A DNA stretch of 64,000 nucleotides, taken from IMG/VR virus record IMGVR_UViG_3300031963_000044, positions 38,636 to 102,635 of that record; one strand, 5' to 3'. The stretch comes from a virus. Every line of letters starts with the position of its first letter. Position 1 is the stretch's first letter. The notes beneath the pieces were generated by a model that was not told the origin of the DNA, searched no databases, and worked only from the letters and a program-made list of their open reading frames with translations. Positions 1 through 64,000 of this stretch are shown one piece after another. Position numbers and translations under genes: made by a program.

Positions 1-162
1 CGTACTAGTATGAAGTTATTACGCTATCTCCACAATAAATACAAAAAGTGGGATATTGTTTGTGGTGTTTATAATACTGGTAAAGTACTTGTAAACGATT
101 ATGCTATGTATTGCTCAAATACTAAAGATTATAAGAAAATGTGGATTAAACCTCAAAATTAA
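1..162 (+). CDS. Partial gene: C-terminus of a lytic transglycosylase-like protein
   Basis: The gene is open at the window edge, so only its last 53 codons are seen (stop TAA at 160-162). The visible part contains CGVYNTGK and then NDYAMYC, resembling the end of lysozyme-fold lytic transglycosylases, where an AYNxG-type motif lines the glycan groove. Such enzymes cut peptidoglycan during phage entry or lysis. It is convergent with the LysM gene and the two ends overlap by 17 bases. The catalytic Glu would lie outside the window, so the call rests on one motif and the spacing around it; an unrelated protein is possible. Confidence 0.45.
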   Translation, partial: RTSMKLLRYLHNKYKKWDIVCGVYNTGKVLVNDYAMYCSNTKDYKKMWIKPQN

Positions 163-493
163 AAAGAAGAACATCATTAGGTTTTAAATCATTTTCATTC
201 TTTAAAAGTGTATTGAGTTCCATCGGATTCTTAATAATAAAATTACCCTTTTTATTTAACTTTGATAAAATACCGCTCATAGTGTCACCAGATGCGACTT
301 TATATATTAATGCAAAATATGGTTTATCGCCTTTTACATTATATTTTAAATTACCGGTTTCCATTAAGCAAGATTCTGAATAACCGCCCTTGCAAATACG
401 ATGTTCCCCCGGTTTTAATCCGGTTGCATCTTCATTAACAATTGATTTTCTTAAATCAATTAATTGTTTTTCTGTTATTATAATTTTAGCCAT
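146..493 (-). CDS. Small LysM-domain protein with N-terminal KIIITEKQL tag
   Basis: A 115-residue protein in two parts. Residues 1-21 form a tag, MAKIIITEKQL followed by a helix ending in IVNE. Residues 61-114 look like one LysM domain (YKVASGDTMSGIL, then LKPNDVLLF), a peptidoglycan-binding fold. Between them is a GEHRIC...C segment with two cysteines. The ATG at 493 overlaps the stop of the next upstream gene by one base (TAATG), so the two are probably translationally coupled. A wall-binding role is inferred from LysM; the tag may direct the protein into the head, as in other tagged proteins here. No catalytic domain is present. Confidence 0.65.
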   Translation of the reverse strand: MAKIIITEKQLIDLRKSIVNEDATGLKPGEHRICKGGYSESCLMETGNLKYNVKGDKPYFALIYKVASGDTMSGILSKLNKKGNFIIKNPMELNTLLKNENDLKPNDVLLFNFEV

Positions 494-858
494 TATTCTA
501 ATGTTAATAGATATTTTAGTTTATTAAATTGACCAAGCATTTCATCTCTTATATTTAATAAGTCAGTGTCTGTTTCGCCTGAAAATTCACCACTTAACGA
601 AATTAAAAACTCAACTGCTGAATCTATAAAGTCTTGAAGTGACATATTTTTTATGTCAAACAACTCAATTGTACCATCTGTTAATTCAAATCTTCCATAT
701 TTACCCATAGAGATTTCAACAAAGTCATCAATCAAACCACTTAATTCATCATATGTTTTACCATATGCGTTATGTTTTGCATAAGATTTTGTTTGCCAAT
801 GTAAAATTCTTAATTGTTGTTGTAATTCAACGAATGTCAAAACTATCGTGTCTTTCAT
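493..858 (-). CDS. Dps/ferritin-like helical protein (DUF5856-like)
   Basis: A 121-residue, all-helical protein. The start of the second helix reads LRILHWQTKSYAKH and is followed by YDELSGLIDDFVE. This resembles the ferroxidase-region pattern of Dps and other ferritin-like proteins (HW, then H, then D..E spaced by about one helix): His20, His29, Asp44/45 and Glu48 are the candidates. It also matches my memory of the phage family DUF5856. If it is a Dps relative it could bind iron or protect DNA, but it is shorter than a full Dps (about 160 residues), so a metal-free helical relative is equally possible. It sits 3 bases downstream of the 342-residue gene. Confidence 0.55.
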   Translation of the reverse strand: MKDTIVLTFVELQQQLRILHWQTKSYAKHNAYGKTYDELSGLIDDFVEISMGKYGRFELTDGTIELFDIKNMSLQDFIDSAVEFLISLSGEFSGETDTDLLNIRDEMLGQFNKLKYLLTLE

Positions 859-861
859 TTT

Positions 862-1890
862 TTATAAAAATAATTGTTTTATTATCATACCAAGAATATC
901 ATCAGTCTGAGGTATTAAACTAGATTTCTCTTGTTCTTTTTCTGGTTTTACTTCCTTATCAACATCTAAATCTTTAGTCATCTCAGAGCCAGAAAAATCA
1001 CTATTCCAAGCTTGTGTAGATTGTGGTGTCGATGCATATTTTTCAATTCCGTTAAGGACTGTGTTTTTTCCAAGTTTTGCTTCTAGCTCATCTGGACCAA
1101 TAAAATTAGCCACACCTAGATAATCAAGTAAACCTAAATACCATTTAGTTCTTCTCATCAAAGATCTAACTGATCTATTACCCCAAATTCTACCAACCCC
1201 ACCAACAACATATTTTGACCATAATGATGGGTCTAAATCTTTGTACGTTCTAAACGTTTTTGTTTTTGCTCCGGGTTTTAAAATATCTTTTATAGTATTT
1301 AAAAGACTTATTTTTTCACCAGAAGCGACCGCACCTTTTGCTGCGGTTTTAGTTGTGGTTGTACCTAATTTATATTCTTTAGCACCCTTCGCTAAAAGAG
1401 TAATCCATTCATTAATAACCTTCATAAGACCACCAATGACGGGTATTTTTTCGCCTTTCTTTAGAATTTGAATAAGTCTCGGTAAGATTTCATCGCTATT
1501 TTTTAACAACTTACCAAATTCAGGTACTTTTCTACCAGCATTTGCTAAATCAGAACTAGTTTTAGCACCTCTTAAAATCTTCGCTCCTTCACCACCTAGT
1601 TTAAGTACACCAATTACGGGTTTTGCAAACACATCTCCAAGATAGGGAATTGCTGAAATCATCGACAACATACCAAATAAATGGTCACCTTGTCGAATAT
1701 AATCTAACCCATTTACAATATCAACAACCCCAGTTGGGTCAAAAATACCTACAACATCCCCTAGCGTGTTCCACCAAGCAGCTTCGGTAATTACTTGTTT
1801 CTTTTCTGGATGTAATAAGAATAATGTCTCAACTACAAACTCTCTTTCAGCTAGAGATAGTAAACCCCATTTTATTTCTAATTCTTTCAT
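862..1890 (-). CDS. Hypothetical 342-residue protein with hydrophobic pre-toxin-like segment
   Basis: No family is recognised with certainty. Residues 1-36 are a helical leader ending in VITE, followed by AAWW; a bond after [LI]-x-E is what T4-type prohead proteases cut. Residues 45-100 contain DPTGVVDIVNGLDYI and then a Gly-rich hydrophobic stretch (SAIPYLGDVFAKPVIGVL), a layout like the pre-toxin helical hairpins that precede toxins in polymorphic secreted proteins. The rest is basic and helical, with no visible catalytic motif. A candidate promoter box lies 13 bases before the ATG at 1890. A virion-internal protein ejected with DNA is a plausible inference, not shown. Confidence 0.5.
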   Translation of the reverse strand: MKELEIKWGLLSLAEREFVVETLFLLHPEKKQVITEAAWWNTLGDVVGIFDPTGVVDIVNGLDYIRQGDHLFGMLSMISAIPYLGDVFAKPVIGVLKLGGEGAKILRGAKTSSDLANAGRKVPEFGKLLKNSDEILPRLIQILKKGEKIPVIGGLMKVINEWITLLAKGAKEYKLGTTTTKTAAKGAVASGEKISLLNTIKDILKPGAKTKTFRTYKDLDPSLWSKYVVGGVGRIWGNRSVRSLMRRTKWYLGLLDYLGVANFIGPDELEAKLGKNTVLNGIEKYASTPQSTQAWNSDFSGSEMTKDLDVDKEVKPEKEQEKSSLIPQTDDILGMIIKQLFL

Positions 1891-1903
1891 AACATCTTTT
1901 TGT

Positions 1904-1911
1904 ATAAATAT
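1904..1911 (-). promoter_or_regulatory. Candidate late promoter box ATATTTAT
   Basis: On the minus strand the sequence reads ATATTTAT, ending 13 bases before the ATG of the 342-residue gene. The same octamer recurs at a similar distance before several other operon-leading genes in this window. It is not the T4 late consensus TATAAATA in this orientation. The role is inferred from position and recurrence only. Confidence 0.35.
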
Positions 1912-1932
1912 ACTGACGTTATGAATAATTTA

Positions 1933-2166
1933 TTAATTTTTATTTTCCAAAAGATAAATTTTCCTTTCCAAATAAAATTTTGCTTTTTTTAAATCCTCTA
2001 ACTCTTTATTGGGGTCTTTTTTACCTGATCTAGCGACATATTTAACTACGTTAAAAAGATAAGCGTCTTTTTCCAAAGACCATGCTTCACAAACTTTTAT
2101 CACTTCATAGACATTTTCTTTTCCACCATAATGATTTGGGTGGTTAACCATTTCTTTATTTTCCAT
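1933..2166 (-). CDS. DUF3310 family protein
   Basis: A 77-residue protein with the signature of DUF3310: VNHPNHYGG near the N-terminus, then EVIKVCEAW, FNVVKYVARSGKK and ELEDLKKAKFYLER. The family is common in tailed phages and includes the T7 gp1.7 nucleotide kinase in a longer form; the short version consists mainly of this conserved domain. A role in nucleotide metabolism is thus known for one relative and inferred here. It stands alone between short A/T-rich gaps on the minus strand. The start at 2166 gives the usual family N-terminus. Confidence 0.85.
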   Translation of the reverse strand: MENKEMVNHPNHYGGKENVYEVIKVCEAWSLEKDAYLFNVVKYVARSGKKDPNKELEDLKKAKFYLERKIYLLENKN

Positions 2167-2206
2167 CTAAAATTTTACAGAAAAATAAAAAAAACAACTT
2201 AAATTG

Positions 2207-3031
2207 TCAACTAAATTCAAAGTTATCAATTATTTCGGATAACTCATCATATAAATGTTTTAATTGTTTAATAAAATTATCCCATAAAGGTTGATTATAT
2301 TCTTTAAATAAATTTAAAACGACTAAATATTCTGGTATAATTTCATCATCAAATGGTTCAATTAGGTGTTGAAATTCAGATGTTAACTTTAGCTTTTCAA
2401 GTAAATTAGTAAAATCGTCAACATTTTCCTCTCTACCAGACATTTTTCTTATTATTTTTTTTGCTTTTGGTAGTATTTCATATCCTTCAGCAAGATGTAC
2501 AACAATGTTTTTTAGAGTATTTTTTAAATCATTTAATTCTTCTCTATTATTAACATAATTTAATTCATTCAAAATTTCATTATGTAATGCTTCTAGAATT
2601 TCGCCCGTCCACGCTCTAAATTCTATGCTGGTACCGTAATAAGTTTCAACGTTTTTACTATCATAATAACTTAAATACTCATCAGTTTGTGACGTTGTTA
2701 AATCAGGGTCCGTTGCATGTAAAAACTCATGATATAGTTTATTATATAAATCCTTATCAGATTTAATTAGTAAAGGATTTACAATAAGTTCAATATCAAA
2801 CAATTTTTTATTTGTACTTACATCTTGAACGTGAGCATAATGATTTATAGATGTGTCCAAATAAACAGTAACCTCATACATTGTCCCATCGTCAACCCTA
2901 ACAACAATATCATCAACTTTTTCCCGATTAAAAACTTTTTTTTTCTTTTTAAGTTTAAAAATTTTGGGAATTAAGTTTTTAATATTGCGTTTTGTCGCAA
3001 TATCCAATCTATGACGTATTGTGTCACCCAT
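2207..3031 (-). CDS. Putative zinc metallopeptidase (HExxH)
   Basis: A 274-residue protein with a zincin motif, YHEFLHATDP, at residues 100-109 (His101, Glu102, His105). A likely third ligand follows in SIEFRAW (Glu137), the E-x-x-A pattern usual for gluzincin-like enzymes. The N-terminal third is a basic then beta-rich region and the C-terminal half is helical. Substrate and location are unknown; there is no signal peptide and no membrane segment. The ATG shares its A with the TAA of the upstream 45-residue gene. A second HExxH protein at 59927-60685 has the same order of motifs but little other obvious similarity. Confidence 0.6.
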   Translation of the reverse strand: MGDTIRHRLDIATKRNIKNLIPKIFKLKKKKKVFNREKVDDIVVRVDDGTMYEVTVYLDTSINHYAHVQDVSTNKKLFDIELIVNPLLIKSDKDLYNKLYHEFLHATDPDLTTSQTDEYLSYYDSKNVETYYGTSIEFRAWTGEILEALHNEILNELNYVNNREELNDLKNTLKNIVVHLAEGYEILPKAKKIIRKMSGREENVDDFTNLLEKLKLTSEFQHLIEPFDDEIIPEYLVVLNLFKEYNQPLWDNFIKQLKHLYDELSEIIDNFEFS

Positions 3032-3168
3032 TAACGCTTATAGTACTTTTGAATTGTGTTCTTAATTGATTCACTTACAACTTTAGAATTTGATTGAACA
3101 GCTTGTTGAACTTGCTGTTGTGTCTGTTGTTGTTGAGTTGTTGTCTTATTTTTGCATCCGCAGCCCAT
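3031..3168 (-). CDS. Small Gln-rich protein starting MGCGCK
   Basis: A 45-residue gene, easily missed by length filters. It begins MGCGCKNKTTTQQQQTQQQV and ends IKNTIQKYYKR. There are two N-terminal cysteines, a polar Gln/Thr stretch and a basic helix. Its TAA overlaps the ATG of the metallopeptidase gene by one base, which supports both starts. No family function is known to me; the clustered N-terminal cysteines could bind a metal or an Fe-S cluster or form disulfides, but this is speculation. It leads a minus-strand unit and faces the divergent plus-strand gene at 3240. Confidence 0.7.
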   Translation of the reverse strand: MGCGCKNKTTTQQQQTQQQVQQAVQSNSKVVSESIKNTIQKYYKR

Positions 3169-3185
3169 GTTTAATTATTTTTAAG

Positions 3186-3193
3186 ATATTTAT
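3186..3193 (+). promoter_or_regulatory. Candidate promoter box ATATTTAT (plus strand)
   Basis: This ATATTTAT reads towards the plus-strand gene at 3240, 46 bases before its ATG, a longer distance than in other examples. It shares the 71-base divergent intergenic region with a box of the same sequence on the other strand, so the region probably holds two back-to-back promoters. Confidence 0.25.
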
Positions 3194-3200
3194 TTATATA

Positions 3201-3208
3201 ATAAATAT
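3201..3208 (-). promoter_or_regulatory. Candidate promoter box ATATTTAT (minus strand)
   Basis: Read on the minus strand the box is ATATTTAT, 32 bases before the ATG of the MGCGCK gene. It forms an A/T-only near-palindrome with the plus-strand copy, so the assignment of either one is uncertain. Confidence 0.3.
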
Positions 3209-3239
3209 TCTAGGATTTGGAATAAATAAAGATTAAACG

Positions 3240-4289
3240 ATGAAAGAGAGATTAAAATTAATTAAAGAAGCGATTAAAGAGGAATTCAATAAAAATGTTT
3301 TTGTACTAAACCAGCCTATGTGGACGGTGTTTAACAATGATATTAATAAAATAATTAACTTTTTAAACAAAAAAAATTATGATAGAATTGATATTCCGAT
3401 GTCTTTATCAATTTATAACAATGAACTAACAAAATTACCGGATAACTTAAATATAAATGGTAGTTTGATACTAATGGCAAAAAATTTAATAGAGTTACCA
3501 AAAAATTTAACGGTTCGTGGAAATATAGACGCTAGAGACACAAGTATTGTCAATTTACCTGAAGATGTAACATTAATAAGAGGTAATTTTTATCCTAGTA
3601 TAGAGTTGGGAAGTAAAAAAAGAAGAGACAATAATGAATGGAATCTTGATTTAGTAGCTAAAGATAGTGTTGGAGAAAGAGCAAATGCTTTATACAAATA
3701 TATAACCAAAACCTTTGATGACTCAGAATTTGATAATATCAATAATTTTGATGTTTATGATATCATTCCAGAACCAACTAAATACGAAAAAATGTTTCGA
3801 TTTGAAATACCAAAATTAGATAATAGTGAGTGGGCGGTTGGAACATATTATGAAACAGAAGGTACAGCAATAGAATTTAAAAAAGATGAAATTGAAACCA
3901 TTGTTGATAGTCTTGATATTGATGTGATTGAACCGTATTTAAATAAAAAACAAATGTTAAAAGACGCATTAGAATATATTTCAGATGCAATATATGATGA
4001 CCCAGAAGGATGGGGAATTGATCCTGATGATATTGATGAAGATGGTGGATATAATGAAGATGTAATTTCAGAAAGAATTGATTTTTATTCTGAATTGGCT
4101 AGAGAAGATATTATTCAATTTTATAAGGATAATGGTATGGAAAATAAGATAAATGATTACTTAATACTTAAGGATTTTGTTGCTGATATTATAGAAAGTG
4201 ATGGTTTTGATTTCTTAGATCAATATTACAATAATATTGGTGAACAAAGAATTAATTTAAACGACTATTATATTGCGAGAATAGATTGA
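3240..4289 (+). CDS. LPxxL-repeat protein, 349 residues
   Basis: The N-terminus MKERLKLIKEAIKEEF is helical and weakly like the tags on other proteins here. Residues about 45-120 hold degenerate beta repeats: LPDNLNINGSLIL, LPKNLTVRGNID, LPEDVTLIRGN. These are the same type as the near-perfect LPDNLHVGGSLYL array at 63763-64000. The remaining two thirds are very acidic, with a DDPEGWGIDPDDIDEDGG loop, and show no known motif. Such repeats form an open beta-solenoid like leucine-rich repeats and usually bind other molecules. It is one of the few plus-strand genes, in an apparent accessory island with the next gene. Function unknown. Confidence 0.65.
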   Translation: MKERLKLIKEAIKEEFNKNVFVLNQPMWTVFNNDINKIINFLNKKNYDRIDIPMSLSIYNNELTKLPDNLNINGSLILMAKNLIELPKNLTVRGNIDARDTSIVNLPEDVTLIRGNFYPSIELGSKKRRDNNEWNLDLVAKDSVGERANALYKYITKTFDDSEFDNINNFDVYDIIPEPTKYEKMFRFEIPKLDNSEWAVGTYYETEGTAIEFKKDEIETIVDSLDIDVIEPYLNKKQMLKDALEYISDAIYDDPEGWGIDPDDIDEDGGYNEDVISERIDFYSELAREDIIQFYKDNGMENKINDYLILKDFVADIIESDGFDFLDQYYNNIGEQRINLNDYYIARID

Positions 4290-4319
4290 TTTTTTTAACA
4301 AAAAAATTATTTTGTTTTT

Positions 4320-5078
4320 ATGGAAACAAAAAAAGAAGAATCTAAAGTAAATTTCATGTTGAGTCCTGATTGGATTATTCAACAACCAATCGATTTTGAA
4401 CATAAAAAATATGTCCTTTTATCATTTTTAAAGAAATGTGAGGAAAAATTCAGTCAAGGTGAAATTTATCCATATTTTATAGAATTGTCATTACATTTTG
4501 CAAATGCTCATGTTCTTGAAAAAGAACACAAAATATTTTATACAGATAAAGTATTCAAATCTGCGGATGATGAACTTTTGATAAATGAATTAAAGAGTAT
4601 TAAAATTCCAGATTTTTCACCAAATGAGAATTTAGAATTAATAAAAATAAATAAATTTTTTGGACTCAGAATTTATGAATATTTTTCTGTTGCAAAATCA
4701 ATGTGGACATTAGCGTTTGAATCCACAAACTTAAGATTTAAAAGAAATAAATCAAATTGTGATTTGAATAAAGGTTTTGTTATTTATAAGAATTTATTTA
4801 ATAAGAAAAATTATATTTGGGAATACTCAATTGAAAACGAAATAAAAAGTATAGATAACAAATGTATATTTAATTTAATTCTTGAGATTGAAACTGAAAT
4901 TAAGAGTCCACTAAGAACTATAAAAAAATACACAACATTTAATCAAGAAGTTGTTAACTCACTACCAGTTATTGAAATGTTTTCAACACAGAACTTCCCT
5001 GTTTCTGGTACGCTGGCCCCCATTTTTAAAAGAAAACTTATGAGTTATATATATCAGAACAAGAGAAAAGAAGACTAA
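4320..5078 (+). CDS. Hypothetical protein, 252 residues
   Basis: I do not recognise this gene. It is a soluble mixed helical/beta protein with no signal peptide, no membrane segment and few cysteines. The C-terminus is basic (FKRKLMSYIYQNKRKED). It follows the LPxxL-repeat gene by 30 bases on the same strand, so they may be cotranscribed, and is convergent with the glutaredoxin gene with a gap of only 3 bases. Codon use and A/T content match the neighbours, which supports a real gene. Confidence 0.55.
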   Translation: METKKEESKVNFMLSPDWIIQQPIDFEHKKYVLLSFLKKCEEKFSQGEIYPYFIELSLHFANAHVLEKEHKIFYTDKVFKSADDELLINELKSIKIPDFSPNENLELIKINKFFGLRIYEYFSVAKSMWTLAFESTNLRFKRNKSNCDLNKGFVIYKNLFNKKNYIWEYSIENEIKSIDNKCIFNLILEIETEIKSPLRTIKKYTTFNQEVVNSLPVIEMFSTQNFPVSGTLAPIFKRKLMSYIYQNKRKED

Positions 5079-5081
5079 AAA

Positions 5082-5360
5082 TTAAATTCTTTTTTTAATA
5101 ATTTCAATAGCCTCACTTATTTCATTATAATCTCTACTTGGAGCAAAAAGTTCTGCTTTTGTTGTACCTTCTTCAATTATCATAAACGCGGGAACAAACT
5201 CGTTTTGTGTTACCTCCTTAAACAAATCATATTCCAACTCATTTTCATCAATATCCAAATCATGATATGTAATATTATTCTCAGATAACATATTTTTCAT
5301 TATGTCGCAAAAAGGACAACCTTTCATTGTATAAACAACCAATATTTTATTTGTTTTCAT
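5082..5360 (-). CDS. Glutaredoxin-like protein
   Basis: A 92-residue thioredoxin-fold protein with the redox motif CPFC directly after the first strand (ILVVYTMKGCPFC), then YHDLDIDEN, and the cis-Pro region as FVPAFMII. This is the standard glutaredoxin plan. T4-type phages use such proteins to donate electrons to ribonucleotide reductase; that partner is not in this window, so the link is inferred. The ATG at 5360 is preferred over an in-frame TTG at 5372 and overlaps the upstream gene by 14 bases. Confidence 0.85.
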   Translation of the reverse strand: MKTNKILVVYTMKGCPFCDIMKNMLSENNITYHDLDIDENELEYDLFKEVTQNEFVPAFMIIEEGTTKAELFAPSRDYNEISEAIEIIKKRI

Positions 5361-5712
5361 TATTTTTTGCAATTTTTTTTAAACCCATTATGAATAGATT
5401 TAAATCATTAATATTTTCTGGTTTATAAAAAATTTTAATTTTCGTTTCACCATTAATTGACTTAAAGTATATAAACAGATTTTGAGTTGTTTTTATGATT
5501 ATCTCCTCACTATCAATTTTAAATTCATTAATACTATTAACATTTTTATATTCAAAATATAACTTATTATCGTTCTTTAATAAATCTTGATATTTGATTT
5601 TAAAACTTTCACCAAAACTAATGACGGAATGAAAAAATTTATCATTTCCCTTTAATAGATTCAATATTTCATAATCATTTTTAAAAAATAAAGTGGTAGT
5701 TTCGTTATACAT
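5347..5712 (-). CDS. Hypothetical protein, 121 residues
   Basis: No family recognised. The protein starts MYNETTTLFFKNDYEIL, is Lys- and Phe-rich, and looks mainly beta in the middle (repeated FEYKN, IIIKTTQNLFIYF) with a C-terminal helix. The ATG at 5712, five bases after the preceding stop, fits better than a TTG at 5730 that would lie inside the preceding gene. It belongs to a tight minus-strand cluster with the 90-residue gene and glutaredoxin. Confidence 0.55.
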   Translation of the reverse strand: MYNETTTLFFKNDYEILNLLKGNDKFFHSVISFGESFKIKYQDLLKNDNKLYFEYKNVNSINEFKIDSEEIIIKTTQNLFIYFKSINGETKIKIFYKPENINDLNLFIMGLKKIAKNNENK

Positions 5713-5717
5713 TTTAA

Positions 5718-5990
5718 TTAATTTAAACAAATTTGACCAATCTTAGTTGAAATGAATGTCTTGTCTATTTTTTTGTTTGTGGTTAATGCGACCACAATTT
5801 CAATTAATTGTTTTTTGGTTAATTCGGCTTCTTTGGTTTCTGCATAATTTTCATAGGATTTATTCTTGATTTCTTCATAAAATTTTTCTCTATCGGACTC
5901 ACCAATTAAAGCCAATAAATCATTAGGATTTTTTTCAAAAAAATTAATTATATTATTTAAATAAATTTCAACCTCAATATTTTTATGCAT
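5718..5990 (-). CDS. Hypothetical protein, 90 residues
   Basis: A small, largely helical acidic protein. The region IYLNNIINFFEKNPNDLLAL is followed by IGESDREKFYEEI and a C-terminal helix. It resembles a short protein seen in many related phages, but I know no function. The ATG at 5990 overlaps the end of the 662-residue gene by 8 bases, so translation is probably coupled to it. No nucleic-acid-binding or catalytic motif is visible. Confidence 0.6.
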   Translation of the reverse strand: MHKNIEVEIYLNNIINFFEKNPNDLLALIGESDREKFYEEIKNKSYENYAETKEAELTKKQLIEIVVALTTNKKIDKTFISTKIGQICLN

Positions 5991-7971
5991 ATTTAATAAC
6001 TAATATGTTTTTAATTTCCTCACTTCTTTTATCCAAATTAGGTAAATCCGCTAAATCCACCCATTGAACAGATTTCATTTCTAATAGCGATTCGGGTAAT
6101 TTTACTAGGTTTGGATTATCTGATATGCTAAAAAATTCTAAATTTTCACAATTTACAATTGTTTCTGGTAAAGTTTTCAAAACTCTCCTTAGAGTTAAAA
6201 TTCTTAAGTTAGTAAAGTTACCAATATTATCTGGAATATCTATAGCTATATTTATATTTTTATCATTGTTTTCAATATTAATAATTTCAACACTTTCTGG
6301 GATTGTTTCAAATATATTGTAATCAGGGTATAATCTAATTACTTTTGTAATTTCAGCGTCCGGTAATTTTATATCAACACTATTAGTATTAAATTCTGAA
6401 ATACTTGATATTATTTCCTTCCTCATTGAGTTTTTTATTGTTGCCATTTCTGGTAATAATAAGAATTCAATTTCATTTGAACTTAATTTATTTGATGAGG
6501 TTTTAATCGAGTTGGCTAGTTCTTTTATTTTCTGAAGTCTAAGTTCTTTCATTTTTGGAAGGTTCAGTTTAAGTAGAACAAAATCGCTAGGTGTTAAATC
6601 TTTTATTGATGCATGTTTAATATGCTCAAATCGTCTATTGATATAATAACTTCTAACAGTAGATGGACTTCCAGAAATCATTTCTTTAGTAATATTTCTA
6701 TCATTAGCATAGGATAAATATTTTTTCATTAAATCCGATGTTAAATTTAAATATTGTTCCGTAGTTAAAGTTGGTGAACCTATTTCAAGCCACATTCCCG
6801 TTACTTCCTCCGGTTTTTTATTAACTTCCGCCGCTATTCTATTAAAATATTCGATAGGATTTTCTCCAACCGCTGAACTAGATATATTTTGAAGTCTATT
6901 AACCATAATTAATTCCTCTTCACTAAATGGTCTCCAAATAAATAAATTTCTTAAATTTTTAATTCTTGGTATTTTTTCTACAATCGTATCCCAACTGGTA
7001 ATGCGACTTCCTGAGAAATTACCACTATTTGTTATGTCAGCAAGATAATAATTAGTATCATCGTCAACTAAAATAACAAAATATTTATTTATTGGCTCTT
7101 CCTCATTTAAATCAAAAACAAAGTACATTGTTCTTTCTTTACCCATCGAACCAAATCTGTATGAATAATAATAATTTGAGTCTTGAGGTGGTCTAGATAT
7201 ACACCAAGATGCTTTATCGGAACCTAATCTAACACACTGCTCTTTGCTTTCTGGTTCAAAGATAAGTAAATTATCTTTATTATATATTTTTTTTATACTA
7301 CTATATTTTTCTTCACCTGAAAAATCACTTTTTTTAGTTTGCCCAAAAGTTCGATATAAATCATCAAAAAAATATTCAAACTCTTGCTCGTTTTTAAAGT
7401 CTAATAAACTTTTTGCTTCAAGAGGTATACTAAACATATTTTCAGTAAAAAAACTTATACTTGCAAGTAATATGTTTTCGTCTATATTTTTTATTTTTTT
7501 TGAAATCTTATCATAGATTATTTTTGAATAGTTACTTTGAACCATTTCTTTAAAAGATTCAAAATCTTTAAAATTTTTAAAGTTCGAATCTTTTTCAGAT
7601 AATTCGTCTTTAATTTCATTAAAATATTTTACAGTTTTCTTTAGCATTGGGTCAACCGTTCCGCCCATTACTTTCTTAAAGTAAGAAATAATATTTTCTT
7701 TTTGTTTTTTTGATTCTTTTTCACTTTCTTTTTCTTTAACTAATGATTTTAAATCCTCATAGTTATATTTAGTAATATCTCTCTGTGATGGTTCTAGTGA
7801 TTGTTGGTAATTCTCAAATGAATTAATAATATTAACGATATTTTCATCGGAATCATCAGTTTCTTGTTTAAATTTGTCTAACATCGTTTTTTTAATTCCA
7901 CTAGACAATTCATTTAACAAAATGGTGGATTCTTGTACTAGAATTTTTTTAAGAACTTCTAATGTTTTCAT
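5983..7971 (-). CDS. WC-domain plus leucine-rich-repeat protein, 662 residues
   Basis: Three parts are visible. Residues 1-21 form a helical leader, MKTLEVLKKILVQES, then ILLNE, like the tags on other proteins here. After a highly charged coiled-coil region, around residue 250, comes the motif CVRLGSDKASWCIS, then a run of tyrosines, G..RTMYFVFD and WDTIVEKI. The same motif occurs in the proteins at 21192-22115 and 23398-24264. From about residue 520 the protein is a leucine-rich repeat region (DIPDNIGNFTNLRILTLRR, LPETIVNCENLEFFSI, LPESLLEM). The WC domain has no function known to me; LRRs usually bind a partner. The combination suggests an effector or anti-host factor, which is inference. 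Confidence 0.65.
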   Translation of the reverse strand: MKTLEVLKKILVQESTILLNELSSGIKKTMLDKFKQETDDSDENIVNIINSFENYQQSLEPSQRDITKYNYEDLKSLVKEKESEKESKKQKENIISYFKKVMGGTVDPMLKKTVKYFNEIKDELSEKDSNFKNFKDFESFKEMVQSNYSKIIYDKISKKIKNIDENILLASISFFTENMFSIPLEAKSLLDFKNEQEFEYFFDDLYRTFGQTKKSDFSGEEKYSSIKKIYNKDNLLIFEPESKEQCVRLGSDKASWCISRPPQDSNYYYSYRFGSMGKERTMYFVFDLNEEEPINKYFVILVDDDTNYYLADITNSGNFSGSRITSWDTIVEKIPRIKNLRNLFIWRPFSEEELIMVNRLQNISSSAVGENPIEYFNRIAAEVNKKPEEVTGMWLEIGSPTLTTEQYLNLTSDLMKKYLSYANDRNITKEMISGSPSTVRSYYINRRFEHIKHASIKDLTPSDFVLLKLNLPKMKELRLQKIKELANSIKTSSNKLSSNEIEFLLLPEMATIKNSMRKEIISSISEFNTNSVDIKLPDAEITKVIRLYPDYNIFETIPESVEIINIENNDKNINIAIDIPDNIGNFTNLRILTLRRVLKTLPETIVNCENLEFFSISDNPNLVKLPESLLEMKSVQWVDLADLPNLDKRSEEIKNILVIKYA

Positions 7972-8001
7972 TAGATTTTATAATTTTAAATTAATTTATT
8001 A

Positions 8002-8009
8002 ATAAATAT
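8002..8009 (-). promoter_or_regulatory. Candidate promoter box ATATTTAT
   Basis: The box lies on the minus strand 30 bases before the 662-residue gene, in the divergent gap to the small plus-strand gene at 8060. Same octamer as before other operon-leading genes. Confidence 0.3.
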
Positions 8010-8059
8010 TAGCATTTCCCTTTAAATTTTTATATAAATAAATATTTTTTTATAAAAAA

Positions 8060-8218
8060 ATGGAAACAAATAAAAAAACTTGTAGCAAATGTAAGAAATC
8101 GCCGGTGAAGTTCCAAAACCCGTTGGTTTTACTTGCCATTTACATATCACTAACATCGATTTATGGTAATTATTTATTTTTTAAAAAATTAATTAATTAT
8201 CTTAGTATTACTTTTTAA
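8060..8218 (+). CDS. Small membrane protein with CxxC knuckle
   Basis: A 52-residue gene. It begins METNKKTCSKCKKSP, where CSKC could bind zinc or be redox-active, and continues into one hydrophobic span (NPLVLLAIYISLTSIYGNYL) and a basic C-terminus. The predicted arrangement is one membrane helix with a short cysteine-bearing cytoplasmic head. An A/T-rich leader precedes the ATG. The gene is convergent with dnaJ, with an 11-base overlap. No function is known; small membrane proteins of this kind in phages include lysis or superinfection factors. Confidence 0.6.
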   Translation: METNKKTCSKCKKSPVKFQNPLVLLAIYISLTSIYGNYLFFKKLINYLSITF

Positions 8219-9134
8219 ATCTAACGACTTTCTTTATCAATAAGTCACCTAGATGTCCACTTCCTCTAAAACCCTTACCCTTAACTCTTAGAGGAATTGA
8301 CGTGTCGAATGTTTCCGGTAGCGTAATCGTTAGATTACCGCTTGGGTGAGGTATTTCTATCTTATCCAGATTTAACTCGTCTAATGTAAAGATTTTAGTA
8401 TAAACAAGATCATTATCTATACGTTCAAAATTATTTTGAGGTTCAATATTAACTTTAATTATTAAATCTCCATACATACTATTTTTAAAATCTCCTTTAC
8501 CTTGAACTCTGTATAGTGACCCGTTTTGAACACCAATTGGTAAATTCATATTAAGATTATCTGTCTGTGTTTTAAATCCATTACCTGAACAACTAAAGCA
8601 GGGATTAACAATGGTAGATCCATTACCGGAGCAAGTATCACATATTGTTTGGATTGTTTGTGAAAAAAATCCGTTTCCAGTTCTTTTTAGTTTGGTACCG
8701 GAACCGGAACAATCTGAACATTTTTTTCGTTCTCCACCATTTCCATTACAAGAATTACATGCAATATTTCTTAAATATGTAATTGGTTTATTTATCCCCA
8801 AAAAAGAATCAACAACACCGATAGAAACAGTAATAATTTTCTCAGGTGCAGAAGGTCTTCTGGTTCTATTTTGATTAAATAGATGATTTAATAAATCGTT
8901 AATATCTCCAGCACCACTAGAAAAACCAAATGGATTTTTCCTTTGATTATCATACACGTTTCTTTTTTCTGAATCGGATAAATTCTCATACGCCTCACTA
9001 ATTTCTTTAAATTTATCAGCACCATTTGGATTTACATCTGGATGATATTGTTTACTCATTTTACGATAAGATTTTTTTATCTCGTCAACTGATGCTGTTT
9101 CTGGTACTCCTAAAATTTGATAATAATCTTTCAT
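8208..9134 (-). CDS. dnaJ: DnaJ-type co-chaperone
   Basis: A 308-residue Hsp40. Residues 1-65 are the J domain with the essential HPD at 31-33 (YHPDV). A short Gly/Phe linker (NPFGFSSGAGD) follows. Residues about 128-195 hold four zinc motifs of the CxxCxGxG type (CNSCNGNG, CSDCSGSG, CDTCSGNG, CFSCSGNG). The C-terminal substrate-binding beta domains end near residue 305, making the protein shorter than bacterial DnaJ (about 375) and probably lacking the dimerisation end. It would recruit host DnaK, perhaps for virion assembly or to release host factors. Its ATG lies only 3 bases from that of the divergent gene at 9138. Confidence 0.93.
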   Translation of the reverse strand: MKDYYQILGVPETASVDEIKKSYRKMSKQYHPDVNPNGADKFKEISEAYENLSDSEKRNVYDNQRKNPFGFSSGAGDINDLLNHLFNQNRTRRPSAPEKIITVSIGVVDSFLGINKPITYLRNIACNSCNGNGGERKKCSDCSGSGTKLKRTGNGFFSQTIQTICDTCSGNGSTIVNPCFSCSGNGFKTQTDNLNMNLPIGVQNGSLYRVQGKGDFKNSMYGDLIIKVNIEPQNNFERIDNDLVYTKIFTLDELNLDKIEIPHPSGNLTITLPETFDTSIPLRVKGKGFRGSGHLGDLLIKKVVRFKK

Positions 9135-9137
9135 GAT

Positions 9138-9779
9138 ATGAATTACTTAATAGTTTTATTTAAAAATAAAAAACAAAGAAAAATAATAAAGAAATTTAAC
9201 ACTTTCAATCGCGCAAAAGATTTTTTTAAGAAAAAAATAAAAGAAAGTGAATTAATTAAATTTCCGAAATTAATTGAAACTGGACGACCAATAGAGCACG
9301 AATTAGCTATTGTTGGAATTAAAAACACAAAACATAATATATTATATAAAAGAGATTCTGTGGGTAGGTCAATTAAAATTGAGTTGGAGGATAATACAAG
9401 AGAAATTATAGAGTTAAGTCCGTATAACTTAGAAGAACAAATTTTTGATATTAAAAATCAAAAAAGAATATTTTTAACTGAGTTTATAGGCCGGTATTTA
9501 CCTAAAAAAAATATAAAAATGGTTTCCAAACTAAACCATAAAATTATTGTTCAAAATGAAGAAAAAATTAATCTTTTTTCATTAAAAAGTGAAGATGATG
9601 CTAATAGATTTATATTAATATTAAGCTCTATTTTTTTGGAGAATCGAAGAGTTGATACTCTTTTTGTTAGAGATATAGATACACTACAAAGAAAGTATTT
9701 ATATAACCTATTAATTGATGCTGGTTATGATAAACAAGCATTATATAGAAAATTTACAACTCATCCTTCAAAAAAATGA
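9138..9779 (+). CDS. Hypothetical protein, 213 residues
   Basis: Not recognised as a named family. The protein is strongly basic at its N-terminus (FKNKKQRKIIKKFNTFNRA) and carries a repeated pattern of short strands and Lys-rich helices. The ATG at 9138 is preferred to a TTG at 9117 that would reach into dnaJ. With dnaJ diverging 3 bases away, its promoter must lie inside the dnaJ coding sequence. The 3' end overlaps the convergent 73-residue gene by 26 bases. Confidence 0.55.
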   Translation: MNYLIVLFKNKKQRKIIKKFNTFNRAKDFFKKKIKESELIKFPKLIETGRPIEHELAIVGIKNTKHNILYKRDSVGRSIKIELEDNTREIIELSPYNLEEQIFDIKNQKRIFLTEFIGRYLPKKNIKMVSKLNHKIIVQNEEKINLFSLKSEDDANRFILILSSIFLENRRVDTLFVRDIDTLQRKYLYNLLIDAGYDKQALYRKFTTHPSKK

Positions 9780-9975
9780 AATCAGTACCTGAAATATCGA
9801 TTTTAAATTGATTATTTGTTATTACCATTCCATTTAATTCAGTTAAGACACTATTGTAAACACCTTCTTTTAGTTCAAAAACAACGGTTGTTTTACCCTC
9901 CAGTAAGTTCTGAAGTTTATCTGTTATTTCTGCTAAATCATTTAAAATCCTAGTACTTTTATTATTCGATTCCAT
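9754..9975 (-). CDS. Hypothetical protein, 73 residues
   Basis: A small acidic protein with an N-terminal helix (ILNDLAEITDKLQNLLEGK) and a beta C-terminus. It overlaps the preceding 53-residue gene by 34 bases in another frame and the convergent gene at its 3' end. No motif suggests a function. The consistent overlaps in this cluster, where each start lies within the previous gene, favour a coupled set of real genes. Confidence 0.55.
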   Translation of the reverse strand: MESNNKSTRILNDLAEITDKLQNLLEGKTTVVFELKEGVYNSVLTELNGMVITNNQFKIDISGTDFIFLKDEL

Positions 9976-10103
9976 ATTGAGATTGGTTTTTGTTTATGAA
10001 TTAATTCTTCTTTTTTCACTAATTTTAGTTGTTGGATAATTTTTTGCTTTTCAAATTCAAGCTCAATTTTATCTTTCTCAATCTGGTTATTGTACCACGT
10101 CAT
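9942..10103 (-). CDS. Small coiled-coil protein, 53 residues
   Basis: A short gene that length filters miss. It starts MTWYNNQIEKDKIELEFEKQ, is an uninterrupted charged helix, and ends in ISIWNRIIKVLGF, a short amphipathic segment. The ATG at 10103 lies 17 bases inside the end of the 138-residue gene, and the stop lies inside the start of the 73-residue gene, filling what would otherwise be a 111-base gap. The amphipathic tail could bind membrane or a partner; this is inference. Confidence 0.6.
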   Translation of the reverse strand: MTWYNNQIEKDKIELEFEKQKIIQQLKLVKKEELIHKQKPISIWNRIIKVLGF

Positions 10104-10503
10104 CAATTTTGAGTTCTCCATCGTCTTCGGATATTTCTTTTATAACTTCAATTTTCAATAATTTTAAAGAATCTAAATTATTTTGATCAAACAAAGCTTT
10201 CAATTCATTAACTTTATTTTTAAATAATTTTTCTTTATCTTCACGTTCCCTATTTATCCTAATTATTGTTTTTATATTCTTAAGCGTATTACTTAAAGAC
10301 TCTTCCTTAAATTCTGAAACAAATGAAAAAAATCTAAACTCACTATCTTGATTCTCATTTTCAACAACTTTAGAATCCTCAATGACTGATTTTGGTATAA
10401 CCCATTTAGATGGAAATTTTACATCTATTGCTAGATATTTCTCTAATTTTCTTATTGAAAATAGAAATTCAAATATATTATTTAATTCTTTAAAGAAATC
10501 CAT
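10087..10503 (-). CDS. Hypothetical protein, 138 residues
   Basis: A helical protein beginning MDFFKELNNIFEFLFSIRKL, with an internal FPSKWVIPKSVI and a very acidic C-terminus (EISEDDGELKIDDVVQ). Unnamed proteins of this shape are usual in related phages; I know no function. It lies 3 bases after the small membrane gene and overlaps the 53-residue gene. Conservation of gene order in this small-gene cluster would be the best clue to its role. Confidence 0.6.
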   Translation of the reverse strand: MDFFKELNNIFEFLFSIRKLEKYLAIDVKFPSKWVIPKSVIEDSKVVENENQDSEFRFFSFVSEFKEESLSNTLKNIKTIIRINREREDKEKLFKNKVNELKALFDQNNLDSLKLLKIEVIKEISEDDGELKIDDVVQ

Positions 10504-10506
10504 ATT

Positions 10507-10686
10507 TTATGATGTTATATAGGTTATGAAATAACTAATGCAAGTCCCGATGAAGATAAGTTCCCTACTACGAAAATCCATTTTCTTAGGTGGAGTTTGT
10601 AGTAGGGAACTCACAAAGTTTAATATTGTCCTTATGAGGACTAATGTTGAAAATACAAATAAGAATTTTTCAACATCAAATATCAT
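10507..10686 (-). CDS. Small membrane protein, 59 residues
   Basis: Two hydrophobic segments, FLFVFSTLVLIRTILNFV and LIFIGTCISYFITYI, flank a short polar loop (LQTPPKKMDFRSRE), giving a hairpin membrane topology. The ATG at 10686 shares a base with the stop of the Hc1-like gene (TGATG), so the TTG one codon earlier is unlikely. The coding sequence contains a 13-base perfect inverted repeat (10559-10571 and 10599-10611), unusual for such a short gene. No function is recognised; holin-like or superinfection-related roles are possible. Confidence 0.6.
   Translation of the reverse strand: MIFDVEKFLFVFSTLVLIRTILNFVSSLLQTPPKKMDFRSRELIFIGTCISYFITYITS
10559..10611. repeat. 13-base perfect inverted repeat inside a coding sequence
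   Basis: The arms AGTTCCCTACTAC (10559-10571) and GTAGTAGGGAACT (10599-10611) are exact reverse complements, separated by 27 bases. The arms are more G/C-rich than the surroundings. They lie inside the 59-residue membrane gene, encoding parts of SSLL and SREL. The pair could form a strong RNA hairpin or be a binding site for a dimeric protein. I see no flanking target duplication or transposase. Confidence 0.8.
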
Positions 10687-10865
10687 CAAGCTTCGGCTTT
10701 ACGATGATTAATAATTTCCTCTCTTAGTTGTTGGAGGGTCGCTTTAATTGATTGTGCTGTTTTTCTTGCTCTTGTACCCGCAGAGTTATTTCCTTTTTGG
10801 AAAAATTTATTGGTATCCAATTCAAGTTCAGCAACTAATTGCTTAATTATTTCAATAGTATCCAT
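10686..10865 (-). CDS. Histone H1-like Hc1 family protein
   Basis: A 59-residue gene below usual length limits. It begins MDTIEIIKQLVAELELD, has the core FFQKGNNSAGTRARK followed by IKATLQQLREEI, and ends NHRKAEA. The G-N-x-x-A-G-x-R-x-R-K core between two helices is the hallmark of the Hc1 histone H1-like proteins of Chlamydia and the short histone H1 of Bacteroidota, where they bind and compact DNA. In a phage it could organise phage DNA, displace host nucleoid proteins or alter host transcription. Its TGA overlaps the next ATG by one base. I am confident of the family resemblance; the role is inferred. Confidence 0.75.
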   Translation of the reverse strand: MDTIEIIKQLVAELELDTNKFFQKGNNSAGTRARKTAQSIKATLQQLREEIINHRKAEA

Positions 10866-10914
10866 TTTTTTTAATCTTTTTTTAGTTTATTTATATAAAA
10901 ATAAGATTTTTAGG

Positions 10915-11391
10915 TTAAAGGTAAACAATATTTAAGTTTTTATCCAATTTTTTATATAATTCGGTTAACATATCCAAATCAGATTTTGTATATTGTGCAT
11001 TAATATCAAAAATATTATGATAAAATTTATCTATTGAATCTCTAACTATTTCATTTTTTTGGGTATAAAATGCGTCAATAAAAAAACTATAAAAATATTC
11101 TTTATGTTCACCGGTTAAATTAAAGATTATTTTTTCTTTTTTAAAATTTTGAACAGTTTTATTCCAACACCATTCGAAATGTTTAATTTTCTCATCATCA
11201 TTTAAGATAATTGTTGTTTCGGTTTTTTCATCAAAACTACCCAAATACGTTTCCTGTATTAAAGAGGTTAAACTAATTGTAAAATCGAAAAACAAATCAA
11301 GTTTTTCAATAATAATATTATTCATATTAAACCAAAGAGTAATATCCTCAGGATTTAATGGTTTAGATATCCAGTTAATAAAATTCTCCAT
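10915..11391 (-). CDS. Hypothetical protein, 158 residues
   Basis: An acidic, helix-rich protein with many aromatic residues (ITLWFNMNNIII, HFEWCWNKTVQNF, YFYSFFIDAFYTQ). It resembles unnamed proteins of related phages; no catalytic motif is visible. The ATG at 11391 sits within a 14-base-pair perfect hairpin (11381-11415), so in the mRNA the start codon would be base-paired. This suggests translation is blocked when the transcript comes from far upstream, as known for some T4 late genes, though here it is inference. Confidence 0.6.
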   Translation of the reverse strand: MENFINWISKPLNPEDITLWFNMNNIIIEKLDLFFDFTISLTSLIQETYLGSFDEKTETTIILNDDEKIKHFEWCWNKTVQNFKKEKIIFNLTGEHKEYFYSFFIDAFYTQKNEIVRDSIDKFYHNIFDINAQYTKSDLDMLTELYKKLDKNLNIVYL

Positions 11392-11415
11392 ATGTTTTTA
11401 TCATATGGAGAATTT
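11381..11415. promoter_or_regulatory. 14-bp perfect hairpin covering a start codon
   Basis: The arm AAATTCTCCATATG (11381-11394) and its exact complement CATATGGAGAATTT (11402-11415) are separated by a 7-base loop. In minus-strand RNA the start codon of the 158-residue gene is in the stem. No U-run follows on the minus strand, which argues against a simple terminator. Candidate translational control hairpin. Confidence 0.7.
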
Positions 11416-11444
11416 ATAGTTAATTTAATAAAGTTTTAAAGTCT

Positions 11445-12836
11445 TTATTGTGTTTTTTGATTATAATTAATCATTTTAAAGATTTTATTCATTTCTTCGT
11501 TAATTTTATCTTTTTTAGAATCCTCAGTTGATTCTAATGTTTTAAAGATTTTATTAACTTCCATTCCTTTTTTTGCATCAGTTTCACCAGCAAAATCAGT
11601 TACCGGTTGAGGTGCTTTGTTATATGACTGTCGCTTTAATGCTGCTAAATAATTCTTTTTTCTCTTTTCATTTATTTTTTCACCTAAGTCTGTTTTTTCA
11701 GCATTTGCATAATCTGACGAATTTCCTGTTTTTGACGAACCTTTGATGTTCATCTCAACCCACTCTTCATTAGGTTTAATTTCATCATAGTCTATATTCT
11801 CCATACCTGCGGTCTGTGCAAAGTTTTCAATATATTCATCAACCGCTTTTGAGGGGGTATATGCCTTTTTAGTCATTTTAGTCAATTGACCGTTTCCTTT
11901 TGGAAATGTTTTAGGGTTCATATCAAAATCACCTTTTGAACCGTCTTTTAAATATTCTTTAAACTTTTTTGTGACCGATTTAATGTAGTCATCATTTTCT
12001 TTACCAGACTCTTTATGTGATTTTTTATAAACATCTAAACCCTTAGCAGATTTTTGTTCGTTTACAATATTTTCGATAAATGTGACCATTTCTTCTTCTG
12101 TCATTGTAACTTTATCACTCTTTTTAGGTTTTCTATTATCTTTAAAAGCTTTTTCTGCCTCAAGTCTAGTAACATCATAAACTTTACCAACTAAACGATA
12201 CATATCGTTCAAACCACCACCACTTCTATGTGTTGTGATACAATCAACATTTGATTCTTTAGGTGGGCAAATTCTATGACCGCTTTTTAATTCGCTGATA
12301 TCGAACTTTAAAATTTTTTCAAAATACTTGATTAAATTATTATATTCCTTTTCTTTAGAAATTTCATTAATTATTTCAATGGATTCACTAACTTTAGCTT
12401 TTCCTTTACCTTTCCAACCTTGTTTAGCTCTTTTAGCAAAATAAAGCTGACTCATTTTAGTTTTGTTTGAATCAGGAACTTTTTTACCTTCTTCTTTATA
12501 TTTTTCATTTTGATTTTTTAACTTCTTAATTGCAGCATCAAGTTCAGAAATTGACATATCGACATATTCACCCGTCTGTTCAACATCAACATCACCTTTC
12601 CACTTCTCATCTAATTCGGAATATTCTTCAACTTTAAATTTTTTACCGTCAACTTGAAATTCTTTTTTATTTTCTTTTCTTGCGGTGGCTAGTGCTCCAG
12701 TAAACGCATTACCTTCTTCAACCTCTTTACCCATATCTGTTTTTAATTTTTTAACAATTGATTCAGCTTTTTCTTGGATGGATTCTTCAAGAACTTGATT
12801 TATTAAGGATGTGATATATTTTTTTTCGTTCTCCAT
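11445..12836 (-). CDS. Lys/Glu-rich protein with repeated protease-site-like tags, possible internal head protein
   Basis: A 463-residue, highly charged, mostly helical protein. The N-terminus, MENEKKYITSLINQVLEES, has the layout of a short capsid-targeting leader ending in V-L-E. A second tag-like block occurs inside, at about residues 242-261 (KVTMTEEEMVTFIENIVNEQ), and a weaker one around 148-160 (KVSESIEIINEIS). A GHRIC...C motif near 186-199 echoes the LysM protein at 146-493. The composition and repeated [IV]-x-E sites are like T4 core proteins cut to pieces by the prohead protease. That would make this an internal or scaffold-associated protein; no enzyme motif is seen and the role is inferred. 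The leader gene has a promoter-like box 14 bases upstream. Confidence 0.55.
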   Translation of the reverse strand: MENEKKYITSLINQVLEESIQEKAESIVKKLKTDMGKEVEEGNAFTGALATARKENKKEFQVDGKKFKVEEYSELDEKWKGDVDVEQTGEYVDMSISELDAAIKKLKNQNEKYKEEGKKVPDSNKTKMSQLYFAKRAKQGWKGKGKAKVSESIEIINEISKEKEYNNLIKYFEKILKFDISELKSGHRICPPKESNVDCITTHRSGGGLNDMYRLVGKVYDVTRLEAEKAFKDNRKPKKSDKVTMTEEEMVTFIENIVNEQKSAKGLDVYKKSHKESGKENDDYIKSVTKKFKEYLKDGSKGDFDMNPKTFPKGNGQLTKMTKKAYTPSKAVDEYIENFAQTAGMENIDYDEIKPNEEWVEMNIKGSSKTGNSSDYANAEKTDLGEKINEKRKKNYLAALKRQSYNKAPQPVTDFAGETDAKKGMEVNKIFKTLESTEDSKKDKINEEMNKIFKMINYNQKTQ

Positions 12837-12850
12837 TTTTATTTTTAATT

Positions 12851-12858
12851 ATAAATAT
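12851..12858 (-). promoter_or_regulatory. Candidate late promoter box ATATTTAT
   Basis: Read on the minus strand the box is ATATTTAT, ending 14 bases before the ATG of the 463-residue gene; the spacing matches the example at 1904-1911. Confidence 0.38.
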
Positions 12859-12867
12859 CGTTATATT

Positions 12868-13638
12868 TTAAATTATTCCTTTTTTTTGCATTTCATAAAT
12901 GAGAATATTTTTAATTATATTTTCAGATATATTATGTTTTTCAGAAATCTTTTTAATAATATTATTAAGTTGTTCATTTTCAAATAACTTCAACGACTTA
13001 ATGTTGCCTTGATTGCAGTATGGAAAGGTCTTACATTTTTTCTTAACTTCAACAAATTTACCACCGGGGTACTGTGTTTTAGAGGCTCCTCTCCAATCTT
13101 TTTTATTCATGCTTTTAGCTAAGAATGCTGGACCCGAATACTGACCAGCAGATGATGCGCCAGTAGCTTCTTTTGTTTCGGTTTTCTTTCCTTTTTTTTC
13201 CAGTTTTTCTAATTTATCGTAATATTTTGGATCTTCGGTAAGATGATCCATAGCAATTTCTTTTCTAGAACCAGTTTTACTAACATGTTCTTTTTCAACA
13301 TTCATACCTTTCTTTAATTGTTTTTCTAATGTCGTTTTTTTAACATTATGTTTTTTTGCTAATTGATTTAACGTTTTATTATCTGCCATACCACCTTTAA
13401 GGGTCTCTTCTTTGGTTTCACCATTAGAAAGTGACTGAATATATGCACCAGATGACCCCGATGTTGTCGCTTCTTTTGTTATTCGTTTTTTAGTTTTTTT
13501 ATTTTTTTCTTCGTTAGCATTAACTTTCATCTGATTTTTTAAATCTGATGCTTTTATTGCCATTTCACCTCTAGAAACATCACTTTGTGCTGCTGCTTGT
13601 GAAAATGCGCTATCTATTGTATCTTTAATGTTTGCCAT
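12868..13638 (-). CDS. DUF5661-like protein with repeated TKEAT boxes
   Basis: A 256-residue basic protein. Two near-identical boxes, TKEATTSGSSGAY (54-66) and TKEATGASSAGQY (155-167), flank a segment with LAKKHNVKKTTLEKQLKKG and EIAMDHLTEDPKYYDKL, the pattern I associate with DUF5661. After the second box comes DWRGASKTQYPGGKFV and a two-cysteine KCKTFPYC segment, then a C-terminal helix pair (HNISENIIKNIL) like a small helix-turn-helix. Such proteins are common in related phages without known function. Location between possible head-internal and assembly genes suggests a virion or assembly role. Confidence 0.6.
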   Translation of the reverse strand: MANIKDTIDSAFSQAAAQSDVSRGEMAIKASDLKNQMKVNANEEKNKKTKKRITKEATTSGSSGAYIQSLSNGETKEETLKGGMADNKTLNQLAKKHNVKKTTLEKQLKKGMNVEKEHVSKTGSRKEIAMDHLTEDPKYYDKLEKLEKKGKKTETKEATGASSAGQYSGPAFLAKSMNKKDWRGASKTQYPGGKFVEVKKKCKTFPYCNQGNIKSLKLFENEQLNNIIKKISEKHNISENIIKNILIYEMQKKGII

Positions 13639-13642
13639 TATA

Positions 13643-13888
13643 TTATGCTGATTTTATTCTTGATTCCCAGTAAGATCTCTGGGTATACATGAATCCATAA
13701 AATTCACGTAACATTCTTACAACAATGTCCTTAACATCGCTTTCAATCTTACCTCTAGAAATTTCTTTTCTAATCACATCAATCATTTTATCCTCAAACT
13801 GATTTAGTGTGTTAGAATTTAAGAAATCTTTAATTTCTTTTCTAATCATTACTTCAATATCTCTTTTATCGGTATCGGTTAGTGCCAT
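13643..13888 (-). CDS. Hypothetical protein, 81 residues
   Basis: A small helical protein (KRDIEVMIRKEIKDFL, then VRMLREFYGFMYTQRSYWES). The end is aromatic and basic. The start at 13888 is 6 bases after the preceding stop, and the stop is 4 bases before the next start, typical of a coupled virion-gene cluster. A small structural or assembly protein is plausible from this context; no motif supports more. Confidence 0.6.
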   Translation of the reverse strand: MALTDTDKRDIEVMIRKEIKDFLNSNTLNQFEDKMIDVIRKEISRGKIESDVKDIVVRMLREFYGFMYTQRSYWESRIKSA

Positions 13889-13894
13889 GTGATA

Positions 13895-14479
13895 TTATTT
13901 TAAAGGTTCAGTTTTTTTTCTTATTGTAATTATTTTACCCCATCTAACTTTAAATTTATCATAAAATTTTTGAAGTTTATCGATAAATGCCAAATATTCT
14001 TCATCTACTTTATTCATAGTGCCATTTACATAAATCCCGTTTGTTTCACCGACAGAAAAAATAAATTCTAAATCCATATCAATTATTTTACCTGACCATT
14101 CAACATCGCTAGAGTATAAATTAAGAGGATAAAATTCAACTAGATTTGAAACTTCCTCTATGAATTCATTCATTGTATCTTGAAATGCAGCTTTTTCATC
14201 GATAGTTAACTGTAAATCGGAATTTGTTTTACCATGAACAACAATAAACCCACCAGAAACTCTATATTTCTGTTGTTTATCCTTAGGTGTGACTTCATCA
14301 CGTAATTCATCATCTTCGATATCTTTTTCAATTTCTTTAGCCATATTAATTCTTTCTTGTTCAGAAATTAAAGAAGCATTATTCCAAATTTTTTTAATAT
14401 CTTCCATTACCAAATCATTTTTCTGTAATGATCTAGATTTTTTAAGTAATTCTTTTATTTCGTCGTAATTATTTTTCAT
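13895..14479 (-). CDS. Hypothetical protein, 194 residues
   Basis: The N-terminal third is helical (MKNNYDEIKELLKKSRSLQK) and ends in an acidic hinge (EKDIEDDELRDEV). The remainder is a beta-rich domain starting YRVSGGFIVVHG and including MDLEFIFSVGETNGIYVNG. I do not recognise a family. It overlaps the amidase-like gene by 11 bases, so the two are probably translated together. Confidence 0.6.
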   Translation of the reverse strand: MKNNYDEIKELLKKSRSLQKNDLVMEDIKKIWNNASLISEQERINMAKEIEKDIEDDELRDEVTPKDKQQKYRVSGGFIVVHGKTNSDLQLTIDEKAAFQDTMNEFIEEVSNLVEFYPLNLYSSDVEWSGKIIDMDLEFIFSVGETNGIYVNGTMNKVDEEYLAFIDKLQKFYDKFKVRWGKIITIRKKTEPLK

Positions 14480-15065
14480 ATTCTAATTTTTTAATAAAGG
14501 TTGAGAAGGGAAACGATGGGTTTAAATCGGTATAAAATGAGTTATAATTACTCCTACAAGTAATTCCTTCGTAAGTTTCAACTGAAACAGATTTTGTATT
14601 ATGTCCAATAAATTTATATTTCATTGACATTTCCATTGTTATATTTTTACATAATTCAATTAATGAGTTTATTTGTTCGTCGGTATAAGTATCCCAAAAA
14701 AAATAATCTCTCCACTTCTTCTCATAAATATCTTGTTTTTTAATAATTCCCAACCAATTTGAATAATAATCTTTCATAGGAACTTTCTCAACCCAACCAA
14801 TATTTTCTAAACATATATGTATTAAATCATTTTTATTACTTGATAAAAAATATTCAGAAATACACTCTGGGCTTATAAAACAAAAAATCTCACCATTTTT
14901 CTTTATAAAATAGTGAGGTATTTTTTTGCTTTTACCGTTAAATCTATAAATTAGTTGATTTTTGAAATCATCAAAATATCTAAAGGAGTTTGAAAGTAAT
15001 ATTTGTTTTTTACTTTCATTTTTCTCAAAGATATCTGTTGTTAATTTAAACTCATTATTCACCAT
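14469..15065 (-). CDS. N-acetylmuramoyl-L-alanine amidase-like protein (Amidase_2/PGRP fold)
   Basis: A 198-residue protein with the order of elements of T7-lysozyme-type amidases: PHYFIKKNGEIFCFI in the first third, IHICLENIGW (the usual IGIELVG-like strand) and, late, FIGHNTKSV with a His in the zinc-ligand position followed by CRSNY and DLNPSFPF. These enzymes cut between muramic acid and the stem peptide. The first zinc-ligand histidine, normally in an HHT or HCS motif of strand one, appears as LLSNSFR, so one ligand may be missing; the protein may be an altered or inactive version. Candidate lysin or virion wall-binding protein. Confidence 0.6.
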   Translation of the reverse strand: MVNNEFKLTTDIFEKNESKKQILLSNSFRYFDDFKNQLIYRFNGKSKKIPHYFIKKNGEIFCFISPECISEYFLSSNKNDLIHICLENIGWVEKVPMKDYYSNWLGIIKKQDIYEKKWRDYFFWDTYTDEQINSLIELCKNITMEMSMKYKFIGHNTKSVSVETYEGITCRSNYNSFYTDLNPSFPFSTFIKKLEYEK

Positions 15066-15795
15066 TTTTGGTGTAGACTAATTTTTTTATTGTTGGTTCT
15101 GTTTGATTTTGAGTTTCATCAATGACTGAATCTTCTGTGATTGATTGTTTTTTTAATAAAATTTCCTCCATTTTTTTAATTTCTTCTTCTGTTGGGTTAA
15201 TCGGTTTTTCTTCTGGGAGTTGTTCGTTCTCCCACTTTGATAACTTTTTACTCAATTCCTCAATATCTTGCGTATCTTGTTGGATTGATTTGGTATTAAT
15301 ATCATTAGTTTTAACTTCTTTATCTTCTTTTTGTTTTTCAGTAAAAACAACCAGCATGTGTGCAAAAGTCAATGAAATAAATGGTAATAACCCACCGGTA
15401 AAGAAAGCTAATATTCTTTTCTGAGATGGTATATCTAACAACTCAATTCCCATAGGTTCAAATAAAGGGCCAATTAATTCAACCCAATTTTTAAATGCAA
15501 CTGATGTTTCATCAATAAATGAGTAGGCAAAAAAAAGATTACCTAGAAATTGGATTATTGTTACGATTATAAATGGTATATAAATAAATCTACCCATTTT
15601 AACAGAAACTGCGGCTAATGCAGATAGTGCAGCGATTTCAATTGCTATTGATAAATAGATAGACCAAACAATTGGATTTGATAATTCATACATAGTTGTT
15701 ACATGAGAAATAGAAACAAATGCAACCAATAAAATTGGTATTATAAAGCAAGTTACTATTATGTTTTTCAAGTTATTTTGTATCCAATTTTTCAT
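15055..15795 (-). CDS. Four-helix membrane protein with acidic coiled tail
   Basis: Four hydrophobic segments are clear within residues 8-170 (IIVTCFIIPILLVAFVSI, IYLSIAIEIAALSALAAV, IPFIIVTIIQFLGNLFFA, FFTGGLLPFISLTFAHML). A charged cytoplasmic-looking tail of about 80 residues follows, rich in Glu, Lys and Gln. No transporter motif is recognised. It lies between the amidase-like gene and two other membrane genes, so the cluster may act at the host envelope. The overlap with the amidase gene is 11 bases. Confidence 0.65.
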   Translation of the reverse strand: MKNWIQNNLKNIIVTCFIIPILLVAFVSISHVTTMYELSNPIVWSIYLSIAIEIAALSALAAVSVKMGRFIYIPFIIVTIIQFLGNLFFAYSFIDETSVAFKNWVELIGPLFEPMGIELLDIPSQKRILAFFTGGLLPFISLTFAHMLVVFTEKQKEDKEVKTNDINTKSIQQDTQDIEELSKKLSKWENEQLPEEKPINPTEEEIKKMEEILLKKQSITEDSVIDETQNQTEPTIKKLVYTKNGE

Positions 15796-15796
15796 G

Positions 15797-16228
15797 TCAT
15801 TGATTTATATTTTTATAATTGCGCCATGTCGAATAGAACCAAACAATTAAAGTGATAATTAATAACAATGTTCCAACCCAACCATTCTCATTCCAAGTAA
15901 TAATAGATGTGATATGACCAAAAATCATTATCATGGACATAATAATTACTTTTGTCCAAGGTGTTCTTCCAACACCTGTCGGTCTTTTTAAGTACTGACA
16001 AAATGTTTCTTGTCTTATTTCATCTAACCTATATTTTAATTTACGACCAGCATTATTGATCACTTCAACACCAATTATGGCGTTATCTTCATCTTCTAAT
16101 GATGGTGTATATATGGGCCAAGAATTTAATGTTAATAATCTTTTTACAATATACCATTCATTTGTTTCGATTATGAATATTCCCTCACCAACATTTGGAA
16201 TCCAAACATTATTTTTTATGTCTTTCAT
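15797..16228 (-). CDS. Membrane protein, 143 residues
   Basis: The soluble N-terminal 85 residues are beta-rich (NEWYIVKRLLTLNSW, IIGVEVINNAGRKLKYRLDE). Two hydrophobic segments follow (TKVIIMSMIMIFGHITSI, WVGTLLLIITLIVWFY) with a short loop between them. Topology would be both ends on the same side. Function unknown. The start lies within the end of the coiled-coil membrane gene (20-base overlap), and the stop is one base before the four-helix membrane gene. Confidence 0.6.
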   Translation of the reverse strand: MKDIKNNVWIPNVGEGIFIIETNEWYIVKRLLTLNSWPIYTPSLEDEDNAIIGVEVINNAGRKLKYRLDEIRQETFCQYLKRPTGVGRTPWTKVIIMSMIMIFGHITSIITWNENGWVGTLLLIITLIVWFYSTWRNYKNINQ

Positions 16229-16487
16229 TTTTTAATTGATTAATGGGTATTTTATTTTTATCGCTCAATTCCTCCAATTCAAGAAAATCCCACATATTAT
16301 TTTGTAGGTTTTTATTTAATGTTTTTTCAGTGATTGTTCTTTTTTCCAAAGAATCTATTTTATTCTCAATTATCGTTATTTTTTTATTAACTCTAGAAAT
16401 TTCGCTACCAGCACCACAGCTTCTAAAGAAGATTAAAAATAGAAATACCAGAACAATAATATTAAAATATTTTTCAATTATTTTCAT
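16209..16487 (-). CDS. Membrane-anchored coiled-coil protein
   Basis: A 92-residue protein with one N-terminal membrane span (YFNIIVLVFLFLIFFRSCG) and then a coiled coil (ISRVNKKITIIENKIDSLEK). This is the plan of an inner-membrane spanin or a membrane-tethered coil; RSCG is not a convincing lipobox. The ATG at 16487 is preferred to a GTG at 16517 inside the sigma gene. Placement with the other membrane genes and the amidase-like gene fits a lysis or envelope role, but this is inference. Confidence 0.55.
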   Translation of the reverse strand: MKIIEKYFNIIVLVFLFLIFFRSCGAGSEISRVNKKITIIENKIDSLEKRTITEKTLNKNLQNNMWDFLELEELSDKNKIPINQLKNERHKK

Positions 16488-16506
16488 TTTTTTTTTGTTT
16501 TTTTTA

Positions 16507-16514
16507 ATAAATAT
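16507..16514 (-). promoter_or_regulatory. Candidate late promoter box ATATTTAT
   Basis: The box is on the minus strand 19 bases before the membrane coiled-coil gene and touches the last base of the sigma-factor stop codon. It would separate the membrane/amidase genes from the sigma gene. Confidence 0.35.
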
Positions 16515-17314
16515 CACATATATTCAAATAACTCTGATGATTGGTTTCTAAGCTTTCTCAATGCTCTTTCTTTTATTTGACGAATACGTTCTTTGGTAAG
16601 ATTAAAATCATTTCCAATTTCCTCAAGTGTTCTTGTTGATCCACTTAAACCAAAATAATCATCAATAATAACTTTCTCCCTCTCATCAAGAATATTCATA
16701 ACATCAAATAATTTTTGTTTTAATGTGTCCTGAGTTGAGAACCCTGAGTCGGGTGATAACGCATTTGGGTTTACAATTACATCAATCAATGAATCACCAT
16801 CTTCATTAATATTCATATCTAATTTAACAATTGACGGTAATGAAGAAAATCTATCTGACAGGTTATCACCAGTTTTTTCAGACTTTTTCTTTTCCTTTTG
16901 TAAATCTTGAATTACGTTTACAGGAATTCTAATTGATCTAGATTTTTCATTTAATGATTGAATTACTGATTGTCTAATCCACCAAACAGCATATGAAATA
17001 AATCTTAATTTTTTGGTCCAATCAAAGCTATCAATTGCCTTAATCAAACCCAAATTACCTTCAGCAATTAAGTCACCCAATTCCAGTCCTTGATTTTGAT
17101 ATTGTTTTGCCACACTAATGACAAACCGTAAGTTACCCTCAAGGAGTTCTTTTTTAATATCATCTATCTGCTCTTTATTTGCGATGCCGCTATTCATTAC
17201 TTCAGAAAGCTCTCTTTCCCTTTCAGGAGTCATTACTTTAAATTTACGGATATCTTTTAAGTACCCATAAATTTCTTCTTGGTTAATTGAAACTGTAGTG
17301 TTTTTGTCTTTCAT
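16514..17314 (-). CDS. RpoD-like sigma-70 factor
   Basis: A 266-residue sigma factor of primary/group 2 type. Region 1.2 is present (IYGYLKDIRKFKVMTPERE), then region 2 (NLRFVISVAKQYQNQGLELG, DLIAEGNLGLIKAIDSFDW, LRFISYAVWWIRQSVIQSL), region 3 (SRSIRIPVNVIQDLQKE), and region 4 with its helix-turn-helix (TLEEIGNDFNLTKERIRQ). It resembles the short RpoD of Bacteroidota more than the small T4 gp55. It would bind host RNA polymerase and direct it to phage promoters, probably late ones. Unlike gp55, it has region 4, so it could read a -35 element without a sliding clamp. Confidence 0.93.
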   Translation of the reverse strand: MKDKNTTVSINQEEIYGYLKDIRKFKVMTPERERELSEVMNSGIANKEQIDDIKKELLEGNLRFVISVAKQYQNQGLELGDLIAEGNLGLIKAIDSFDWTKKLRFISYAVWWIRQSVIQSLNEKSRSIRIPVNVIQDLQKEKKKSEKTGDNLSDRFSSLPSIVKLDMNINEDGDSLIDVIVNPNALSPDSGFSTQDTLKQKLFDVMNILDEREKVIIDDYFGLSGSTRTLEEIGNDFNLTKERIRQIKERALRKLRNQSSELFEYM

Positions 17315-17318
17315 TTTA

Positions 17319-17882
17319 TTAATATTTTGAGTTTTTTAAAAAATTTTTTTCTTCTTCGGTTAATGATTCATAACCAGTTTTATTTATCTTATCTAAAATG
17401 TCATCAATTGTATAATTTATTTTTTGACTTTCGGTATTGTCTTGTGGTGTAAAAATTGTGACACCAAAAGTTGTGCCGCTTATCGGCAAAGGTAATGAAA
17501 TTTCCCCTTCAAAAATAGAAAAATTTGGTCCAACTCCTTTTTTTTCTGGAATAAAATTTCTAGTGTCCAAATCAACATTTTCTGTTTCGTTCTCTAAATC
17601 AAATAAATGATTATATAAATTTTTTGGCATATTTACTGACAACTTGTCAGAATAATTTAATAAAAAATATTGATTTACTAATAATGCGAGAACTTCAGAA
17701 ACATAATCCTTTAATTCATTAAATTCTAAATCAGTTTTAAAATTTATAATCATAGAATTATCACCATAATTAAATTTTAATTTTGGTGAAACAACAATCG
17801 GTGAAAGACATTCGGTAATTAAAGTAATTTTATTTTCGTTATCTTTAAAATCCGAATAAATAAACAATAAGTATGTTTCCAT
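17319..17882 (-). CDS. Hypothetical protein with DUF6576-like C-terminus
   Basis: A 187-residue protein. The first 135 residues are beta-rich without a known motif. The last 30 (YTIDDILDKINKTGYESLTE then EEKNFLKNSK) match the short helical DUF6576 segment found at the C-termini of Bacteroidota rhomboid-type and other proteins. That segment supports a Bacteroidota host but gives no function. It is 4 bases upstream of the sigma gene and probably in the same transcript. Confidence 0.6.
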   Translation of the reverse strand: METYLLFIYSDFKDNENKITLITECLSPIVVSPKLKFNYGDNSMIINFKTDLEFNELKDYVSEVLALLVNQYFLLNYSDKLSVNMPKNLYNHLFDLENETENVDLDTRNFIPEKKGVGPNFSIFEGEISLPLPISGTTFGVTIFTPQDNTESQKINYTIDDILDKINKTGYESLTEEEKNFLKNSKY

Positions 17883-17896
17883 TTTATTTTTTTCTG

Positions 17897-17904
17897 ATAT
17901 TTAT
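17897..17904 (+). promoter_or_regulatory. Candidate promoter box ATATTTAT
   Basis: Plus-strand ATATTTAT, 17 bases before the ATG of the tagged gene at 17922, in a 39-base divergent gap. Spacing agrees with the minus-strand examples. Confidence 0.35.
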
Positions 17905-17921
17905 GTTTAAAACTATTTAAT

Positions 17922-18323
17922 ATGTCTAAAAAAATTAAATTAACCGAATCTGAATTAATTACTGAATTAAAAAAATTTTTATTAGAGCAATCTGATAATG
18001 ATGAGTTTAATGATGAAGAGATTGATGACTATAATCCAAGACAAGAATTAATTAATAAATTAAAGCAATTAATAGATTCTAATGATGAATTTGATGAAGC
18101 TGTCATTGATGATATTGATTCAGATGGTAAGCCACATAGAAGAGCTAGAGGCTCGATATATGTTGATTTATTTGTTCCTGAAACTGACGATAAAGAATTT
18201 GATCGTAATGTTGCCATGAAAATGATGGAATATTTTGCCAGCCAAATTAAAGAAAATAATTATGTGGGCGGTGTTGCATTTAAAACTGGTGATTTAACAA
18301 ATCCATTTGATGCTAAATTTTAA
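17922..18323 (+). CDS. Small acidic protein with KIKLTESEL tag
   Basis: A 133-residue protein. Residues 1-22 form the tag MSKKIKLTESELITELKKFL then LEQ, almost the same as that of the repeat protein at 63564. After it is a very acidic stretch (DNDEFNDEEIDDY) and a compact domain with GSIYVDLFVPETDDKEF and YVGGVAFKTGDLTN. No family is known to me. It is a single plus-strand gene inserted between minus-strand units, with its own promoter-like box, and convergent with gp46 (4-base overlap). The tag suggests packaging in the head; this is inference. Confidence 0.6.
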   Translation: MSKKIKLTESELITELKKFLLEQSDNDEFNDEEIDDYNPRQELINKLKQLIDSNDEFDEAVIDDIDSDGKPHRRARGSIYVDLFVPETDDKEFDRNVAMKMMEYFASQIKENNYVGGVAFKTGDLTNPFDAKF

Positions 18324-20647
18324 TTAACAATCTTACTAATGTTATTTTCTTTCTTAATTTTAATTATACTATCAGCCCAATTTGATACTAATGGATTATG
18401 TGTAATAATTAAGATTTTGTCAAAATACTCCTTTATTTTCTTGAAGAACTCTCCAACCATTTCTAAATTATCATCAGATACTTTACCAAAAATCTCATCG
18501 AATACTATAATATTCGGTTTCGGTAATGAACAAACTTTTGACAGAACGGACCTAAGGGCTAGACTTGCAATTGTTCTTTCATAACCAGAACCTGTGACCA
18601 TAAGTTTTTCAATTCCGCTTGAGTTATCCGTCATCCAGAACTCAACTTCATTTTTATCATTTATTTTAATTTGAAGAGTAAATAATGCGGAATCCTCAAG
18701 AAGTCTTTGGAGTTCAGAATTAATTAATGGAATCATAGATTTCATTATAATTTTTGAAATTCCATTTTTACCGTAAATATCAAGATATATTTTATATATT
18801 TTCTCTTTTTCAAATTCTTCAGCAATTTTAATAATTCTCTTATTGTTCTCATCTATTTTCTGATGATAAGATTTAATCTGGAAATTGTTGTTATTAATTT
18901 CTTTGTTTACCCTATCTTTATCCGAATTTAATTCATCAATCCTAACTTTTGCTTTTATTAGCAGACCATCAATCTTTTGATTATCTGCAATTTTACTTTG
19001 TGCATCATTATATCGATTAATTTTTTCCTCAATAGAGTTTATTTTAATATCGCAAGCATCAATACTAACTTCAAATTTCTCCTTAATTAATTTTGCTTTT
19101 TCATATTCATCAAATTCTTTCTTTAATTTAGTAAAACTTTGTTCACTAACAGATAATGAATTTAGTTCATTATTAATTAAATTTAATTTGTCGGTTAAAT
19201 CATTTTTTCTAGAAATTTTTTCCTGCGTATATGTTGCATTTATTAATTCAATTCCGCAGTGCTCACATTTTATCCCATTTGAGTACTTAGACATTAATGA
19301 ATCAATTTCTCGTAATTGACTACCTATAACAGCAACTTCACTTTTTCTAGTTGTGATTTTTTCTTTAACTTCATCATGTTTATCCTCATGATAAAATTCC
19401 GATGGTTCAACTACTTTAAGGACGGATAATTCTTTTTGATAATCAGTCTTTTCTTTGGTTATCTTTATAATGTCGTTTTTAGCTTTTTCGGGTTCAAAGA
19501 TAATCAAATCTTTGTCAATATCAGAATGTTTTGTTTTTAATAAATCTTCGCGGTATTTTTCACCGATTTTAATCTTCTCGATAACCTCATTTAATTTAAC
19601 ATCAAGTTCTTTATTAGAATCGTTTAAAATACCAATCATTTTTTCATGTTCAATATTGTCATTTTTTAATTGCTCAACATTAAACACATTTGAAAGCATT
19701 CCTTTTGAATAATTCGAGTAAAGCTCTTTAGCTATTTCTTCTTTCTTCTTAAGAACATCTAACCCAAGGAATCTACTTAAAACTTGACCTCTAGCGGTGG
19801 GTTTTGCTTCTAAGAGTTCTTCTAGATTGGAAGATGTTGTTAGAATAGTCATTAAGAAATCTTCTTGTTCACCAATTGATGTTTTTATAAATTTCTCAGT
19901 CTCTCTTCTTTGTTCTCCTGTGAAATTTTGAAGCTCACCATCTGGAAGAACTTTAAAAAAATCAAGTTCGGTTTTTACATTCCACTCACCTGTTTTATTT
20001 AATTTTCTTTCTGCGGTTCTAATAATCACATAATCTTCACCATCAATATTAATAGTTCCCTTTACAGTGACCTTATTCTTATCTGAGAATTTATTAAAGA
20101 TATCTTCAGCTTTTGAAGTTCTAGATGTTGAGTTAAAAAATAGATATAAAAGTAATTCCAGCCCTAAAATTGTTTTACCCCCGAAATTTTTTGGATTCGA
20201 CTCAATAACACTAATACCTCTTAATGTTTCATAATCCAAAACTTGGTCCTCACCATACGATAAAAAATTTGAAAATTCAATTTTTTTGATATACCATTTT
20301 TTAAATGGTGAAATATCTGGGTTACTTAATACCAAATTATTTTCAACAATGTTGTTTATTCCAACAACATCCTCATAAGAATTCTCAAGACCTTTTTGAG
20401 TTAAATAATTTTTAACAACATCAAGTTGATAATTTTTATCTAGAATGTTAAAAGAGGTGTCAACAGTTGTATCCTCTTCTTCTTTCTCAAGGATTGTTTT
20501 TAAAACAATGTTAACATTAGAGGTATTATACTTCTTTGAAAAATATGTTTTGACACGCTTAATTCTTTCCTGCGTGAAATTTTCTGGTGAATCCTCCCAA
20601 ACAATCTGTACATAGGGGTTATCTAATTTTTCTATTGAAATATTCAT
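18320..20647 (-). CDS. 46: gp46-type recombination endonuclease subunit (SbcC/Rad50-like ATPase)
   Basis: A 775-residue SMC-like ATPase: N-terminal nucleotide-binding lobe, two long coiled coils, a zinc hook at about residue 460 (IKCEHCGIEL), and a C-terminal lobe with the signature region (MVTGSGYERTIASLALR), Walker B (PNIIVFDEIFGKV) and switch histidine (ILIITHNP). With gp47 it forms the complex that resects DNA ends for recombination-dependent replication in T4. The P-loop is odd: NPKNFGGKT at about residue 153 lacks the first Gly of GxNGxGK[ST]. The N-terminal 110 residues precede the usual start of the ATPase (IKKIEFSNFLSYG) and are an extension. Overlaps the convergent tagged gene by 4 bases. 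Confidence 0.9.
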   Translation of the reverse strand: MNISIEKLDNPYVQIVWEDSPENFTQERIKRVKTYFSKKYNTSNVNIVLKTILEKEEEDTTVDTSFNILDKNYQLDVVKNYLTQKGLENSYEDVVGINNIVENNLVLSNPDISPFKKWYIKKIEFSNFLSYGEDQVLDYETLRGISVIESNPKNFGGKTILGLELLLYLFFNSTSRTSKAEDIFNKFSDKNKVTVKGTINIDGEDYVIIRTAERKLNKTGEWNVKTELDFFKVLPDGELQNFTGEQRRETEKFIKTSIGEQEDFLMTILTTSSNLEELLEAKPTARGQVLSRFLGLDVLKKKEEIAKELYSNYSKGMLSNVFNVEQLKNDNIEHEKMIGILNDSNKELDVKLNEVIEKIKIGEKYREDLLKTKHSDIDKDLIIFEPEKAKNDIIKITKEKTDYQKELSVLKVVEPSEFYHEDKHDEVKEKITTRKSEVAVIGSQLREIDSLMSKYSNGIKCEHCGIELINATYTQEKISRKNDLTDKLNLINNELNSLSVSEQSFTKLKKEFDEYEKAKLIKEKFEVSIDACDIKINSIEEKINRYNDAQSKIADNQKIDGLLIKAKVRIDELNSDKDRVNKEINNNNFQIKSYHQKIDENNKRIIKIAEEFEKEKIYKIYLDIYGKNGISKIIMKSMIPLINSELQRLLEDSALFTLQIKINDKNEVEFWMTDNSSGIEKLMVTGSGYERTIASLALRSVLSKVCSLPKPNIIVFDEIFGKVSDDNLEMVGEFFKKIKEYFDKILIITHNPLVSNWADSIIKIKKENNISKIVN

Positions 20648-20650
20648 TCG

Positions 20651-20836
20651 TTAAATAGTTTTTTGCTCTTCATTTTGTGTATCACCTGATGTTTTAGCAC
20701 TAATCTCCTTAATTCTCTCCATCATTACTTTTTTATACATTTCACTGTATATTTTCTCAACACGATTACGTTCTTGTTTAATACGTTCATTACGTGCTTT
20801 AATTTTTTTTCTATGTTCTTTCTTTTTTTGTCCCAT
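20651..20836 (-). CDS. Small basic helical protein, 61 residues
   Basis: The protein starts MGQKKKEHRKKIKARNERIK and is a Lys/Arg/Glu-rich helix throughout, ending in a polar tail (TSGDTQNEEQKTI). The ATG at 20836 is one base after the preceding stop and is preferred to an upstream in-frame start inside that gene. The very basic N-terminus could bind nucleic acid. It lies directly before gp46 and may be translated with it. Function unknown. Confidence 0.55.
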   Translation of the reverse strand: MGQKKKEHRKKIKARNERIKQERNRVEKIYSEMYKKVMMERIKEISAKTSGDTQNEEQKTI

Positions 20837-20837
20837 T

Positions 20838-21182
20838 TTATTTATTTTTAGATTCTTCAAACCATTCAACAATGGCGTTTATTGACCAAACAATTCCGGA
20901 TGAATAAATTCCATCGAAAAACCATGAAATATATTTTGATATATCAAACAACTCATTTGTTGGTGAATATACAAATACACCTAGAAAAAACCCACCCCAG
21001 ACCGAGAAACACATCGGACATGATAGTATTCCGCTTATAAAATTAGCAAGTTCATTAAGCGGTAATTTACTATTACCCCACGATTCTAAGTCATTTCTTA
21101 ATCCGGAAAAGATTGAACCGTAAACCATTATATTCATTAAGCCGTAACTTAATATACTCCATAAAATTAATTTTGTTATCAT
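20838..21182 (-). CDS. Small membrane protein with CPMCFSVWGG motif
   Basis: A 114-residue protein with several hydrophobic stretches (LILWSILSYGLMNIMVYG, CFSVWGGFFLGVFVYS, SWFFDGIYSSGIVWSIN). The CPMCFSVWGGF segment resembles the C-P-x-C-x-x-x-W motif of DUF1360-type phage and spore membrane proteins, but this is a loose match. The two cysteines lie at the membrane edge. Why it sits inside the recombination block is unclear. Confidence 0.55.
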   Translation of the reverse strand: MITKLILWSILSYGLMNIMVYGSIFSGLRNDLESWGNSKLPLNELANFISGILSCPMCFSVWGGFFLGVFVYSPTNELFDISKYISWFFDGIYSSGIVWSINAIVEWFEESKNK

Positions 21183-21191
21183 ACTATTTTA

Positions 21192-22115
21192 TCAATTATT
21201 TGGTGGATATACAATTCTAAGTTGATTTCTTGGCTCATCCCGTACAACGTATTCCGCTGTATTGTTTCTAAAATGATTTTCATCGTATACTTGAAGTTCA
21301 TTACTCACATCTTTAACGTTATCCTCCATTAAAGAATTATAATTTAGAATTTCATTTTGACTAAACAAAGAAAAATTAGAATTTTTACAATTATGAATTT
21401 CGTTTTTGATAATATCAAGAACATCTATAGATAATCCAGATTCAATTGAATCGATTCTTCTATCTTCAGCATTCCAAAAAGAAATTTCATTATCAAGTTC
21501 TTTAAAGAACGCAACTTTTTTACCTGTTAATTTATTTAAACAATAAATTAGAATACCCTGTTTAGAGTATCGGTAAAATTGATAATATTCGCCTCTAGCT
21601 GCTGTACACCATTTCGTACTATTACCATATTTTTTTGATGCTTCCCAGCTTAATGGTTTTAAAACCAACCACTCATTTGTTTCATATAATTTAACAATTT
21701 CTTTTTCAAATTCTTTTGTATTTGATTTTAATTCGGCAATAGCAACCGCATTTCTAACATCATCAAAAGATGAATATTTACTTAAATCGTTATTCTCAAT
21801 TAATTTTCTTTCATTATATGACATAAAATCATAAAATATTTCGTAATTGTCTTTACCAATAAATGTTTCTACGAAATAATTAATTATTATAAGTTCAATT
21901 GATGATTTATCTTTAGTTTTTTCTTCCGAAATATAAAAATTTTCTCTTAAATTATTTTTAATATAAGGTTTTTCCGAATCAAATTTTTTATCTTTCTTAG
22001 ATAAGTTAACCATTAATTCAACATATTTTGGTTTTTCTAATAAAAGTTTAATAACATCAACAAAATCAATTATAAGATTGGGGTTTTGTTTTTTTAATTC
22101 TTCGATTTTAGACAT
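21192..22115 (-). CDS. WC-domain protein, 307 residues
   Basis: The central motif, about residues 153-190, reads KPLSWEASKKYGNSTKWCTA, then a Tyr-rich stretch (YYQFYRYSKQGILIYCLN) and a beta strand (KKVAFF). The same order occurs in the 288-residue protein at 23398 and, more distantly, in the 662-residue protein at 5983. The N-terminal 130 residues are helical and charged. The invariant Trp-Cys-Thr after Gly-x-x-Thr-Lys suggests an active site or binding pocket, but I know no biochemical role. It lies between gp46 and gp47. Confidence 0.6.
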   Translation of the reverse strand: MSKIEELKKQNPNLIIDFVDVIKLLLEKPKYVELMVNLSKKDKKFDSEKPYIKNNLRENFYISEEKTKDKSSIELIIINYFVETFIGKDNYEIFYDFMSYNERKLIENNDLSKYSSFDDVRNAVAIAELKSNTKEFEKEIVKLYETNEWLVLKPLSWEASKKYGNSTKWCTAARGEYYQFYRYSKQGILIYCLNKLTGKKVAFFKELDNEISFWNAEDRRIDSIESGLSIDVLDIIKNEIHNCKNSNFSLFSQNEILNYNSLMEDNVKDVSNELQVYDENHFRNNTAEYVVRDEPRNQLRIVYPPNN

Positions 22116-22118
22116 AAT

Positions 22119-22619
22119 TTATTTTTTTATTGGATTGTTTAAGTTTGAGCCATTCAAAAAAATTGCCGGTTTACTGTAAACTGTATTAATTTCGTTTAAC
22201 GTATTTTCTAGTTCACCAATTTTTTTGTTTTTCTCATTTAATTCGTTTCTAAGTTTTTGTATTGTTGCTTCCAGAGCTTTTTGTTTTTCTTTATTTTCAA
22301 TAATAATTTCTTTTTCAACAATTACCTCTTTAATAACTTGATTTTCAACAGGAATTTCTTTTGTCACTTCTTTTATAACTTCAACCGGTTTTTCAATCTC
22401 AACATATTCAATTACAGGTACTTCTTTTATAACATCACGATAAACTATTTTTTCTATTTCTTTTTCAATAATTTTTGGTTCAACGTCATTCAAAAGACCA
22501 TATTTTTCAATATCAAAACCGCTTTTAATTATTTTAATAAAAAAAGAATCAACATTTTCAATATTATTTAATTTACAATATTGATTAATTTCATCTTTTA
22601 TGTTTTTTGGAATCGTCAT
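22119..22619 (-). CDS. Coiled-coil protein with Val/Glu/Lys/Ile repeats
   Basis: A 166-residue protein. Residues 1-45 (IPKNIKDEINQYCKLNNIEN) are a small helical domain with a ribbon-helix-helix-like length. Residues 50-105 are a low-complexity stretch of Val-Ile-Glu-Lys units (EVPVIEYVEIEKPVEVIKEV), and residues 105-145 a clear coiled coil. It is probably an extended, oligomeric protein. The ATG at 22619 overlaps the gp47 stop (ATGA), so it is coupled to gp47 and followed by the WC-domain gene. Role unknown; a partner of the nuclease is possible. Confidence 0.6.
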   Translation of the reverse strand: MTIPKNIKDEINQYCKLNNIENVDSFFIKIIKSGFDIEKYGLLNDVEPKIIEKEIEKIVYRDVIKEVPVIEYVEIEKPVEVIKEVTKEIPVENQVIKEVIVEKEIIIENKEKQKALEATIQKLRNELNEKNKKIGELENTLNEINTVYSKPAIFLNGSNLNNPIKK

Positions 22620-23395
22620 TCATTTACTAAAATTTCATTACCATTTTCAATATCATCGATTGACGATATCTTAAATTTAAGAAATGGTCTCTTATTTGTC
22701 AAATCGTGAGTAGTATATTTATCTTGTTTTACATCATAAACCCCATAACCATGATTGGATATTTTCTCACCAAAATTCTGCATAGCGCATGAGCCAATCA
22801 TATATGCTTTTCTTCCATTTGGGATATCAAAAATTTGCCTCCTGTGTATATCCCCACATAAAACGAGGTCGCACCCATCAAATCCATTCTTATCAAAACC
22901 CGAATCAAACTCATAACCAACATCAGTCTTTAATCCAACAATTGGTCCATGAAATAATCCAATTTTTAGTCTATCATTTTTTTCAATTACCGGAGGTATA
23001 TTATGTTCATACAATGAATATACAACCCAATCAATGTTATCATCTTCATAAACACCTCTTGTTTTGTAATAAACAATATTTGAATCATTTAGTGCGTCAA
23101 GAACAGGACTAATTGCATCAAGTCTCGACATATTGTTTTCAAGAAAATCATGGTTTCCCGGAATTAGAATTGTTTTACAAATACTTGAACATTCGGTCAA
23201 AACCCAACGAATCATTTCTACAAGTTCTGGTGTCATTTGATTCTTACTATGAACCAAATCACCAGTAAAAACAATTCTATCTGGTTTTATATCTCTCCAC
23301 TGTTTAAAAGCATCAGACATAATTTCACGATACAAATCGTGATCCTTAAATAACCTAATGTGTAGGTCACTAAAATGAATAATTTTATTTATCAT
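22616..23395 (-). CDS. 47: gp47-type recombination nuclease subunit (SbcD/Mre11-like)
   Basis: A 259-residue calcineurin-type phosphoesterase with all main motifs: SDLHI at 9-13, GDLVHSKN at 45-52, GNHDF at 80-84, FHG at 148-150 and GDIHRR at 181-186. These bind two metal ions. In T4 the subunit pairs with gp46 to resect DNA ends. It is shorter than T4 gp47 (about 340), lacking much of the C-terminal capping domain. It is separated from gp46 by four genes, and WC-domain genes lie on both sides. Confidence 0.92.
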   Translation of the reverse strand: MINKIIHFSDLHIRLFKDHDLYREIMSDAFKQWRDIKPDRIVFTGDLVHSKNQMTPELVEMIRWVLTECSSICKTILIPGNHDFLENNMSRLDAISPVLDALNDSNIVYYKTRGVYEDDNIDWVVYSLYEHNIPPVIEKNDRLKIGLFHGPIVGLKTDVGYEFDSGFDKNGFDGCDLVLCGDIHRRQIFDIPNGRKAYMIGSCAMQNFGEKISNHGYGVYDVKQDKYTTHDLTNKRPFLKFKISSIDDIENGNEILVNE

Positions 23396-23397
23396 AT

Positions 23398-24264
23398 TTA
23401 AATAATTTCCTTTAATTTATTTGTAATGAAATCAATGTTATTTTTAATTTCTAAAACATAATCTCTATCTTCAACATTTGACTCACTAATGAGATGAATA
23501 GATTCCATTAATTTATCAATATCAATATTATTTAATGTATTGATTGTGTTTGACACATTTTCTTTTGCTTTAAAAACGAACTCAAGATTAAACATATATG
23601 TTCTAATAATATTAAAAATTGTAATAATATCTTGTCTATTCCATCCCGAATTTAACATATGTTTATCATAAATTCTTGAATCAAGTTGATTATATACTTC
23701 AATATCATTCGTAAAAACAGAATGGTTATTCCAATTAATATAAAAAGCTATTTTATTATATCCACTATTTCTTGATGCTTTTTTATCTATTAAATAGATG
23801 ATAACGCCTCGTCTAAAATATTCTTTAAACCTGCTATTTTTACCGGTAGTACACCACTTGGTGTTTGCCCCCCATTTATCTGAACCCTCTTGGGTTAACG
23901 GTCTTACAATTAAAATATTTTCGGTCTCATAAATTTTTGTCCCATGTTTTTTGGGTTCAAATTCTTTTTCTAATTTGCGACTCATCGCATCATCAATCCT
24001 ATCTTGAAGAATTTTAAGATTAGTGTATTCAGGAGAGTAAATATCTTTATTTGTAAGATAACTTAAACAACTATCAAAATCATTAACAAGTTCAATTACT
24101 TTAGCCGACCTAGTTAGTTTGTTCTTATCTCTATTCGACCAAAGTTTACACATAAATTCCAAATATTTCTTAGTTTCTGTTTTATCAGCATGTAAGAAAC
24201 TTTGGAAAATAGCTGCACTAACTTGTTTAGCGTATTTTGTTTGAAGTTCAGATACTTTTGACAT
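23398..24264 (-). CDS. WC-domain protein, 288 residues
   Basis: Residues about 115-165 hold the motif RPLTQEGSDKWGANTKWCTT, then FKEYFRRGVIIYLIDKK and IAFYINW. The pattern is plainly paralogous to the 307-residue protein at 21192 (G-x-x-T-K-W-C-T, Tyr, R/K-x-G, then hydrophobic strand). The N-terminus, with AAIFQSFLHADKTETKKYLE, and the C-terminal helices differ. The gene leads a minus-strand unit containing gp47; a TATCTTTG box lies 18 bases before its ATG. Function unknown. Confidence 0.6.
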   Translation of the reverse strand: MSKVSELQTKYAKQVSAAIFQSFLHADKTETKKYLEFMCKLWSNRDKNKLTRSAKVIELVNDFDSCLSYLTNKDIYSPEYTNLKILQDRIDDAMSRKLEKEFEPKKHGTKIYETENILIVRPLTQEGSDKWGANTKWCTTGKNSRFKEYFRRGVIIYLIDKKASRNSGYNKIAFYINWNNHSVFTNDIEVYNQLDSRIYDKHMLNSGWNRQDIITIFNIIRTYMFNLEFVFKAKENVSNTINTLNNIDIDKLMESIHLISESNVEDRDYVLEIKNNIDFITNKLKEII

Positions 24265-24282
24265 AATTTATTTTTTGAACTA

Positions 24283-24290
24283 CAAAGATA
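24283..24290 (-). promoter_or_regulatory. Candidate host-type promoter (-7 box TATCTTTG)
   Basis: On the minus strand the intergenic region before the 288-residue gene reads TATCTTTG, an exact match to the Bacteroidota -7 consensus TAnnTTTG. A T-rich stretch containing TTTG lies about 15 bases upstream, somewhat closer than the usual 17-23. The ATG follows 18 bases downstream, giving a very short leader. This suggests transcription of the gp47 unit by host RNA polymerase, early or middle in infection. Confidence 0.5.
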
Positions 24291-24314
24291 TGAAAAAATC
24301 TCTAACAAAAAAAA

Positions 24315-25172
24315 CTATTTCAGGTATTTTTTTACGTCCATAGTTAATGCGGTATCCATAGCACCTTTACCGACTCTAAATTCTTCAAAATCTGAATCGT
24401 CCTTAAGTAGTACTATTATACAGCCGTAGAGTTTTAAATTTTCGTATTTTGTACCCTCTAACATTTTTAGAAAAAGTTTACCGTATAGTGGTAATTGAAC
24501 CGAGTAATGACCCAATGCTGTATCATCTAAAAAGATAAATGGAAATTTCATTTTTTTAGTAAAACTATTTGGTATAAAATTTTTTGGTTTATTACTCTTA
24601 TAGTCAGAAACAATAACCCCAAACCCGTCTTTATTTTTATTTTCAATTAGCCAAATTTTGTCTGCTTGACCAACATATCCTAATTCAGCCGAACCTAAAA
24701 CGACCTCGGTATCTAATAAAACAGCGCCTCGCTCTTTCATTAAATTAAGAAATTTAATTCCGCCCTGAATCATAGCATCACTTTTTAATATTTGGTCAAA
24801 ATCACAATCAAATGTTGGTTGTCTAACTTCTTTTTCAATGTTGAAAATTTTAAGCGATTCTTTTTCTAGAAGATAGTGAACCCTAGAACCCATATTAACC
24901 GCTAATTCACCCGATTTACTCCATTCATCTAATAATGCTTGTTTAACTGCTAAATCACCCTTACTTTTCTTATGAGCAATTGATTCTGCATCAAATTCAT
25001 CATAAAAATATTTAAGAACTTTTGACACTGAAGGCCAATCATTTCTTAAATTACCGTCAATATCATTCATAAAATAAATGTGATTTTCCTCTAAAAAAGA
25101 AAGTTTTTGACTTTCATACTTATTTTTTAAAATATCTATTATTTCTTCTCTTACTGTAATTAAATCAATCAT
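24315..25172 (-). CDS. PD-(D/E)XK nuclease family protein
   Basis: A 285-residue Cas4/RecB-like nuclease. The motifs are in order: GSRVHYLLEKES (His99), a Glu in LLDTEVVLG (Glu156), GYVGQADKIW (Asp171) and VIVSDYKSNK (Asp190, Lys192), which together form the metal site. The N-terminal region contains the typical WPSVSKVLKYF segment. Related phage enzymes are annotated as exonucleases or as nucleases acting in recombination or host DNA breakdown. Its start overlaps the end of the primase gene by one base, so it is downstream of primase and resolvase in one unit. Confidence 0.85.
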   Translation of the reverse strand: MIDLITVREEIIDILKNKYESQKLSFLEENHIYFMNDIDGNLRNDWPSVSKVLKYFYDEFDAESIAHKKSKGDLAVKQALLDEWSKSGELAVNMGSRVHYLLEKESLKIFNIEKEVRQPTFDCDFDQILKSDAMIQGGIKFLNLMKERGAVLLDTEVVLGSAELGYVGQADKIWLIENKNKDGFGVIVSDYKSNKPKNFIPNSFTKKMKFPFIFLDDTALGHYSVQLPLYGKLFLKMLEGTKYENLKLYGCIIVLLKDDSDFEEFRVGKGAMDTALTMDVKKYLK

Positions 25173-26089
25173 TACTTTATAAAAATTTCAAATTCATTTA
25201 TTTGTCCCCTTAAATCCGCAACATCTTTATCTTTTGGTAATTCTAATAATTTAACTCTACCAAATAAAACACCCCCATTTAATTCATGAAATAACTTTTG
25301 TGCATTATTAAATGCGTCCCCGTCTAATGCGATAATAATATTTTTCTTAGCATCATTATAAAGTTTTTCAAAAAGTAACGGACTAACATGTTTACCCAAT
25401 AAAGGTATACTATTATCAACAAAAATAGAGTCGAAAGCACCCTCTAAAAGATAAATATCTTTATTAAAATCAACCCTACTTTCATTAAAAATTATAGTTT
25501 CTTTAGGTATTGTAGGATTTTTATACTTCATTTTCGTCTTAACCCAAGACCTTGCAATAAAATAATTTAAATTATTATTTGAATCATATGAAGGAATTAT
25601 TATTCTATTTTTAAAGTCCCCATCTACTGTATACCCAATATCAAACTTCTCAATTATATCATCTGTAACACCTCTCTTTTTTAGATAATTATATGCTTCT
25701 TTATGTGCTATAAGAATCGGATTGGAATCTTTAAATTTAATATAACCTTCAGGTAACCTAATTTTTTGAATTATTGGCTTTACTGTCTCATCATCTTTAG
25801 GTCTAATTAAATCAAAAATCTTTTTTTGTTTTTTATTACCCCATAAATCAATTAGTTTACCTACTGGACCGTGTGTACCGTGACTATCACCACATGACCA
25901 ACATTTATAAATAAGTCTTTCAGTGTTTATTTCAAGATTACCCTTTCCATCACCTTGTTCTAACCCCTTAATTTCATAACTACAAACAGGACAGTCAAAA
26001 GTAATTTGGTGTTTAAGATTATAATAATTCTTTTCTTTACCTAAAATAGTTCTTAGTATCTCTAATAATACATCTTTTTCATTTTCCAT
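25172..26089 (-). CDS. DNA primase (DnaG/T4 gp61-like)
   Basis: A 305-residue primase. A zinc-binding domain at residues 33-66 has CPVC and CWSC pairs. A TOPRIM core follows, with YLLEGAFDSIF (Glu216) and IIIALDGDAF (Asp256, Asp258), plus a preceding RNA-polymerase-like basic segment (NRIIIPSY, FIARSWVKTKMKYKNP). It synthesises RNA primers on the lagging strand. There is no helicase domain, so a separate gp41-like helicase should exist outside the window. The ATG at 26089 follows a 28-base gap. Confidence 0.9.
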   Translation of the reverse strand: MENEKDVLLEILRTILGKEKNYYNLKHQITFDCPVCSYEIKGLEQGDGKGNLEINTERLIYKCWSCGDSHGTHGPVGKLIDLWGNKKQKKIFDLIRPKDDETVKPIIQKIRLPEGYIKFKDSNPILIAHKEAYNYLKKRGVTDDIIEKFDIGYTVDGDFKNRIIIPSYDSNNNLNYFIARSWVKTKMKYKNPTIPKETIIFNESRVDFNKDIYLLEGAFDSIFVDNSIPLLGKHVSPLLFEKLYNDAKKNIIIALDGDAFNNAQKLFHELNGGVLFGRVKLLELPKDKDVADLRGQINEFEIFIK

Positions 26090-26117
26090 AAATAAAATAT
26101 AGAAAAGAAAGTCTAAA

Positions 26118-26717
26118 TTACCAAATCTTCAACTCATTCATTTTACCTAAAACGCAGGTATAAGCATCGCTCATATCATAACACTCTTTTTTTATTAGAT
26201 TTTTTTTGTTGTATAACCAAGTAATTTGAGGTTCTCTTCTGGATACTAAATCCCAAATTATTTGTTTTTTATCAATATCTTTAGGTAAGCCACCAAATAG
26301 AACAAACTTACCCTTATCATTTTGTTTAACTAATTCAGGAAATGCAAATTTCCTTGAGTCATATGTTGAAATGAATTCTGGGGTAATTCCAAGTTCATCA
26401 TAAATTATTTTTGTAATAAAACTATTAAATCTTAGTAATATCCCAATGGTATAAATATTATTACTATTTAATAGAGGTTCTTCAATTACTACTTTAGTAA
26501 TTCCAATATTTTTATATTCAATTAATTTTGTTTTAAACACGTCCGCTTTAAGTAATAGCTCTCTAACTTTATCTTCAGTTTTTTCTTTAACTATTGGTGA
26601 AACATGTGTTAATTCTAAAAGCTCTTTATTTTTTATATCAAATAACGCCCATCCAATTGTCTTTGTTGATACATCTAAACCAAGAACTTTTGGGCTATTT
26701 TTTGTTGTTTTTGCCAT
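26118..26717 (-). CDS. RuvC-like Holliday junction resolvase
   Basis: A 199-residue RNase H-fold nuclease. The first strand carries LGLDVSTKTIGWALFD (Asp15), the second motif is VVIEEPLLNSNN (Glu79/80), and the C-terminal pair is YDMSDAYTC (Asp181, Asp184), as in RuvC and the poxvirus A22-like group. It would resolve branched DNA before packaging, the job done by gp49 in T4. The ATG at 26717 is preferred over an upstream TTG. It follows directly on the tail operon and precedes the primase, so it may be read through from the late genes. Confidence 0.85.
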   Translation of the reverse strand: MAKTTKNSPKVLGLDVSTKTIGWALFDIKNKELLELTHVSPIVKEKTEDKVRELLLKADVFKTKLIEYKNIGITKVVIEEPLLNSNNIYTIGILLRFNSFITKIIYDELGITPEFISTYDSRKFAFPELVKQNDKGKFVLFGGLPKDIDKKQIIWDLVSRREPQITWLYNKKNLIKKECYDMSDAYTCVLGKMNELKIW

Positions 26718-26721
26718 GAAA

Positions 26722-29073
26722 TTAAAAATCAAGTTTTATCAAAAACTGCTGCTCACCTTGTCTTAATTGTGGTGATTGTAGTTTTGTTAAAAGTATAAGA
26801 TCTTTATTTTCATCGTAAAGCCCAATTTCTGAAATAAATGATTTTTTTTCATTACCCCAAGTTGGATTAGTACTTACAGTAAATTGTTGATTTGGTAAAT
26901 TAACCGCATAACGCATCTCATAAATGGTTGCTTCAATATCTGTTTTTAGATTACCATAGAAATAATATTCATCACCAAAATTTAAACAGGATTCGCCATT
27001 ATCATTTAATGATGGTAAGTTTACGTAATTGAGTTCATATGTGGTTCCTCCGGTATATGAATCAATATCGACAACAAATGTTGTCGCAGTAAGTCCTGAT
27101 TGTGTAATATAACCACCAATCATACTCGATGTTAATTGATTTGTTACATCAATTTCAATCCAATTTTCAGAGTTTGGTCTAGTATCACCAGTAACTTTTT
27201 GAGCTAAAATACTCATGCTATCAGCAAAAAAACCATATGTACAACTACCGGTCGGTTGATTTAAAAATGGAAATTCTAATCCAAACCTAATAGAAACATC
27301 TTGACTATTTATTGTACAACCGGTCTTTGGTCCTTGTATTGATGTATAATAATTACAGTGTAAAGATTCTGTAAACGCACTTGTTGTTTGATTACCTAAG
27401 CGATATGTAACCCAAAGATATTCATTATCATTTTCTAAAATACCTGTTGTTGTACCCATATCACCATCACAAATATTTGAATTAATTAAGGATAGTTTAG
27501 GTGCCGGTAATGTCCAATTTCTATTTGCTTTGTATGACATAGCTGCAATAATTTCCTCATCGTCAATAATTACCATCTTATAGTCGGGAAAAACTTTACC
27601 GACCCTATTCAAATTACCATTTGAATCTGGATTTATGTCCCAAAGATGATAATATCTTAAACCCGGATCATTCATATCATCATTTTTAGATGATACCATG
27701 TAATTTACACTTAATTTATTATAACCCGGTGGATCTACATAGAAGGTTTCACCTATTTTACCATCAGTTGATTTATGCCACAATAACCAAGGTATTTCTA
27801 ATTTAAAATTTATTGCTTGACCTGTTGCGCCCTCGTCTGTTGGGTCAATAGGATTCATCGCAAATTTTTCACCGTAGATTAAATCCACAGAATTATTCGT
27901 ATAGTGAATTAGCGATATTGCTTTTTGGTCTTTGGGTTGGAGATAAACTTGCTCATCAAACGAATTATAGTAATACGTATCTGAACTAAATTTTTCATAT
28001 GATGAGTTTAGGAATGTTTGTCCATTAGCCGATTGATATCCAAAATATTCTTTTGACCCTAAATAAGTTCTACTATTATATGTTGTATAATCCTGAGTTA
28101 CCGATGAAAAAATACCCGCTGGTGATTCGCTCCAAGGAATATTCATATTCCATATTTTTATTACACCATCTGAAATATCACAAGGAATTTCATAGTTAAT
28201 TAAATCTTGGTCAGTAATTTCATTTGGAATAAACGTACCATAAAAATCTGATATTTCAGATGGATAAATTAAGACTCTAGCATCACCCGTAAAACCTAAA
28301 CTTGCGAAATCGGGTAAATCCCTATCTAAAGTTAGGGTTGTACCTAAATTATCTAAACAACATATTTTATAGGTTAATATAGTATAACCATTTCTAATCT
28401 TTCCACAATCACCGCAGCAATCATAAATTATGGTAATAAAATCACCCACTTGCGGTATTCCAACTCCCGGTGATGGTCCTGTTGTACAAAACGGTGTTGG
28501 TGTTGGCGTATCACAAATGGATGTTGGAGTTGGTGGAGGAGTTGGTGGAGGAGTTGGTGTTGGTGTGGGTGAACAACAATCATCTGATGTTGGTGGTATT
28601 AATGTATCACAAGTACCACTAATTAGCAATATTTGATTCGTTCCCCCAGTTAATGTTGTAATATCAATATAATAATTTGGTGTTACCAAATATCCATAAT
28701 CAGTATTTGCTGACCAACTACCTTCTTCACCTTTAAAAAATCCTCTAGGTGCTGCACTATTATATATTGGTGAAACGACAGAATCAAAATTACCAATACC
28801 AAAAGTATTTGTTGTTGTTGGACTTTGTTTAAAGGGATATTTAATATTTTGTTTATTACTTTCCGGAACACCAACATTATTTTGTGAATTAAACGCTGGC
28901 TCAATTACATAATTATTTTTTGGATTTAAATTTTGAACACAATCATAACAAACTTCACTATCACCAATTTGAAAATACTTAATTACAAAATTACCTTGCG
29001 ATAACTTTCTTCTACCAACGTCAGTTAATCTTGTATTTAATAAACCTGAAGTATTTTTAATTATATATGCCAT
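26722..29073 (-). CDS. Large virion protein, tandem paralogue 1 (Pro/Thr linker)
   Basis: A 783-residue, beta-rich protein. It starts MAYIIKNTSGLLNTRLTDVG then RRKLSQGNFVIKYFQIGDSE, and the neighbouring 778-residue protein has the same head. About residues 165-195 form a mucin-like linker of TPTP and PPPTPPP units, followed by a GDFITIIYDCCGDCG cysteine-rich domain. The second half includes YYHLWDINPDSNGNLNRVGK and AAMSYKANRNWTLPAP, again shared with the paralogue. Position at the end of the tail operon and the repeated modules suggest a tail fibre or baseplate-attached protein. No enzyme motif is seen. Confidence 0.65.
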   Translation of the reverse strand: MAYIIKNTSGLLNTRLTDVGRRKLSQGNFVIKYFQIGDSEVCYDCVQNLNPKNNYVIEPAFNSQNNVGVPESNKQNIKYPFKQSPTTTNTFGIGNFDSVVSPIYNSAAPRGFFKGEEGSWSANTDYGYLVTPNYYIDITTLTGGTNQILLISGTCDTLIPPTSDDCCSPTPTPTPPPTPPPTPTSICDTPTPTPFCTTGPSPGVGIPQVGDFITIIYDCCGDCGKIRNGYTILTYKICCLDNLGTTLTLDRDLPDFASLGFTGDARVLIYPSEISDFYGTFIPNEITDQDLINYEIPCDISDGVIKIWNMNIPWSESPAGIFSSVTQDYTTYNSRTYLGSKEYFGYQSANGQTFLNSSYEKFSSDTYYYNSFDEQVYLQPKDQKAISLIHYTNNSVDLIYGEKFAMNPIDPTDEGATGQAINFKLEIPWLLWHKSTDGKIGETFYVDPPGYNKLSVNYMVSSKNDDMNDPGLRYYHLWDINPDSNGNLNRVGKVFPDYKMVIIDDEEIIAAMSYKANRNWTLPAPKLSLINSNICDGDMGTTTGILENDNEYLWVTYRLGNQTTSAFTESLHCNYYTSIQGPKTGCTINSQDVSIRFGLEFPFLNQPTGSCTYGFFADSMSILAQKVTGDTRPNSENWIEIDVTNQLTSSMIGGYITQSGLTATTFVVDIDSYTGGTTYELNYVNLPSLNDNGESCLNFGDEYYFYGNLKTDIEATIYEMRYAVNLPNQQFTVSTNPTWGNEKKSFISEIGLYDENKDLILLTKLQSPQLRQGEQQFLIKLDF
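28492..28570 (-). repeat. Low-complexity Pro/Thr-coding tract
   Basis: On the plus strand GGTGTTGG and GGAGTTGGTGG units repeat; on the coding strand they encode TPTP and PPPTPPP. This is a short tandem repeat able to change length by slippage, and it makes an extended linker between two domains of the 783-residue virion protein. Confidence 0.7.
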
Positions 29074-29076
29074 ATC

Positions 29077-31413
29077 TTAAAATATATATGAAACTGCGAA
29101 TTGTTGTATGCCTTCTCTTACTTGTGGCGACTGTAATTTAGAAATAACCACTAAATCTTTATCCTCATCATATAAACCAATTTCAGTAACATATGTTGAA
29201 GTATTTGCTGACCATGTTGGGTTACTACTAATTTTAAACTGATTATTTGTTAAATTAACAACATATTTCATCTGATAAATGGTTGATTGTATATCTGTTT
29301 CAATATTACCATAGAAATAATATTCATCACCAAAATTTAAGCAATTACTGGTTTCATTAAGGTCGGGTAATGAAATGTATGAATCTAAATTATATGTTGC
29401 ACCATTATCATATAACATCTTATCAATTATAAATGAAGTTGTAGTTAATGAATTAACTGTTAAATATCCAGATGATAAAGTTGAAGCGGAAACTTGATTA
29501 GTAACATCAATTTCTTTCCAGTTAGTTGGGGAAGGTCTCTGATTTCCAATAACTTTTTGAGCTAAAATTATTATTTTTTCAGCATAAAATCCGGTATTAC
29601 ATGTTGTACCAGTTCTTAAGAATGGAAATTCGTCACCAAATCTAACAACAATATTTTTTTGTGTTGGGTCACATTCTTGGTCTGGTCCTTGTATTACACT
29701 ATAATAGTTACAATGCAATGAATTTGTAAAAGTACTATTATCAAAACGATATGTTAACCACAAATATTCCTGATTATTAGTTAATAACCCCTCATTAATT
29801 GATGAATAGTTTTGACATAAATTTGGTGAAAGTAAACTAATATTCGGTGCTGGTAATGTCCAGTTTCTGTTTGCTTTATAAGACATTGCAGCAATAATTT
29901 CTTCATCATCAATGATTACCATTTTAGAATCCGGGTAAACCTTCCCAACCCTATTCAAATTACCATTCGAATCTGGATTTAAATCCCAAAGATGGTAATA
30001 CCTCATACCCTGAGAAACCATATCATACCTTTCAGTTACCATATAACAAACATTTAATCCACTATAACCCGGAGGATCAATATAGAATGTTTCACCAATT
30101 GTGTTACCTGTTGTTTTGTGCCATAATAACCAAGGAATATCTAATTTAAAGTTTTGTGCTAATCCTGTTGTTCCAGATGTTTCAGCATTAAGTTCTTGTG
30201 TTGCAAATTTTTCACCATATTCAAAATCAATTCCTTGATTTGTATAATGAATTATTGCAATTGCTTTCTGGTCTTTTGGTTCAACATAAATTTGTTCATC
30301 AAAAGAATTGTAGTAAAAAGTATCCGTTGTGGTGGTAATTCCAGAAGAATTAATAAATTTTTGACCAGAGTTTGTTTGATATCCAAAATATTCTTTTGAA
30401 CCTAGATAATTTTTACTAGCAAAATAATTAACATCTTTTGTTTTTGAAGAAAAAATACCTGCTGGCGATTCACTCCAAGGAATTGCCATATTCCAAATCT
30501 TAACATAATCATTAGAGATGTCACAACTACTTTCAAAATTTATAGTTTCAGGATTCCAATATTGTTCGGGTGTTTCGTAATCATAAAATCCCGTAAACCC
30601 AGATGGATAAATTAATAATTGTGCTTGTCCAGTATAACCTAATGATGCTAAGTCAGGTATTTCCCTATCCAATACAAAAACATCATTTAATATACAACAT
30701 ATTCTATATGTTAAGATTGGATAACTACCAAGTTCACCACAATCAGCGTTACAATCAAAAATAATCGTTACAAAATCACCAACGATGGGTACACCCTCTT
30801 CTCTTGTATTACCACTTATTACACAAGTAGTTGTTGCTGTTGTACCGGTTAAATCACAAGGACCAAGAGTGGTTGTTGACGTTGTTGTCGTTGTGGTTGT
30901 TGATGTTATTGGATCACAACAACCGGTAAAGACAATTGGTGTTGTTGTATTACAAAACCCACTAATTACTGTTATTTTTGTTCCTCCGGTTACTGAGGAT
31001 AAATCAATATAATAATTTGATGTTACTAAATATCCCGCTTGAGTTATTGCAGACCAAGACCCACTAGAACCAGTAAAAAATCCTCTAGATGGGACATTTT
31101 CAAATACAGAATCAAAGTCTGAACTCATATAAGGTAAACCATAAGTATTATTTAGATTTTCATCTAAATAAAACGGATATTTAATATTTGCTTTATTACT
31201 TTCAGGTATACCTGTGTCATTTTGTGAATTAAATTGTGGTTGTAAAATAAAATTATCACTTTGATTATATCCAGAAATGGCATTATAAAATATCTCGCTA
31301 TCACCGACTTGGAAATATTTTATTTTAAATTTCCCTTGTGATAGTTTTCTTCTACCCACATCTGTAATCTGGGTATTTACTATTTTATTTGTATTTTTTA
31401 AAATATATGACAT
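29077..31413 (-). CDS. Large virion protein, tandem paralogue 2 (Thr-rich linker)
   Basis: A 778-residue protein clearly duplicated from or into its neighbour: it begins MSYILKNTNKIVNTQITDVG and shares RRKLSQGKFKIKYFQVGDSE, GDFVTIIFDCNADCG, the WNMAIPWSESPAGIF block and YYHLWDLNPDSNGNLNRVGK. Where the neighbour has a Pro/Thr linker, this one has TTTTTTTSTTT at about residue 175. The ATG at 31413 is preferred to a TTG one codon before. Pairs of related fibres usually reflect different receptor specificity on a common scaffold, which would be the inference here. Confidence 0.65.
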   Translation of the reverse strand: MSYILKNTNKIVNTQITDVGRRKLSQGKFKIKYFQVGDSEIFYNAISGYNQSDNFILQPQFNSQNDTGIPESNKANIKYPFYLDENLNNTYGLPYMSSDFDSVFENVPSRGFFTGSSGSWSAITQAGYLVTSNYYIDLSSVTGGTKITVISGFCNTTTPIVFTGCCDPITSTTTTTTTSTTTLGPCDLTGTTATTTCVISGNTREEGVPIVGDFVTIIFDCNADCGELGSYPILTYRICCILNDVFVLDREIPDLASLGYTGQAQLLIYPSGFTGFYDYETPEQYWNPETINFESSCDISNDYVKIWNMAIPWSESPAGIFSSKTKDVNYFASKNYLGSKEYFGYQTNSGQKFINSSGITTTTDTFYYNSFDEQIYVEPKDQKAIAIIHYTNQGIDFEYGEKFATQELNAETSGTTGLAQNFKLDIPWLLWHKTTGNTIGETFYIDPPGYSGLNVCYMVTERYDMVSQGMRYYHLWDLNPDSNGNLNRVGKVYPDSKMVIIDDEEIIAAMSYKANRNWTLPAPNISLLSPNLCQNYSSINEGLLTNNQEYLWLTYRFDNSTFTNSLHCNYYSVIQGPDQECDPTQKNIVVRFGDEFPFLRTGTTCNTGFYAEKIIILAQKVIGNQRPSPTNWKEIDVTNQVSASTLSSGYLTVNSLTTTSFIIDKMLYDNGATYNLDSYISLPDLNETSNCLNFGDEYYFYGNIETDIQSTIYQMKYVVNLTNNQFKISSNPTWSANTSTYVTEIGLYDEDKDLVVISKLQSPQVREGIQQFAVSYIF
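30868..30910 (-). repeat. Poly-Thr coding microsatellite
   Basis: GTTGTTGTCGTTGTGGTT-type trinucleotide units on the plus strand encode a run of threonines in the 778-residue virion protein. Similar tracts occur at about 33018-33064 and 36543-36575 in two other tail proteins. Thr runs are potential O-glycosylation sites and phase-neutral length variants. Confidence 0.7.
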
Positions 31414-31435
31414 CAATATCCTTTACTATAATTAT

Positions 31436-33337
31436 TTAGATTCTCGTTTGTTCCCATAAAAATTCAATAGAATTTGCATTTAATGGAATAACATATGAAT
31501 ATGTTGTTGAGCATGTACCTAAACCACCATTTAATGTCGTTAAAGTAGTATATGCGCCAGAATTTATAGAAACCTTTAATGTTCCAAATATTTTTGCACA
31601 TGCACCACCACTTAAAAGCCCACCTAATTGTAACCATAAATTTATAATACCCCCTCTTGTTCCAGCTTGTACCGTTAATTGATTTGTGGTAACTCCGGTT
31701 AATGGTCCACCATTTACAGTATTTGCTAATGGGAAGCAACTAGTATTTTGTATTAAACAACCTGTTGTAAAATTATATGATATTTTTGGTGTTGTACCCG
31801 GAGATGTTGGGTTATTTACATTTCCGCCATATGTAAATCCACTAAGTGCTGATTCGGTATTTGTTAACCATTTGTTTGTAAATGATATATTTAATGGCGG
31901 TAAAATATAATTTAAATTGTTTGTGAATTGTGTATTTTTTACCAATCCGGAACTAATTGAGCGACATTTTTGTGGTGTGATTGTTAAATTTTTAGTTCCA
32001 TATGACACAAGATTATTTGCTGACGATGTACAACCTAATACAGACGATGTTGCTGATAATGATGTGTTTGAATATACACTACCACTTAATGTATCACCAT
32101 ATGTTAATGAAACAGAATTATATTGTGTTATAGACGTTACAGATGTTAGTGTATTTGCTGAACAAACGCCGGAACCAACGGTGGTATTAGTTATTGTAGA
32201 CGTTAAACCTGTTAATAAATTACCGTTTTTATATAATAATAAGTTATTTGTAAATACAGCATTACCCGGAGACTGAAAACTAGTATTAGTTCTAAAGTCA
32301 AAATCAAAAGTTAAAGTTTCACCAACTTGTAATATTGGGTTTGGTGTGATTACAAATGGTATAATTTCTTTCGTTTGTGAGAATTGCTGAATTATATCAT
32401 AAACATTAGTTGGTGGTGTATATACTGTTGTTGGACTTGTTGTTGAGAAGTTCAAACTAAAAGTTCTTGTATTTGTTGTGTTCGATACAACCACAACATC
32501 AGATTTTGTTAAATTTGTTACAGTATCTTTAATTACTATTGTATATGACCCAGAATCTAAATTACTAAAAACAGGAGATGATTGATAGGTTAATCCACCA
32601 TTTTTTGAAAATAAATAAGAACCGGAACCACCATTAGGGGTTACAATTATTGATCCGTCTTTTGAAGATTGACAAGCTGAATTTGTTATCGACCTAGAAA
32701 ATGTTGCTGTCTGAGAACCGCAATTTCCCACCACAGCATAAACCTCAGGTCTATAATTTGAACCTTCAACCAACCAAGATAATGGTGGATTAGCCGTTGG
32801 TGGGTCATTTGCATATGTAATACCAGCATTGTAGCCTAATGGTGCGGTATAACCATCAAAAATCCATCTATTAGTTATTATATCATAATAAACTGTTAAT
32901 GTGCTTGATGTCCAAGAATTATATCCATTTATAATATTTCCGGCTTGGAATGTAAAATTATCACAGATATTAGTTTTACATCTACTTAAACAAAAAGTAA
33001 CACCTGAGGTATAAGGTATTGTTGTTGTCGTTGTTGTATATGTTGTTGTGGTTGTTGTTGGTTGTATTAAAACACAAGTGGTAACTGAGGTAAAATCACC
33101 GTAATAATCTGTAACGGTTGCGGTATATTCACCACCACCAAGACCATATAAAGTTTGACTTGTTGCACCATTACTCCATTGTATATTATATGGTGCTGTT
33201 CCCCCTGTAATTATTAATGACGCGATACCGTCAAGTGCAAGTGATGTTGACGGATTTGTTGTATTACACTCAACACCCAGTGGAAAAATTGTTACCACTT
33301 TACATTCATTAGTTGTTCCGCTACCTATTAATCCCAT
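31436..33337 (-). CDS. Virion protein with SprB-type repeats and Thr linker
   Basis: A 633-residue protein. Residues about 20-90 are a SprB-type repeat (ITGGTAPYNIQWSNGATSQT then GGGEYTATVTDYYG). A TTTTTTYTTTTTTIP linker at about 94-108 follows. The segment after it (GNIINGYNSWTSS, YYDIITNRWIFDGY) is a small domain seen in related fibres. A second SprB-like unit begins SSKDGSIIVTPNGGSGSYLF. The C-terminal third is Asn/Thr/Ser-rich beta. There is no signal peptide, so it is not a secreted host-type protein; the context is the tail operon. Likely fibre or adhesin component. Confidence 0.6.
   Translation of the reverse strand: MGLIGSGTTNECKVVTIFPLGVECNTTNPSTSLALDGIASLIITGGTAPYNIQWSNGATSQTLYGLGGGEYTATVTDYYGDFTSVTTCVLIQPTTTTTTYTTTTTTIPYTSGVTFCLSRCKTNICDNFTFQAGNIINGYNSWTSSTLTVYYDIITNRWIFDGYTAPLGYNAGITYANDPPTANPPLSWLVEGSNYRPEVYAVVGNCGSQTATFSRSITNSACQSSKDGSIIVTPNGGSGSYLFSKNGGLTYQSSPVFSNLDSGSYTIVIKDTVTNLTKSDVVVVSNTTNTRTFSLNFSTTSPTTVYTPPTNVYDIIQQFSQTKEIIPFVITPNPILQVGETLTFDFDFRTNTSFQSPGNAVFTNNLLLYKNGNLLTGLTSTITNTTVGSGVCSANTLTSVTSITQYNSVSLTYGDTLSGSVYSNTSLSATSSVLGCTSSANNLVSYGTKNLTITPQKCRSISSGLVKNTQFTNNLNYILPPLNISFTNKWLTNTESALSGFTYGGNVNNPTSPGTTPKISYNFTTGCLIQNTSCFPLANTVNGGPLTGVTTNQLTVQAGTRGGIINLWLQLGGLLSGGACAKIFGTLKVSINSGAYTTLTTLNGGLGTCSTTYSYVIPLNANSIEFLWEQTRI
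33018..33064 (-). repeat. Poly-Thr coding microsatellite
   Basis: Trinucleotide GTT/GTC/GTG repeats on the plus strand encode the Thr linker of the 633-residue protein, between a SprB-type unit and the next domain. Confidence 0.65.
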
Positions 33338-33338
33338 T

Positions 33339-33551
33339 TTATGGTGTTTGACAATTTATTATTTCACATCCATTACCATCCACCGCTTTAATACAAAAAG
33401 TTTCCATAATATCATACGGTGGTGGTATAATAAAATCATATGGTAATGATGAAATTGTTGCTATCCAAAAACAGTTATCTTCATCAGAATCACAAACATA
33501 AATATCATATGGTGTCTGACCTGTTATATTATTTATTGTTACTTGTATCAT
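33339..33551 (-). CDS. Single-domain virion protein, 70 residues
   Basis: The protein reads MIQVTINNITGQTPYDIYVC then DSDEDNCFWIATI and ends with a Cys-rich turn (AVDGNGCEIINC). The first 65 residues align with the N-terminal domain of the 265-residue protein at 44060 (MCTLTFNSITGASPFDVFV), so this is that domain as a free-standing gene. Overlap of 4 bases with the upstream RCC1 gene and one base from the next gene show it belongs to the tail operon. A small Ig-like decoration or adaptor is likely. Confidence 0.55.
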   Translation of the reverse strand: MIQVTINNITGQTPYDIYVCDSDEDNCFWIATISSLPYDFIIPPPYDIMETFCIKAVDGNGCEIINCQTP

Positions 33552-36184
33552 GATTCACAAGGGGTTTGATCTGTTGTTATATTAACAAAATTAGGATTGA
33601 TATTTTCATCAATAACTATTGTATTTAAACAAGCACAAATTGTGACAGTTGTTGTCGATGGACCAAGACCACCTCTACCTAATATTGAATTTATTAATGT
33701 GTTATTACAATCAATATAAGTAAACGGTACTTCAAGTGTAGAATAATTGCTTAAAGTATATGTAACACATTCGCAATCAGGACATGGACATTCCGAATCT
33801 ATTGAGTTAAAACACAACCCAATTGGATTAACATAGTCATTATCACAAACAGGACAAATTGGGTTTTGTCCAACGCCTAACTGACCGTATGAATTGGTAC
33901 CCCATGTAAATATTGTACCATTAATATCTTTTGCGAAAAAAACTAAGTTTTGAGTTCCAATGCCGCCTTGTTCCGCTTGACCACCAGCCCAGACATAACA
34001 CCAATCATTTTTTGTTTCTAAATTAATTCTATCAATATTGTCTTGTAAAAGTGTTTTTACATTTGATCCATATCCTTCACCCCAAGTCCAAATTCTGTCA
34101 CCATTTAAATTCGGTGTCCAATTCACACCATTTGGTGCAGTAAATGGTGCAAAATTTAAAGTTATACCAGACGTAATGGCTAATGTCATATCACCAACAG
34201 CTATTACTGATGTATATCCTGAATTTGTATTAGCACCTTCAGATTGAGAACTTGGTGGATTTACAGAAATTCCACCATCCATAGGAAACGGTCTTGAATT
34301 ATCAACCGAACCACAATTAAAGCAATCTAACTGACCTTGGGTATTTTGTCCCCATCCCCATATTGATGTGTTATCAGCTAATGCAACGGAATGATAATTT
34401 CCTGCGGATATTTGATTAAACACAACACTATTTGAATATAATGGGTATGTTGGTATTGTAATTTGTGTTGGTATTTGAGCTTCTTGATTAGCTGGTCCCG
34501 CACCTAATCCTAATGGGTTTCTCTGAGGAATTGTTAAATTAGTTCCCCAAGAATAAATAGTTCCATTATTTTTCAAACCAAGCGTATGAAATAATCCTCT
34601 AGCAATTTCTTCCCAATCTGTATCAGAACCAATCTGTGTAAATTGCATTTTATCTAAATTATCACCTAAACCTAATTGATATTTTTCATTAAAACCTGTT
34701 CCCCAAATTGTACCATTACTTCTAAGAGCAATTGTTGCTGTATTTTTTGACCATATTTTTAACCACCCATTTGGGGTTGGTGAGGTGACTTGAGTTAATG
34801 TATCAATATTAGATATACCATCGTTTAATCCTAGTTGATCTCCACCATTATTTGAGGAAGAATTACCGCAAACAAATAAATCCCCATTTGAATTGATTGC
34901 AAATGTTGATTCTAAACCAGCTTCTACATAAACCCAAGGGTATGCACCACTTGTTGGGTCTATCATTTGTTGTGGTATATAGAAAGAACCGCCAGTATAT
35001 CCTAAACCTAATTGACCAACTGAATTGCTTCCCCAAGAAAATAATGTATCACCACTAATACCCACCGTATGTCTATCACCAACTGAAATCATTGTAAATC
35101 CACAATCAGAACAAGTTGGTTCTGGTGTTGGTGTTGGGGGAGGACCATCGGGAATTGGTATACAACTACTATCACAAGATGTTATTAAAACAATTCTAAA
35201 TTGACCATTACCCGCACTCCAAGTATTATTACCCAATAGTGTTTTAGGAGTTATTATAGAACATGCACAAATTTGTATTGATTCACCAGCATTTAAATTT
35301 GTTATAATTTTTGGTTGATTATTACAATCATTATACACAAAATTATCATTTCCAAATATTCTACCAATTTGGTATCTATCGCAACAATTACAGGTACAAC
35401 CAGTATAAATTGTTGTTATACAAGTTGCAGTAAGCGTATTTGCGCTTAACATGTATCCTGACGGACATCCCGCCTTAACAAAAGGTCCAGTTTTTCCTGC
35501 TGTGGTTAATAAAGAATTTGTACTATAAATAATATCCAAATCATTATCATTAGTCGCATTAATAATTTCAGAATATGTGCTATCATATATTACTAAACCA
35601 ACCGCATTTTGAATAATACCTGACGAAGTAATTGTTAAATTAATATGATTATCACAAGATAGTAAAGTAATTGGAATTATGTGCCAAAATCTATGATAGA
35701 GTTGTGAATTTGAACCAATTATAGACGCATCACCAGATAAAATAATATCATTATTTATTGTTAAATTTATTTGTCCTGTTGGATAAATCCAAGCCCCAAA
35801 ACCTAGATAATACTGATTTGTTGTTCCTGAATTATAAAAATAATAACTAAGAGTTAATTCACCTGAAATTATTTCTGTTGACCCATTGCAATCTCCGTCA
35901 TACCAAACAGCTTGTCTATTCATGGGACCAAAAATTGAATTTCCTGTTGATCCCCACTGAGTTGCTGGTGAAGTTAAATTCGCTTGAATACCCAAAAATC
36001 CGGGGTCAGATGGAAATTCAGCATAAATCGATTCATTAGTAAAATTTGTATTATAGATTCTTGTACCATTAATACTATATTGAACATTATCTACTTTAGA
36101 TAAACAACCAATAGTACTTGCTGTTACACTAGTAGTGTTTGAAGAAAAGCAATAAGAACCACCACTACAATATTGATAAGACAT
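33548..36184 (-). CDS. Virion protein with seven-blade RCC1-like propeller
   Basis: An 878-residue protein. Residues about 30-240 are a beta domain shared with the 616-residue protein (GPMNRQAVWYDGD, YYLGFGAWIYPTGQINL, GLVIYDSTYSEIINATNDND). A TPTPEP linker precedes, from about 360 to 775, seven RCC1-type blades: FSWGSNSVGQLGLG, FVCGNSSSN...QLGLND, WGTGFNEKYQLGLGD, YSWGTN...NPLGLG, WGWGQNTQGQLD, IWTWGEGYGSN and FTWGTNSYGQLGVG. Seven is the canonical number for a closed RCC1 propeller. Two copies of a Cys-rich domain flank it (YNDCNN, ICAC). RCC1 folds bind proteins or glycans; receptor binding is inferred. Confidence 0.75.
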   Translation of the reverse strand: MSYQYCSGGSYCFSSNTTSVTASTIGCLSKVDNVQYSINGTRIYNTNFTNESIYAEFPSDPGFLGIQANLTSPATQWGSTGNSIFGPMNRQAVWYDGDCNGSTEIISGELTLSYYFYNSGTTNQYYLGFGAWIYPTGQINLTINNDIILSGDASIIGSNSQLYHRFWHIIPITLLSCDNHINLTITSSGIIQNAVGLVIYDSTYSEIINATNDNDLDIIYSTNSLLTTAGKTGPFVKAGCPSGYMLSANTLTATCITTIYTGCTCNCCDRYQIGRIFGNDNFVYNDCNNQPKIITNLNAGESIQICACSIITPKTLLGNNTWSAGNGQFRIVLITSCDSSCIPIPDGPPPTPTPEPTCSDCGFTMISVGDRHTVGISGDTLFSWGSNSVGQLGLGYTGGSFYIPQQMIDPTSGAYPWVYVEAGLESTFAINSNGDLFVCGNSSSNNGGDQLGLNDGISNIDTLTQVTSPTPNGWLKIWSKNTATIALRSNGTIWGTGFNEKYQLGLGDNLDKMQFTQIGSDTDWEEIARGLFHTLGLKNNGTIYSWGTNLTIPQRNPLGLGAGPANQEAQIPTQITIPTYPLYSNSVVFNQISAGNYHSVALADNTSIWGWGQNTQGQLDCFNCGSVDNSRPFPMDGGISVNPPSSQSEGANTNSGYTSVIAVGDMTLAITSGITLNFAPFTAPNGVNWTPNLNGDRIWTWGEGYGSNVKTLLQDNIDRINLETKNDWCYVWAGGQAEQGGIGTQNLVFFAKDINGTIFTWGTNSYGQLGVGQNPICPVCDNDYVNPIGLCFNSIDSECPCPDCECVTYTLSNYSTLEVPFTYIDCNNTLINSILGRGGLGPSTTTVTICACLNTIVIDENINPNFVNITTDQTPCES

Positions 36185-36207
36185 TATATTTTAGTTTTTT
36201 TAACCAT

Positions 36208-38058
36208 TTATGGACAACAATCTGTTGTAGTTGATGTTGTTGTGGTTGTTGCCGGAACGCAGTTATTACAATCGCAGAATACCGCATTAATTTCAGTCAC
36301 AACAGTATTTGGTGAAATATTCATAACATCCTCAAGATAAGTTGCACAATCATATTCACCATTAAATAATGCATTAATCGTTTCTCCAGTCTGAACGTAT
36401 GTTGTTCCGGTAACTAAATTATCAACAGTATAATAAATTTGTCCTGTTGTACAACTTTGTAATTTTTTAACAACATCAGGACAAATAAATACGGTATTAA
36501 CTAATTCAAATACACTACTACCGCTAAGTCCAACTGTTGGTACTGTTGTTGTTGATGTGGTTGTTGTCGTTGTAATTGATGTTATTGCTGTAATTGTTAT
36601 ATCAATACTTGTTGCTGAACATGGATTTGGTAATGGTGTCGATGTTGGTACCGGTGTTGGTGTGGGTGTAATGGCGTTATCGCATATTGTGTATGATAAA
36701 CAATTACCACTACAAGATTGATAGACATAACCAGATGGACATGTGTAGCCTGAAGTTAAATAAGTAAACCCAGAATCAGCAACCAAATCAAAAATACCGC
36801 CAATTTGTGAAGATGTTGTATAAATAATATTTAAATCACTATAAACCGTTGCTGCGGTCAATTCAGATAATGTATTATCATAAATTTCGCAACCAAATGC
36901 CGCATCGGAACTAGTATTTAAACCAAATAATTCAATGACGTTTGTTCCCTGAGGAACATCAATAGGATAAACATGCCAATATTTGAATGATGTTGTATCA
37001 TTCCAAATAGATTGAACAACTGTTTGCCCGTTAAGTCTAAATGAGAACTTATTATCAGCACCTAGACCAACATAATAAGTTTTTGCCGATGTTGATTCAA
37101 TGCAGAAAGAATAACCAATCCAAGTATCCTCTGGTAAATCTGTTCCACCTGTTAATGTTGTCCAAATACCCGATCTATTTAATGGACCATCTATTATAGT
37201 ATTTCCTGAAGTATTTCCCGTATTTTCCCAAACTGTTGTTCCTGTTAAATATGAAACAGTGGTACCAGTACCGTCAATTGAATAACCCGAATCATAAATA
37301 AAAGTTCCAAATTCTGAATATTCAAAATAAGTTTGACTAATTGCACTGTAAGTGGTTGCTGAATTTGGTGTTGTTGCCGCCGTTGTCTGAATACAAACAC
37401 ATGATGTACCAGTATATGGTTGCCAATCACAAGAAGATGGTGAGCATATACAACATATTTGACAAGGTGTTGGCGTTGGTGTGCAATCAAAAATCGCATC
37501 AAAATTAATTAGACACGTAGTTGTTGTGGTTGTCGTTGGGCATTGACCTGTAAAAAATATATCATCACATATATCTGGACATATTGATTGACAAGGTTCA
37601 GCACCAAATAAAATACATGAACCACCCAATGAACTAGACAAACACCATTTATTACCGTCATAATAAACAACTGCGGTTACTCCACTTGTTGTTGCAGTAT
37701 AAAAATAATTACCATTATATGAACCAACCACTTGATAATCACCGTCATAACTTATTGTATCTACAAAATTTGTATTTAAGCAATATTTTCCAATATCACA
37801 AAGAGTATTAGCACTTAAACACTCTTCACATGAAGTATATGTCGCTGTTACTGTAACAAAAGAACCCTCAAAGGTATATCCGGAGCCTGAAAAATTTACG
37901 ACAGTAGAACAACCAGAGTATGGTTGCGCTCCATTCGATGTGTTTCCGGTATATTCAATAAAATATGTTGACCCTGTTGATAGGGAGGTTAACGTATATG
38001 CACTTAAAATGAATAGATAATCATTATTTGCACAATCTCTAAGTTGATAATCAGCCAT
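36208..38058 (-). CDS. Virion protein with fibre-type domains and Thr/Pro linkers
   Basis: A 616-residue, Cys- and Thr-rich beta protein. It contains a small domain ending CLSSSLGGSCILFG (about residue 145), linkers TTTTTTC and TPTPTP, and at residues 250-430 a domain paralogous to one in the RCC1 protein (GPLNRSGIWTTL, YYVGLGADNKFSFRLNG, WHVYPIDVPQG, IYDNTLSELTAATVYSD). The YYVGLGADNKFSFRLNG core is reminiscent of PA14-type carbohydrate-binding folds. It ends with Thr-rich tails (TTTTTSTTT). A promoter-like box lies upstream. Likely an adhesin-type tail protein. Confidence 0.6.
   Translation of the reverse strand: MADYQLRDCANNDYLFILSAYTLTSLSTGSTYFIEYTGNTSNGAQPYSGCSTVVNFSGSGYTFEGSFVTVTATYTSCEECLSANTLCDIGKYCLNTNFVDTISYDGDYQVVGSYNGNYFYTATTSGVTAVVYYDGNKWCLSSSLGGSCILFGAEPCQSICPDICDDIFFTGQCPTTTTTTTCLINFDAIFDCTPTPTPCQICCICSPSSCDWQPYTGTSCVCIQTTAATTPNSATTYSAISQTYFEYSEFGTFIYDSGYSIDGTGTTVSYLTGTTVWENTGNTSGNTIIDGPLNRSGIWTTLTGGTDLPEDTWIGYSFCIESTSAKTYYVGLGADNKFSFRLNGQTVVQSIWNDTTSFKYWHVYPIDVPQGTNVIELFGLNTSSDAAFGCEIYDNTLSELTAATVYSDLNIIYTTSSQIGGIFDLVADSGFTYLTSGYTCPSGYVYQSCSGNCLSYTICDNAITPTPTPVPTSTPLPNPCSATSIDITITAITSITTTTTTSTTTVPTVGLSGSSVFELVNTVFICPDVVKKLQSCTTGQIYYTVDNLVTGTTYVQTGETINALFNGEYDCATYLEDVMNISPNTVVTEINAVFCDCNNCVPATTTTTSTTTDCCP
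36543..36575 (-). repeat. Poly-Thr coding microsatellite
   Basis: GTTGTTGTTGATGTGG-type repeats on the plus strand encode a run of threonines in the 616-residue protein. A shorter tract lies near its C-terminus at about 36225-36250. Confidence 0.6.
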
Positions 38059-38074
38059 ATTCTATTCTTTAAAC

Positions 38075-38082
38075 ATAAATAA
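38075..38082 (-). promoter_or_regulatory. Possible promoter box TTATTTAT
   Basis: Minus-strand TTATTTAT, one mismatch to the ATATTTAT box, 16 bases before the 616-residue gene. It sits between the glycosyltransferase gene and the tail-protein gene, in a 24-base gap. Confidence 0.25.
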
Positions 38083-39063
38083 TCAGTAACCTTGTTTTTT
38101 AACAAGCAACCTCATATTTTCAACGTATTTATATGTTGCATTATTTTTATCAACATAATCAAAAAAATCAATATTATTTCTTAATGAGTCTAACGGATTT
38201 TTATTAATAAAATCCGCCTTATAAAATCTTTCGTTTTTTTGTTGTTCGGTAATTCCAGCTAAATGAAAAATTGGGTTTGTTTCATATTTGTGAATGTCAT
38301 CGGTTGCCCAAGAAAAATTTAATTCATTCACCACTTCGGTTTTATACCCCGCATACCACATATTCCATAGAATGGACCACATTTCAGCGGTCCAAAATTG
38401 TATTTCACCGGGAGAAATTGGATATTTTTTATGAAAACTTAAAAGTTTATCATATAATTCAGTTGAATCTTTATGGATTTTATCCCATAATTTCCATTCT
38501 TGTTTTTTAAAAACATATTGAGCACCGCCTGAATTTTTTTGATTTATCCTTATTGTTTCAGGATGTAATCCAATAACTTCCGACATTTCATCGATTAATT
38601 TATTTTCAGATAATATTGGATGTTTTTGTTCATATCTTTTAGAACATTCATTTAAGTAACTATAACCTATATATCCAACAGTATCAGACATATAAATAAT
38701 ATCGTCATCTAAAAGTTTTGAAAAATTAGGAATTCTGGTTAATAGAATATCGGAATCATGTAAAAAAAATAAATTACCTCTGCTTGGTTCTTCTTTTAAC
38801 CACTTTGAAATTAAAAATGGTTTTATGCTTGGAATATAATGAGTTTTTTCTCTATCATCTTTGTAAAAATGAACATTACCATATTTTAATTTTAGCGTCC
38901 TAGCACCCTTAGATGGTTTGTCCGCGCCATTATGAAGAGAAAAAATAACATGAATATTTTCTGGGGGTACTCCCTTTTCAATAAAATTATTTATATATAC
39001 CTCTGCTTGCCAATGGAAGTAAGGTACATCATGTTGTGCCGATACAAATAATAATTCACTCAA
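38083..39063 (-). CDS. Glycosyltransferase-like protein (GT-A fold, DSD motif)
   Basis: A 326-residue protein with a GT-A-like layout. The first strand (ELLFVSAQHD), a nucleotide-sugar region (VIFSLHNGADKPSKG), and LFFLHDSDILLTR, where DSD at 103-105 would bind the metal and sugar nucleotide. The C-terminal half contains PGEIQFWTAEMWSILWNMW. There is no membrane segment. It overlaps the sulfotransferase gene by 4 bases and lies in the middle of the tail operon, suggesting that it modifies virion proteins or a host surface polysaccharide. Substrate unknown. Confidence 0.65.
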   Translation of the reverse strand: MSELLFVSAQHDVPYFHWQAEVYINNFIEKGVPPENIHVIFSLHNGADKPSKGARTLKLKYGNVHFYKDDREKTHYIPSIKPFLISKWLKEEPSRGNLFFLHDSDILLTRIPNFSKLLDDDIIYMSDTVGYIGYSYLNECSKRYEQKHPILSENKLIDEMSEVIGLHPETIRINQKNSGGAQYVFKKQEWKLWDKIHKDSTELYDKLLSFHKKYPISPGEIQFWTAEMWSILWNMWYAGYKTEVVNELNFSWATDDIHKYETNPIFHLAGITEQQKNERFYKADFINKNPLDSLRNNIDFFDYVDKNNATYKYVENMRLLVKKQGY

Positions 39064-39881
39064 AGGTTTCTATAAAAAATATCATAATACCATTTATAAC
39101 GGTCTTGAATCCAATTACAAACACCCTCACCTAAGATTTCTTTTGCGTTACTTTTTGGTAATTCAAGTTTTGTTTTGATTGTGTGGTCGCCATATATTCC
39201 ATATACAGAATCATCTTCTTTTGTTATTTGATCAATTCTATCAAAAGAGTGATAAAAAGTTGGTAATTCAAAATAATTATAAATCCTTTCAACTTCTCTT
39301 CTTGGGTTAGTTACCAAATCTTCGTATCTTATAAAAAGCATTTTTTGATTATTTCCTTCCCTAAAAATTTGATATAGTCTTTCAACTGCTAAACCAACTG
39401 GTTGACTATTTGCCCAAATATCAACTCTTTTCTCGGTTGTTGTGCCTAGCATTTTTGAGTGGTCTATTAAACCGGAATCCATATGCTGATTTTCCCTAAA
39501 CTTTTTTTCAAGAGAACAAAATATGTCTCGTAAATCTCTAACCATACAAATTATTTTTGGATTTGGATAAAATCCATCTAAAAAATTGTAATGTATTCCC
39601 CACCCTCTACTTTTATCTAAAACATATTTTTTATCTGTAATTGCATTAAAAAAACCAAACATACCGTCATGACAAAATTTATTAAAACCACTTTTCATTA
39701 ATTCATATTCTTGTGCTTTAAATTCTGGTGAATTTGTATAATTATTTCTAGCAGCATAAACCAATTCAAGAACACCAGAAGTCGGTGTTACATAAAAATT
39801 TGGATTTTGTCCTATTATATTTTGTAATAAAGTTGACCCCGCTCTAGGTAATGAGGATTGAAAAAATATTTGTTCTGGCAT
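39060..39881 (-). CDS. PAPS-dependent sulfotransferase
   Basis: A 273-residue protein with both PAPS-binding elements of the sulfotransferase superfamily: a 5'-phosphosulfate loop QSSLPRAGSTLLQNII at residues 8-23 and a 3'-phosphate segment MVRDLRDIFCS at 113-123 (Arg115, Ser123). The C-terminal part has MLFIRYEDLVTNPRREVERI, usual for these enzymes. It would transfer sulfate from PAPS to a sugar or tyrosine hydroxyl. Its overlaps with two glycosyltransferase genes (4 bases and one base) suggest a three-enzyme pathway making a sulfated glycan. A PAPS source must come from the host. Confidence 0.82.
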   Translation of the reverse strand: MPEQIFFQSSLPRAGSTLLQNIIGQNPNFYVTPTSGVLELVYAARNNYTNSPEFKAQEYELMKSGFNKFCHDGMFGFFNAITDKKYVLDKSRGWGIHYNFLDGFYPNPKIICMVRDLRDIFCSLEKKFRENQHMDSGLIDHSKMLGTTTEKRVDIWANSQPVGLAVERLYQIFREGNNQKMLFIRYEDLVTNPRREVERIYNYFELPTFYHSFDRIDQITKEDDSVYGIYGDHTIKTKLELPKSNAKEILGEGVCNWIQDRYKWYYDIFYRNL

Positions 39882-40759
39882 TATTGTAAAATTGTTTGAA
39901 TTACGATTTCAGGATTAAAAATATTATCATCAATAAATGGGCATTCTTGTGTTGAACCATTAAATGAATAATCGAATAAATAACTGTCTGGTAGTTTTAT
40001 TTCGGGTAAATTAGATATGATATTTTTATGTAGTCCATAACCAAAAACTGTTGGACTAGTCCCGACCCAGAGAACCACTGAAGGTAAACCCATTGCCGCA
40101 GCAGCGTGTTGTAAACTAGAATCAATTAAAACTCTTTTTTCTGATGCCATTAATAGCGAAAAAAGCTCCATATTTGTCATGGGTTTAAATAAGGGTTCAG
40201 TTCCTTCAATTACATTATTTTCATTTCTACAAATCTGTATTATATGATAATCATTTTTAAAAGCATTTACAATTGCTTGTGATGTAGAAAATGGCATATC
40301 TCTTGTCCAAGAGTAATTATATGGTTGTTCATTTATTGGACCACCATTTGTCTGAAGTATCATAATTGGTTTATTACGTCTCCAATCTCTAATTGCTAAT
40401 TGTTTATGTCTTAAATTAAAAACTAATTCAGGTGTTTCATTATTATATGTTAAATTATATATATTACACCAATTTTCAATTAGATGTTTCCTCTTGTAAA
40501 TATGGTCTGTTGTAAAGTATGGTTCATGTTTAAATATTAAAGTATCATTATTTAATATGTAATCCTGATAGAAATATGGCGTAATTCCAATTCTAAAAAC
40601 TCTATCAACAAAAGGTAATGTTAAAAATACCTCAGGATAACTCGCAACAACAATTAATTTTCTATCTTGATAGTTATTCTTAATACATTTTGCAACTGCT
40701 GTTGCTGCAACATTCTTTCCAAGACCACCTTCTATGTGAAAAAGACAATATTTTTCCAT
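39881..40759 (-). CDS. Glycosyltransferase family 9-like protein
   Basis: A 292-residue GT-B-type protein related to heptosyltransferases. The N-terminal Gly-rich turn FHIEGGLGKNVAATAVAK replaces the usual GDxxxxxP element, and the C-terminal donor site is conserved (LIDSSLQHAAAAMGLPSVVL then WVGTSPTVFGYG, residues 211-242). GT9 enzymes add heptose or related sugars to polysaccharides. It is the first gene of the glycosyltransferase/sulfotransferase cassette. It lies directly downstream of the YadA-like fibre gene, a context that suggests fibre or surface decoration. Confidence 0.7.
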   Translation of the reverse strand: MEKYCLFHIEGGLGKNVAATAVAKCIKNNYQDRKLIVVASYPEVFLTLPFVDRVFRIGITPYFYQDYILNNDTLIFKHEPYFTTDHIYKRKHLIENWCNIYNLTYNNETPELVFNLRHKQLAIRDWRRNKPIMILQTNGGPINEQPYNYSWTRDMPFSTSQAIVNAFKNDYHIIQICRNENNVIEGTEPLFKPMTNMELFSLLMASEKRVLIDSSLQHAAAAMGLPSVVLWVGTSPTVFGYGLHKNIISNLPEIKLPDSYLFDYSFNGSTQECPFIDDNIFNPEIVIQTILQ

Positions 40760-40806
40760 AATTTTTTTATAGAAAAAATCTTAATAAATTAATTTAAGTA
40801 AATAGA

Positions 40807-43800
40807 TTAAGGTACGTAATATAGTCGATTTGAATCGGTTGAGCAATAATATATTGACCCTGACGGTAGCCCAATAGGTCCGTTTGGTAATCCAATTATT
40901 GATAAATTATTAACAAACGTAGCACAATTTCTATTTGGTATGATATTTGACCCAATAATAAAGGTGTTTGTATTACCTGTTATAGTATTATTTACACCGC
41001 CTAAAATACCAGATGATGTGGTTGCTCCAGAAATTATATTACCGCAACCACCGCCAATAAATGAATAAACACCGCTTTCGGAATTATTAAATCCTCCAGC
41101 AATTGTTGAGCGACAACCAGATGATATATTTAATTGTCCTCCACCAACAAATGAATAATTTCCTTGCGATCTATTTTGAAATCCACCTGATACCACAGAG
41201 AAATCACCATTTGGAATCCCTATCGCATTAATTAATATTGCTTGTGCGTCACTTGTACCTCCTGTTGTGTTAGCACCAATTCCTGCTGCAATAGAACCAC
41301 ACCCTGTTGCAAAATTATTAACGCCAGCATTTATTGTTGAGTAGTTACCGCTAGCACTATTTCTAGCTCCACCGGTTATTGTTGATCTTGTTGTGGCGCT
41401 ATTTGCCCTACCGCCACCGATTGTTGATACTAATCCATAAATATAATTTTCCCTCCCACCGGCTATTGTTGAGTCGCATAAAATACAATTACCGCTTCCA
41501 GTTATAGTATTCCCTGAACCTCCGCCAATAACGCTATATTTTTGGGCATATATTGAATTATTGTAACCACCACCGATAAATGAACCTTCGGCATTTTGAA
41601 GACCGACTATTGGTGAAATTAAATTAGAACGACCACCAACAATTGTAGAAAAGATTGTTGTAGCACTATTGCAACTTCCACCAACAATTAATGAACATAA
41701 ACCTGTTGCGGTATTTAAAAATCCGCCACCAATAAATGAATAATTATTAGAAGATAAATTATTTTGACCACCAACAACAGTTGCGTAAGTTGTTGTCGCA
41801 CTATTAGAACAACCTCCACCGATAAATGAACCACTACCACTAGCAATATTTGATAATCCTCCAACAACTACAGAAATAGCTGATGTTACACAATTTGAAC
41901 TACCTCCACCGATAAATGAACCATCGCAACTAACAATATTTGATAATCCTCCAACAACTGATGAATAAAGAGTTGTTGCGCCAGAAATTATATTACAGCG
42001 ACCACCGCCAATAAATGAATAAGTACCAATATTAACATTTAATGCACCTCCAACAACCACAGAAGCGTCAGATGTTGCACAATTTGAACTACCTCCACCG
42101 ATAAATGAACAAGGACCACAAGATAAATTATTTTCACCTGCAACAATAACTGAACAACACGTTGTTGCACTATTCGAACCACCACCTCCAACAAATGAAT
42201 TGTTTCCAGATGATAAATTATTTTCACCTGCAACAATAACTGAACAACACGTTGTTGCACTATTGTTAAAACCACCCCCTATAAATGAACCTGAAGATAA
42301 TGCTTTATTTGAACTTCCACCTCCTATAAATGAACAGTTTCCGGATGATAAATTACATTCACCAGCAACAATAGTCGAATATGTTGTTGTTGCACTATTA
42401 GAACAACCTCCACCGATAAATGAACCACTACCACTAGCAATATTTGATAATCCTCCAACAACGCTTGAATAAAAATTTGTCGTTCTATTTAAATAACCAC
42501 CGGTTATAACCGAACCAAAACCACTCGCAATATTTAAACATCCACCACCAATTGATGCATTATTATTGCAAATTAAATTGTTACTACCTCCAATTATAGA
42601 TGAAAATGAACCACATATTTTATTATTATAACCACCACTTATAGTAGAATAAAATGAATTTCCACTAAAACAACTTAAATTAGTGATGGAACCCTGAAAA
42701 TAAACATTAGAACCGGTATCAAAAACATCTAATTGTATTTCAGTATAAGGTGGATTATATGTACTATTAGTTATTGCCGCACTATATATCACATTATCAA
42801 TCCCATTATAAAAAGACGCTAAATTACCAATTTGATATATTGAAGTCAAATCTCCGGGAACACACACGGTATTACCTACATTATAATACGCACTTTGCGT
42901 TGTATTATTCAAACCATACCAATTTAAAATACCCCCACCAATAAAGTTATTAAAACCGTTATTTAAAGCAGAATTACCTTGACCACCAGCAATAACGGTA
43001 CCTATTTGGCATGTGTTATTTGAATGACCATACACCGTCGAGTAAGCGCCGGACGCAACATTAAGATTGTCTCGCCTAACCGAACTACAACTTCCGCTTC
43101 CAGAAATAATTACTGGTTGTGTCCATCCAGTAACCTGTACAGTACCGGCATCGGTTCTAGTTAATGTTAATGTATTTGTATTATCATCATAAGTTCCACC
43201 AGTAACATAGAAATCAGTATATCCACTTGTAAATCCACTAACAACAAATGTTCCACCAGAATTATTAAAGTAGGTTACTTCACCATTTAATGGATTATAT
43301 GTGCCACCAGTTACAAAAACATCACCATATCCGGGTAATGTTACCGTTAATAAAGTTCCATCATTTCTTGTTGCACCTAAAGTATATGATGCTCCGGTAT
43401 ATGTTAATCCCGTAACAAATATATCCGTAGATGTTAAACCACTGATATCAAATGTCCCACCAGAATTGTTAGTAAAACTTAGAGTACCAGCAGAATATGT
43501 TCCACCCGTTACATATACATCAAATGATGAAGATCCACTTTGTGATAAAATTCTCCAATTTGCTGTCGCATATGTTGCACCCGGAGTTATTCCTTCAATT
43601 GTTGATGCTGTCCAAGCATCAATAAATGCTTGACCTTCGGGAGTTGAGCTATCAACCGTAGTACCAAATTGTGTTATTGTGACTGCGGTTGTTCCTGTTG
43701 CCGCACTAAATAATGATGTATAATTCGGAATGTTATATTGATATGTTGTTTCATTTTCATAAACATATGCTAACATTCCTAATCTTCTTCTACCAGAAGA

Positions 43801-44058
43801 TATATTATCAGAATTTAAAGTTAATACATCAGGATTTGGTGTGTTTATATTTAAACGTATTGGAATTGTATTTCCTGAAGTTTCAACAGGTCCAGAAGAA
43901 CCCACCGGTATTGTATAAATTAAATCATTTACAGAATATACTTCAACATAACCACCAATACCTAATATACTAAAATTAGTTCCATAAAATCGATTTGGAT
44001 TTACCGATTCGGGCGCATTTAATTGCGTTGCTGTTTGTGGATTTTTATATAATGACAT
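40807..44058 (-). CDS. Tail fibre with YadA-head-type repeats
   Basis: A 1083-residue fibre in three parts. Residues about 1-165 are an attachment region. Residues 170-330 hold shaft repeats (DVYVTGGTYSAGTLSFTNNS, DVFVTGGTYNPLNGEVTYF, DFYVTGGTYDDNTNTLTL). Residues about 460-1020 consist of some three to four dozen short units of the type SFIGGGSSNCATS and SVIVAGENNLSSG, the Hep/Hag (YadA-like head) repeats of trimeric adhesins, which stack as a left-handed beta-roll. It ends GLPSGSIYYCSTDSNRLYYV with no recognised chaperone domain. By analogy it is a trimeric receptor-binding fibre. DNA-level repeats show recent internal recombination. Confidence 0.8.
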   Translation of the reverse strand: MSLYKNPQTATQLNAPESVNPNRFYGTNFSILGIGGYVEVYSVNDLIYTIPVGSSGPVETSGNTIPIRLNINTPNPDVLTLNSDNISSGRRRLGMLAYVYENETTYQYNIPNYTSLFSAATGTTAVTITQFGTTVDSSTPEGQAFIDAWTASTIEGITPGATYATANWRILSQSGSSSFDVYVTGGTYSAGTLSFTNNSGGTFDISGLTSTDIFVTGLTYTGASYTLGATRNDGTLLTVTLPGYGDVFVTGGTYNPLNGEVTYFNNSGGTFVVSGFTSGYTDFYVTGGTYDDNTNTLTLTRTDAGTVQVTGWTQPVIISGSGSCSSVRRDNLNVASGAYSTVYGHSNNTCQIGTVIAGGQGNSALNNGFNNFIGGGILNWYGLNNTTQSAYYNVGNTVCVPGDLTSIYQIGNLASFYNGIDNVIYSAAITNSTYNPPYTEIQLDVFDTGSNVYFQGSITNLSCFSGNSFYSTISGGYNNKICGSFSSIIGGSNNLICNNNASIGGGCLNIASGFGSVITGGYLNRTTNFYSSVVGGLSNIASGSGSFIGGGCSNSATTTYSTIVAGECNLSSGNCSFIGGGSSNKALSSGSFIGGGFNNSATTCCSVIVAGENNLSSGNNSFVGGGGSNSATTCCSVIVAGENNLSCGPCSFIGGGSSNCATSDASVVVGGALNVNIGTYSFIGGGRCNIISGATTLYSSVVGGLSNIVSCDGSFIGGGSSNCVTSAISVVVGGLSNIASGSGSFIGGGCSNSATTTYATVVGGQNNLSSNNYSFIGGGFLNTATGLCSLIVGGSCNSATTIFSTIVGGRSNLISPIVGLQNAEGSFIGGGYNNSIYAQKYSVIGGGSGNTITGSGNCILCDSTIAGGRENYIYGLVSTIGGGRANSATTRSTITGGARNSASGNYSTINAGVNNFATGCGSIAAGIGANTTGGTSDAQAILINAIGIPNGDFSVVSGGFQNRSQGNYSFVGGGQLNISSGCRSTIAGGFNNSESGVYSFIGGGCGNIISGATTSSGILGGVNNTITGNTNTFIIGSNIIPNRNCATFVNNLSIIGLPNGPIGLPSGSIYYCSTDSNRLYYVP
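41798..41868 (-). repeat. 71-base exact direct repeat, copy 1
   Basis: Identical to 42392-42462, 594 bases away and in frame with it. It encodes about one and a half YadA-type units in the fibre gene. The identity at DNA level, in a protein whose other units vary, indicates recent duplication or gene conversion. Confidence 0.85.
42122..42264 (-). repeat. 53-base exact direct repeats, 90-base period
   Basis: Two identical 53-base copies at 42122-42174 and 42212-42264 lie 90 bases apart, i.e. 30 codons. They encode the NSATTCCSVIVAGENNL region twice. They are in frame, so unequal crossing-over would change fibre length by 30 residues without a frameshift. Confidence 0.85.
42392..42462 (-). repeat. 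71-base exact direct repeat, copy 2
   Basis: Second copy of the repeat at 41798-41868; recombination between them would delete or duplicate 594 bases (198 residues) of the fibre head, keeping the frame. Confidence 0.85.
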
Positions 44059-44059
44059 A

Positions 44060-44857
44060 TTATTGAACTGTTAAACCTCTAAAATAAATATCAACGTTTA
44101 TGTTATTTAAATAAAATTCTGTACTTGGGAAAGTCGTATATGTTCGATAAAATGTATTTGCAAATGTTGACCCCGTGTAATTAAAAATATAGGAATCAAT
44201 GTTAGTATTCATAATAGCACCATTTAATATAAATGGTGAATTTTGATTACCATATGAAATTTCAGTTTGGAGTTGATTATTTGTTAAGCTATTTGGTATA
44301 ACCCAAGTATACCAAGCATCCTCTATTGCTGTTCCAGCGGGAACTTGCGTTGTTGTAAAATTATATGTTATATTTGGATTTCCAAATGAATCATTACCTG
44401 ACGTTGTTTGTGGTACACTTTGATAAAAAACGGGAGGAAGTCCTGTTACACCAGAAGTTGCATACATTTTCATATATTCAATAAATTCTGTACCATTTAA
44501 TGGTGGTGTACCATAACCAAACCCAAAAAATGTGGTATTTCCTTGTGCTGATAAATACGTATAAATTTCTGAACTTCTGCTTATTGGTTCTATAAATAAT
44601 AAAGCAAATAAATTTGCTGTTGAGGGTGGACCGGGTGGTATAATTATTGTAGAATCCGTACACCCGCTAGCATCAACAATCTCAATTAAAATTGAAGGTG
44701 CTGAATTCAAATAAGGTGGTAAAGATAATGTTACAGGAAATGTTGCACCACTGGGAATGGGTCCAATATTTACAGGTGGATAATACCCATTTACATCAGA
44801 AACAAACACATCAAATGGTGATGCGCCAGTAATACTATTGAAGGTTAATGTACACAT
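44060..44857 (-). CDS. Virion protein, 265 residues, with shared N-terminal domain
   Basis: Residues 1-75 (MCTLTFNSITGASPFDVFVS, then IEIVDASGC) match the stand-alone 70-residue protein at 33339. The rest is a beta-rich region with NLFALLFIEPISRSSEIYTY and VPAGTAIEDAWYTWVI. It lies between the YadA-like fibre and the SprB-repeat protein with gaps of 1 and 3 bases, so it is part of the tail operon. An adaptor or fibre-attached domain is plausible; function not shown. Confidence 0.55.
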   Translation of the reverse strand: MCTLTFNSITGASPFDVFVSDVNGYYPPVNIGPIPSGATFPVTLSLPPYLNSAPSILIEIVDASGCTDSTIIIPPGPPSTANLFALLFIEPISRSSEIYTYLSAQGNTTFFGFGYGTPPLNGTEFIEYMKMYATSGVTGLPPVFYQSVPQTTSGNDSFGNPNITYNFTTTQVPAGTAIEDAWYTWVIPNSLTNNQLQTEISYGNQNSPFILNGAIMNTNIDSYIFNYTGSTFANTFYRTYTTFPSTEFYLNNINVDIYFRGLTVQ

Positions 44858-44860
44858 ATT

Positions 44861-46993
44861 TTATATATCGTCACATGTTATATCATAAATAATTATAAGT
44901 TCAATTTTTACTCCAATATCACTTAAATTATTATTTAATGTGCAATCGGAATTTATAATTATTTGGTTATTTGTATAATCAATTGTAACATCACCAATAC
45001 CACTTATAGATTCAAGTAAAGTTTCTATTGTTCCATAAAGTTGTTCATCTGTTGGTACATCAATTAATGAATAACTTGTATAAACCGAACCAGATGTTGT
45101 TATTGTATTTGCAGTGACGCTTGCAATAAATTGAGCATTGTTAAGAACACATGTAGTGTCGCCGGTTGTTATATCCTGAAAACCATAATTTAACATTTCA
45201 ATTAACCCAAATTTATTACCATAACTTAACTCCATATTATCGGAACAAATATTGAATGTTCTATATCCAGTATAAAGTGCGCTACAAGTAATTTCTATTT
45301 CTTGCGTATCTGTACAACCATTACTATCGGTTATAGTTACTGAGTAGTTACCAGAAGTTAATCCTGTTGCATAAATACCGCTAGAAACGCTTGGGAACCA
45401 ATTTATTGTAAACGGTGGTGCACCAGATGTTAATATTACAGTTATTGTTCCTTCACTACCTAAACCACAATCTGTGCCAAATAATGTGAAGTTTAATGGT
45501 GGTTCTTCTTGTATATAAAAACTTGAACTGATTACGCAACCTTCTTGGCTAGTTACATTTGCAACATAATTTCCTGTGGGTAAATTTGTAAATGTAAAAT
45601 TATCATCAACAGACAATGAACTTAAATTAACGGGTCCACTTATTTCATATAAAAATGGTGATGTGCCGCCTGTTGTTTTTTGTATTAAAACAACGCCATT
45701 ATTTTGTCCGCAAGTTGACCCGGTTGTTGAGGTAGAAACGTTAAATAAGGGTGTTGATATTATTGACAACGATTGTGTATAAACACAAGTTGTACTACTT
45801 GCTGAAATAATTAAAGTGTATGAGCCACCTGATAAATTAGTGAAAGTTTGTGTTAAAAAATTAGATATTAACGACTCAGTACCATTTGGTCCGTCTATTT
45901 GATAGAAATATGGTGCTGTTCCTCCATTTATTACAACACTAATTTGACCATCGGTTGCACCACAAGTTGTATTAACGACATTTACAGAAACAATATCAAA
46001 GGTATTTGGTGTTTCTAATGAGGTTGTTAATTGCGTATTGCATAAACCAACATCAGTTATTGATACGCTAAATGGTCCTGAAGAAAGTCCAGTAAACACA
46101 TAATTTGTTGAATATGTAATTTCTGTTGTAGCATTAGAACCGGAATAAAAAAATGGGCCGGTACCTCCCGTTACTGTTATAGTTATTTCCCCATCAGAAG
46201 AAAAACAGCTTGGAGAAATTACACTAGTTACAAAAGCACCCAACGAATCTGTTTGAGGTAAGTTATAAGCCGTAGTCAAAGAGCAGTTATCTGCTGAAGT
46301 CACATTAACGGTATATAGACCACTTGTTAAACCACTGATTGTACTTCCAGTTTCGCTTAAAATAGGTCCATTAATATCGCTCCACTGATAAGTAAATGGT
46401 GGTGTTCCAGTTTCCCCTGTTATAATTATTTTTCCACCAGTGCCGACACAACTAGTTGCGGGTATAATAAATGCACCATATGTTAAATTAGTAGATTCGT
46501 GAATAATACATGTTTCAGTAACACCAGTACATCCACCAGCATCTTCAATAACCCCATAATAGATTCCGGGAGATAATGAGATAAATGTATGACTTTCACT
46601 TGTTGCTGTATAGCTATCAACTAAAGATGTACCACTATATAAATAAAAAACATTTTCAAATGGAGAACTTGTATTACCTGATATTGTGATTTCACCATTA
46701 TTTTGATTACAAGTTGTATCTACTACATTTATTATTGATGCGCAAGCACCCGAACTAATTGTAACGTTTACTAAGCTAATATTATTTGGTGTACTTGAGT
46801 CGTTTACCTCCACAAAATATGTTCCAGCGGATAATCCAGTTTGTGTTTGTCCGGTACCTAAATATGGGTCATACCACAAATAACTAAAAGGAGATGTGGT
46901 ATTAACATTAGGTACTGCGGTTAAAGTCGCAGCACCAAGATTACTATTTGTACAATCACCGGTTAATATTATATTGACATCAAAAATATTCAT
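44861..46993 (-). CDS. SprB-repeat virion protein
   Basis: A 710-residue protein built mostly of seven SprB-type Ig-like repeats. The units follow the pattern C-x-x-x-x-G-x-I-x-I, then GGT-x-PF-x-Y, then GL-x-x-G-x-Y-x-V-x-V-x-D-x-x-GC; examples are GTPPFTYQWSDINGP, GGTAPYFYQIDGP and SGAPPFTINWFPS. These repeats are known from SprB, the mobile gliding adhesin of Flavobacterium, and other secreted Bacteroidota proteins. The last 130 residues form a different domain (YRTFNICSDNMELSYGNKFG). With no secretion signal and a position in the tail operon, it is probably a virion adhesin. Confidence 0.78.
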   Translation of the reverse strand: MNIFDVNIILTGDCTNSNLGAATLTAVPNVNTTSPFSYLWYDPYLGTGQTQTGLSAGTYFVEVNDSSTPNNISLVNVTISSGACASIINVVDTTCNQNNGEITISGNTSSPFENVFYLYSGTSLVDSYTATSESHTFISLSPGIYYGVIEDAGGCTGVTETCIIHESTNLTYGAFIIPATSCVGTGGKIIITGETGTPPFTYQWSDINGPILSETGSTISGLTSGLYTVNVTSADNCSLTTAYNLPQTDSLGAFVTSVISPSCFSSDGEITITVTGGTGPFFYSGSNATTEITYSTNYVFTGLSSGPFSVSITDVGLCNTQLTTSLETPNTFDIVSVNVVNTTCGATDGQISVVINGGTAPYFYQIDGPNGTESLISNFLTQTFTNLSGGSYTLIISASSTTCVYTQSLSIISTPLFNVSTSTTGSTCGQNNGVVLIQKTTGGTSPFLYEISGPVNLSSLSVDDNFTFTNLPTGNYVANVTSQEGCVISSSFYIQEEPPLNFTLFGTDCGLGSEGTITVILTSGAPPFTINWFPSVSSGIYATGLTSGNYSVTITDSNGCTDTQEIEITCSALYTGYRTFNICSDNMELSYGNKFGLIEMLNYGFQDITTGDTTCVLNNAQFIASVTANTITTSGSVYTSYSLIDVPTDEQLYGTIETLLESISGIGDVTIDYTNNQIIINSDCTLNNNLSDIGVKIELIIIYDITCDDI

Positions 46994-49962
46994 TAATTAC
47001 AATTAATCGATAAATTTATTCCCACATTTAATTCTAGTGGATTATTTGAAATAGAAAATACACAACCTAAAGTTCTTACATATAGAGTATTACCATCTAA
47101 ATACCCATAATATCCATTATCATTCAATTCACCAAGATTTGCAATAATTGCATTTGTCCACTGTAATTGTGTGGGAACTTGATTTATTCCATATCCTGTA
47201 AAAAATGGTTCTTGTACGATAGAATTACCGTCAATTCTAATATCAACGTACCATTCAGAAACAAGTGAACTTAAAATACATTCATTTATTGTTAGTCCCT
47301 GACTTATTAAATAAGAAATTAATGTTTGATAAAGAACCGTATTAAATGATGTTGTTTGTAGTGTTTGTAATCCACCACCAACTCTTGGTAAAATGGAACA
47401 AGAATATAATCCATAATTACAATCATACGTAAATAAATTGTCTTGTGCAATACATGGTTTACATGGGACTGGAATAATCTGACAACCTCTTTGTCTTCTA
47501 TAAACAAATTTTTGTCGATGAAAGATTGAATTTTCATATTTAATACCCGTATCCCATATCGTTGTTGCGGGAACCATTTGTTCAATTAATTGAATCCAAT
47601 AATCACCTATTTGTTCCACGTAATCAATTAATTTTTGATACGTAAAATCATCAAATGGAATGCAAACAGCTTGATTAGTTTGTATGTATTTCCAAAATAC
47701 AGATGCTAATGTTGGATATCCACCAGTTTTTCCATCCGTTATATACATTCGATTACGAACATTAATCATATTTGTCCAAAATGTTTGAGCAAATTCAAAA
47801 AATGTTCTTCTTTTTGGTTGTGGATTAATTATTGTCCAATCAATACCTCCGGGTACTGGATATGGTGAAGTTAGTCCAGAATCTGGAATTGGATAATTAT
47901 ATTTTTGAGATGATGACCAAACATCGTAAACCAATCCTTGTGCTGGATTTAAGAAAATTTCAGTATTTTTAACATTTAAAACTAATTTTTCATCATAAGC
48001 ATAATAATATGCGTTATAATTACCATCAAAATTTTCTCTTAATCCAACTTCTGTTGAGGGCCAAGATTTTTTATTATCTAATACTCTTTGTAATTTAAAA
48101 CCTTCCCTCATATATGGGAATTTTCTAAATCTTTCAAGGTATTTTTGACCGTAAGTAAATGGTTCTAATTGCGTTTGAATTGATGGATTATTTCCCGTGA
48201 AAACTGAATTTGTTAAATTAACTTCCTCAGGACTTCTATGTTGAGGTGTTGACTGATACCAACCAGCACCTTGTTGGAAAAAGAACGATTCATTATCTTC
48301 TGGTGGTTTTGGGAAACCAAACTCATCAACTGGATAGTTTTCAAGTAAGACATTTACTTGCTCAAAAGATGTTACAGATGTAAATGCTGTATATTGTATA
48401 CCAAGTAAATTAAATGTATTTCCGGGAATAAGTTCCGGATTTATTTGTGTAAACGTCCCAGCAGAAATTTGTGCAAATTTGGTCTCAAATTGAAACATAT
48501 TAATTCTTTGATCCGCCATGTAAATATTCTCATTAAATTCAATAAGAGCATCCGGAGCACCAATCATCCTTAATAAAAATTCAATTGAACGTCTGGTTCC
48601 TTTTGACTTAAATAAGTAAGCGGAATTAAGTATTAAGTTTCTATAAAATTGATAGTTTAATTCATCAGGCGTTTTGTTTACGCTAAATCCTTGATATTGA
48701 GATTCACCTCCAGTTGAGAATATAGCATTTAAAAATTCGTCTTCAGATATTGGTGAAACATTAATTTTCCAACCCAAAGTCATCGAAAGATTTTTAAGTA
48801 ACTGAGATGGAATATCATTAGATGGGTTATAATGAACCGAATTCATATAAGCCAATCCATCAATAAATTTTTTAACTTCATCAAAACTTCTACCATAAAT
48901 TTGTAAAACTTTTTCAATTTTTTGGTCAGAAGTATCAAATTCTTTAATAGCCTCAGTTGTTAAAAATCTAGAAATTAGATTCGTTTTAACAATATCAAAT
49001 GATGCTCCAATTTCTGATAGATTTTCCAAATATGATGAAAACTTTGTTGATTCAATATCTAAATTCCATATAAATCTTTTAGGCCAAGTTAATGATACAT
49101 TATTTATATAAAATTTACCATCATCAGTTTGTTTTGGTACTTTAAATACTGCGGTATATTCAGGAACAATTAATCTATTTAAGAGAAATTTTTCGACTTC
49201 ATCAAAATCTTGATTAAATGAAAGTTCGGTGTAATAAGAATTTGGTTTAATGTAAAAATCTTCAAGTATATATGAAAGACCACTAAATGGATTACCTCTA
49301 ACAATAAATGTTAATGTCCCAGAATCTAATGTTTCAGATGGAGTAAAATCAATGATTTCATATTCATTATTGTTATAAAATAATGAATATTTCTCAAATT
49401 CTGTTTTAAGGTTTCTTAATCCAGAAACTTTAATTTCTCTTGTTTCTAAATTTCTGGTTGCATTAACAGAATAATCAATTAAGAATGGATTTCTTAATTG
49501 ATAAATATTAATTGTGAACTCAGTTTCATCTTCAATTGAATTGTATGCTGAATTATAAGCAGTTACCCCTGTTGAATAGTCGGAATTTAAGTTTAAAACT
49601 TCAATTGCCGCAGGAAAATAATTTATTATTTTTTGTATAGAAACTTCTAATCGTTTTGATAGTGAACCATAAAGAGTAAAATTAGTTACGTCACTTAAGT
49701 CTAAATTAGGGAATACACCATAATTTTTTGCAAATAAAATTCTGGACTCTAGTGTTGAGTCTAATTCAAGATTTTCAAGAGATATTGGTTCGGAAAACGA
49801 ACCAATACTAAAAGTCCTGTTTACTTTTTCACTTGCTGATGTCGTAAACTCAAAATTTGCTTGTGTCAAGCCACCACCATCAACTAATTGGAAGCCAACT
49901 ATGTTGTCAAATGGCGTTTGAGAGCCGCTAGCATATTGTGGAGGACATTTAAATTTTGCCAT
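46993..49962 (-). CDS. Large tail/baseplate structural protein, 989 residues
   Basis: Begins MAKFKCPPQYASGSQTPFDN and is mixed beta/helical. About residues 430-500 contain LILNSAYLFKSKGTRRSIEF then LLRMIGAPDALIEFNENIYM, a segment type also found in tail proteins of other myoviruses. The C-terminal part has cysteine-rich turns (CQIIPVPCKPCIAQDN). The next gene overlaps by one base. The size, position downstream of the baseplate genes and absence of enzyme motifs fit a baseplate or fibre-attachment protein; I cannot assign a T4 counterpart. Confidence 0.6.
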   Translation of the reverse strand: MAKFKCPPQYASGSQTPFDNIVGFQLVDGGGLTQANFEFTTSASEKVNRTFSIGSFSEPISLENLELDSTLESRILFAKNYGVFPNLDLSDVTNFTLYGSLSKRLEVSIQKIINYFPAAIEVLNLNSDYSTGVTAYNSAYNSIEDETEFTINIYQLRNPFLIDYSVNATRNLETREIKVSGLRNLKTEFEKYSLFYNNNEYEIIDFTPSETLDSGTLTFIVRGNPFSGLSYILEDFYIKPNSYYTELSFNQDFDEVEKFLLNRLIVPEYTAVFKVPKQTDDGKFYINNVSLTWPKRFIWNLDIESTKFSSYLENLSEIGASFDIVKTNLISRFLTTEAIKEFDTSDQKIEKVLQIYGRSFDEVKKFIDGLAYMNSVHYNPSNDIPSQLLKNLSMTLGWKINVSPISEDEFLNAIFSTGGESQYQGFSVNKTPDELNYQFYRNLILNSAYLFKSKGTRRSIEFLLRMIGAPDALIEFNENIYMADQRINMFQFETKFAQISAGTFTQINPELIPGNTFNLLGIQYTAFTSVTSFEQVNVLLENYPVDEFGFPKPPEDNESFFFQQGAGWYQSTPQHRSPEEVNLTNSVFTGNNPSIQTQLEPFTYGQKYLERFRKFPYMREGFKLQRVLDNKKSWPSTEVGLRENFDGNYNAYYYAYDEKLVLNVKNTEIFLNPAQGLVYDVWSSSQKYNYPIPDSGLTSPYPVPGGIDWTIINPQPKRRTFFEFAQTFWTNMINVRNRMYITDGKTGGYPTLASVFWKYIQTNQAVCIPFDDFTYQKLIDYVEQIGDYWIQLIEQMVPATTIWDTGIKYENSIFHRQKFVYRRQRGCQIIPVPCKPCIAQDNLFTYDCNYGLYSCSILPRVGGGLQTLQTTSFNTVLYQTLISYLISQGLTINECILSSLVSEWYVDIRIDGNSIVQEPFFTGYGINQVPTQLQWTNAIIANLGELNDNGYYGYLDGNTLYVRTLGCVFSISNNPLELNVGINLSINCN

Positions 49963-50867
49963 TATGATGTTATATTGACAAAGTTTTTACTGAAATCAAT
50001 ATTATTTTCACGATCTTCTCTAACTTCATAGAGTAGATTATTAAACTCATCTTTGATTTCATATAGGTTATATTGTCTGTAAATGTTATTTTCACCATCG
50101 TAAATTGTGTAAATACCATCTTCAATCGACTTAGTTTGATTACCATAGATTGCATAAGAAAGTGTTTGAATGTCGTGTTCAACAATTTCAATATCTAAAG
50201 TAATTGGATTAAAATACGTATTATTTAATAATATAGTTTGTGCTGGTTGTCCAATAAACGGTGTTGCATTTGGTTTGTTTGTTGGTGCAGAAGATGGTGA
50301 TAGTGTGCAGAACATTAAATTAGTTGTTCCATCAACATATCGATATCTAATTGCTTTTTGAACCGTATTTGTTAAGTTTTGAACAACAGGTTCACAGAAA
50401 AAATTAGATGTTATAACTCTAAAAAAATTTGGTATTTTTGTGCCGTCTGCATTTAAATATTCAACTCTATAACCAACAAGTCCTTGTGCGATAAATTTAT
50501 TTAAATCTTGTGCGGGTACATTATTTAAATCAATAACAATACCTTTAACGTTTGGTAATGACGAAAGTACTCCACAATCAGTAATTGTTGTTCTAATTTG
50601 TTTTGGTCTAATGTATAAAGTATAAATTCCTAATTTATTAAACTGATCAGCAGGTAATCTAAGATTATACAATCCACCTAAAATCTCTAAATTAGTACCT
50701 CCTACTGTTGAGTTGCTAAAATACGGTCTTAAAATTGACGGGGCATCTAATTTTGTTAAAACAAAATCATTTGTAACATCTCTTGATGGTGTATAATTTA
50801 AAATTATTTCCACATCTTCCGGACTAACGTCCGCAGGTCTTATTGTTCCATATGCTCCTAAAGCCAT
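49962..50867 (-). CDS. Virion structural protein, 301 residues
   Basis: Begins MALGAYGTIRPADVSPEDVE, continues IILNYTPSRDVTNDFVLTKL, and is beta-rich throughout, with a conserved-looking RPKQIRTTITDCGVLSSLP and GIVIDLNNVPAQDLNKFIAQ. One-base overlap with the 989-residue gene indicates coupling. A structural role in tail or neck assembly is inferred from its neighbours only. Confidence 0.55.
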   Translation of the reverse strand: MALGAYGTIRPADVSPEDVEIILNYTPSRDVTNDFVLTKLDAPSILRPYFSNSTVGGTNLEILGGLYNLRLPADQFNKLGIYTLYIRPKQIRTTITDCGVLSSLPNVKGIVIDLNNVPAQDLNKFIAQGLVGYRVEYLNADGTKIPNFFRVITSNFFCEPVVQNLTNTVQKAIRYRYVDGTTNLMFCTLSPSSAPTNKPNATPFIGQPAQTILLNNTYFNPITLDIEIVEHDIQTLSYAIYGNQTKSIEDGIYTIYDGENNIYRQYNLYEIKDEFNNLLYEVREDRENNIDFSKNFVNITS

Positions 50868-50880
50868 TTTAAATCATTAT

Positions 50881-52002
50881 TTAGTTTATTTTTACCACAT
50901 TAAAAAATCCATAACCATATTTTTCTAAATCACCAAGATTATCAACTTCACCTATTCTTTGTATTCTTTCATACGCAGAATTTTTTCCTCTCTCAATAAA
51001 TATATTAGATTGTACTTCTGGTTGCATAGAAATCTTAAGAAGGTGTTCTTCTTTTACAATTGGTTCCTCAAGCAACCATTCAGCAATTAACCCACTGCTT
51101 AATCCGCTATAAATTGTTGATCCATCGGGTAAATCAAAAAATTGTACTGACTGAGTTACACCTGTTCCAATTGTGTATCCAGTACTCCCATCAAGACACG
51201 GATTACAATCAATACTACCAATTTGTTCACCACCTAAAAATACAGGTCCGGGCGCGAATGGATTTGAACCATAACGAGCTAAATCATTAATTCTAGAATA
51301 AGTATAACCAGTTATTGCAAATGGTGATGAAATATAATTTGGGATTGAGATTTGTTCTGCAACAGAATTATTTGCATCATAATCATAAATAAAATCATAA
51401 GACGCTGGTGTTGCTGTCCAAGAACCTGTCGTAACATCAAATAATACCGTTCCGGATGGGTTTGAACTAATTGGAGATTGATTTAAAGGTATTACTATAT
51501 TTCTAGTTGTTTCAATAACCCCAAAAATATTTAAAGAAGTTAATGTTATTTGATAATTTCCACTTGATGCATAAAAATGACAACTACTTAAGGGTGAAAA
51601 AATATTAATCGGTTGTGTTGGTGTCCCATCGCCCCAATTAATTGTATATGTTGTATTTTGATTTACTAAAAAAGTGTTGAACTGAACATCCGATGTATTG
51701 TATACACAAATTGTATTAAATGTTGTATCCGCTGAATCAGCAGAATATATGAAGTTATTTAAAATTTCTTTCTGTATTATATCACCATCCCATGTGCTAT
51801 AATAACCAATATCTTCAAAATTTTGATTTAAATAAACGGGTAAAGTCATATCGGTATATAAAGAACTACCATTTGTTCCACCACTCAACATTTGGGTCAT
51901 GGAAGAAAAAACTTGAGCGGTACCCCCACTATAAGTAACAGTTGTGTCGTTTGTTAATAAAACCTCAGGAGAAATTTTTATATATATCGTATTTTCTTCC
52001 AT
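50881..52002 (-). CDS. Virion protein with PKD-like domain
   Basis: A 373-residue protein. Residues about 120-170 resemble a PKD (polycystic kidney disease) domain: TTYTINWGDGTPTQ, then CHFYASSGNYQITLTSLN, the usual W-G-D-G-T and H-x-Y-x-x-x-G-x-Y-x-I-x-L pair. PKD domains are Ig-like folds in secreted and surface proteins that mediate adhesion. The C-terminal region is helical (LKISMQPEVQSNIFIERGK). Found in the tail operon, with one-base overlap upstream, it is probably a structural or adhesion part of the virion. Confidence 0.6.
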   Translation of the reverse strand: MEENTIYIKISPEVLLTNDTTVTYSGGTAQVFSSMTQMLSGGTNGSSLYTDMTLPVYLNQNFEDIGYYSTWDGDIIQKEILNNFIYSADSADTTFNTICVYNTSDVQFNTFLVNQNTTYTINWGDGTPTQPINIFSPLSSCHFYASSGNYQITLTSLNIFGVIETTRNIVIPLNQSPISSNPSGTVLFDVTTGSWTATPASYDFIYDYDANNSVAEQISIPNYISSPFAITGYTYSRINDLARYGSNPFAPGPVFLGGEQIGSIDCNPCLDGSTGYTIGTGVTQSVQFFDLPDGSTIYSGLSSGLIAEWLLEEPIVKEEHLLKISMQPEVQSNIFIERGKNSAYERIQRIGEVDNLGDLEKYGYGFFNVVKIN

Positions 52003-52778
52003 TATGGATTAATATATTCAAACCATTTTATGGGTGTTAAGGAATCTCCAACTCTATTTTGAGTCCAATAATCATATACTCTATATGTTTGTGTTGGATA
52101 ATCTAACTTCACCTTATAATAAAAATACTCATCAGGATTAAAATTTGTAATATTTGTTAATTGTTTATTTATGAGTCTAACAAATCTTCCATTTTTAGCG
52201 TCAAAAAACTTTGCTGACATATAAAATGTATCAATATTAAGATAATCTCTATTTTTTAACCAATAAATAAAAAACCCTTCTTTGTCACCAATAAAATCTA
52301 ATGGAAAGACTGGTTTTTTTATATTAACGGAATTATTACCAATAAGTGCTGATTGTGTTAGTCCTTGTTGTGTTGGTAAAATTATTGTAATGTAGTTTTT
52401 TTGTTCTGTTGATGCGCTAAAATCATAAAAATCCAGTTTAAAAAATGATTTACTAAATGAATTTGAATTATAATAACATTCTTGTGGTGTAAATAAATTG
52501 GATTGGACATAACTACTGTAGTATGTACTATTTATTTGATTATAAAAATTAAATTCATAATTAATTTCTGTTTTTTGTTCTCCATCTTCCAAATAAAAAT
52601 CATTTGAAAATCTACTAACTTCAAAATCAACTGGTGGGTTTATTGAACGTTCAATAGCGCCAGCTTCATAAACTGAATAACCATCATCTAATCCATTATA
52701 TTCCCAATCAGAATTAAACCGAAGATTAATTTCTTGGTCTCTACTATCAAATGCTATTTTAAATTTATTCACACTCAT
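52002..52778 (-). CDS. Virion structural protein, 258 residues
   Basis: Starts MSVNKFKIAFDSRDQEINLR and is mostly beta, with many aromatic residues (WLKNRDYLNIDTFYMSAKFF). No known domain. The ATG at 52778 is preferred to the TTG one codon earlier and overlaps the 593-residue gene by 14 bases; the stop overlaps the PKD-protein start. Assigned to virion structure by operon position. Confidence 0.55.
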   Translation of the reverse strand: MSVNKFKIAFDSRDQEINLRFNSDWEYNGLDDGYSVYEAGAIERSINPPVDFEVSRFSNDFYLEDGEQKTEINYEFNFYNQINSTYYSSYVQSNLFTPQECYYNSNSFSKSFFKLDFYDFSASTEQKNYITIILPTQQGLTQSALIGNNSVNIKKPVFPLDFIGDKEGFFIYWLKNRDYLNIDTFYMSAKFFDAKNGRFVRLINKQLTNITNFNPDEYFYYKVKLDYPTQTYRVYDYWTQNRVGDSLTPIKWFEYINP

Positions 52779-54546
52779 CAATTACTGGGTCTATAATTAC
52801 ATTTGAATATCCTAAATAATTTGCTTGGTCAGGTATTAATCTGAAGAATATTGAATTATATGGATAATGTGTTTTATTTAAAAATGGAAAATCTACACCA
52901 ACTTCATCAGCATCAATATAACCATAAGTATATACATCTCTCCATCTCCATTCTTGCATGAATGTTGAGTAGAAACTATATGGTGGTATATCAACAGCGG
53001 TGTATCCAGAGTAATTAGTTGTTGACTCAAAAAATGTGCTAGAATTATTTGTTCCTGTTTCAATATAAGGTGAAAAAGCTCTTATTTTACATGGAAAATG
53101 CGCTTGATAATAATAACCGGGTAAATTGTTTTGGTTTATTTGATTACCTAAAGAAACATCAAATAAATTTGGATTGTATTTTATTTTATGATAATGTTCT
53201 GAAATAATATTTTCTTTTTGTTCGAAATCATTGTATTCACAAAAATCACCGTCAATAATATCACCTATATTTAATGTTTTATTATAGAAAAAATAATAAG
53301 CATTTGTACTATCTGAATACCACTCAGTTGGAATATTTGTATCCGACAACGTATTTGTATTTTCCCACCAGCTATTAATGGTATTATTTGTTATGTTAAA
53401 ATACCAACCTTTTTTTAATGCTGAGGGGGTTGTTTGTGTTTGTGGTGGTAAAGCTATATTTGGATAGTTAAACCAACCCATATAACCTTTATGAATAAAC
53501 GTTAAAAAGATTTCACTTACAGGTTTACCATTATTATCAGTTAATCCTGAAATATTTAAATCATTCGCGTTCGTTACGTTGTATGTTCTATTTGTATTTC
53601 TAATACTGATTCTACTTTCCAAATTTGGAGTTAACGCACTAAACTCATATTTTTTAACATCTTTAAATGAGTTATTTTGATAACCATTATATGTTAACGT
53701 TAAATCATCTAAATTGGTTAATATTTTATTTTTTCTTATGTAATATTTTGAAGTTGTTTCATTTATATTATTTGGGTCCAATACACGCTTAAATAAAGCG
53801 GTTTGCGTATTAAACAACGATAATGAATACCCAACATCAATAACATTAAATATTTTTTCATCTGATGCAAACTCACCGTTTCCTAATGAATAAACTTCAT
53901 AGATATTCGTTCCATTAAAAACAAACTCATTTTGATTCTGTAAACCATTTAACATAACAAACTCACCAGCGGTTAAATTATGGTTAACAAATGTTCTAAA
54001 CTGGATAACATTAGTTCCGTTAATTTCGCTTCTTGCGATAAAAACAGGAATACCATCACCAGCGGTCCAAGTTATTGTGTTTGTGGAATCAACATATTGT
54101 AAAGTTGTTGATTGGTCGTTACTATAACCATAACTTAAAAAATAATTCCAATTATATGTTGACGCACTTTTACTAATAAAGTTAATATGCGCATTATTGA
54201 TATCATTTCTAATTAAATCAAATTCAATATTCTGGGGATAACCGCTCCATGCTGATTGATATGTATTATTAACATAATATAAATTATTTAAAAATGGGTC
54301 ATAATCAGTTCTACCAATTAAGTCGTTCTCGTATAAAAACTTAACATTAAATGTAAATCTAAAATTTGTTGATTGTTGTCTTTCATTATCAAAAATTTGA
54401 TTTAAACTAATTGCTGAATTTCTATTTGTTTCTAATAATTCTTTCTGTTTTTGTTCAAATGGCGGAATTAATGATATATCTGTATCAATTGCTGATTTAT
54501 ATCGCAATGAACCTAAAACCACGGTTGTGTTGTTTCTACTTTCCAT
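52765..54546 (-). CDS. Virion structural protein, 593 residues
   Basis: Begins MESRNNTTVVLGSLRYKSAI. It is an Asn/Tyr/Thr-rich beta protein, with DGIPVFIARSEINGTNVIQF near the middle and, near the end, a block containing FPFLNKTHYPYNSIFFRLIP. The phrase of the form FPFLNKTHYPYNS is reminiscent of the EFPFLN segments in the tandem tail paralogues at 26722-31413, hinting at a shared module. It overlaps the 1704-residue gene by one base. No enzyme motif. Confidence 0.55.
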   Translation of the reverse strand: MESRNNTTVVLGSLRYKSAIDTDISLIPPFEQKQKELLETNRNSAISLNQIFDNERQQSTNFRFTFNVKFLYENDLIGRTDYDPFLNNLYYVNNTYQSAWSGYPQNIEFDLIRNDINNAHINFISKSASTYNWNYFLSYGYSNDQSTTLQYVDSTNTITWTAGDGIPVFIARSEINGTNVIQFRTFVNHNLTAGEFVMLNGLQNQNEFVFNGTNIYEVYSLGNGEFASDEKIFNVIDVGYSLSLFNTQTALFKRVLDPNNINETTSKYYIRKNKILTNLDDLTLTYNGYQNNSFKDVKKYEFSALTPNLESRISIRNTNRTYNVTNANDLNISGLTDNNGKPVSEIFLTFIHKGYMGWFNYPNIALPPQTQTTPSALKKGWYFNITNNTINSWWENTNTLSDTNIPTEWYSDSTNAYYFFYNKTLNIGDIIDGDFCEYNDFEQKENIISEHYHKIKYNPNLFDVSLGNQINQNNLPGYYYQAHFPCKIRAFSPYIETGTNNSSTFFESTTNYSGYTAVDIPPYSFYSTFMQEWRWRDVYTYGYIDADEVGVDFPFLNKTHYPYNSIFFRLIPDQANYLGYSNVIIDPVIDECE

Positions 54547-57500
54547 TATTCAACATATTTTAAGTAGAATTTATCGATTGCTGTTGCCGCATTCTTTAAA
54601 CCAAAATAAAAATACCAAGGACCGCCAATTATTGTTGGGTTTGGTCCGCTACTACCAAGTAACGAAATATTAGTTCCAGATGGATTAACATTTGTTATAA
54701 AACCTCTATATGATTCTTCCGCACTATTAGCGTTACCTCTAAAAAAGTCTGAAGATATTCTATCCAATAATTGATATGGATGTGAACCTATAGACATAGA
54801 CCAATCATTATTTTGATTACCAAAAATCAATGATGTGTTTGGTTCTATGTACCATTTGTAATATGGAACTTTTTGAGTAAAAATGGGTATTTGTTGACCT
54901 ACTAATGGGGATTCACTAAAAATGAGTCTTCTCGGTGAGATTAAATCTCTATTTTGGTTATCACCATCAAAGAAAATACCTAATAACCCACCATCGGCAT
55001 TTCCGCCAAAGTAAATATCCGAATTATTGTATTGGTCTGGAGAAAACTCAAATACACCAAATTGGCTATTAATTTGAATTGACTGTGCATAATCACCATC
55101 AATTCTTTTTTTACTATCACCTCTTTGATTTTTAAATAATGCAGCAACGCCAGAATTTTGTCCAACACCCAAAGCTAATGCTAATGAATTAGCGTTAGTT
55201 AATCTACTTAAGAAAAATAATTGTAATATTTCTGTAACATCTTGATATGATGTTGGTTTTAATTTATTTGCGACATAACCTTCATATTCGGGACCATAAA
55301 TAAGTTCATTTGTGTATGAATTTAATGGTCCTAAATCCATAATTGTTGTGGGATATAATAAATTTTTATCTTGTACTGAATTAATTGTAGATTTACCAAT
55401 AAATTGATTAAAAGTCGTATTATAAGGTGATGAGCGATAATAATAGTTATTTGTGTTTGGGTCTAAAATAACCACATCTGAGCAATATAATGAATATGGT
55501 TGATTATTTTGGTTATCAAAAAATCTATTATTTTTAATTGCAAAATGATATAATACACCATTTACCCATGAATTAACGAATGTATGAGAGATAACGCCTA
55601 AACACGCACCTAAATTTAGTCTTAATCTACCAACCCACTCACCTAATTGTGCAAAATCATTGTTTTCTTGGAGAGGATTTAAATCAAGTATTGCTCTTTT
55701 TACTAAAATATAACAACCATTGTCTACTGCAATATTTGGTCCGGTCCTATTACAATTATCTGTTGATGCTGTTTCCGAAAGAGTTGCTGGTGTTCCATTC
55801 TGATAACAACTTAAATCAACCAATGATTCACAACTTAATGAATTAATTATACCACTAATATTTGGACCACCCGAATTATTATCATAATCATCTTGAGTGT
55901 CAGATATAGTATTACCATCAACATCACTTGTAACTTCAACATCCACAGCACTATCTAACCAAGGTTGACCAATTCCTTCACCTGTTGAATCCTCACCATA
56001 AAGATAAATAAAGAAGTTATTATTTTGCTGTCCCGGAGCAGAATTATTTTGATTACCGAATAAGCCAAAATAAACAAAATCCTGATCTAGATTAGTTGAT
56101 GTTGGCAATCTATCGGACCTAAATACCAATCTAGTTGATGCTGATACAGTTAGTGTGTTACCGGAATCATATTTTGGTGCAAAATAAATAAAGGTTTCCT
56201 CGTTATTATCGCAATTATTCGCATTGGGGGATGAGGGTGTTGATACACAATTTTGATCATAGACAAAATAACCTTCAGGTCTTTGGTAAGTATAAGAACC
56301 ACCCTCAATATATTCACCAATATCACTACCGCCGAATGTTGTTTCAAAATAACCACCACAACCAATAAAAGCTGAACTGATTGGACCACCGGTTCTTAGC
56401 TCTAATTGGCTACCAGCAGCAACAGTAATATGTCCAACAGTTAATTGCGTCCAAGGATAATTATTATTAACTGTGAAATTTGATGTTACCGATGATAAAT
56501 CTAATGAAGAATAATATGTGTGTAAATTTGTTGTATAAGAACTAAAGGAGGTATTAAAATCTGTATTGTATGATGGATAATATATAAATCTATTAAAATA
56601 ATCCCCATCATTTGCATTATTTGATAGATTATTATGATTTGCTAATCGATAATTTGGTTGTATTGGAACATTAAGTTTATAGTTTCCGTTTACAATATTA
56701 TTGTCTGTATACGTGGTATAACCGAAAATTCTACTTAAATCATAGCTAATATTAACCCTTTCAGTGTTAACATCAACACCTCTATTTAAAATAATAACAC
56801 CAAAATTTTGGTAATTATTGAATGCTGTTATTGCACTTAAAGAACAAACATCCGTTATTGTATTATCACAAATTGATAAATTTCCGTATGGTTGAATTGG
56901 GGGGCAAGACGAATCAACTGGTAATAAAGTCGTAAAATTATATGGCGGGAAACCGAGTTGTGTTAGAGGTGTAAATAACTTACGAGAACGCTTAATGTTA
57001 ACTATGTAATTAAGATATCTTGATGCTAAATCATTAACTCCACTTGGATTAACTTTTGACATAAATTCGGTATATGTCATTCCGGTTATTACTTGGAAAT
57101 ACTCAATATCTGTTGGGTATTTATATTCTGGACTTCCTTCGGTAAAATTAACATTATATGTTGTTGATAAAGGTGTTGGATTTAAAACGAGAGGTGTGTC
57201 TTGCGGATTAGCATAAGTTACATTAATTTGTGTTAATCCAGTATTTCCAGAACCAATAATCGAATTACCTGAATTTCCTGTTACATTAAAATCGTTTGAT
57301 AGTAAAAAGTCTTGAAAAGAAACTAATCTACCCTGCGTATAATTTTCTAAAGTTTCTGGATCAACAATTAAAATATATGTATTATCTAAGTGGTAAGTTG
57401 TTGCACTATTATTTAAATTAGGTTCAACATAAACTTTAATTTGGTTTGCACCACCAATACCACCGTTAACAAATGAACCGCCAAAATCACCATCAAAATA

Positions 57501-59660
57501 TTTTGCTTTAGTATTAAATAAATTAATTTTTTCAGCAAATGGTAACTCACATGCAAAATACCTATCTTCCCCAAGATAAGAACCTAAGCCAATTACGGTG
57601 TCAATTCGATTTATGTACATAGATGTATGTCTCCAAGGACTATTAAAAGAATCTTGTGCATTTCCAGTTATTGAATTAGTTGGTTGCCCAAAATATCTAC
57701 CGGCTTGTAAAACCAATGCAACATTTTGATCAACAACATCGCCTTGGGTGAGGCATGGTGTGTTTAAATTAACCGATGTAACATCTATTGGTGCCAACAA
57801 CAGCCCCGTATTGCCCACATCTTCAATTCCGGGGACTTCATCATTTACCGCTGAATTACTATCTGTTACATCCGATTTACAATCTTCACATAATGAACAA
57901 TCTGGATATGTTAACATCGGTAATCTAAGGGTTAAAATATCTTTACACTCGATTGGTTCTGGACATGGTTTTCTTCTTAAACCTAAACTTCTTAATAATC
58001 TACATGCTGGTATGATTATTGAATTATAAATTCTACAAAATAATCGTGAAATGAATGCTATTAAATGAATCGGTATTAATAAACCAAAAATTAAAAAATA
58101 AATAATCAATAAAAATATTGATGATATCGTATAAAATAAATTAGTATTTCTTACACCATCTGTGGTTGGAAACTTATTATTTTCGCTTTCACATCTCGTA
58201 TCAGTAATTTCTTTTATTCCAATAAATCTTTGTTTACCAGTACCATTATGGTATTGGTCAATTAATTGTGATACTGTATATAATTTTTTGTATTTAAACA
58301 CATAAAACTTATCAACACAATTAATTGCATCAAAAATCATTTGATTTCCAATTGTCGTCCCAGTATTACCATAGTCATTCCAATCTAAACTAAAAGCATA
58401 TGATGCTAAAACATCAAAAGGAATTGTTGATGGTGGTTGATTTGTATCTTGTGCTGTTGGTACTGGGTCATCATCTGATGATGTCCAACCATATTCTCGT
58501 ATATTTGGAACCAAGTAATAACCTCTTTTTGTTCCCTCAGATAAATCAGAAGATTGTTGCCATTTAACTTTAAATCGATATTTTGCTGAGGTTGGAATAC
58601 CGATTGATGGATTAGCACTTAATATCGTTTCACCAAATTCATTTGTTGTTACAAAGTCCAAATTCATTGGTAAATCAACAACCCAAGTACCGTCTTCATC
58701 GATTACTCTACCACCGTTTTCTAATCTGAACTCTTCTAAAACTGGTCGATTATTATCATCTAAAAAAATTGTTTGTCTTATTGCCAATATTTCTCCCGGA
58801 CCAGCAACCAAATTACATAAATCACCACCTTCAGATGCTGGTTTACATCTTCTTTTTATCTTATATTTATCAGCATCTGAAATCATGGAACCGATAAAAA
58901 CAGATGTCGGTTCAATCTCAATACCCAATTTTCTTAAATCGAAATCCAAACGATGAATTTTGGTTTGACATAAATCTTCTTGTCCCCAAAATGGTTCAAC
59001 TGATATTTCAATTACTTCACTTACAATTTGTGGTAATGAATCAAGATTTTCTGATGCTTTAAAAAGAGTACCATCAATTTGTGTTTGTGTTGCACGACCC
59101 ATTCTTATCAAATCTTGTGGCGATAATGAAAATGGTCCCATATCCGATAAATCTAAATCCATAAAAACCGTTTGATTACCAAGTGGTACTCCAAATATCA
59201 TATAATCACCACTTTCGTTTGTTTTAACCGTGAATTTATAATATTTGTCATATATTTCAATAACTGTATTATCAACCAAAACATCATTTATGGATGGAAA
59301 TGTTCCTGTTGGTGTATGACCAGCATGTTGTTTTATATATGGTAAAAGATTATAACGATATCCGTCTTCGTTAACATCAGAAACTTTTCTATAAGGATAT
59401 AAAGTTGATATTACAGGATTTAAAGCGTCTTCATCGGATATTGGTACAAATACGCTAATTTTAGCATTTGGAATACCGTAACCACCATTTGCTATTACCC
59501 TACCAGTGATTACTCCAAAATCAGCGCAAGATCTTGGATATATTTCTTCGGGTCTAAATTTTAAAGAAAGAATTTCAAGAAAATCATAATCCTGTTCTAA
59601 ATTAACCTGTATTTGTTTGTTAATTCCAAGCTCAGTCCTTATCCTATACGATTTTCCCAT
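54546..59660 (-). CDS. Giant tail/baseplate protein with internal membrane segment, 1704 residues
   Basis: The largest protein in the window. Residues about 30-175 include CADFGVITGRVIANGGYGIP and NESGDYMIFGVPLGNQTVFM, which look like a carboxypeptidase-regulatory/transthyretin-like beta sandwich. Residues about 510-555 are strongly hydrophobic (YTISSIFLLIIYFLIFGLLI, then HLIAFISRLF) followed by a Cys/Arg-rich segment, unusual in a virion protein. Later regions are Asn-rich beta. It is the first gene of the long tail operon, with a box of CTATTTAT 13 bases upstream. A role in tail structure, perhaps with membrane insertion during DNA entry, is inferred. Confidence 0.6.
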   Translation of the reverse strand: MGKSYRIRTELGINKQIQVNLEQDYDFLEILSLKFRPEEIYPRSCADFGVITGRVIANGGYGIPNAKISVFVPISDEDALNPVISTLYPYRKVSDVNEDGYRYNLLPYIKQHAGHTPTGTFPSINDVLVDNTVIEIYDKYYKFTVKTNESGDYMIFGVPLGNQTVFMDLDLSDMGPFSLSPQDLIRMGRATQTQIDGTLFKASENLDSLPQIVSEVIEISVEPFWGQEDLCQTKIHRLDFDLRKLGIEIEPTSVFIGSMISDADKYKIKRRCKPASEGGDLCNLVAGPGEILAIRQTIFLDDNNRPVLEEFRLENGGRVIDEDGTWVVDLPMNLDFVTTNEFGETILSANPSIGIPTSAKYRFKVKWQQSSDLSEGTKRGYYLVPNIREYGWTSSDDDPVPTAQDTNQPPSTIPFDVLASYAFSLDWNDYGNTGTTIGNQMIFDAINCVDKFYVFKYKKLYTVSQLIDQYHNGTGKQRFIGIKEITDTRCESENNKFPTTDGVRNTNLFYTISSIFLLIIYFLIFGLLIPIHLIAFISRLFCRIYNSIIIPACRLLRSLGLRRKPCPEPIECKDILTLRLPMLTYPDCSLCEDCKSDVTDSNSAVNDEVPGIEDVGNTGLLLAPIDVTSVNLNTPCLTQGDVVDQNVALVLQAGRYFGQPTNSITGNAQDSFNSPWRHTSMYINRIDTVIGLGSYLGEDRYFACELPFAEKINLFNTKAKYFDGDFGGSFVNGGIGGANQIKVYVEPNLNNSATTYHLDNTYILIVDPETLENYTQGRLVSFQDFLLSNDFNVTGNSGNSIIGSGNTGLTQINVTYANPQDTPLVLNPTPLSTTYNVNFTEGSPEYKYPTDIEYFQVITGMTYTEFMSKVNPSGVNDLASRYLNYIVNIKRSRKLFTPLTQLGFPPYNFTTLLPVDSSCPPIQPYGNLSICDNTITDVCSLSAITAFNNYQNFGVIILNRGVDVNTERVNISYDLSRIFGYTTYTDNNIVNGNYKLNVPIQPNYRLANHNNLSNNANDGDYFNRFIYYPSYNTDFNTSFSSYTTNLHTYYSSLDLSSVTSNFTVNNNYPWTQLTVGHITVAAGSQLELRTGGPISSAFIGCGGYFETTFGGSDIGEYIEGGSYTYQRPEGYFVYDQNCVSTPSSPNANNCDNNEETFIYFAPKYDSGNTLTVSASTRLVFRSDRLPTSTNLDQDFVYFGLFGNQNNSAPGQQNNNFFIYLYGEDSTGEGIGQPWLDSAVDVEVTSDVDGNTISDTQDDYDNNSGGPNISGIINSLSCESLVDLSCYQNGTPATLSETASTDNCNRTGPNIAVDNGCYILVKRAILDLNPLQENNDFAQLGEWVGRLRLNLGACLGVISHTFVNSWVNGVLYHFAIKNNRFFDNQNNQPYSLYCSDVVILDPNTNNYYYRSSPYNTTFNQFIGKSTINSVQDKNLLYPTTIMDLGPLNSYTNELIYGPEYEGYVANKLKPTSYQDVTEILQLFFLSRLTNANSLALALGVGQNSGVAALFKNQRGDSKKRIDGDYAQSIQINSQFGVFEFSPDQYNNSDIYFGGNADGGLLGIFFDGDNQNRDLISPRRLIFSESPLVGQQIPIFTQKVPYYKWYIEPNTSLIFGNQNNDWSMSIGSHPYQLLDRISSDFFRGNANSAEESYRGFITNVNPSGTNISLLGSSGPNPTIIGGPWYFYFGLKNAATAIDKFYLKYVE

Positions 59661-59926
59661 TTCTTCTTTAACGATAAATAGTTGATGATGTTTTTTTAGA
59701 AAACATACAACAATTTATATTAAATTAAATATAAATTAATTGAATTTTATGGTGATTATTGACATTGTAACCCAATTAAATTTAGTAATACATATTATCA
59801 TACAAAAAAAGAAAATGGATAATGAAATTTGGAAAGGTGATAAAAGTACAAGGTGTTTGGTTAAAAAAATATCATTTAACTGTAAAAAATAATCACAAAT
59901 GATTACAACTGGATTTGGAAAATAAC
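59661..59926. other. 266-base non-coding gap
   Basis: The gap between the tagged HExxH gene and the tail operon holds the CTATTTAT promoter-like box and an A/T-only palindrome at 59712-59737 (10-base arms, 6-base loop). Two weak open frames cross it: a minus-strand one of 64 codons (59736-59930) whose ATG overlaps the upstream TGA, and a plus-strand one at 59749. Neither has a recognisable protein, so I leave the region unassigned. Confidence 0.5.
59674..59681 (-). promoter_or_regulatory. Possible late promoter box CTATTTAT
   Basis: Minus-strand CTATTTAT, one mismatch to ATATTTAT, 13 bases before the ATG of the 1704-residue gene that leads the tail operon. The spacing equals that at 1904-1911. 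Confidence 0.33.
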
Positions 59927-60685
59927 TCATTTTAAATTATGAACCACCTTCATTTTATAAATTTTCTTTTTAAAGTTGTTTATTTCACCTTTGATTCGTT
60001 TTTCGCTATAAGATGCAAAATCTTCCTTTGATTTAAATTTTTTAATAAATGGAATATTAGAACTCTTTATTTCGTTCCATTTTTTTTCTGATAAATTTTT
60101 ATTAAAATCAAAGTTATTTATTTCATTTAAATCTTTAATAAATGAATTTAGTGTTTCACTGTCATCATACATATTTTCTAAATAAGCGTCTTGTTCAACT
60201 TTTGAAGTAATGTAATAATAATATAAAATTAATTCTAGTGTATTATCTGAACCACCAAAAACATTTATTACAAATTTTTCAAAATCTGGTGTATATAAAT
60301 CTTTAATAAAATTACTTTCTTTAAATGGTTTTGATTTATTTAAATAACGCATTAAGTCTTGATATGCGTGTTTAAATTCATGTTGGATAAAAGAAACGCT
60401 ACTATTAATTGTTATATAAACGGTATATAAACCTGTTTTTTTATCATAACCTGATTTTTGTTCATCATAATGTGGTATTCCATTTAAAGTAACAACCATT
60501 TTATCAATTGGAAAATCTTTATATTGTTCTGGGTAATCTTTACCCAAAATTATAATCTTATCTTCCTCAGTATCTAAAAATTTCATAACAATAGGTGTCC
60601 ATACTCTAGATTTTGACGTAATGCCACCACTTTCAGTTAAATTATATAAATATTTAAGTTGACTTTCTGTTATTATAATTTTCAT
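59927..60685 (-). CDS. Tagged putative zinc metallopeptidase (HExxH)
   Basis: A 252-residue protein. Residues 1-18 form the tag MKIIITESQLKYLYNLTE. The zincin motif is IQHEFKHAYQD (His102, Glu103, His106), and a likely third ligand occurs in SKVEQDAYLE (Glu164). The N-terminal domain before it is beta-rich, with GIPHYDEQKSGYDKKTGLYT. The C-terminal region is Lys-rich helical. The tag plus a protease motif suggests a head-packaged, injected protease, but its target is unknown. It lies between baseplate and tail operons and 2 bases after the 116-residue gene. Confidence 0.62.
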   Translation of the reverse strand: MKIIITESQLKYLYNLTESGGITSKSRVWTPIVMKFLDTEEDKIIILGKDYPEQYKDFPIDKMVVTLNGIPHYDEQKSGYDKKTGLYTVYITINSSVSFIQHEFKHAYQDLMRYLNKSKPFKESNFIKDLYTPDFEKFVINVFGGSDNTLELILYYYYITSKVEQDAYLENMYDDSETLNSFIKDLNEINNFDFNKNLSEKKWNEIKSSNIPFIKKFKSKEDFASYSEKRIKGEINNFKKKIYKMKVVHNLK

Positions 60686-60687
60686 TT

Positions 60688-61038
60688 TTAGTTATAATTT
60701 TCATCAATATATTTTACTAATTTTTCTAAGGATGCCATTTTAATTCTTTTATCGTTTTTAGAATTACGGGGTTCAAAATCTTTATTTACAAATGTAAATA
60801 TACCAAATGTCATTTGTATTCTACCAATAAACTGATTGTTTTTAGTAACATCCCATAATGGAAAAAATCCATTAATCTGGTTTGCAACTGTGGAACCAAT
60901 CTCTAAATATTCTTGGAACGAATCCTCAGTAGAGGATTCCGGACCCGGTTTAATACCAATAAGTTCATTAATATTTTTTTTATTTTGGTACATTTCCAAA
61001 ATAGCTTGTTTTTCGGTTTTAGAAATTTTAAAATTCAT
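60688..61038 (-). CDS. Small protein with KISKTEKQAILEMY leader
   Basis: A 116-residue protein. Residues 1-21 (MNFKISKTEKQAILEMYQNK) form a leader of a second type: helical, with TEKxxILEMY instead of LTExxL. It is followed by INELIGIKPGPESS and a small alpha/beta domain (GRIQMTFGIFTFVNKDFEPR). No family known. It is coupled to the tagged HExxH gene by a 2-base gap. Shared leaders suggest the two products go to the same place, perhaps the head interior. Confidence 0.5.
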   Translation of the reverse strand: MNFKISKTEKQAILEMYQNKKNINELIGIKPGPESSTEDSFQEYLEIGSTVANQINGFFPLWDVTKNNQFIGRIQMTFGIFTFVNKDFEPRNSKNDKRIKMASLEKLVKYIDENYN

Positions 61039-61182
61039 ATTTTAATTGTATTAATTGTTTATTTATCAAAAATAAGTAATATGACTGATATTTGCAAAAT
61101 TACCTATTTGATAAATATATCCAAAAAAAAAAGATTGATTTTTTTTAAAAAATTTTATTTTATTTTTAATTCAACATATAAA
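61039..61182. other. 144-base gap with hairpin
   Basis: The gap between gp6 and the 116-residue gene contains a hairpin: ATTTATCAAA (61061-61070) pairs with TTTGATAAAT (61107-61116), and the inner bases extend it imperfectly. A/T runs lie next to it on the gp6 side. It could end transcription of the baseplate unit or be part of a promoter; ATATTTAT also occurs on the minus strand at 61111-61118, 72 bases from the next ATG. Confidence 0.45.
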
Positions 61183-63021
61183 TTATGAAAAGCTAACACC
61201 TTTAAAATTCTTAACCCTTACCGTAATATCTTTTTGAGGATATCTAATTTGATAAATTTGTTTTGGTTCTGCAAAAAGTGTATCATCAATCGGTTGAATT
61301 TGTTTGGTGTTGTTATCCAAATAGGGTTGAGATGTTTCTGCTGATGAATATTGTCCGCCTACCTTATTAAAGAAATCCAATGATGTTATTGTAATAACGC
61401 CATTTAATGATTGAATCAATCTTCTTATTTCGGATATATAAGCATTTTCACCAAGTTGTCTTGTTAAAGGATTAAAATAAGTTGTTATTGTATTAATAAT
61501 ATCAGAAACAACCGCACCTTGATTTTGTGTTGCATCTAAAACAACTGAAACATCAACAGTTAAATCAATAACTTCAGCGGTTTCAATTGAAACATAATCA
61601 TTTATCATTCTATAGTTCGATAAATAATTAGCTAAATTATTTTTTAATGTATTTGAAACTATTTGTGTTAATTTACCCGAAGAATCAAATGATAATATTT
61701 TAACCTTAATTTTATTATCTTCCTCAACAATTGCAACTTTTGCTGGTGCGCCAAATTGTCCCGGCATTTTTCTAATTAATGCTTCATAATCGCTTATTGT
61801 TACCGCTCTATTTTGTGCGGAAAAATTAAATGAAACATAATTCCTAACCTCTTCTAATGTTGGTGCATTTGCTCCACCAATAGCTGCGGTAACGTTTGAA
61901 CATCTTAATGAATTTATAACTGAGGTATTAACACTTTGTGATGGACCGTTAACCGCAAAATTTGCTGTATTAACTTGTGTGATTACGTTAACACCTAAAT
62001 TCGTTGATAAACCGCCACCAACTCGATATTGAACAAATAATGTTGTGTTAGGTTTTAGTGCGGAACCTAACGCCATATTATTTTGATATTTTTGTATATT
62101 AAGCGGAGTTCCTAATCTGGTAAACTCCCTAAGTTGCTCTTCAGCACTTACATTACCACCACCAAATGTCATTTTCAAAAATCCTTGAGGGGTAAATTCT
62201 GTTATAAATCGTTGATTTGTTGTTATGTATTTTCCAACCTTAATTCCGGGTTGGTCTGATGGTTTTGTTGGGTCTTCGATAAAAATTCTATCTTCAACAA
62301 GAGCATCAACTTCATACCATCTTCCTGAAGTACCAAGAAATTCTTGTACTGAAGGAACATTAGCATATGATACACCATCTTTTTGAATAACCGATGTAAC
62401 ACCCAAAACATTCTTTTCTGGTAAAAATAAGTCAAGAAATGGTCTAACATCAGCATTTGTTATAACTTTTTTGAACACCTTTGTGATACCATTAACAACA
62501 ACATCTCTTTTAACTATGGTATAATTTATAAGAATATTGTTTGCATCAAAATTTGGAATTTTTAATCTGTTTGGGAACCCTTCATTATTAAAAGGTGACG
62601 CAAAATCAATATCGTGAACGGTTTCAAAAATTTGTCCCGCACCCGATACCTGACTTCCCCTTCTTAATATTCCCAAATATCTTTCATCTTCTTTATCACC
62701 AAAAACTGGAACCGTAATTGAAAAATCAACGAGCGCAACAGAAGGTCTTTGACCCGGTATTTTTAATCCGTAAGTTCTTGCGATATTAAAAACTGATGAT
62801 TTTTGTTGCGCATACTGTAATACCGTTTCTTGTATGCTTCTATCAATATGAAAATGTAAGTTATCTGTGACAGCAGCATTTAAATCCATTAAAACAGAAA
62901 ATACCGAAGCATCATTAAAATTGCTAATTAAGTCGGGATAATACGTATTAACATAATTAATTAAATCTTGTCTTATTGCAACAAAATCTCTATCGGTATA
63001 ATTTATTCTTCTTTCTGCCAT
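61183..63021 (-). CDS. 6: Baseplate wedge protein gp6-like
   Basis: A 612-residue protein starting MAERRINYTDRDFVAIRQDL, then INYVNTYYPDLISNFNDAS and LMDLNAAVTDNLHFHIDRSI, the standard opening of T4 gp6 (baseplate_J-related) proteins. The central part has PTLEEVRNYVSFNFSAQNRA and VTISDYEALIRKMPGQFGAP, the conserved core of the family, followed by VDVSVVLDATQNQGAVVSDI. gp6 forms the inner ring of the contractile-tail baseplate with gp7 and gp53. It lies 8 bases downstream of gp25, the same neighbour as in related myoviruses. Confidence 0.92.
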   Translation of the reverse strand: MAERRINYTDRDFVAIRQDLINYVNTYYPDLISNFNDASVFSVLMDLNAAVTDNLHFHIDRSIQETVLQYAQQKSSVFNIARTYGLKIPGQRPSVALVDFSITVPVFGDKEDERYLGILRRGSQVSGAGQIFETVHDIDFASPFNNEGFPNRLKIPNFDANNILINYTIVKRDVVVNGITKVFKKVITNADVRPFLDLFLPEKNVLGVTSVIQKDGVSYANVPSVQEFLGTSGRWYEVDALVEDRIFIEDPTKPSDQPGIKVGKYITTNQRFITEFTPQGFLKMTFGGGNVSAEEQLREFTRLGTPLNIQKYQNNMALGSALKPNTTLFVQYRVGGGLSTNLGVNVITQVNTANFAVNGPSQSVNTSVINSLRCSNVTAAIGGANAPTLEEVRNYVSFNFSAQNRAVTISDYEALIRKMPGQFGAPAKVAIVEEDNKIKVKILSFDSSGKLTQIVSNTLKNNLANYLSNYRMINDYVSIETAEVIDLTVDVSVVLDATQNQGAVVSDIINTITTYFNPLTRQLGENAYISEIRRLIQSLNGVITITSLDFFNKVGGQYSSAETSQPYLDNNTKQIQPIDDTLFAEPKQIYQIRYPQKDITVRVKNFKGVSFS

Positions 63022-63029
63022 TTTAATAA

Positions 63030-63491
63030 TTAAATATTAAGAATAATAAAATCTGTGGAACCAAAAGCACTACTTGTATCAACATAATCGATTCTTACTT
63101 TTGCTGTATATTCATATGTTTGTTTTGCCGGTTCTCCAACAGTTCTATTAATCACATTACCCGCAGTTGTAACAAAGGATGAATCTTCTTCGCTACTTGC
63201 TGCTGTTACGGTAATATTTTTTATTTGTAGTTGAGGTATAAATTTTTCAACCGCTTCTCTAATATCAGATTCAATACTACCAAAAGTGGGACCATCCAAT
63301 GGTTCAAAGATATATTCATAAAGTCTGGTACCAAAGTCGGGAAGATAATATCTGGTTCCTTTTTTTGTAAGTAATAAATGAATCAAATTTGAACGCAATT
63401 CATCATTTGTGTAGTTGGATAACTCCAAATATTTCCCCTCTGAGGATTCTCTAAAGGGAAATATTATACCGTATGTTTTTCCTTCCGCCAT
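63030..63491 (-). CDS. 25: Baseplate wedge protein gp25-like
   Basis: A 153-residue GPW/gp25 family protein: IIFPFRESSEGKYLELSNYT, then LRSNLIHLLLTKKGTRYYLP and DFGTRLYEYIFEPL, with GSIESDIREAVEKFIPQLQI. The L-L-L-T-x-K-G-x-R-x-x-x-P-x-F-G-x-R-L stretch is the family signature. gp25 links baseplate to sheath in contractile tails. An insertion of about 20 residues after AASSEEDSS, relative to short gp25 proteins, is seen near the C-terminus. A promoter-like box lies 22 bases upstream, so this gene probably begins the baseplate transcript. Confidence 0.93.
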   Translation of the reverse strand: MAEGKTYGIIFPFRESSEGKYLELSNYTNDELRSNLIHLLLTKKGTRYYLPDFGTRLYEYIFEPLDGPTFGSIESDIREAVEKFIPQLQIKNITVTAASSEEDSSFVTTAGNVINRTVGEPAKQTYEYTAKVRIDYVDTSSAFGSTDFIILNI

Positions 63492-63513
63492 TTAAAATAG
63501 TGATTCGTTAACA

Positions 63514-63521
63514 ATAAATAT
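63514..63521 (-). promoter_or_regulatory. Candidate late promoter box ATATTTAT
   Basis: Read on the minus strand the box is ATATTTAT, 22 bases before the gp25 ATG, in the divergent gap to the tagged repeat gene at 63564. Its position before a certain late gene makes it one of the better examples. Confidence 0.4.
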
Positions 63522-63551
63522 AGTAGAATAACAATTTTTAGAAATGGTATA

Positions 63552-63559
63552 ATATTTAT
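63552..63559 (+). promoter_or_regulatory. ATATTTAT near the tagged repeat gene
   Basis: Plus-strand ATATTTAT ends 4 bases before the ATG at 63564. A TATAAT sequence overlaps its start at 63548-63553. If it is a promoter, the transcript would be nearly leaderless, so the assignment is doubtful. Confidence 0.2.
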
Positions 63560-63563
63560 GGTT

Positions 63564-64000
63564 ATGAAAAAGATTAAATTAACAGAATCAGATTTATATA
63601 GGATTGTTAGAAAGGTTCTTCTTGAGCAAGAGGAAGAAAATAACAGAAGAATCTTCAATAAGAATCCAGAATATTTTAAAACGATTCTTGAAAATGTATT
63701 TAGAAATGATTCTGAGAAATTAACAAGAGTTTTTAATAAACAATATGATAAGGTTATTATTAATGGGGATTTGGATTTAAGAGATACACAAATTCAATCA
63801 TTACCGGATAATCTTCATGTTGGGGGAAGTTTGTATTTACAAGGAACACCAATTCAATCCTTACCGGATAATCTTCATGTTGGGGGAAGTTTGTATTTAA
63901 GAGGAACACCAATTCAATCCTTACCGGATAATCTTCATGTTGGGGGAAATTTGAGTTTAGTAGGAACACCAATTCAATCCTTACCGGATAATCTTCATGT
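63564..64000 (+). CDS. Tagged LPDNL-repeat protein (partial, runs off the window)
   Basis: The start may be the ATG at 63558 or 63564; the second gives MKKIKLTESDLYRIVRKVLL then EQ, the clearest tag in the window. After about 45 polar residues, beta repeats begin: SLPDNLHVGGSLYLQGTPIQ, then nearly the same 20 residues again and again up to the window end. This is a leucine-rich-repeat-like solenoid, each turn with LPDNL and GG-x-L-x-L. No stop is reached, so length is unknown. The other LPxxL-repeat gene at 3240 is degenerate, while this one is nearly perfect. A head-packaged binding protein is the inference. Confidence 0.75.
   Translation, partial: MKKIKLTESDLYRIVRKVLLEQEEENNRRIFNKNPEYFKTILENVFRNDSEKLTRVFNKQYDKVIINGDLDLRDTQIQSLPDNLHVGGSLYLQGTPIQSLPDNLHVGGSLYLRGTPIQSLPDNLHVGGNLSLVGTPIQSLPDNLH
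63781..64000 (+). repeat. 60-base tandem repeats encoding LPDNL units
   Basis: From 63781 units start every 60 bases (63781, 63841, 63901, 63961), each containing TTACCGGATAATCTTCATGT and TGGGGGAA. Only a few positions differ between copies, mainly where the protein has variable residues (YLQ, YLR, SLV). A more degenerate unit begins about 63763. The array continues beyond the window. Confidence 0.9.

Follow-up and report, generated by a model that had tools for sequence, protein, structure and literature searches.

Putative virion-modification modules in a phage tail operon: a poly-threonine-associated glycosyltransferase and a GT9–sulfotransferase pair

A cassette of three enzyme genes in the tail operon of an IMG/VR phage probably represents two neighbouring virion-modification modules: a GT-A fold glycosyltransferase (family phrog_4417) that would act on poly-threonine tracts, and a GT9-like glycosyltransferase with a PAPS-dependent sulfotransferase (ST) that would act on a beta-roll fibre. 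The cassette lies in the window, the whole 64,000-nucleotide stretch analysed, which corresponds to bases 38636–102635 of a 102,635-base IMG/VR record. A sequence-only reading had described three overlapping genes (38083–40759) flanked by a YadA-type fibre and other tail genes; both the ORFs, all on the minus strand, and their overlaps were confirmed.

Cassette layout and enzyme identities

The GT9 and ST ORFs overlap by 1 base and the ST and GT-A ORFs by 4 bases; gaps of 47 nt and 24 nt separate the cassette from the upstream fibre gene and the next tail gene, respectively (Table 1). The TTG start of the GT-A gene coincides with the Met of its homologues. The same GT9-ST-GT-A arrangement was found at 100% identity in two more IMG/VR contigs, L002 (256 kb) and L003. 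The surroundings of the cassette are a contractile-tail operon, as shown by Pfam matches to gp25 and baseplate J, whose genes lie upstream of the beta-roll fibre gene, with further tail proteins encoded downstream of the cassette. Since the window fibre was not recognised by Pfam, a motif counter was used for beta-rolls; the fibre reached a repeat score of 10, compared with 4 or less in shuffled proteins. SprB repeats, a Bacteroidota gliding-adhesin repeat, are present in two tail proteins (window 44861–46993 and the 633-aa protein) and therefore suggest a Bacteroidota host. An 878-aa protein of the tail operon (33548–36184) carries RCC1 propeller repeats.

Table 1. Features of the cassette and of its surroundings (positions in the window)
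Feature	Position	Strand	Remarks
gp25	63030–63491		Pfam match
Baseplate J	61183–63021		Pfam match
YadA-head-like beta-roll fibre	40807–44058	minus	1083 aa; 15-residue repeats, 36 motif matches; likely GT9/ST acceptor
GT9-like glycosyltransferase	39881–40759	minus	292 aa; first gene of the GT9/ST pair
PAPS-dependent sulfotransferase (ST)	39060–39881	minus	273 aa
GT-A fold glycosyltransferase, phrog_4417	38083–39063	minus	326 aa
Tail/fibre protein	36208–38058	minus	616 aa; directly downstream of GT-A; three Thr tracts
Thr tracts of the 616-aa protein	37516–37536, 36544–36573, 36223–36249
Tail protein	31436–33337	minus	633 aa; SprB repeats; tract TTTTTTYTTTTTT at 33020–33058
Tail fibre, DVGRRKLSQG family	29077–31416	minus	779 aa; tract TSTTTTTTTSTTT at 30868–30906

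The enzyme identities proposed from the letters of the DNA gained support from Pfam for the ST, from AF2 modelling and Foldseek for the GT9, and from phrog_4417, the DxD motif and AF2/Foldseek for the GT-A. The ST matched PF13469 (2e-19) and PF00685 (6e-14), both over the cut-off, and contains the 5'-phosphosulfate-binding loop (PRAGST, residues 12–17) and the 3'-phosphate-binding R...S pair (R115/S123) of PAPS-dependent sulfotransferases, together with K90; PRxGST, R115 and S123 were invariant across 25 diverse phage ST sequences. Its closest solved chains were TPST1/2 (9e-14), and the Lys region around K90 aligned with a TPST Lys. The catalytic Glu of TPST lies in an EET motif. This motif aligned with PTS in the phage family, where the catalytic-Glu position is Thr/Ser in the profile, and the ST was therefore not filed as a tyrosylprotein sulfotransferase, although this is its nearest relative by sequence. 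The sole NCBIfam match was the nodulation protein NoeE, weak and far under its cut-off. The sequence-only reading had regarded a PAPS sulfotransferase in a tail operon as unusual. The ST is not rare, with at least 587 relatives in IMG/VR, though matches to it occur in only 10 of the 50,697 records of isolate phages.

The GT9-like protein scored 16.5 bits against PF01075, under the cut-off of 22, and its profile found no match in a sequence search of PDB chains. The top four Foldseek matches of its AF2 model (pLDDT 90.9) were 3tov, WaaF, WaaC and TibC (E 1e-10 to 8e-9), and by this modelled fold it is a GT-B fold, heptosyltransferase-like enzyme of the GT9 family. In WaaC, the catalytic residue is Asp13, located after the N-terminal Gly loop; at the apparently corresponding position, the phage family has an invariant G14-K15. 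The GT-A protein belongs to phrog_4417 (1.8e-66); it had no Pfam match, and its profile had none in a sequence search of the PDB. Its AF2 model (pLDDT 94.2) matched UGGT, WbbM and glycogenin in Foldseek (E about 1e-6 to 1e-5), and its DxD residues D103 and D105 are invariant (D95/D97 in the wider family). Predicted fold and DxD motif together identify it as a GT-A fold glycosyltransferase.

Association of phrog_4417 with poly-threonine tracts

Tracts of five or more Thr residues were present in 78 of 87 GT-A loci and in none of 84 loci without GT-A (0 of 1,329 genes), the latter being nearly all GT9 loci. The locus sets obtained from the IMG/VR scans (79 GT9 loci, 80 retained of at least 208 GT-A loci and 80 retained of at least 587 ST loci) are redundant and in part limited in number, so that raw locus counts overstate independence, and the tests to trust are the de-replicated and homologue comparisons. 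After de-replication, tracts were found in 11 of 15 GT-A clusters and in 0 of 29 GT9-only clusters (p 2e-7). Tail-tube homologues ended in a Thr tail at 20 of 23 loci with GT-A, compared with none of the eight loci without it, which came from Staphylococcus and Parageobacillus phages (p 2e-5). Homologues of the 779-aa fibre of the window had tracts at 31 of 32 GT-A loci and at 13 of 47 loci without GT-A in the stretch examined (p 1e-10); the tracts of those 13 loci were mostly short, and may be served by other enzymes or by a GT-A elsewhere in the genome.

Among Firmicutes phages and prophages, GT-A lies mostly in the head–tail region. In the named Firmicutes genomes, a Thr-tailed ORF ended directly upstream of GT-A in 35 of 36 cases, and most of these loci contained a second or third Thr-tailed ORF. 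Of the Thr-tailed proteins checked, most were major capsid or major tail proteins, and these belong to unrelated families (phrog_10, 840, 29; 88, 238). An example is the major tail protein of phiFL1A, which is encoded upstream of GT-A and ends in the Thr tail TTTTTSTTTTTTSSTTTTTTTQASSK. In phage PLE3 of Lacticaseibacillus casei BL23, phrog_4417 is gp09, and the candidate targets with a C-terminal TTTTTTT are gp07 (capsid), gp08 and gp14 (tail).

When the association was viewed from the side of the tracts, 12 of 103 random poly-Thr10 stretches contained GT-A, compared with none of 120 poly-Ala10 controls. The absence of phrog_4417 from the other 91 (~88%; set L178–L297) means that poly-Thr does not require this enzyme, and other enzymes may serve those stretches. 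Very long Thr tracts were common in viral contigs. Some GT-A loci had no Thr tract within the stretch examined. The 256-kb relative has just four ORFs with a Thr tract, and three of these lay within about 10 kb of GT-A.

phrog_4417 is hence linked to genes for virion proteins that carry a Ser/Thr-rich candidate acceptor. The simplest reading of this strong comparative evidence is that the Thr tracts would be the acceptor of phrog_4417, which we infer to be a virion poly-Thr O-glycosyltransferase. In the window, the 616-aa protein is a likely acceptor of GT-A. The window tracts mix codons, with all four Thr codons present, and therefore do not constitute a perfect DNA repeat.

Distribution and neighbours of the GT9–ST pair

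The retained ST loci formed 39 clusters at 85% identity. GT9 was adjacent to the ST in 24 of them and within 5 kb in 30, in either order and frequently with overlapping genes, while an APS kinase lay within 5 kb in 17 clusters; the detectors for 2OG oxygenases, APS kinase and beta-rolls were built from the loci analysed. The linkage to fibres in other phages, on whose absence the sequence-only reading had staked its own refutation, was observed for GT9-ST, with a beta-roll fibre within 5 kb in 25 of the 39 ST clusters. The three genes as a set were not kept together in the same comparison, in which GT-A lay within 5 kb in just 1 of 39 ST clusters and 1 of 35 GT9 clusters, and about 8 kb away from the pair in L070. 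A conserved three-enzyme pathway was rejected, as GT-A adjoins GT9/ST in the window lineage only. By comparison of these loci, GT9 and ST are a mobile pair and a module separate from GT-A, the two meeting in the window lineage. GT-A has a constant position within the fibre cassette of many large phages that lack GT9-ST, and it therefore seems that the pair was inserted in the window lineage.

A beta-roll was close to GT9 in 17 of 35 clusters, compared with 5 of 120 and 21 of 120 control stretches; as the motif counter was positive in those 21 poly-Ala controls, this association is weaker than that of poly-Thr with GT-A. For half of the GT9 clusters, no beta-roll gene was detected within 5 kb. 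Gene position makes the beta-roll the most likely acceptor of GT9. In 9 of the 39 ST clusters, no GT9 was found within 5 kb, and some of these ST genes lay among or beside fibre genes, so that the ST might sulfate proteins directly.

In several relatives, the operon order was GT9, ST, APS kinase (PF01583), a small CTP_transf_like protein (PF01467) and DUF2061, with 2OG-Fe(II) oxygenases frequently ahead of GT9. The presence of APS kinase in the operon makes it likely that these ST relatives are genuine PAPS-using enzymes, and the linkage of GT9, APS kinase and beta-roll points to putative fibre sulfoglycosylation with a dedicated PAPS supply. No APS kinase or PAPS reductase was found in the 102-kb record of the window phage or in its 256-kb relative, and host PAPS would therefore be needed.

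Several loci display additional genes. A small APS kinase and a CTP_transf_like nucleotidyltransferase of 110–140 aa stand beside GT9-ST in L005, L017, L041, L049, L051, L070, L090 and L092, most of which also have a DUF2061 membrane protein there; this nucleotidyltransferase may represent a minimal enzyme of the ATP-sulfurylase type. Putative 2OG-Fe(II) oxygenases (PF13759) are encoded directly upstream of GT9 in L005, L032, L038, L041, L045, L049, L051 and L088, which suggests hydroxylation before glycosylation in those phages. The fibre regions of L177 (AG-345-L05), with two ST genes, and L007, with one, both contain GT9 together with carbamoyltransferase-like and oxygenase genes, and look like richer decoration loci.

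Proposed mechanism, alternatives and known systems

We propose that GT-A would be produced late in infection, inside the host cell and together with the tail proteins, and would move a sugar from a nucleotide-sugar onto Thr/Ser residues within the poly-Thr tracts of three tail proteins (616, 633 and 779 aa), as in mucin-type O-glycosylation. GT9 would put a sugar on the virion, with Ser/Thr residues in the repeats of the neighbouring YadA-type beta-roll fibre as the most likely acceptor, much as heptosyltransferases of the TibC type do on adhesins, and the ST would then carry sulfate onto that sugar from PAPS supplied by the host in the window phage and by a phage APS kinase in many related phages. 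Fibre shielding and adsorption tuning would be the benefit. The comparisons and models establish the identity of the genes, their folds, conserved motifs and overlap, the recurrent linkage and the coupling of GT-A with poly-Thr by presence and absence; for both modules, we infer the enzymatic activity, donors, sugar identity, acceptor residues, reaction order, timing and benefit. Comparative evidence indicates that Thr runs in the phage's own tail proteins are very probably decorated by one enzyme set; a sulfated sugar made by GT9/ST is most likely carried by the beta-roll, judging from adjacency, the beta-roll association and, by analogy, the TibC precedent. The earlier suggestion of sulfated sugars on fibres is thus upheld as regards the enzymes and their linkage to fibres, and its acceptors are sharpened to poly-Thr for GT-A and beta-roll for GT9/ST. 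A wider reading, in which phrog_4417 would be a general poly-Thr sequon enzyme that co-evolved with independently added Thr tails of capsid, tail-tube and fibre proteins in Firmicutes and Bacteroidota phages, with GT9-ST(-APS kinase) sulfoglycan fibres in addition, is tentative and has slightly less than an even chance of being right.

We consider it unlikely that the ST sulfates fibre proteins directly, on tyrosine or elsewhere, with glycosyltransferases that act independently. In favour of this, TPST1/2 are the nearest solved structures, the K90 region aligns with a TPST Lys, and ST genes lie beside fibre genes without GT9 in L586, L609 and L628; against it, the TPST EET motif aligns with PTS, and the close association of the ST and GT9 in most clusters points to a sugar as acceptor. 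It is quite unlikely that GT9 and the ST alter host surface glycans (LPS-like heptose or capsule) for superinfection resistance or receptor hiding. The resemblance of GT9 to the LPS heptosyltransferases WaaC and WaaF, the weak NoeE match and an S-SRM01 relative of the ST close to a nucleotide-sugar epimerase would fit such a role; however, GT9/ST lie inside the tail operon and, in unrelated phages, next to genes for fibres, expression of structural operons comes at a late stage, at which control of superinfection is of less use, and no membrane or export gene for such glycans was seen beside GT9-ST.

The overlap of the window genes, consistent with translational coupling, would also suit a single joint glycan primed on Thr tracts by GT-A, extended by GT9 and capped with sulfate by the ST. 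Yet outside the window lineage GT9-ST and GT-A almost always occur separately, so that each can do without its partner, and a joint glycan is decidedly improbable. That the enzymes hypermodify bases of the phage DNA, adding sulfated sugars, is scarcely credible here, although phage glycosyltransferase and sulfotransferase systems of nucleotide modification have been reported earlier (cited in PMC10829341): a thymidylate-synthase family gene is absent from both records of the window genome, the cassette is surrounded by tail fibre genes, and the association of GT-A with Thr tracts would go unexplained; the lack of a Tet/JBP match counts for little, as that search had no working control.

The reading as two virion-modification modules can be set beside known systems. 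In mycobacteriophages Che8, Corndog and Myrna (Freeman et al. 2023), phage glycosyltransferases glycosylate capsid and tail-tube proteins, according to the accessible parts of PMC12363180 and PMC12619734; those of the latter place these virion glycans at C-termini and also describe, for large Bacteroidota phages, four putative glycosyltransferases as core genes. Both systems pair phage glycosyltransferases with virion-protein targets, predicted in the case of the window. The window has apparent poly-Thr acceptors in tail and fibre proteins instead of capsid and tail-tube C-termini, and includes an ST, whereas those parts describe no sulfation for the mycobacteriophage system. TibC is a GT9-fold heptosyltransferase that glycosylates an adhesin, and TibC/BAHT form an iron-binding dodecamer assembly (PMC4358343). 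The phage GT9 shares the GT9 fold and often follows a repetitive fibre gene, but is shorter (292 aa), has no sequence-level PDB match and is paired with a sulfotransferase. The phage ST has PAPS-binding motifs and sequence family in common with TPST1/2 and PF13469 sulfotransferases, without keeping the EET motif of TPST. The sulfotransferases of S-SKS1, S-SCSM1 and S-SRM01 belong to the same family (27–31% identity to the window ST), as do those of OM43 phages, whose role is stated as unclear (PMC10580990); where that report leaves the role open, here the ST is linked to GT9, APS kinase and beta-roll fibres.

Virion glycosylation is already known, but neither the poly-Thr rule nor sulfation of phage virions or fibres turned up in the searched papers, which were mostly open-access ones. 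phrog_4417, annotated as "unknown function", gains a specific, testable role and an acceptor sequence signature, in cultivable, harmless hosts. Hundreds of environmental phages carry related enzyme sets, the Thr-linked one being present in Gram-positive prophages as well. These findings suggest that phage-encoded sulfation of fibres extends to hundreds of phages from the environment; if this is true, some virions bear sulfoglycans made from a phage-borne PAPS supply, and glycosylated or sulfated virions would alter thinking on phage adsorption and surface recognition.
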